From assembly GCA_903837255.1 (NCBI GenBank), contig CAILTZ010000162.1:1-22196 (forward strand): a stretch of 22,196 nucleotides of DNA. Direction: 5' to 3'. Positions 1 through 22,196 of this stretch are shown piece by piece. Under the pieces are notes generated by a model. It did no database searches. It had not been told where the DNA came from and was given only the letters and a program-made list of their open reading frames with translations. Numbering within the stretch: position 1 is the first letter of the stretch; each line of letters opens with the position of its first letter. The position numbers and the translations under genes are program-made. Source of the DNA: an uncultured Pirellula sp. (GTDB lineage Bacteria > Planctomycetota > Planctomycetia > Pirellulales > Pirellulaceae).

Positions 1-3000
1 AGCTACAGCTATCTGAATGGAAATGTGATCGCTTCGGTCAATCCCTACTTTCAACCCCACGGAGCCTTTCCGTCCTATCCTAGCGAAAGCTTTGCCGCAA
101 ACGCACCGTTGACCCCCTACATCCAGCAGTTGATCAGCGGGACTTGGGATGTCGACAACGACGGGGACGGATTTCCAGACAGCGTTTGGATCAACCCGAA
201 CTTGCCAGCGATCCATGCACCCGATGGGCGATTGCTCAAGCCTTTGACGGCGGTCATGATCCAAGACCTAGACGGTCGTTTGAACATCAATTTGCACGGA
301 GATCGCATCCAAGGTTCTGTCGTGAATAACTTCAACGGGAGCGGAGCTGGTTTCAATGCGTTCGGATACTCCAACGGATTGCACCGAATCGGGGTGTCAC
401 TGCCCCAGGGTTTTGGATATGGCCCAGCAGATATTTCGCTAAATCCGCTTTTTGGAAACAATGCCTCTTTGCTGACTTCCAACAGCGGCTACTCGATATT
501 CGACCTCAGGTACGGTGCTAGGCCTTATGCGAATCTAGGCTTTAATCCTCAGATTGATCGCTCCCCGGGTCGACCTGGAAATGATCCTCTGAGCGTATTG
601 ATGGAGCGCGAGCTACCGCTCAATGGAGTTTATGGTCACGGGACGATGCCCGGCGCACCGATGGGTCGTCGTTCGAGCGTCGCGCCGACGTTTGACAAAC
701 ACGGGAATTTGGTCTTTTTGTACCCACAGGTCCCCGATGCCGCTCCAGAAAGTGGGGTGACGCAAGGCTTCCCGTCGGAGACCGTCGGCGATGCCTACGA
801 GTCAGGATCTGGTCTTCGGGATTATGGAGACACTCCTTTTACATTGAGCGATTTAGAAGCCATCCTGCGACGCTACGACGAGGACGTCGAGTCCTTGCCT
901 AGCGAACTCAGAGCCCGTTTGGTCGCCTCGGGTTTCGGTTCCGCTTCGGATGTTAATAAACTGCTGACGACACACAGCGCGGAGTTGCGTTATCCCAAGC
1001 TCTCTGCGGCTGCCATGGTGCCAAACGCCAGCAATGGTTATGACCTACGCAAGGATGCTGGGAACCTGCTGGGACTGATCCGAATGCTCCACGAACAACG
1101 CTATCGCAAACGTTCGTTGCCCAACCAAAACACTTCTGGAGACGAGTACACGCTGTCGGTCGAGAGCTTGAACGAGCTCTTTCCGCCCGAGTTCAGCATG
1201 AACTTGCGATTGAATCTCAATCGGCCGTTTGGCAACGGCGTCGACCGCAACAACGACGGTCAAATCGATGAGCCTTTTGAGATTGCTTTTTTCAATGATG
1301 AAGTCGAACCGAAGTGGGATTATGCGCAGGGCAGCAAAGTCTCTTCGGGTGTTGCTGGGACTTACACGCGTGGATTGAATTTGCGTAACTCCACCTCTAG
1401 GCCTTACCTAGGTTCTCGCCAACTGCTTGCTCGATACCTGTATTGCTTGGCCCAGCTGATCGTCCCGAGGGACCATGTATTCCCGAGCATGGAGACTATC
1501 AGCGATGCGTTCCTGAGAGACAAACTCCGGGCGAGATCATTGGCCCAGTGGGCCGTTAACGTCGTGGACTTCCGTGATACCGATGCGGCGATGACCCGTT
1601 TCGAGTACGACGTCTACCCGTTTGGCGTGCGGTCTGGACCTTTGGATCGGCGTGCATTTTGGGCTCCGGATCGATTGATTAACTCGGGCAACGTCACGAT
1701 CAATTCGAGCTTGCGACCCTACATCGGAGTGGTTTGGGGAATGGAGCAACCGGAACTGCTTTTGACAGAATCGTTGGCCTTCCACGACAAGCGGCTCAGG
1801 GACACCAATTTAGACAATGGGTCGGGCAAGGAACTCGGGCAGGGGGATAACGACACGGATCAATACCGATTCCCACAAGGCTCGTTGCTCCTGGAGCTTT
1901 ATGCACCTCGCTCGACCTATGTGAGCACCGATCCGGTTTTGCCTGGTGCCCCACCATCCCTATACACAGTCGATGCCAACAACGGCAATCGAGTCAAACT
2001 GCTGCTCAACAAAACGGCGCCATCGAGTCTCGCCTGGGGGGCCCAACCCGTCTGGCGCATTGGGATCACCGACAGCACTCCGCCGGGCTCGAATACCCGT
2101 ACCAAAAACCCGAATGTTCTGTATCAGTCCAACGACAGCAACAACAATCGGTTGGCTTGGTTGGATCCTCAATTCGCGGAAGACTTAGAGCTCAACGGGG
2201 AACAGAACAATCCCAATCCTGAAGCCAACGTCGGGTCCGGATTGCTCCAAACCCTCAATAACAGCTCTCCGAACGCAGAAGTCTTTGAACGGATGATTTG
2301 GTTCACGCAGCAATCGGCTAAAACCGTTCCTCGCGTTCCTAATCTACGAGGCAACACCAGCCGAGTGCAAAACGCCAACCGCGAGTTCATGGTCTATTAC
2401 AACCGTTCGACGCAACAGGGCGAACCTCTGATGCTCGAAGGTGGCAACTACATGGTCGTTGGACCTCGTACAGAAACCAATATTGGCTCACTGACGAGCA
2501 ATCCCACAACAGGTGCTGCTTGGCCTTCAACGCTATTGAAGAATCAGGCAACAGCCAATCCACCGATCCATTCGCCAAGCCATCAAACCATTTCTCTGGG
2601 TAACAACAGCGTCACAACCACCTTGATCAACGGCGAATCGATCACTCGCTATCGCCCGGATTGGATCAACAACATCAAGTCGCCGACAGGAGTCGTGTGC
2701 GCCGCAGAGCCACCTCCGAGCACCGGTGGAAATGGCACCGATCCGACTTGGCGAGATTGCTTCCCCAATGGTGTAGGCATCAACGTCTCGATGCCCAATC
2801 CGATTGCCAACGAAGGTTACTGGAAGCCGAATCTTAGGCCGACAAAGGTTCTGAACTCTCAAGATCGCCGCCAACAGCGTCAGGATAACCGTTGGGGCTA
2901 CCAAGACCTCGCGCCGGACTCCTGGGTGGATTTCGCCAACATCGGAACCTCGACGTTCCCAGACAACCCCATGGATCATCAACCCTCGGTCAATCCGATC

Positions 3001-4965
3001 TTGAATCCCAACAACGCGACCCCAATGTACAAAACCGGGACCTATGACAACGTTCGTACCGCTTGCTTGCAGAGACTCGCAGATCCGGATTTCCCTTACG
3101 ATCCCGTCAACAACCCCTACATCACCATCGACTGGATTTCGATCGATCTGACGGTCTTCAATGGAGAGGCTCCAAAGGATCCTGGGGATGTTGGACCAAA
3201 CATGGCATTCCAGTCCCGATACAAAGATGGCTCAACTCGAAACAAGGCCGCCAGCAAAGCAAGCTTGGGCAATGGACAGCCTGCCGGCAGTCCAGGGTTG
3301 AAGGATTGGGGATTCTCTTACCACTCCGCCTCGACCGCACAGCTGCGTACAACGCCGTACCAGAGTTTTGTCCCTCCAAATCCAGTACCCGGCAATGGAC
3401 GACCCTTCGATCGCTATTCATCCTACTTCATGGCCCAGTTAGGTTATGCATCGCAGCAACCCGGCGATAACGACATGACCCAAGTCATTCATCACAGTGC
3501 CACGACACTTGGGTATGCGAACGTAGGGTACCGCTTCCAAAATCTTCTAGGCGCCGCAACCGACACTGCCGATCAGTTCGACGGCTTTGGCCCTCCTCAA
3601 TTCGTTCAAAACCAGCCGGAGTACGTCGGCTCACCGCGCGATTTAACGTCGCCGGTTTGGTTGAATCGGACCTTTGCAACCGCCAATGAACTGATGCTCG
3701 TGCCGCTGACCTCACCGGGTCAGTTCGGCTACTACTTTGAAATCTCCGATGACAATACCGCGCGCACTCCGTTTGGATTCCTGCCCTCGTTCCAAGCCTC
3801 CAACGGCTTGGTGACGAATTTGGAAAGCAGCGGTTCAAACGATTTGGCCGACTACTCACCGACCGATGCCAGCGCAGCAAACACCGCTCGCTTGAGCGGC
3901 TACTGGATGCGCCGAGCAGGCGATTGGTCCACCACTAGCCAAAAGCCCAAGACCCAAGCCGATTGGGGGCTGATCCTGGAGTTCGTCGAAACACCGACCG
4001 CTTACGCCGATACCGTCAAGCAACTGGACCTGGAAAGACTCCAGCTGGCGGCGTTTCCCGGAGGAACTATGGATCCTTGGGCAACGAGGTTCCTTGCTTC
4101 CTTTATCCCCGAGAACTTCACAGGCAACAGCGAGCGGGAGAGCTTCCGCGGCCCTTCGCTGCTAGGACCCTACAACCAACTCCCCTCCTACGTCAGCCCA
4201 GGTAAGGTCAATCTCAATACGATTGGCTCAGCGAAAGTCGTCCAAGGTCTGGAGTATCTCTTTACCGGGACCACGGAGCGACAAGCGTCACAGAATGGAC
4301 TTGCCGCTCAATTCTTCTCCTCCCGCAGAGGTTTCGCCGGCAACAACACCTCTTCGATCAACTTGAGCTTTCCCGGCATGGATCCGAACTACCCGACGAT
4401 GTTCGCAGGAGCCTATCGGTCTGGTTTAGCGACCAATCTCTATCCCTTTGCACCGAATCAAGACAACAGCAATCGTCCGCAGACCACTCAGCGAGGCCGA
4501 TTTGCAAGCGAATCGACGACGCTCCGTTCCTTGGTGCCGAACCCAACAGGCAAAGAGCAACCCAATGGGACCAACAACGGGAATCTACTTTTCTCGCCAT
4601 ACTCCCTAGCCAACGCCGAGTCCGGCATCTCAATTCCCGGTGGGCCACTCGATACGCCCGGTACGCTTGAGTACGCCGAAGCTAGACAGAACGCCTTTAC
4701 CCGATACCAGCGAGCCATGCGGTTATCGAACCTCACAACCGATCAGTCCAACGTCTTTGCAATGTGGGTGACAGTGGCCCTGTTCGAATACGATCCGGTG
4801 ACCGGTTTTGGCAAGGAGTACTCCAACTCGGCCGGCGAACCCGAACGCGAAAGAGCCTTCTACATCATCGATCGTACCGTCCCAGTCGGCTTTTTGCCCG
4901 GCGAAGACCTGAACTCCGACAAGGCTGTGCTTCTCAAACGGACCATCAACAGCAAACGACGCTAG
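1..4965 (+). CDS. Giant GspK-like/pseudopilin-type exported protein of unknown function, 5' end outside window
   Basis: The frame is open from base 1 (Ser-Tyr-Ser-Tyr-Leu-Asn-Gly-Asn) with no upstream stop, so the GTG at 25 is unlikely to be the true start and the gene is cut by the window edge. At least 1654 residues are visible, ending at TAG 4963-4965. Two stretches resemble type II secretion minor pseudopilin GspK: DLDGRLNINLHG (visible residues 89-100) and GKVNLNTIGSAKVV (about 1401-1414), the latter like the G-[RK]-[VI]-N-[VL]-N-T segment of GspK and of the large Verru_Chthon cassette proteins. Two Asp-rich loops, DVDNDGDG (residues 50-57) and DRNNDGQIDE (415-424), look like EF-hand or dockerin-type calcium sites. 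The protein is rich in Asn, Pro, Ser and Thr and poor in Cys, as expected outside the cytoplasm. A pilin-type N-terminal helix would be expected but lies outside the window. The gene is certain; the GspK-like role is tentative. It probably ends its own transcription unit, because a separate promoter lies before nuoA. Confidence 0.6.
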   Translation, partial: SYSYLNGNVIASVNPYFQPHGAFPSYPSESFAANAPLTPYIQQLISGTWDVDNDGDGFPDSVWINPNLPAIHAPDGRLLKPLTAVMIQDLDGRLNINLHGDRIQGSVVNNFNGSGAGFNAFGYSNGLHRIGVSLPQGFGYGPADISLNPLFGNNASLLTSNSGYSIFDLRYGARPYANLGFNPQIDRSPGRPGNDPLSVLMERELPLNGVYGHGTMPGAPMGRRSSVAPTFDKHGNLVFLYPQVPDAAPESGVTQGFPSETVGDAYESGSGLRDYGDTPFTLSDLEAILRRYDEDVESLPSELRARLVASGFGSASDVNKLLTTHSAELRYPKLSAAAMVPNASNGYDLRKDAGNLLGLIRMLHEQRYRKRSLPNQNTSGDEYTLSVESLNELFPPEFSMNLRLNLNRPFGNGVDRNNDGQIDEPFEIAFFNDEVEPKWDYAQGSKVSSGVAGTYTRGLNLRNSTSRPYLGSRQLLARYLYCLAQLIVPRDHVFPSMETISDAFLRDKLRARSLAQWAVNVVDFRDTDAAMTRFEYDVYPFGVRSGPLDRRAFWAPDRLINSGNVTINSSLRPYIGVVWGMEQPELLLTESLAFHDKRLRDTNLDNGSGKELGQGDNDTDQYRFPQGSLLLELYAPRSTYVSTDPVLPGAPPSLYTVDANNGNRVKLLLNKTAPSSLAWGAQPVWRIGITDSTPPGSNTRTKNPNVLYQSNDSNNNRLAWLDPQFAEDLELNGEQNNPNPEANVGSGLLQTLNNSSPNAEVFERMIWFTQQSAKTVPRVPNLRGNTSRVQNANREFMVYYNRSTQQGEPLMLEGGNYMVVGPRTETNIGSLTSNPTTGAAWPSTLLKNQATANPPIHSPSHQTISLGNNSVTTTLINGESITRYRPDWINNIKSPTGVVCAAEPPPSTGGNGTDPTWRDCFPNGVGINVSMPNPIANEGYWKPNLRPTKVLNSQDRRQQRQDNRWGYQDLAPDSWVDFANIGTSTFPDNPMDHQPSVNPILNPNNATPMYKTGTYDNVRTACLQRLADPDFPYDPVNNPYITIDWISIDLTVFNGEAPKDPGDVGPNMAFQSRYKDGSTRNKAASKASLGNGQPAGSPGLKDWGFSYHSASTAQLRTTPYQSFVPPNPVPGNGRPFDRYSSYFMAQLGYASQQPGDNDMTQVIHHSATTLGYANVGYRFQNLLGAATDTADQFDGFGPPQFVQNQPEYVGSPRDLTSPVWLNRTFATANELMLVPLTSPGQFGYYFEISDDNTARTPFGFLPSFQASNGLVTNLESSGSNDLADYSPTDASAANTARLSGYWMRRAGDWSTTSQKPKTQADWGLILEFVETPTAYADTVKQLDLERLQLAAFPGGTMDPWATRFLASFIPENFTGNSERESFRGPSLLGPYNQLPSYVSPGKVNLNTIGSAKVVQGLEYLFTGTTERQASQNGLAAQFFSSRRGFAGNNTSSINLSFPGMDPNYPTMFAGAYRSGLATNLYPFAPNQDNSNRPQTTQRGRFASESTTLRSLVPNPTGKEQPNGTNNGNLLFSPYSLANAESGISIPGGPLDTPGTLEYAEARQNAFTRYQRAMRLSNLTTDQSNVFAMWVTVALFEYDPVTGFGKEYSNSAGEPERERAFYIIDRTVPVGFLPGEDLNSDKAVLLKRTINSKRR

Positions 4966-5039
4966 GAGAGCCCTCCTGGCGATTAGCAAAACTACTCACC
5001 AGGACGACTCTGGATTCTCAAAAAAAGCTCCGACTGGCG

Positions 5040-5067
5040 ATGACAAATCGTCGCGATTCTCTACAAT
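5040..5067 (+). promoter_or_regulatory. Predicted sigma70-type promoter of the nuo operon
   Basis: ATGACA (5040-5045, 5 of 6 to TTGACA) and TACAAT (5062-5067, 5 of 6 to TATAAT) are separated by 16 bp, which places transcription start near 5074. This is the best promoter match I see in the 245-bp gap before nuoA. It lies immediately upstream of the palindromic operator at 5077-5102, so a bound repressor would cover the start site. The pairing with the operator strengthens the call; no experimental start is known to me. Confidence 0.5.
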
Positions 5068-5073
5068 ACGTGG

Positions 5074-5210
5074 ATTGACTTTGTGAAATTTTTCACAAAG
5101 TCGAGAGCCCTCCGGATCGAAGATGACCGGTCGGCCCTGGGGTTTGCTCAGAAACGTATTGAAGATTCTTTACACGAGATCGTATTGCAAGCTGCGTTGG
5201 AGGTGTCCTG
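5074..5210 (+). other. Predicted 5' leader of the nuo mRNA
   Basis: About 137 bases separate the predicted transcription start from the nuoA GTG. The first part carries the Rex-type palindrome, and the last part carries a strong ribosome binding site, GGAGG at 5199-5203, seven bases before the start. I see no known riboswitch, uORF with a good ribosome site, or intrinsic terminator in it. The boundaries depend on the promoter prediction. Confidence 0.35.
5077..5102. promoter_or_regulatory. Rex-type redox operator upstream of nuoA
   Basis: A perfect inverted repeat has two 12-bp arms (GACTTTGTGAAA and its complement) around a central TT. Its core TTGTGAAATTTTTCACAA (5081-5098) fits the Rex operator consensus TTGTGAA-N4-TTCACAA in all 14 defined positions. 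Rex is a winged-helix, Rossmann-fold dimer that binds this site when NAD+ is high and leaves it when NADH binds; in Streptomyces coelicolor it represses the nuo operon. Here the site starts about 3 bases after the predicted transcription start, a position suited to repression. The match is seen directly; the identity of the bound protein is inferred, and no rex gene lies in the window. Confidence 0.8.
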
Positions 5211-5591
5211 GTGGTCGCTCACTTGCCCATCCTTGTCTATCTGATTGCCGTCCTGGGGTTCGCTGCCGTCTCGCTGCTGCTGCCCCACGTGGTCGCACCC
5301 AAACGGCCGACCAAAATCAAAGACATGCCCTACGAGTCGGGGATGGACCCGGTCGGTGATGCTCGAAAACCTTTCGACATCAAATTCTATCTGACTGCAA
5401 TCCTGTTCCTGGTCTTCGACATTGAACTGCTGTTCCTCTATCCATGGGCCGTATCACTTCTGGCACCCGATGGTGTTCCAGAAGCGTTCCGGCCTGCTGT
5501 CTTGGCTGTCTTGATGGTCCTTCTTGCAACCCTGGGCTTGGCCTACTGGGTTGCTTACCGCAAAGGAGTCTTCGATTGGCGACGCAAATAA
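5211..5591 (+). CDS. nuoA: NADH-quinone oxidoreductase subunit A (NuoA)
   Basis: This small membrane subunit of complex I (126 residues, normal length) is the ND3/Nqo7 homologue and contributes to the quinone-site and proton-path region at the junction of the two arms. Three membrane helices are visible at about residues 3-25, 58-80 and 94-115. The diagnostic loop [15 protein letters not shown] (41-55) leads into helix 2 with [21 protein letters not shown], including the conserved acidic pair D70 and E72. The GTG start at 5211 is chosen for the GGAGG ribosome site seven bases upstream and for the full-length N-terminus. It is first in the nuo operon, and its end overlaps nuoB by 16 bases. Confidence 0.95.
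5563..5568 (+). promoter_or_regulatory. Ribosome binding site that fixes the nuoB TTG start
   Basis: AAGGAG lies inside the 3' end of nuoA, seven bases before an in-frame TTG at 5576. The nuoB frame has no ATG between here and the conserved N-terminal region that would leave a normal protein. The ATG at 5444 would add 44 residues encoded by out-of-frame nuoA sequence. Confidence 0.65.
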
Positions 5592-6178
5592 ACAAACAAC
5601 TTGGGGATAACGTATTCCTATCGACCGTTGATGCGGCGGCTTCTTGGGCTAGGGCCAACAGTCTTTGGCCGATGCCCTTTGCAACGGCTTGTTGCGGCAT
5701 CGAGCTCATGAGCGCTGCGGCATCCAAGCACGACTTGTCTCGCTTTGGGAGCGAGGTGATGCGATTTACCCCTCGGCAGTGCGATCTGATGATTGTCGCC
5801 GGCCGCGTGGTGATGAAGATGATCCCGGTGCTCCAACGCATTTGGCTTCAGATGCCCGAACCGAAATGGTGCATCTCGATGGGGGCTTGTGCCTGCACTG
5901 GCGGGGTCTTTGACACCTACGCTGTCGTCCAGGGAATCGATCGATTCCTCCCTGTGGACATCTACGTCCCGGGCTGTCCGCCACGTCCGGAACAATTGAT
6001 CAAGGCGATCATGGACCTTCAAGAGAAAATCAAGAAGACCGGAACCTACAACGCTCGCGAGTTCCAGTTGCGGATCCTGCCCGATGGGCCTAATCGTTTC
6101 GACGAGGATGAGTTGGTCCGTATCCGTGAGCGAAACGGATTCAAACTCGAAGATCCCAAATACGATCCGATCCACTAA
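5576..6178 (+). CDS. nuoB: NADH-quinone oxidoreductase subunit B (NuoB)
   Basis: NuoB (PSST/Nqo6) is a peripheral-arm subunit that holds Fe-S cluster N2, the last electron carrier before quinone. The 4Fe-4S ligands are visible as the tandem cysteines C39-C40 in TACCGIE, C105 in GACACTGG and C134 in VPGCPPRPE (numbered from the TTG). The block [17 protein letters not shown] is typical of the family. I choose the TTG at 5576, preceded by AAGGAG, which gives 200 residues, within the usual range. This start overlaps the end of nuoA by 16 bases and suggests translational coupling. The tail after about residue 160 is hydrophilic and more variable. C107, two residues after the third ligand, is an extra cysteine. 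The identity is secure; the start is probable. Confidence 0.95.
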
Positions 6179-6196
6179 GCGCTTGGAGTTATCTCG

Positions 6197-6700
6197 ATGG
6201 CCGAAACAACGAACGTCAAAGAACACCTCGAGTCCAAGCTTACGGGTGTATCGCTGGCTTGGTCGGAGTACCGCTCCCAGAGGCGTGTCAGTGTTCCCTC
6301 GTCGAGCATTGAAGCGGCCCTTCGAGCTCTCCGCGATGCGGGCATGGATCAACTGATCGATATCACGGCGGTGGATATGCTTGAATATCCAGGGGCCTCG
6401 GATCGCTTCGAGGTCGTCTATCTGTTGCTCAACACGACCAGTGGCGAGCGTCTGACGGTCAAAACGCACCTGAATGAACCGGATCTGAAACTCCCGTCGG
6501 CTTACCCGATTTGGATTGGTGCCGATTGGCCCGAGCGAGAAGTCTACGACATGTTCGGCATCATTTTCGAAGGCCATCCGAACTTCAAGCGATTGCTCTT
6601 GCCCGATGCTTTCGAATCGTTCCCGCTTCGCAAGGACTATCCGGTCAAAGGCCGGGGCGAGCGACACAACTTCCCCATCATCACCCGCGCGGAGAGCTAA
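6197..6700 (+). CDS. nuoC: NADH-quinone oxidoreductase subunit C (NuoC)
   Basis: This is the 30-kDa (Nqo5) peripheral-arm subunit of complex I. It carries no cofactor and packs against NuoD near the quinone pocket. The 167-residue product contains the family signature near its C-terminus: [19 protein letters not shown], then [14 protein letters not shown] and [15 protein letters not shown]. It is a stand-alone gene, not the NuoCD fusion of enterobacteria. The ATG at 6197 has TTGGAG eight bases upstream and lies 18 bases after the nuoB stop; nuoD follows five bases after its TAA. Confidence 0.95.
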
Positions 6701-6705
6701 ATCAG

Positions 6706-7926
6706 ATGCCATTGGACCTGATCGATTCGCCAGACCTGGACGCCGGATACCGCGAAGGGCTCTGGACGCTGAATTTTGGACCACAGCACCCGGCCACGCA
6801 TACCACGCTTCGCTTGGTCCTGCAGCTCGACGGTGAGATGGTCATCTCGGCCGAACCCGATATCGGGTTTCTCCACAGCGGTTTTGAAAAGCTCGCTGAG
6901 GTGCTCGACTACAATCAATACGTGACGATCGTCGACCGGATGAACTACATCTCGCCGCTTGCCAACGAGATCGCATGGCACCATGCGGTCGAGGGCCTGC
7001 TGGGGATCGATCTAACACCGCGTTGCAAGTACATCCGCACGATCTTTGCCGAGCTGATGCGGATCCACGATCACTTGCTGTGCACGGGCACATGCGTCCT
7101 GGACCTGGGTGGCGCGACGGCGTTTATGTACGCCTTCAATGAGCGTGAAAAGATCTACGAGATCTGCGAGCGAGCCAGCGGCCAGCGTTTCCATACCAGC
7201 TATACCCGCGTCGGTGGACTGCTCTACGATGTGACCGATGACTGGATCAAGATGGTGCGGGATTTCTGCAAGACGTTCCCACAAGCCTATCGAGACTTTG
7301 CCGGCCTGGTGATGAAGAACCGAATCTTCGTCGAACGCACGCGTGGTGTCGGGGTCTTGAGCAAACAGGATGCGATCGCTGGTGGTGCGACCGGTCCCGT
7401 GGCTCGTGCCAGCGGTGTCGAGCGCGACCTGCGTCGCGATGAGCCTTATCTGGCCTATGATGATCTGGATTTCGACGTTTGCTGCGCCCAAGGTGGCGAT
7501 TGCTACGCTCGCTTCCAAGTCCGCATGATGGAGATGCTCGAGAGCTTGAAGATCATCGAACAAGCCGTCGAGAATCTTCCCTCTGGACCTGTCTTTATCT
7601 CAGGGACCGGGAAAGAAGGTTTGCCGGACAAGACCGAGGTGTACAGAAGCATCGAAGGCTTGATCCACCACTTCGAAAACATCATGCCCAATCGTCAGAT
7701 GCCTTCTCCGAAGGAATCGTTTTACGGAGCGACCGAGTCCCCCAACGGCGAACTGGGCTATTACATCGTCTCGGACGGTGACTTCAAAGCCTACCGCGCC
7801 CGGACCCGGCCACCTTCCCTGCTTCATTTTTCTCTGTTTAACCGCATGATCCAAGGCTGCATGCTCAGCGACGTTGCCGCTGTGCTCGGTAGCATCAACA
7901 TCATCGCTGCGGAGTTGGATCGATGA
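6706..7926 (+). CDS. nuoD: NADH-quinone oxidoreductase subunit D (NuoD)
   Basis: NuoD is the 49-kDa (Nqo4) peripheral-arm subunit, related to the large subunit of NiFe hydrogenases; with NuoB it forms the quinone pocket. The 406-residue product starts at ATG 6706, with GGAGAG nine bases upstream. An upstream in-frame ATG at 6511 lies inside nuoC and is not credible. The quinone-loop motif appears as NFGPQHPATHTTLRL (residues 23-37) with both histidines, and the quinone-binding tyrosine is probably Y81 in MNYISPL. Further signatures are GFLHSGFEKLAE, RCKYIRTIFAELMRI and SYTRVGGL. Small departures are THT where THG is usual and a C-terminal SIN where SLD or SID is usual, before the family-type ELDR end. 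Its stop overlaps the nuoE start (ATGA). Confidence 0.95.
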   Translation: MPLDLIDSPDLDAGYREGLWTLNFGPQHPATHTTLRLVLQLDGEMVISAEPDIGFLHSGFEKLAEVLDYNQYVTIVDRMNYISPLANEIAWHHAVEGLLGIDLTPRCKYIRTIFAELMRIHDHLLCTGTCVLDLGGATAFMYAFNEREKIYEICERASGQRFHTSYTRVGGLLYDVTDDWIKMVRDFCKTFPQAYRDFAGLVMKNRIFVERTRGVGVLSKQDAIAGGATGPVARASGVERDLRRDEPYLAYDDLDFDVCCAQGGDCYARFQVRMMEMLESLKIIEQAVENLPSGPVFISGTGKEGLPDKTEVYRSIEGLIHHFENIMPNRQMPSPKESFYGATESPNGELGYYIVSDGDFKAYRARTRPPSLLHFSLFNRMIQGCMLSDVAAVLGSINIIAAELDR

Positions 7927-8417
7927 GCGAACTGAGCGACAACGCAAAACAAACAATCGCAGAGCATCTGCCTCGTTATCCTAGCAAGCAAGCCGTGACG
8001 TTGCCGGCCCTGCATGTGGTCCAGCAAGAGCGCGGCTGTGTGAGCAACAAAGCGATGGAAGAGATCGCTGCAATCCTGGAACTCTCCCCGGCTCAAATCC
8101 ACGACACCGCGTCGTTCTACGGTTTCTTTCGAACCGAGGACAATCCGCTCGGTCAAAAACGCATTTGGGTCTGCCGCTCACTGCCTTGCATGCTCCGGGG
8201 TGGTGAAGAACTCCTGGCAGCTCTTTGCGAAAAGTACGGTATTGCCCCAGGTGAAACCACCCCTGATGGCAAACTGACGATCGAACTTGCCGAATGCCTA
8301 GGGGCCTGCGACGGTGCTCCGTGCATCCTGCTCGAAGACGAACTTCATCTGCGATGCAGTCTCGAAGATGTCGAGCGCATCGCCAACGAGCCCTCACCTC
8401 CAACCAGGAAAGTCTGA
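7923..8417 (+). CDS. nuoE: NADH-quinone oxidoreductase subunit E (NuoE)
   Basis: NuoE is the 24-kDa (Nqo2) subunit of the NADH dehydrogenase module, a thioredoxin-fold protein with 2Fe-2S cluster N1a beside the flavin. The 164-residue product has the four ligands in the expected pattern: C84 and C89 in VCRSLPC, C125 and C129 in ECLGACDGAPC. The N-terminal helical part carries DTASFYGFF, equivalent to the family's ATFY segment. The ATG at 7923 overlaps the nuoD stop as ATGA and has GGAG eight bases before it, so translation is probably coupled to nuoD. Its presence, together with nuoF and nuoG, shows that this complex I takes NADH rather than ferredoxin or F420. Confidence 0.95.
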   Translation: MSELSDNAKQTIAEHLPRYPSKQAVTLPALHVVQQERGCVSNKAMEEIAAILELSPAQIHDTASFYGFFRTEDNPLGQKRIWVCRSLPCMLRGGEELLAALCEKYGIAPGETTPDGKLTIELAECLGACDGAPCILLEDELHLRCSLEDVERIANEPSPPTRKV

Positions 8418-8431
8418 AGCGAGGCTTAAGC

Positions 8432-9766
8432 ATGAGTCAAACTGAATTCAAACCCGTATTGCTTGGGCGAGTCGGCAGACCCGATAGCCAATCGCTCGCT
8501 TCCTACCGAGCAGACGGCGGCTACGAAGCCTTGGCCAAAGCCCTGAAAATGGCCAACACCGAAGTGATCGATGTGGTCAAAAATTCGGGCCTTCGCGGTC
8601 GCGGTGGTGCAGGCTTTCCCACGGGCCTCAAGTGGACCTTTCTGCCCAAGGATGTCAATGGTCCGATCTATTTGTGCATCAACGGCGATGAGAGCGAACC
8701 TGGTACGTTCAACAATCGAGTCCTGATCGAGGAAGACCCACACCAGGTTCTCGAAGGGATCGTCATCAGTAGCTTTGCAACCCGCTCAACGACCGCTTAC
8801 TTTTATCTTCGCTACGAATACGGACGATGCTATCGAACGCTCCAAAAAGCAGTCGATGAGATGTATGCGAACAATCTGCTGGGCAAGAACATCCTCGGCT
8901 CAGGCTACGACTTGGATATCTACCTGCACCGCGGTGCATGCGCGTATATCTGCGGTGAAGAAACCGGATTGATCGAGAGCCTCGAAGGCAAACGAGCTTG
9001 GCCTCGGATCAAACCACCGTTTCCGGCAATCGAAGGTGCGTTTCGTCGACCCACGGTCGTCAACAACGTCGAAACGATGGCTTGCATCCCCCACATACTC
9101 AAACACGGGACCGAGTGGTTCCAGTCGATGGGTATCCCCAAAGATCCCAACAACCCGCGGGATGCAGGTTCGTATGGGCCCAAGCTCTACTGCATCAGCG
9201 GCCATGTCAACAAGCCGGGTCTGGTCGAACTCCCGATGGGAATCACCGCGCGCGATTTGATCGACAAGCATGGTGGAGGTGTCTGGAAAGGTCGCCAAGC
9301 CAAGGCCGTGATCCCCGGTGGTTTGAGCATGGGTTTCATGACCAATGCCGAGCTCGATACTCCCCTGGACTTCAATGGCCCTGGTCGCGTCGGATGCCTG
9401 GGGCTCGGGACCGCTGCGGTCGTCGTCATCGATGACCACACGAGCATGGTCGACGTCCTTTACAACGCTTGCCGATTCTTTGCCCACGAATCCTGCGGCC
9501 AGTGCACGCCGTGCCGCGAAGGGACCGCTTGGTCGACAAAAATCCTCGAGCGAATCCGCGATGGCCGTGGCAAACTCAGCGATATCGATTTGCTGCTCGA
9601 GATCGCCAACTCGATCGGTACGATTCCTGGCACGACCATATGTGGACTTGCCGATGGTGCCGCTTGGCCGATCAAAACAGGGATCAACAAGTTCCGCGGC
9701 GAGTTTGAAGAATACATCAAGAGCGGTCGCCGTAGCCAGAGCCATGCTCTTGCCGGTGCGCACTAA
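8432..9766 (+). CDS. nuoF: NADH-quinone oxidoreductase subunit F (NuoF), NADH- and FMN-binding
   Basis: NuoF is the 51-kDa (Nqo1) catalytic entry subunit: it binds NADH and FMN, oxidises NADH and hands electrons to cluster N3. The 444-residue product has the FMN/NADH glycine-rich segment LRGRGGAGFPTGLKW (54-68), GDESEPGTF (85-93) and YICGEETGLIESLEG (172-186). The N3 4Fe-4S ligands are C355, C358 and C361 in SCGQCTPCREG, plus C404 in TICGLADG. I choose ATG 8432 with GAGG upstream; the in-frame ATG at 8294 would lie inside nuoE. Its N-terminus matches normal NuoF length. It lies 14 bases after nuoE and 40 bases before nuoG. Confidence 0.96.
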   Translation: MSQTEFKPVLLGRVGRPDSQSLASYRADGGYEALAKALKMANTEVIDVVKNSGLRGRGGAGFPTGLKWTFLPKDVNGPIYLCINGDESEPGTFNNRVLIEEDPHQVLEGIVISSFATRSTTAYFYLRYEYGRCYRTLQKAVDEMYANNLLGKNILGSGYDLDIYLHRGACAYICGEETGLIESLEGKRAWPRIKPPFPAIEGAFRRPTVVNNVETMACIPHILKHGTEWFQSMGIPKDPNNPRDAGSYGPKLYCISGHVNKPGLVELPMGITARDLIDKHGGGVWKGRQAKAVIPGGLSMGFMTNAELDTPLDFNGPGRVGCLGLGTAAVVVIDDHTSMVDVLYNACRFFAHESCGQCTPCREGTAWSTKILERIRDGRGKLSDIDLLLEIANSIGTIPGTTICGLADGAAWPIKTGINKFRGEFEEYIKSGRRSQSHALAGAH

Positions 9767-9806
9767 CCAGAGCATTTGAACAACACTTTTTGGGAAAGCA
9801 ATAAAA

Positions 9807-11510
9807 GTGGTCAAAGTCAAAGTCAACGATATCGAAGTCGATGCAGATCCGAAAGACAACTGCATCCTAGCGGCTAGAAAAGCGGGGTTTGAAATCCCTC
9901 ACTACTGCTGGCATGAATCTCTTTCGGTCGTGGCCTCCTGCCGGATGTGTCTGGTCGAAGTCGGCGAAACCAAACCCGATGGGACCGTGGCTATGGGCCC
10001 GAAACTCGTCCCGGGTTGCCAAACTCCGATCAAGGAAGGGACGGTCATCCGCACCGAATCGGCCAAGGTAAAAACCACGCAGCAGATGACGCTCGAACTG
10101 CTGCTGCTCAACCACCCCCTGGATTGCTCGATCTGCGACCAAGCTGGTGAGTGCTACCTGCAGGATTACACGTACAAGTACGGCAAGGCCCACAGCCGAC
10201 TCGACGAGCCCAAGATTCAGCGGGAGGACAAGTACCACATCGGGGAGCAAATCGCTCTGTTTACCGACCGATGCGTCATGTGCACTCGCTGCGTTCGCTT
10301 CACCCGCGAAATCAGCGGTACGTCCGAACTCCAAGTCGTCGCGCGAGGGTCTCACGAAGAGATCGATGTGTTCCCAGAGACACCCTGCAACAACAAACTC
10401 GCTGGCAATGTCGTGGACCTTTGCCCCGTCGGAGCTCTTTGCAGCAAAGACTTTCTCTACAAGAAACGGGTTTGGTGGCTCAAGCATGCCGAGAGCGTCT
10501 GCACAGGTTGCTCGACAGGTTGCAGCATCCACGTCGACCAGAACGAAAACAAAGTCTATCGATTGCGACCTCGCGAGAACCCACAGGCCCAAGGCCACTT
10601 CATGTGCGACGAAGGCCGCTACGGGTTCAAGTACATCCACGATGATCGACGATTGAAGTATCCAAGGCTCAAGAACCCATCGGCCAATTCCAACACTGCG
10701 GTCGCCTCGAGCCGGCCATCGGACTTGTCGTTTGCCGACCCATGGCCCACGGTCTTGTCCGAAGCCCGCAAGCGAATTCAAACCGCGATTCAAAACGATC
10801 CGTCCGGGTTCGTCGCCGTTCTGTCCCCGCAGATGACTCTCGAAGAAGCCTACCTGCTGGCTTCCTACATCAAAGGCATCGACCCTCGAACCAAACTGAC
10901 CCTCGGACCGGTCCCGGTCTCAGGAAGCGATGACCTGTATCCCAAGGGTCCCAAGGGAGAGCCCCCTGCTGCCGGGAAGGTGAAGTTTACGATTCGGGCC
11001 GAAAAGTGCCCCAACAGACTCGGCGTCGAAGCCGTCCTGCGACACTTCGAACGCTCGGTCATCCTGGCCGAATCGCTCGGAAAATCCTCCGCAAGCGCCT
11101 GGTACGTTGTCGGTGGGTACAGCGCCGGTTGGGTCAATGAAAAGCTGGACCAAGCCGTTGGCACCCCGTCGTTGCTGATCGTCCAAGACATCTTCCCCTC
11201 GCCACTAAGCGAACGAGCGGACATTGTTCTGGCGGCAGGATCTTTCGCAGAACGCGAAGGAACCTATGTCAACCATGCTGGTTTAGCACAAGCAGCCCAT
11301 GCGTCGATCAGGCCACCCGAAGAGGCCCGCGCAGACGGTCGTATCCTGATGGAACTCGCTGGCCGCACCGGGCTTTTCAACGCCATGGCACTGCGCAAGG
11401 AAATCGGGACCAAAATTGCTGAGCTCTCTGCGATTGCCGTCGGGGAGCTCGGTGATTACGGCGTACGGCTTGCCAAATACGCAAATCAACCCGTTGCCGC
11501 CAAAAGCTGA
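9807..11510 (+). CDS. nuoG: NADH-quinone oxidoreductase subunit G (NuoG), short form
   Basis: NuoG (75 kDa/Nqo3) carries the Fe-S chain between flavin and NuoI. All N-terminal cluster sites are visible: 2Fe-2S N1b (C34, C45, C48, C71), the His-Cys N5 site (H103, C107, C110, C116) and N4 (C156, C159, C162, C206). The off-path N7 site is also present as C232-X2-C235-X3-C239-X27-C267, the same spacing as in Thermus thermophilus. At 567 residues the protein is clearly shorter than the 680-900 usual for the family. The loss falls in the catalytically inactive molybdopterin-oxidoreductase-like C-terminal domain, of which ERADIVLAAGSFAEREGTY remains. The start is GTG 9807 with GGGAAAG eight bases upstream; there is no in-frame ATG alternative near the conserved N-terminus. 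Confidence 0.93.
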   Translation: MVKVKVNDIEVDADPKDNCILAARKAGFEIPHYCWHESLSVVASCRMCLVEVGETKPDGTVAMGPKLVPGCQTPIKEGTVIRTESAKVKTTQQMTLELLLLNHPLDCSICDQAGECYLQDYTYKYGKAHSRLDEPKIQREDKYHIGEQIALFTDRCVMCTRCVRFTREISGTSELQVVARGSHEEIDVFPETPCNNKLAGNVVDLCPVGALCSKDFLYKKRVWWLKHAESVCTGCSTGCSIHVDQNENKVYRLRPRENPQAQGHFMCDEGRYGFKYIHDDRRLKYPRLKNPSANSNTAVASSRPSDLSFADPWPTVLSEARKRIQTAIQNDPSGFVAVLSPQMTLEEAYLLASYIKGIDPRTKLTLGPVPVSGSDDLYPKGPKGEPPAAGKVKFTIRAEKCPNRLGVEAVLRHFERSVILAESLGKSSASAWYVVGGYSAGWVNEKLDQAVGTPSLLIVQDIFPSPLSERADIVLAAGSFAEREGTYVNHAGLAQAAHASIRPPEEARADGRILMELAGRTGLFNAMALRKEIGTKIAELSAIAVGELGDYGVRLAKYANQPVAAKS

Positions 11511-11533
11511 TTGCACTCGGAGAAACATAAAGA

Positions 11534-12724
11534 ATGATCAATAGTCTACTCGAGTACTGGCCGGTGCTTTGGCCCACCCTCGCAGCCATCGCCGTGATCC
11601 TAGCGGTCGTCCCATTCCTGGGTCTATACATGACCTTTATCGAACGCAAAGTCGCAGCTTACGTTCAAGACCGCGTGGGTCCTAACCGCGTCGGCCCCTT
11701 CGGGCTTTTCCAAGCTGTCGCCGACGGAATCAAGATCTTCCTCAAGGAGCAACTGATTCCAGACCACGTCTACACGGCGTTGTACTTCATCGCTCCTGCG
11801 TTCAGTCTGATCACGGCCATGTTCGCTCTGGTGGTCATGCCCTTCGGACCGGTTGCTACCGATTATGCAGGTGGCTTTAGGTTCATGGTTGCCCCTGGGA
11901 TCGATATCGGCATCCTGATGATGCTCGCGATCAGTTCCCTCTCGGCTTACGGGATCATCGTCGGCGGATGGGCTTCGAACAACAAGTACTCGATCTACGG
12001 CGCGATCCGCTCGTGTGCTCAGTTCATCAGCTACGAAATTCCCCTGGGGCTTTCCATCCTAGGTGTGATCGCGATTGCAGGCTCGCTGAACATCGAGCGA
12101 ATCGTCGCTGTTCAGTCGGCAAGCATCCTCGATTGGAACGTCTTCTGGCAACCTGTGGCCATGCTGGTGTTCTTCACGAGCGCTTTGGCAGAGACCAACC
12201 GATTGCCGTTCGACCTTCCCGAATGCGAACAAGAGCTCGTCGGTGGTTTTCATACCGAGTACAGCGGGATCAAGTTTGTGCTTTACTTCTTGGCAGAATA
12301 CACCCACATCGTCACGGTCAGCTTCCTGACAGCTCTGCTGTTCTTGGGCGGCTGGCATTTTCCGGGACTCCCAGGACCTTCAGGTGCTTCGACCCTCGTG
12401 CTGCTTTTGGGATTGCTCGTTCTGCTAGTCAAGGTGTCGTTGGTGGTGATGGTAATCATTTTGCTGCGATGGTCACTCCCGCGATTCCGATTCGACCAGC
12501 TGATGGGTCTAGCTTGGAAAGGGCTCATTCCACTTGCTCTTGCCAACCTAGTGGGTGTTGCTGTCGTGCTAACCCTGGGACTCCCAAAACATCTTCTGAT
12601 CGCCACGGCGGTTCTTCCCGTCCTGGCTGCTTACTACAGCGCCACGAAGTTCAATGCTTCCATGGCGGATGAAAACATCTCGAAAAAAGGCCTCTCACCA
12701 CGAGGAGCGGTGTCTTATGAGTGA
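11534..12724 (+). CDS. nuoH: NADH-quinone oxidoreductase subunit H (NuoH)
   Basis: NuoH (ND1/Nqo8) is the membrane subunit that forms much of the quinone chamber and links the two arms. The 396-residue product shows its most conserved loops: FIERKVAAYVQDRVGPNRVG (35-54) and AETNRLPFDLPE with EQELVGGFHTEYSG (219-244), the acidic-rich loop facing the quinone site. About eight or nine hydrophobic segments are visible. It is longer than many bacterial versions (about 320-350), partly through a hydrophilic C-terminal tail ending ISKKGLSPRGAVSYE. The ATG at 11534 has only a weak ribosome site, GGAG at 11519-11522, eleven bases away. The end overlaps the nuoI start by eight bases. Confidence 0.95.
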   Translation: MINSLLEYWPVLWPTLAAIAVILAVVPFLGLYMTFIERKVAAYVQDRVGPNRVGPFGLFQAVADGIKIFLKEQLIPDHVYTALYFIAPAFSLITAMFALVVMPFGPVATDYAGGFRFMVAPGIDIGILMMLAISSLSAYGIIVGGWASNNKYSIYGAIRSCAQFISYEIPLGLSILGVIAIAGSLNIERIVAVQSASILDWNVFWQPVAMLVFFTSALAETNRLPFDLPECEQELVGGFHTEYSGIKFVLYFLAEYTHIVTVSFLTALLFLGGWHFPGLPGPSGASTLVLLLGLLVLLVKVSLVVMVIILLRWSLPRFRFDQLMGLAWKGLIPLALANLVGVAVVLTLGLPKHLLIATAVLPVLAAYYSATKFNASMADENISKKGLSPRGAVSYE

Positions 12725-13349
12725 GACTCAGAACAAACCGGCTAAAAAGAAAACGGTCAAGTGGGGCGATGCCCCCAAACTCAGCGTCCTCGACGCGCTG
12801 TACCTGCCCGCGATCGCTTCTGGACTGGCCACCGCGATCAAGCACGCGGTCTCCGGCAAACCGACCACTAGGCAGTACCCTGAAGTCGAGCCCGAGATCC
12901 CTCCAAATTATCGCGGTGTCCACCGACTCAATCGCGATGAAGCCGGACGGGTCAAGTGCGTGGCTTGCTACATGTGCCAAACGGCTTGCCCTGCCAATTG
13001 CATCGAGATCATCGCAGCACCTGCACCCAAGGATGATCCTCACTGGAAAGACCGGGACAAGTTCCCTGCGACCTTTACGATCGACGAACTGCGGTGCATC
13101 TACTGCGGGATGTGCGAGGAAGCTTGCCCAGTCGATGCGATCGAACTGACGAGCATCTACGACCTGACGGGTATGACCCGCGAAGAGATGATCTTCGACA
13201 AAGAAAAATTGCTGTCGGTGTTTGACGAGACGGTCAAGACGGGTCGAGACCCGGTCCGCACCAATCGAGGAAAACTAGGCCCGGCGTCGGAACTTTCACC
13301 GACTGCCAAGGACGCTCCGCCCCCCCCAGGGCGAGGCAAGTCGGGCTGA
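12717..13349 (+). CDS. nuoI: NADH-quinone oxidoreductase subunit I (NuoI), 2x[4Fe-4S]
   Basis: NuoI (TYKY/Nqo9) is the ferredoxin-like subunit carrying clusters N6a and N6b, which pass electrons to N2 in NuoB. The two ligand sets are C81, C84, C87 and C91 (CVACYMCQTACP) and C127, C130, C133 and C137 (CIYCGMCEEACP), both with the proline that marks 8Fe ferredoxins. I choose ATG 12717, with GAGGAG nine bases upstream, giving 210 residues; an ATG at 12654 inside nuoH would add a nonsense leader. The product is longer than the usual 160-180 because of a Lys-rich N-terminus and a low-complexity Pro/Gly-rich C-terminus. The tail is encoded across a run of eight cytosines (13320-13327). An 80-bp gap follows before nuoJ. 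Confidence 0.95.
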   Translation: MSETQNKPAKKKTVKWGDAPKLSVLDALYLPAIASGLATAIKHAVSGKPTTRQYPEVEPEIPPNYRGVHRLNRDEAGRVKCVACYMCQTACPANCIEIIAAPAPKDDPHWKDRDKFPATFTIDELRCIYCGMCEEACPVDAIELTSIYDLTGMTREEMIFDKEKLLSVFDETVKTGRDPVRTNRGKLGPASELSPTAKDAPPPPGRGKSG

Positions 13350-13367
13350 TCCTAAATACCCTCAGAA

Positions 13368-13397
13368 TTGGCAACATCCAACAGCAAAATCAATTAT
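13368..13397 (+). promoter_or_regulatory. Weak candidate internal promoter between nuoI and nuoJ
   Basis: The nuoI-nuoJ gap (80 bp) is the longest break in the operon. TTGGCA (13368-13373, 5 of 6 to TTGACA) and AATTAT (13392-13397, 4 of 6 to TATAAT) are 18 bp apart in locally AT-rich sequence. No palindrome or terminator is seen in the gap. It could give extra transcription of the membrane-arm genes, but a match of this quality is expected often by chance. Confidence 0.2.
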
Positions 13398-13429
13398 TCT
13401 ATGAAGCGAAATAACGTAAGAGGCGAACT

Positions 13430-14251
13430 GTGAACCCCTTGTCCATTGATCCAAAGAACCTACCGCTGGTAAACGGCGAGCAGTTCCAAGGCAATCTCTC
13501 GCAGATCTTGTTGCTGGTGATTCTATTAGGAACCGCAGCCTATTTGCTTTTGCAACACGGTTTGGTGAAATCCAAAATGATGGCCTGGGCTGGCGGAGGC
13601 CTCTTTGCGTTCGCGGCCCTGATGGCCTTCATGTCGATCCCGATGCAACTCGAATCGGTCGTCAGAATTTGCTTCAGCATCCTAGCTGTCGCTGGCGGGG
13701 TGGCTTTCATCACCGCGCGAGAACCTGTCCATGCAGCACTGGGTTTTGCAACCGCAGTCCTCTCCGCATGCGGCGTGATGTTCATGCAATCGGCTTACTT
13801 CATCGCCGCAGCCACCATGATCGTTTACGCAGGTGCCACCATAATCATTTTCTTGTTCGTTCTGATGTTCGCTCAGAAGTCCAACCTGCAATGGTACGAT
13901 GTTCAGTTGATCCGCCCAGTTATCGCAGCGGGTGTGGCAACATCCTTGCTATTTGCGATCGCTTGGAGCGTCTCTGAGCCTGGAGAAATTCTCCCGATTA
14001 AGCTCGATCTGACTCGCCCCTATAGCCTAGCCGCACCCGGCAGCGCGCCCGGTCAAGCACTCCCGCCAGTTCCCGAATCGACGATGAGCCAAGCTCAACT
14101 ATCGGAGTTTGTCCCAGCCAAAACCTCTGGACTGGGACGCTCGATGTTTACGGACTATCTGCTCGCCATCGAATTGGCTGGCACGGTCCTTCTGGTCGCG
14201 ACGATCGGAGCCATCGTCTTGGCACAGAACCCAGAAAGGGACCCGTCGTGA
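13430..14251 (+). CDS. nuoJ: NADH-quinone oxidoreductase subunit J (NuoJ) with N-terminal two-helix extension
   Basis: NuoJ (ND6/Nqo10) is a membrane subunit whose third helix takes part in coupling quinone reduction to pumping. The family core begins only near residue 76: ICFSILAVAGGVAFITAREP (80-99), then the signature IVYAGATIIIFLFVLMF and the C-terminal FTDYLLAIELAGTVLLVATI. Before it are about 75 extra residues with two predicted membrane helices (about 24-43 and 50-70), and between the last two core helices lies a long Pro-rich loop, so the protein has 273 residues against a usual 165-200. The GTG at 13430 has AAGAGG six bases upstream. Its stop overlaps the nuoK start (GTGA). The identity is secure; the extension is real if the GTG start is right. 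Confidence 0.9.
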   Translation: MNPLSIDPKNLPLVNGEQFQGNLSQILLLVILLGTAAYLLLQHGLVKSKMMAWAGGGLFAFAALMAFMSIPMQLESVVRICFSILAVAGGVAFITAREPVHAALGFATAVLSACGVMFMQSAYFIAAATMIVYAGATIIIFLFVLMFAQKSNLQWYDVQLIRPVIAAGVATSLLFAIAWSVSEPGEILPIKLDLTRPYSLAAPGSAPGQALPPVPESTMSQAQLSEFVPAKTSGLGRSMFTDYLLAIELAGTVLLVATIGAIVLAQNPERDPS

Positions 14252-14751
14252 ACCATTCCGAAGTCCAAAACTTGCTGCTCCTAGGAGGCATCCTGTTTGC
14301 CATCGGGCTCATCGGGTTCCTAACCCGACGCTCGATCATCCTGATGTTTCTGTCCTTGGAAACCATGCTCTCTGGTGTGAGCATCAACCTGATCGCTTTT
14401 TCTAGGTTCCATCAAAACTACCAAGGCCAGATCCTATCGGTCATGGTCCTGACAATCGCGGCTTGCGAAGCTGCCATCGCCCTTGCGATGGTCGTCTCGC
14501 TCTACCGCCGCAAAGCAACCCTGGATGTTCAAGCTTGGGATGAGCTCAGCGAGACGATCCTTCCGAAGGAACCCGAAGGTGATTACATCGGAATGGAGCA
14601 CCTAGAGACCTATCCGAAATTGTCCCCCGCCGGTTTGGATCCGCGAGATCAGCCGATGCCGAGCTCTTTTCAAGCCAACCCCAATCAACCAACGTCGGAA
14701 CTAGATCACAAAACCTCTCCCATTGTGTCGGAGGTAAATCAGCGTGGCTAA
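14248..14751 (+). CDS. nuoK: NADH-quinone oxidoreductase subunit K (NuoK) with C-terminal tail
   Basis: NuoK (ND4L/Nqo11) is a three-helix antiporter-like subunit of the proton-pumping arm. Residues 1-98 are an ordinary NuoK, with the two membrane glutamates needed for proton transfer at E38 (FLSLETML) and E74 (AACEAAIALAM). The family normally ends near residue 100. Here a hydrophilic Pro/Glu/Asn-rich tail of about 68 residues follows (DELSETILPKEPEGDY onward), with no predicted membrane segment, giving 167 residues. The GTG at 14248 overlaps the nuoJ stop and has AAAGGGA just upstream. The tail's last codons hold the nuoL ribosome site and start, so it may partly serve coupling. Confidence 0.93.
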   Translation: MNHSEVQNLLLLGGILFAIGLIGFLTRRSIILMFLSLETMLSGVSINLIAFSRFHQNYQGQILSVMVLTIAACEAAIALAMVVSLYRRKATLDVQAWDELSETILPKEPEGDYIGMEHLETYPKLSPAGLDPRDQPMPSSFQANPNQPTSELDHKTSPIVSEVNQRG

Positions 14752-16711
14752 CTTGGATTCTATCATTTGGATCGTACCGATCGCTCCCCTGATCGGTTGC
14801 ATCGTCTGTGCGGTCATGTCGTTTCGTGGTGACAAGCACAACGCGCATGTGCCTGCGATCCTGTCGCTAGTCGTTTCGGCACTCTGCGCTCTGCTAGTAC
14901 TCGTGCAGTGGGATTCTCAAGCAACGAGCGCTGGCTACGAAATTGCAGAGGGTTATCGCTACCTGCAAATTGGTAACGTCAACCTCAACCTCTCGTTGAG
15001 GGTCGACACGCTCTGCTTGACGCTCCTGTCGGTTGTCACCTCGATTTCGGCGATGATCGCGATTTACTCCAAAGGCTACATGCATGACGACCCGGGGTAT
15101 GCGCGTTATTTTGCAGTTTTCTGCGGGTTCGTCTTCTCGATGACGATGTTGGTTCTTTCCCACAACCTGCTGATGATGTATGCGTTTTGGGAAGGTGTTG
15201 GAACTTGCAGTTACCTGCTGATCGGCTATTGGTTCCGAAAGCCTTCGGCGGCCCGAGCAGCGACCAAAGCATTCTTGGTCAATCGCGTCGCAGATACTGC
15301 GTTCCTCTTCGGAATCCTGATGCTCGCCTACGCGATCGGACATACCGATGTTGGAACTACCCAAAGCTGGTTCTCGCGGCTGGACTTCCAAAACATTTTC
15401 AATGCCGCTCCGGTGTTGGCAGAAAAGCATTCTGGATTGCTATCGCTTATCGCACTGCTGCTGATGATCGGGGCGATTGGAAAATCGGCTCAGTTCCCAT
15501 TCCACGTATGGTTGCCTGATGCGATGGAGGGCCCTACGCCGGTCTCGGCATTGATCCACGCGGCGACGATGGTTACCGCGGGCGTTTACCTGATGGCTCG
15601 CTTGGCGCCCCTAACGGAGCTGACCCCCTCGGTTCTGATCACCGTCGCTTGGCTCGGTGGAATCACCTCGTTGATCGCTGCGGTCATGGCCCTTTACCAG
15701 GACGATCTGAAACGCGTTTTGGCTTACTCGACCGTCAGCCAACTCGGGTATCTGTTCATGGCCTTGGGAGCCGGTGCAGTCAAGGACCTGATGACCGTTG
15801 CAGTCGTCGCGGCGATGTTCCACTTGGTCACTCACGCGTTTTTCAAAGCATTGCTTTTCCTTTCGGCGGGCAACGTGATGCATGCGATGGGAGATGTCAT
15901 CGACACGCGAGAGTTTTCCGGTCTGAAAAGGGTACTGCCCAAGACCAATATTCTTTTTGCCATCGGAGCCGCAGCCCTTGCCGGCGTTCCACTGCTTGCA
16001 GGTTTCTTCAGCAAAGACAGCGTGCTGGCTGTGCTCTTGGATGCAAGCTCCGACACCATGATCGGTTCGCACTTTGCGGCCTTGCTAGGAATCGGTTTTC
16101 TGACGGCACTGCTCACAGCGATTTACACGTCTAAGGCCTACTTCAGGACCTTCCATGGCCCTGAAAAAATCCCAGCGGCAGCAGGTCATCATCCCCATGA
16201 TGCTTCGAACGTGATGCTAGCTCCGATGGCCGTTTTAGCCGTCGGTGCACTGGTCGCCGGGGGGCTTTTGGGACCGACCGGTAAGATCTCCGAGTACCTC
16301 TCCAAGACGCCGCTCTTGCATCCTCACGAACATGCCGAGCCGATGTGGCTGTTGGTTGCCTCGTCGATCATCGCCCTGGCTGGGATCTTTGTCGGCTACA
16401 CGATAAGTCAAAAACCAGCACCCGCCGCCGGGCTCCTCAAGAGCCTTGCGGATTTCGGTCGCAATCGACTCTACATCGATTGGCTTTATAACGTCGCGAT
16501 CGTCCAGCCGATGCTCTCGATCGCTCAGTTTCTGGAATGGATCGATACGAACATCATCGGCGCGGTTACCGATGCCATAGCAGGACTCCCCAGGCTCTTG
16601 GGTATGGCCGGACAGCGGCTCCAAACCGGACGAGTCCCCGCCTATAGCCTGCTGACGGCTTTAGGAATCGCAGCGGTTGCTATTTGGATTGTCACGAGAG
16701 CAAGTTGGTAG
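14744..16711 (+). CDS. nuoL: NADH-quinone oxidoreductase subunit L (NuoL)
   Basis: NuoL (ND5/Nqo12) is the distal Mrp-antiporter-like proton pump of complex I. The 655-residue product has the TM5 glutamate (E150 in FWEGVGTCSYLLIG), the TM7 lysine (K247 in IGKSAQFPFHVWLPDAMEG) and the intact EGPTPVSALIHAATMV stretch. The C-terminal part keeps the long lateral-helix region and a final membrane anchor (about 632-651, LLTALGIAAVAIWIVTRASW at the very end). The GTG at 14744 has an excellent GGAGGT eight bases upstream, and the start overlaps the nuoK stop by eight bases. nuoM starts two bases after its TAG. Confidence 0.96.
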   Translation: MANLDSIIWIVPIAPLIGCIVCAVMSFRGDKHNAHVPAILSLVVSALCALLVLVQWDSQATSAGYEIAEGYRYLQIGNVNLNLSLRVDTLCLTLLSVVTSISAMIAIYSKGYMHDDPGYARYFAVFCGFVFSMTMLVLSHNLLMMYAFWEGVGTCSYLLIGYWFRKPSAARAATKAFLVNRVADTAFLFGILMLAYAIGHTDVGTTQSWFSRLDFQNIFNAAPVLAEKHSGLLSLIALLLMIGAIGKSAQFPFHVWLPDAMEGPTPVSALIHAATMVTAGVYLMARLAPLTELTPSVLITVAWLGGITSLIAAVMALYQDDLKRVLAYSTVSQLGYLFMALGAGAVKDLMTVAVVAAMFHLVTHAFFKALLFLSAGNVMHAMGDVIDTREFSGLKRVLPKTNILFAIGAAALAGVPLLAGFFSKDSVLAVLLDASSDTMIGSHFAALLGIGFLTALLTAIYTSKAYFRTFHGPEKIPAAAGHHPHDASNVMLAPMAVLAVGALVAGGLLGPTGKISEYLSKTPLLHPHEHAEPMWLLVASSIIALAGIFVGYTISQKPAPAAGLLKSLADFGRNRLYIDWLYNVAIVQPMLSIAQFLEWIDTNIIGAVTDAIAGLPRLLGMAGQRLQTGRVPAYSLLTALGIAAVAIWIVTRASW

Positions 16712-16713
16712 TC

Positions 16714-18363
16714 ATGAGCATTTTGATCCCCTTACTGATCCTTGTTCCCCTGGCCTGTGCCTTGGTGATCTTCTTTTCCGGACCGCGCGCCAAAGCGATG
16801 GCCCCATTTGGAATCCTCGCCGCAGGACTGACGCTGCTTCTGAGCATCGGGCTGTGCTTCGAGGTCTACCAAACCCCTTCGAAACTCACCGGAGTGCCCG
16901 GGACGATTGAACCGACAATTGAACCCAAAGTGACGTTCATCTCCGAGTCGCTGCGTTTCGTCCTGCCGATTTCAGTAGGCGGTCAACCGATCGATTGGCA
17001 GCTCTCCTACGGTGCCGATGGAATCTCTGCCCTGATGGTCCTGCTCACCGGTATCGTCGGTTTCTTTACCGTCTGGTTGGCACACAGCCAAATCAAAACC
17101 CGAACCGAGACATACATCGCGCTACTGCTCGTGACGATCTCGATGCTCATGGGCGTATTCCTGGCCATGGATCTGCTTTCGTTCTATATTTTCTTCGAAG
17201 CGGTCCTGATCCCTCTGATCCTCTTGATCCATGGTTGGGGCGATGGAAAGAACCCGCAAGCCGCCTCGAAGCGATTCTTGCTCTTTACGTTGGCCGGTAG
17301 CATCCCGATGGTCGTCGGACTGATTTCTTTGGCCATGTCGCCACTTGCCAACGGCCAACCATCGACCGTCGCATTCAGCGAACTTTCCAAGATAGCATCC
17401 CAAACCGTTGCGAGCGGTATTCCGATAGGGACCAAAGACACATGGGCTGTCTGGCTGCTGCTCTTGGGATTCGGGATCAAGCTCGCCATTCTTCCGCTCC
17501 ATACCTGGCTCCCGATGACCTACGCGGCAGCTCACCCAAACACGACCTCGCTGGTCGCCTCGGTGGTGGCCAAGCTCGGTCTTTATGGCATCCTCAGGAT
17601 CGTGATACCATTGACTCCTGAAGCCCTTTCGATCGAGGCTCAGATGATCATCGGGACCCTAGGGGCGATAGTGATCGTCTATGGAGCGCTTGTAGCTCTT
17701 GCGAAAGACAACTTGCGTGAGGTCCTGGCCTTCAGCTCCCTGTCCCACGTGGGCTTTATCACCCTGGGGCTTATGAGCCTGACGCGAGAAGGGCTCGGGG
17801 GCGCCGCGCTGCAAATGTTCAATCACGGACTGATCACCGCTGCGATGTTCTGGATCCTCTCGATGCTCGAACAACGACACGGTCCGATCAGCCTCAAGAG
17901 CGAGGACCGCGGACTGGCGGCCCAGTATCCCAAGCTAGCCGTGTTGCTGGTGTTCTTTACCTTGGCAGGTGCCGGCCTCCCAGGCCTCAATGGCTTCGTG
18001 GGCGAATTGCTGACCATGTCGGGCATGATGCGAGTCTGTGCGACCCTCGTGGCGATCGCCGTTTTAGGAACCGTCCTTGGAGCGTGGTATGGCCTGCGTA
18101 TCGTCCAACGATTGCTCTTTGGTAGCGATGGCCCAAGGCTCCATGCACACCATCGGCCGTTGACGGGTGCTGACCTGAGCGTCAATGAATGGGTTCCCCT
18201 CGTGACGGTCGCCATCCTGTGTCTTTACATTGGTCTGTTCCCGATGCGTACGATGAAGCTCTTTCAGCCCGATACCGACCGATTGGCCAGGGTGGTCGAA
18301 CCGGTTTCCAAGCAGGTGCATCGCGACATGGATACCCTAGCGGTTCAACCAACGAACCCTTAG
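16714..18363 (+). CDS. nuoM: NADH-quinone oxidoreductase subunit M (NuoM)
   Basis: NuoM (ND4/Nqo13) is the middle antiporter-like proton pump. The 549-residue product has about 14 hydrophobic segments, the TM5 glutamate (E162 in IFFEAVLIPLILLI) and the TM7 lysine (K256 in GFGIKLAILPLHTWLP). The TM8 lysine is present in VVAKLGLYGILR, and NLREVLAFSSLSHVGF matches the family. Between TM7 and TM8 the usual WLPDAHTEAPTAGS is replaced by WLPMTYAAAHPNTTS. I choose ATG 16714, two bases after nuoL, over an in-frame TTG at 16684, because the protein then begins directly with its first membrane helix. The upstream ribosome site is weak, so coupling to nuoL is likely. Confidence 0.94.
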   Translation: MSILIPLLILVPLACALVIFFSGPRAKAMAPFGILAAGLTLLLSIGLCFEVYQTPSKLTGVPGTIEPTIEPKVTFISESLRFVLPISVGGQPIDWQLSYGADGISALMVLLTGIVGFFTVWLAHSQIKTRTETYIALLLVTISMLMGVFLAMDLLSFYIFFEAVLIPLILLIHGWGDGKNPQAASKRFLLFTLAGSIPMVVGLISLAMSPLANGQPSTVAFSELSKIASQTVASGIPIGTKDTWAVWLLLLGFGIKLAILPLHTWLPMTYAAAHPNTTSLVASVVAKLGLYGILRIVIPLTPEALSIEAQMIIGTLGAIVIVYGALVALAKDNLREVLAFSSLSHVGFITLGLMSLTREGLGGAALQMFNHGLITAAMFWILSMLEQRHGPISLKSEDRGLAAQYPKLAVLLVFFTLAGAGLPGLNGFVGELLTMSGMMRVCATLVAIAVLGTVLGAWYGLRIVQRLLFGSDGPRLHAHHRPLTGADLSVNEWVPLVTVAILCLYIGLFPMRTMKLFQPDTDRLARVVEPVSKQVHRDMDTLAVQPTNP

Positions 18364-18412
18364 TTCAACAGCAAATCGAAATCAGCAAAACGAAAATCAG
18401 CGAGATCTAATC

Positions 18413-19864
18413 GTGGACTTGATTCAAATCACCAAAGCCGCCGTCGGTCACCTGACCCCCGAGATCCTGCTCCTCATCGGCGGGACCTTGGTCATGTGCG
18501 CCTCGGTGCTGACCGGCAAGCCCCTGCGGCAGGATCTTCATACGGAGCGAAACAACTTCGCGGTTGCCTCGCTGCTGTGCTTGCTCGCAGCCATGGCAGT
18601 TCGCTACTGGCAAGGCGTTCCAACTGTCTCTGATGAAGACATCGGCCTGTTCCGCTTCGATGCTTCGGCCCTAGCTGCCGAACGACTGACGTTTCTGGGC
18701 GGTCTGATCCTGATCCTCATGTCCTGGTCCACGGCACCCAAGGGTCGATTGGCAGAGTACTACGGCTGCTTGCTGATTATCCTGGCGGCAATTCCAATCG
18801 TCGGTGCCTCGAACGATCTGGTTTCGATGTTTCTAGGATTGGAGCTTGTGAGCATCCCGACCTACATCCTTTTGGGGATCGTCAAGTCGGACAACTCGGG
18901 TGCCGAGGCGACCCTCAAGTACTTCCTACTGAGCGCATTTGCTTCGTGCTTTTTCCTCTTGGGAATTAGCTACCTGTACGGATTCTGTGGCTCGACGAAT
19001 CTGTCGGTCATCCAAGGATCGTTTGGCGAGGGCAAGCGACTGATGGCCTTGGGATTGCTCCTAGCGATCTGCGGATTGTCGTTTCGAATCACTGCCGTTC
19101 CGTTCCATTTTTATGCTCCCGATGTCTTCGAGGGAACCAGCGTGACGATGGCCGGAGCGATGAGTTACCTACCCAAGGTGGCAGGTTTCGTCGCACTGAT
19201 TCGGTTGATTGGGGCCGGCACGCTGAGCCCGGGTGCAAGTGCTGTGGTGATCCCGGTTCTGCTCGGGTGTGCGGCTCTGACGATGTGCGTTGGAAACCTG
19301 CTGGCGCTCGCACAGAACAATCTTCGACGCATGATGGCCTACTCGAGCGTCGCGCATACGGGTTATCTGCTCTTGGCATTTGTTGCATTGATTCGCCAAG
19401 ACGCCAGTCCTGGCGTGATGTTCTCCTACTTGGCCGCTTACGCAGCCATGACCTTAGGCCTGTTTGCATGCCTTGGTGAGATCGAGGCAGCCGGGGGCAA
19501 GTCCCATTTGATTGGGGATCTGGCCGGCATGTTTCAACGTAGACCTGCCGCTTCGATCGGGCTAACCGTTGCCCTCATCAGCTTGATCGGTTTGCCGTTT
19601 ACGGCTGGTTTTTGGGCCAAGTTCATGGTGTTTGTCGGGACTGTGGCAGACCGGCGGGTCGATTCGATCAGCATGCTCATGGGTGCCTTGATGGCCATCA
19701 ACGCAGTGATTGCAGCCGGATACTACTGGCGGATCCTCAGCACGATCTACTCCAAGAGCGAGTCGAATGTGCCATTGCGAGTGTTTCGACCGAGTCTATT
19801 TTTCGCTTACACGATTTGCACCGTTTTGACGATTCTTTGGTTCTTTGTCCCATCGGCCATGTAA
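18413..19864 (+). CDS. nuoN: NADH-quinone oxidoreductase subunit N (NuoN)
   Basis: NuoN (ND2/Nqo14) is the proximal antiporter-like proton pump. The 483-residue, all-membrane product has the TM5 glutamate (E144 in FLGLELVSIPTYILLGI), VPFHFYAPDVFEGTS, the YLPKVAGFV lysine and the late PFTAGFWAKFMVF lysine. At the TM7 position where E. coli and most relatives have Lys in FKL, this protein has R225 (LSFRITAVPFHF). GTG 18413 is chosen because the conserved TM1 follows at once; the ribosome site is poor. A 49-bp gap with two imperfect GAAATCAGC-type repeats separates it from nuoM. Its TAA overlaps the next gene's ATG. Confidence 0.94.
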   Translation: MDLIQITKAAVGHLTPEILLLIGGTLVMCASVLTGKPLRQDLHTERNNFAVASLLCLLAAMAVRYWQGVPTVSDEDIGLFRFDASALAAERLTFLGGLILILMSWSTAPKGRLAEYYGCLLIILAAIPIVGASNDLVSMFLGLELVSIPTYILLGIVKSDNSGAEATLKYFLLSAFASCFFLLGISYLYGFCGSTNLSVIQGSFGEGKRLMALGLLLAICGLSFRITAVPFHFYAPDVFEGTSVTMAGAMSYLPKVAGFVALIRLIGAGTLSPGASAVVIPVLLGCAALTMCVGNLLALAQNNLRRMMAYSSVAHTGYLLLAFVALIRQDASPGVMFSYLAAYAAMTLGLFACLGEIEAAGGKSHLIGDLAGMFQRRPAASIGLTVALISLIGLPFTAGFWAKFMVFVGTVADRRVDSISMLMGALMAINAVIAAGYYWRILSTIYSKSESNVPLRVFRPSLFFAYTICTVLTILWFFVPSAM

Positions 19865-20859
19865 TGCGTTGGGCCTTTGTCGGAATCGGTCGCGTTACTC
19901 ACCGCATGGTCGAAGCCGTTCGGGCCGCAGGGCACGAGGTGACGCTAGCTGCCGGTCGGGACGCGAAAAAGCTTCGGGATTGGCAAGACCGATTCGGAGT
20001 TTCGCAAGTGACCACCGACTTGCATGCGGCTTGTGAGTCCAATCAAGTCGACGCAGTATACATTGCGTTGCCCCCATCGCTTCATGCCGAATATGCGATT
20101 CGGTCCCTCGAGGCTGGCAAAAGAGTGCTGTGCGAGAAAGCGCTGAGCGTGACGTTGGACCAAGCCGAGGAGATCCGCCAAGCGGTCCTTCGGACGAAGA
20201 TGCCGCTGGTCCATGCCACAGCCTTTCCACATCATCCACGCTCGCAGGCGATGCGCGAGGTGATCCTCAGCGGTGAGCTCGGGGAGATCTGCCGCGTGAG
20301 TGTGGCTTGTAGCGTTGGCGGCATCCTAGAGCGTCAAGACCATCGCGGCGACGCGAGTCTCGGCGGCGGATGCTTGCTCGATCTGGGTTGGTACTGCGTT
20401 TACTCGACCCTTTGGTTGACCGGGTTTCGGCCAACGCAGATCAAGTCGATCGGCACGCGAGTCTGTGCAGAGCCAACCTCGGCATGGTACCAAGTTCAAA
20501 CGCTTGCGAAACTCCAGGCCGGTGCTGCAAAGAGTCCCCAGGCACATCGCTCCCTAGTAGCTAGCTGGGATTGTGGGTACGAGGCCGCAGGCCGCAAGTG
20601 GATCGAGATAGCCGGGACCAAGGCATCGGTCATTTGCGATGACTTTTTAAGGCCCTGGGATGTGGAAAAGCCCCGTTTTTGGGTGCATGGATCCGACGGC
20701 AAGGCCCGTGCTCAACTCGACGGCGTTGGCGTATTTCAAGAGGCTCAGATGGTCCGATCGGTCCAGACCGCTTCGTTTGAAGAATCGCTCGATGGCTTGT
20801 CGTTAGCGATCGAGACCCAATCGATCTTGTCCAAAATCGATGCTTCGCTCGAAGATTAG
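19864..20859 (+). CDS. Gfo/Idh/MocA-family NAD(P)-dependent oxidoreductase
   Basis: The 331-residue product begins with a Rossmann nucleotide-binding motif (FVGIGRVTH, residues 5-13), continues with DAVYIALPPSLHAEYA and has the family's catalytic-lysine segment as CEKALS (K92), where EKP is usual. The C-terminal alpha/beta domain has GGGCLLDLGWYC (167-178), like the G-G-G-x-L-x-D-x-G-x-Y of glucose-fructose oxidoreductase and dihydrodiol dehydrogenases. Such enzymes oxidise or reduce sugars and related polyols with NAD(P); the substrate here cannot be told. No Tat signal is seen, so it is probably cytoplasmic. ATG 19864 overlaps the nuoN stop (TAATG), so it is probably co-transcribed and coupled with the nuo operon. 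A longer in-frame start at 19612 would lie inside nuoN and is rejected. Confidence 0.85.
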   Translation: MRWAFVGIGRVTHRMVEAVRAAGHEVTLAAGRDAKKLRDWQDRFGVSQVTTDLHAACESNQVDAVYIALPPSLHAEYAIRSLEAGKRVLCEKALSVTLDQAEEIRQAVLRTKMPLVHATAFPHHPRSQAMREVILSGELGEICRVSVACSVGGILERQDHRGDASLGGGCLLDLGWYCVYSTLWLTGFRPTQIKSIGTRVCAEPTSAWYQVQTLAKLQAGAAKSPQAHRSLVASWDCGYEAAGRKWIEIAGTKASVICDDFLRPWDVEKPRFWVHGSDGKARAQLDGVGVFQEAQMVRSVQTASFEESLDGLSLAIETQSILSKIDASLED

Positions 20860-21702
20860 TTAGCGATGCGCGGTTTGTTGGCGGATCACCGGAATGATGC
20901 TTGCCACAGCGCATAGGATGGTCGCGACCAGTAGCGTCAGGCTCCCGGAGTCGAATTCAAAACGATCAAGGCCTGCGAAGGTTTGGTAGAGAGCATACAG
21001 AAGCCAGCAGACATGCGCGGCGGCCAAGCAGTGGATGATTCTGGCTCCTTGATGGATATTGAATCGATCGGCAAGCCAAGCGACCAGAGCGAGGGTTTGG
21101 ATCGCATGCAGCGCTGCGCCGTGAGGGAATTTCAGCACGCCTCGAGTTTTCCAGTGCGTCGGGCTGAGTCCTTGGGCCAGTTGGTATTGGCCGATCCAGG
21201 TGATTGCATAACCTGCAAGTGCCGAGAGGCACAGGAGGAGCATTCCCCAGCGGACAGCCCAAGCGATTGCGTTGGAGGGAGCGTGAAGAATGTTTCGGGA
21301 CCAGGAGCGATACGTGATCTGAAAGATCGCCAGGACTGCGATCGAGATCAGCAGGAGCATGGCCAGTTCGATCAAGCCATTGAGAGGACCGTTGTGATTG
21401 AAGTGGCTCAGCTGCTTGCGCCAGGTCTGGAGGGTGATCAAAAAGACTTCGAGGACGAGGGTTACGCAGAGAGTTCTTCTGAGTTGATCGTCGTACTTGG
21501 AGGGTTGCAGATAGGAGTTTGCCCAGAGGCATGACCAGAGGGTAACACCGGTCGAGAGGCCAAAGAGGGTAGCTTTTCGAAACGAGAGGGGATCATCCCA
21601 GTCGCGATCCATAACCAGGAACAAGCCCGCGTGCAGCAGGCCGCTTGCGATGAGCGCAAGGACGCATGCTGCTTCGAGTTTCGACTTCAGTCCTGGTAGC
21701 AT
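20860..21702 (-). CDS. Polytopic membrane protein of unknown function
   Basis: A 280-residue minus-strand product with about eight predicted membrane helices (roughly residues 10-30, 46-66, 77-93, 109-130, 145-168, 196-213, 224-244, 253-274). The loop after helix 1 reads DRDWDDPLSFRKATLFG, a pattern I have a vague sense of from uncharacterised bacterial membrane proteins, but I cannot name a family. Histidines occur in helices 6 and 7 (FPHGAALHAIQ, IIHCLAAAH). I choose the ATG complementary to 21700-21702, preceded by AGGGAG only two bases away; this spacing is short, so the start is uncertain. A longer start at 21813 would add 37 residues translated from tandem-repeat DNA. The stop codon abuts the stop of the upstream oxidoreductase gene with no spacer. 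Confidence 0.7.
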   Translation of the reverse strand: MLPGLKSKLEAACVLALIASGLLHAGLFLVMDRDWDDPLSFRKATLFGLSTGVTLWSCLWANSYLQPSKYDDQLRRTLCVTLVLEVFLITLQTWRKQLSHFNHNGPLNGLIELAMLLLISIAVLAIFQITYRSWSRNILHAPSNAIAWAVRWGMLLLCLSALAGYAITWIGQYQLAQGLSPTHWKTRGVLKFPHGAALHAIQTLALVAWLADRFNIHQGARIIHCLAAAHVCWLLYALYQTFAGLDRFEFDSGSLTLLVATILCAVASIIPVIRQQTAHR

Positions 21703-21738
21703 ATCTCCCTTTTTGAACGTTCCAGTCGCGTTGCCCGT

Positions 21739-21800
21739 ATTGAGCTGCCAGCATTGTAGTCGCTGCCAGCATTGAGCTGCCAGCATTGTAGTCGCTGGCG
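21739..21800. repeat. Tandem 32-bp repeat, about 1.9 copies
   Basis: Unit 1 at 21739-21770 and unit 2 at 21771-21800 are identical over 27 bases, differing in the last three of unit 2. Within them the 12-mer CTGCCAGCATTG occurs three times (21745, 21763, 21777), separated alternately by TAGTCG and AG. The array lies 36 bases upstream of the chosen start of the minus-strand membrane protein. Confidence 0.85.
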
Positions 21801-21869
21801 ATGCCCAGCACACCGTCTAAAGCGATCTAGAGTCGTGAGCTTGTCAATGTTTTCACCGCGTGGAGTCGT

Positions 21870-21944
21870 ACAGCGCGTACGACGGACTTCCAGTCCGTCG
21901 GCCAAATCGCACAGCCCGTACGACGGACTTCCAGTCCGTCGTAC
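21870..21944. repeat. Two palindromic intergenic repeats, period 41 bp
   Basis: Copy 1 (21880-21900) has 9-bp arms CGACGGACT/AGTCCGTCG around TCC. Copy 2 (21918-21944) has perfect 12-bp arms GTACGACGGACT/AGTCCGTCGTAC around TCC. Each is preceded by ACAGC-N-CGTA, so the direct repeat is 31 bp with a 41-bp period. From memory, this palindrome is a dispersed element common between genes in planctomycete genomes; that part is recall and not visible here. No T-run follows, so it does not look like a plain terminator. Confidence 0.85.
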
Positions 21945-22038
21945 AAGGCGGCCTCCAGCAACCGCCTTTCTGCGTGTGCAACATCGGATTCCACCAAGGA
22001 CACCATCGCTCCCAGCACCACAACCGCTCACAGACACC

Positions 22039-22061
22039 AATATTCGCTAAAAAAGAACCAC
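22039..22061. repeat. Short dispersed repeat, copy 1
   Basis: AATATTCGCT followed five bases later by AGAAC is repeated at 22174-22196. The two copies match at 18 of 23 positions and are 135 bp apart, flanking the G-rich block. Confidence 0.5.
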
Positions 22062-22102
22062 TCAAAACCGCTTGGCCCCCCTTCGCCGCCAGGGCTTTGG
22101 CA

Positions 22103-22124
22103 GGGGGAGCAAGGGGCGGGGGGG
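22103..22124 (+). other. G-quadruplex-type motif in G-rich block
   Basis: Five, four and seven guanines occur in runs at 22103-22107, 22113-22116 and 22118-22124; splitting the last run gives four tracts of at least three G with loops of 5, 1 and 1, which meets the usual G3+N1-7 rule. A fourth outer run GGG lies at 22092-22094, and a run of six cytosines at 22076-22081 could instead pair with the G tracts as a long hairpin. Confidence 0.5.
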
Positions 22125-22173
22125 ACCGCTTATAGGATCGGCGTGCATGAAGACAGGACCGCTGATGGACGCT

Positions 22174-22196
22174 AATATTCGCTGATATAGAACTAC
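22174..22196. repeat. Short dispersed repeat, copy 2 (at window edge)
   Basis: Second copy of the AATATTCGCT-N5-AGAAC repeat found at 22039-22061. It runs to the last base of the window, so its full length is unknown. Confidence 0.5.

Follow-up and report, generated by a model that had tools for sequence, protein, structure and literature searches.

A putative Rex operator ahead of the nuoA-N operon in a Pirellula-type planctomycete and its recurrence in genomes with rex

Rex is a repressor that senses NADH/NAD+, and Gyan (2006) reportedly described a Rex-Ndh regulatory loop in Bacillus subtilis. In Streptomyces avermitilis, Rex directly binds nuo and represses the nuoA1-N1 operon, and the Rex footprint at cydA1 extends from -3 to +25 (excerpts of PMC5355995). 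Characterised members of the family are released by NADH, as stated in the available parts of PMC5355995 and PMC8836258. The original prediction for the DNA studied here had cited Streptomyces coelicolor as an organism in which Rex control of nuo is known. Binding of Rex to nuo is on record for S. avermitilis, but S. coelicolor is named in the excerpts of PMC5355995 for cyd and rex-hem.

The DNA analysed is a stretch of 22,196 nucleotides, which will be referred to as the window. It contains a 26-bp palindrome, GACTTTGTGAAATTTTTCACAAAGTC (5077-5102), in which 12 of 13 pairs are complementary with the central T/T as the sole failure; no other 26-bp stretch of the whole window reaches at least 12 of 13 pairs. 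The palindrome had been predicted to fit the Rex consensus at every defined position, and this was borne out, since its core shows 0 mismatches to TTGTGAANNNNTTCACAA (14/14). Under a first-order Markov model, chance alone would give 9e-5 exact cores for the window, and 0.02 for a sequence of 4.64 Mb. The assembly to which the window belongs consists of 912 contigs with 4.64 Mb in total and is 83% complete; it contains a single copy of the exact 14-base core and likewise a single one of the shorter form TTGTGA-N6-TCACAA.

As also predicted, the palindrome follows a good promoter and precedes nuoA (Table 1). The promoter, ATGACA-N16-TACAAT (5040-5067), was the sole one obtained in a consensus scan of positions 4900-5400, for which shuffles give 0.3 each. 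From the -10 box of this consensus match to the operator core, which begins 13 bp behind it, the distance is 12-13 bp in all 15 named Pirellula-type loci as well. The operon downstream comprises the full nuoA-N set according to Pfam families and gene order. Among the matches listed, the closest named relatives of its NuoA are mostly labelled Pirellula sp., the nearest four sharing 91-92% identity. Two further open reading frames of the window, at 25-4965 (+, 1646 aa) and 20860-21813 (-, 317 aa), gave no hit to Pfam or NCBIfam models at an E value of 0.001.

Table 1: Positions of the putative operator, the promoter elements and the nuo genes in the window.
Feature	Position	Strand	Basis
nuo promoter, -35 hexamer ATGACA	5040..5045	+	consensus scan; NTGACA with 16-bp spacer in 15/15 named Pirellula-type loci (L200-L214)
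nuo promoter, -10 hexamer TACAAT	5062..5067	+	consensus scan; putative transcription start near 5074
26-bp palindrome, putative Rex operator with extended arms	5077..5102	+	sequence; conserved in relatives; would span about +4 to +29
18-bp core	5081..5098	+	14/14 matches to TTGTGAA-N4-TTCACAA
GGAGG, likely nuoA ribosome-binding site	5199..5203	+	read from sequence
nuoA, opening the operon, with the listed GTG start	5211..5591	+	Pfam PF00507
open frame containing nuoB, true start inside mechanical ORF	5444..6178	+	Pfam PF01058
nuoC, nuoD, nuoE, nuoF, nuoG, nuoH	6197..12724	+	letters from Pfam family and gene order
nuoI, nuoJ, nuoK, nuoL, nuoM, nuoN	12654..19864	+	letters from Pfam family and gene order

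We consider it very probable that the palindrome is the operator of Rex and that this NADH/NAD+-sensing repressor controls nuoA-N in a Pirellula-type planctomycete. A Rex dimer covering about +4 to +29, counted from a putative start ~7 nt after the -10 box, would block the start or the escape of RNA polymerase at the promoter. Rising NADH would bind the Rossmann domains, Rex would leave the DNA and complex I would be made; by oxidising NADH, complex I would then close a negative feedback loop. The proposed arrangement resembles the nuoA1-N1 ROP of S. avermitilis in its consensus, in the complex I type of the operon, in Rex as the presumed repressor and in a site that overlaps the promoter or lies downstream of it. 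The S. avermitilis nuoA1 site (TTGTGACCTGCTTCACAT) encompasses the -35, whereas the operator in the window follows the -10 box, a position resembling that of the cydA1 footprint (all comparisons as far as the excerpts of PMC5355995 reach). With B. subtilis the window would share the principle of a feedback loop in which the NADH dehydrogenase repressed by Rex itself brings NADH down; the target there is Ndh, unlike complex I here and Na+-NQR in relatives (PMC5355995, in part).

The genome was expected to encode Rex, and a 214-aa protein with winged helix and Rossmann domain was indeed found (G000:C855:1308-1952, minus strand). It exceeds several NCBIfam cut-offs for Rex, the best being NF003995 with 250 bits vs 126, and contains both PF06971 and PF02629. 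Its best solved relative is the Rex of Thermotoga maritima (PDB 5zz5; 7wb3 has the same sequence), to which it aligns nearly end to end over residues 6-212 with an E value of 7.7e-49. Twelve DNA-contact residues are named for the T. maritima protein in the available text of PMC8836258, and nine of them are identical in the Rex of this genome, including Arg48, Gln46, Arg60 and Gly61; the base-reading Lys49 is changed to Arg, Lys43 to Asn and Glu34 to Arg. Among the 30 Rex proteins of the family that were compared (L048-L077; L294-L307), 23 have Lys and seven have Arg at the helix position of Lys49; at the wing position of Arg60, Pro occurs in 23 and Arg in the other seven. In the family sample rex was detected in 100 of 119 genomes. 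A CRP/FNR-family gene is located within ~2 kb of rex in G018, G080, G107, G114, G101, G068, G043, G090, G016 and G030.

Conservation of the site was evaluated in these 119 genomes, which were drawn from a larger group and each searched for NuoA and NqrA. A promoter was counted as carrying the site when at least 10 of 12 positions of TTGTGA-N6-TCACAA matched within 400-450 bp upstream, the chance being ~1.6% per region with equal bases. Upstream regions of nuoA were read in 45 genomes possessing the NuoA type of the window (30 + 15, without G063, where the gene lies at a contig edge), and 36 of these promoters (24/30 + 12/15) carried the site. NqrA was found in 68 of the 119 genomes and rarely beside this NuoA type (G004, G025 and, by fragment, G063). 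The site precedes nqrA in 57 of the 65 promoters read, the partial or edge matches in G113, G079 and G102 being left out; Na+-NQR lineages carry it as well. Among the closest relatives, in which the palindrome should have been kept upstream of nuoA if it mattered, it is present in 4/4 same-genus genomes of the sample (that of the window included) and in 15/15 of the closest named loci. A second kind of nuoA-like gene, represented by five genes that were kept out of the counts, had no near site and yielded one 11/12 match at -545.

Presence of the site was associated with presence of rex. For the joined nuoA and nqrA promoters, the site was found in 87/93 with rex vs 6/17 without (Fisher p=2.5e-7, uncorrected for relatedness). 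A second set consisted of named genomes, of which 77 were counted from the best 80 of 572 NuoA matches (the second copies L258 and L260, and L268, were left out). The site occurred in 26 of these 77, namely in 25/28 with rex vs 1/49 without, and after removal of the 15 Pirellula-type loci in 10/13 vs 1/49 (p=3e-8). The two sets overlap, four genomes apparently being shared (L212=G074, L214=G010, L215=G098, L253=G060). Genomes counted as rex-less and siteless include L262, which has a partial Rex match below cut-off, as well as L240 and L247, which have just 78 and 104 bp of upstream sequence. The p values are inflated because relatives are not independent. A NuoA tree of 103 rows (the 77 named and 26 of the 45 family rows) required at least 11 changes of rex and at least 10 of the site but offered only three well-supported independent pairs; in these, rex and site agreed in a mean of 2.4/3 and opposed each other in 0.0, which is not significant.

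Exceptions occurred in both directions. Rex is encoded and the site absent at the nuo promoters of G016, where a half-site is left, G064 and G007 (Rex 34% identical), and at the nqr promoters of G073 (Rex 37% identical, region cut by a contig edge), G070 and G004. Conversely, six promoters have the site in genomes without detected rex, three of them 78-86% complete (G050, G052, G095) and three 96-99% complete (G015, G031, G038). Renewed searching with PF06971 in nine rex-less nuo genomes did not reveal the gene. In the named genomes, rex without the site was observed in L252, L257 and L263, and the site without rex in L278.

The palindrome TGTGA-N6-TCACA is the classic binding motif of CRP. 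Recognition by a CRP/FNR-family regulator would agree with all 10 core bases of that consensus, and CRP/FNR genes are common, being present in 68/119 family genomes. However, their presence is unassociated with the site in the same promoters (55/65 vs 38/45, p=1.0), unlike that of rex. HTH_Crp_2 (PF13545), the sole Crp model run, gave no match at E 1e-5 in G000, G010, G074 and G105, all of which have the site; in G105, a single contig, 45/65 first-look candidates were scored, and in the other three genomes all. Moreover, a position downstream of the -10 box, as seen here, is not where such an activator would sit. A CRP/FNR reader was rejected for the genus of the window on the HTH_Crp_2 search, with G105 partly scored, and the comparison across 119 genomes, and we regard it as highly improbable. 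Some other repressor combining Rex-like specificity with the same phyletic pattern would explain why six promoters keep the site where rex was not detected, but Rex itself is widespread in the family and the site fits its published consensus (PMC5355995, in part). No second candidate turned up, CRP/FNR being the only alternative searched for, and such a repressor appears very unlikely.

Alternatively, the palindrome might fold into a hairpin at the start of the nuo mRNA and act in stability or attenuation, rather than as a protein site. The transcript would open with a 12-bp stem, and the pair flanking the core often switches symmetrically between T/A and A/T among relatives. Nevertheless, TTGTGA and TCACAA are kept as sequence and track the presence of rex, and the distance to the NuoA match varies from -51 to -164 in L200-L214, so we give a purely structural role hardly any credence. 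Returning to Rex, it most likely keeps the main NADH:quinone reductase repressed as long as NADH has not risen, because an exact site, a rex gene, the lack of a detected CRP/FNR protein, the co-occurrence of rex and site, and the site before nqrA in Na+-NQR lineages all point to such a role.

The size of the regulon was assessed by motif searches. The additional sites that the original prediction envisaged ahead of cyd, adh, ldh, ndh or rex were not found with the genome-wide motif at 0-1 mismatch, which degenerate sites would escape. In the window's own genome, 0-2 mismatches gave no second convincing promoter site; the 13 matches with 1-2 mismatches (L005-L017) viewed by eye mostly overlap open frames, the shorter-motif matches L078 and L079 lying outside this view. 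Searching 19 genomes (17 Pirellula-type, 2 rex-less) for the 14-base motif with 0-1 mismatch yielded 18 exact copies, of which 17 are the single nuo sites of the Pirellula-type genomes and the last lies in an open frame (G126), and 22 one-mismatch copies vs 21 for the reversed control pattern, i.e. chance level. None of the 15/23 extra copies inspected was located at a convincing promoter: all 12 that were fetched overlap open frames, and the three of the window's own genome comprise two in open frames and one at a start codon. Autoregulation was sought upstream of 30 rex loci, where no convincing site and one 10/12 match at -261 were observed. Because the one-mismatch copies remain at control level and no convincing site precedes these 30 rex loci, the regulon looks like one operon. 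The usual traits of a global Rex regulon, autoregulation and several promoter targets, are not seen here, and such a regulon was rejected on these searches, within their mismatch limits. This differs from S. avermitilis, whose Rex regulon includes at least 11 targets, rex among them (PMC5355995, in part).

The exact short motif occurred in 0-5 copies per genome in 23 genomes. Sixteen copies outside nuo promoters were inspected: they are located before nqrA in G018, G025, G028 and G103, near the gene of a Rieske-domain protein in G097, four times in G021, and the rest without evident target. The G097 copy (L121, 2001-2018) is an exact short form ~100 bp upstream of the Rieske-domain protein. 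In G021, TTGTGAAACTTTTCACAA or its complement occurs exactly at four further places (L123-L126), each adjoining repeat arrays that look CRISPR-like by their translated repeats. In the genome of the window, the only respiratory candidate is a two-mismatch match (L015, 676-693) 262 bp upstream of an sdhC-like gene named by eye, and a weak Rex-like site (L007, 1501-1518) was noted, by eye, at the start codon of a 505-aa ORF that looks secreted and is divergent to a sucA-like gene.

Rex thus appears to serve the nuo operon alone in the genus of the window, and in sister lineages it appears to serve the operon of whichever main NADH:quinone reductase is employed, be it Nuo or Na+-NQR. The mechanism of a Rex operator is ordinary and the lineage apparently new; what is unusual is that a single target was detected and that it changes with the NADH dehydrogenase employed. 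Among the matches listed from the open-licence literature, which did not extend to the comparative Rex paper of Ravcheev et al. 2012, no paper on regulation of planctomycete nuo or nqr by Rex was found. If our reading holds, the NADH sensor Rex serves planctomycetes almost exclusively to govern how electrons enter respiration, and the operator stays with the function, the main NADH:quinone reductase, when complex I and Na+-NQR are swapped. The long-standing idea that regulation follows physiology and not gene descent would thereby become directly testable.

The leaders of most examined relatives outside the Pirellula type are built differently from that of the window. In 30 other family nuo promoters with the site, a strong promoter match, TTGACC-N17-TA(C/G)GAT, is located farther upstream (score of at least 9 in 25/30 vs 0.8% of shuffles). 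Its -10 box is 41-49 bp from the operator in 19 of the 28 cases with a score of at least 8, and 33-71 bp in the remainder. A T-run, defined as at least 5 T in 7 nt between -19 and -9 of the operator, was present in 28/30 family nuo leaders (control windows 9/237), in 8/8 nuo loci titled Gemmatales and other planctomycetes (1/58) and in 27/57 nqr leaders (32/455), and was absent from all 16 Pirellula-type loci, the window included (12/128). A hairpin ending where the T-run starts, with a stem score of at least 15, was detected in 27/37 nuo leaders vs 12% of shuffles (L274 was too short) and in 25/57 nqr leaders vs 10% of shuffles. Since the 30 nuo leaders with a stem score of at least 13 show 26 different 3′ arm ends, the hairpin is kept as structure and not as sequence. 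The contrast was weaker with a simple folding score, for which mean z was -1.7 for the 30, -2.8 for the eight and -1.8 for the Pirellula type, where no T-run follows the fold. Loci with hairpin and T-run at near-fixed spacing between the nuo promoter and the putative operator are those of L027-L047 and L080-L094 with the site, within the family, and L251, L259, L261, L267, L271, L274, L276 and L278, titled Gemmatales/Gemmataceae and others. A promoter close to the operator without a hairpin was also recognised, by eye, in the relatives G025, G108, L216, L217 and L223. The wing type of Rex does not strictly track leader layout, as L216 and L217 combine Pro with a close promoter, and L271 and L276 combine Arg with a hairpin. 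No consistent promoter was found for nqrA with the nuo promoter model.

A second promoter with its -10 box inside the operator (TGTGA-TATTAT-TCACAA) could be read from the same leaders, as the scan placed the best -10 there in 22/36 family nuo sites. However, the mean score was barely above that of shuffles (7.6 vs 7.2), and the TATTAT-type centre is absent from the Gemmatales sites and from the window.

A more tentative proposal, which we hold to be possible but rather doubtful, is that in most of the examined relatives outside the Pirellula type Rex gates a leader terminator, beyond blocking initiation, as an NADH-controlled roadblock-terminator and thus a bacterial counterpart to the Pol I terminator of hairpin, T-tract and Reb1. 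From a promoter ~45 bp upstream of the operator, the RNA would form the hairpin, followed by a U-tract ~10-17 bases ahead of the operator. With Rex bound immediately downstream, RNA polymerase would be kept on the U-tract and the hairpin could release it; NADH would remove Rex and allow read-through into nuo. The genus of the window would represent a simplified form with the promoter beside the operator and the hairpin absent. In this proposal the relatives' hairpin is a putative terminator. In bacterial termination ~8 nt separate the hairpin from the RNA end (PMC12366685, in part), so a polymerase halted by Rex might not yet have completed the hairpin, unless it pushes forward or backtracks.

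Similar elements are known from other systems. Pol I was stopped 15 bp upstream of the Reb1/Nsi1 roadblock site, inside a T-rich stretch, and the nuo leaders of relatives share with this terminator the order of hairpin, T-rich stretch and bound protein (excerpts of PMC12366685). The Pol I terminator serves eukaryotic 3′-end formation, whereas these leaders are bacterial, lie near the transcript start and would involve a ligand-controlled protein; the window itself, without hairpin and T-run, is unlike this layout. Repressor roadblocks are known from bacteria (PMC10310618, in part), and YtgR, a ligand-controlled repressor, is reported to promote termination of the upstream transcript at its operator at trpRBA of Chlamydia trachomatis (PMC6504234, in part). 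YtgR is iron-dependent, and the excerpted text of PMC6504234 describes no conserved hairpin and T-run before its operator. A leader arranged as hairpin, T-run and Rex operator was not described among the matches listed from the open-licence literature. If functional, this layout would add a repressor-gated terminator to the known modes of bacterial repressors.

Where the operator is gone and the promoter kept (G099, G064, G007, G041 and G044), hairpin and T-run were, by eye, lost in three genomes and kept in two; in G016 both are kept with half an operator. In G044 (L029), which has no rex, a different palindrome, CGCCTTGCGGCTTTTTCCGCAAGGCT, takes the place of the missing operator ~75 bp upstream of nuoA, after the kept hairpin and T-run, and perhaps another regulator took over there.
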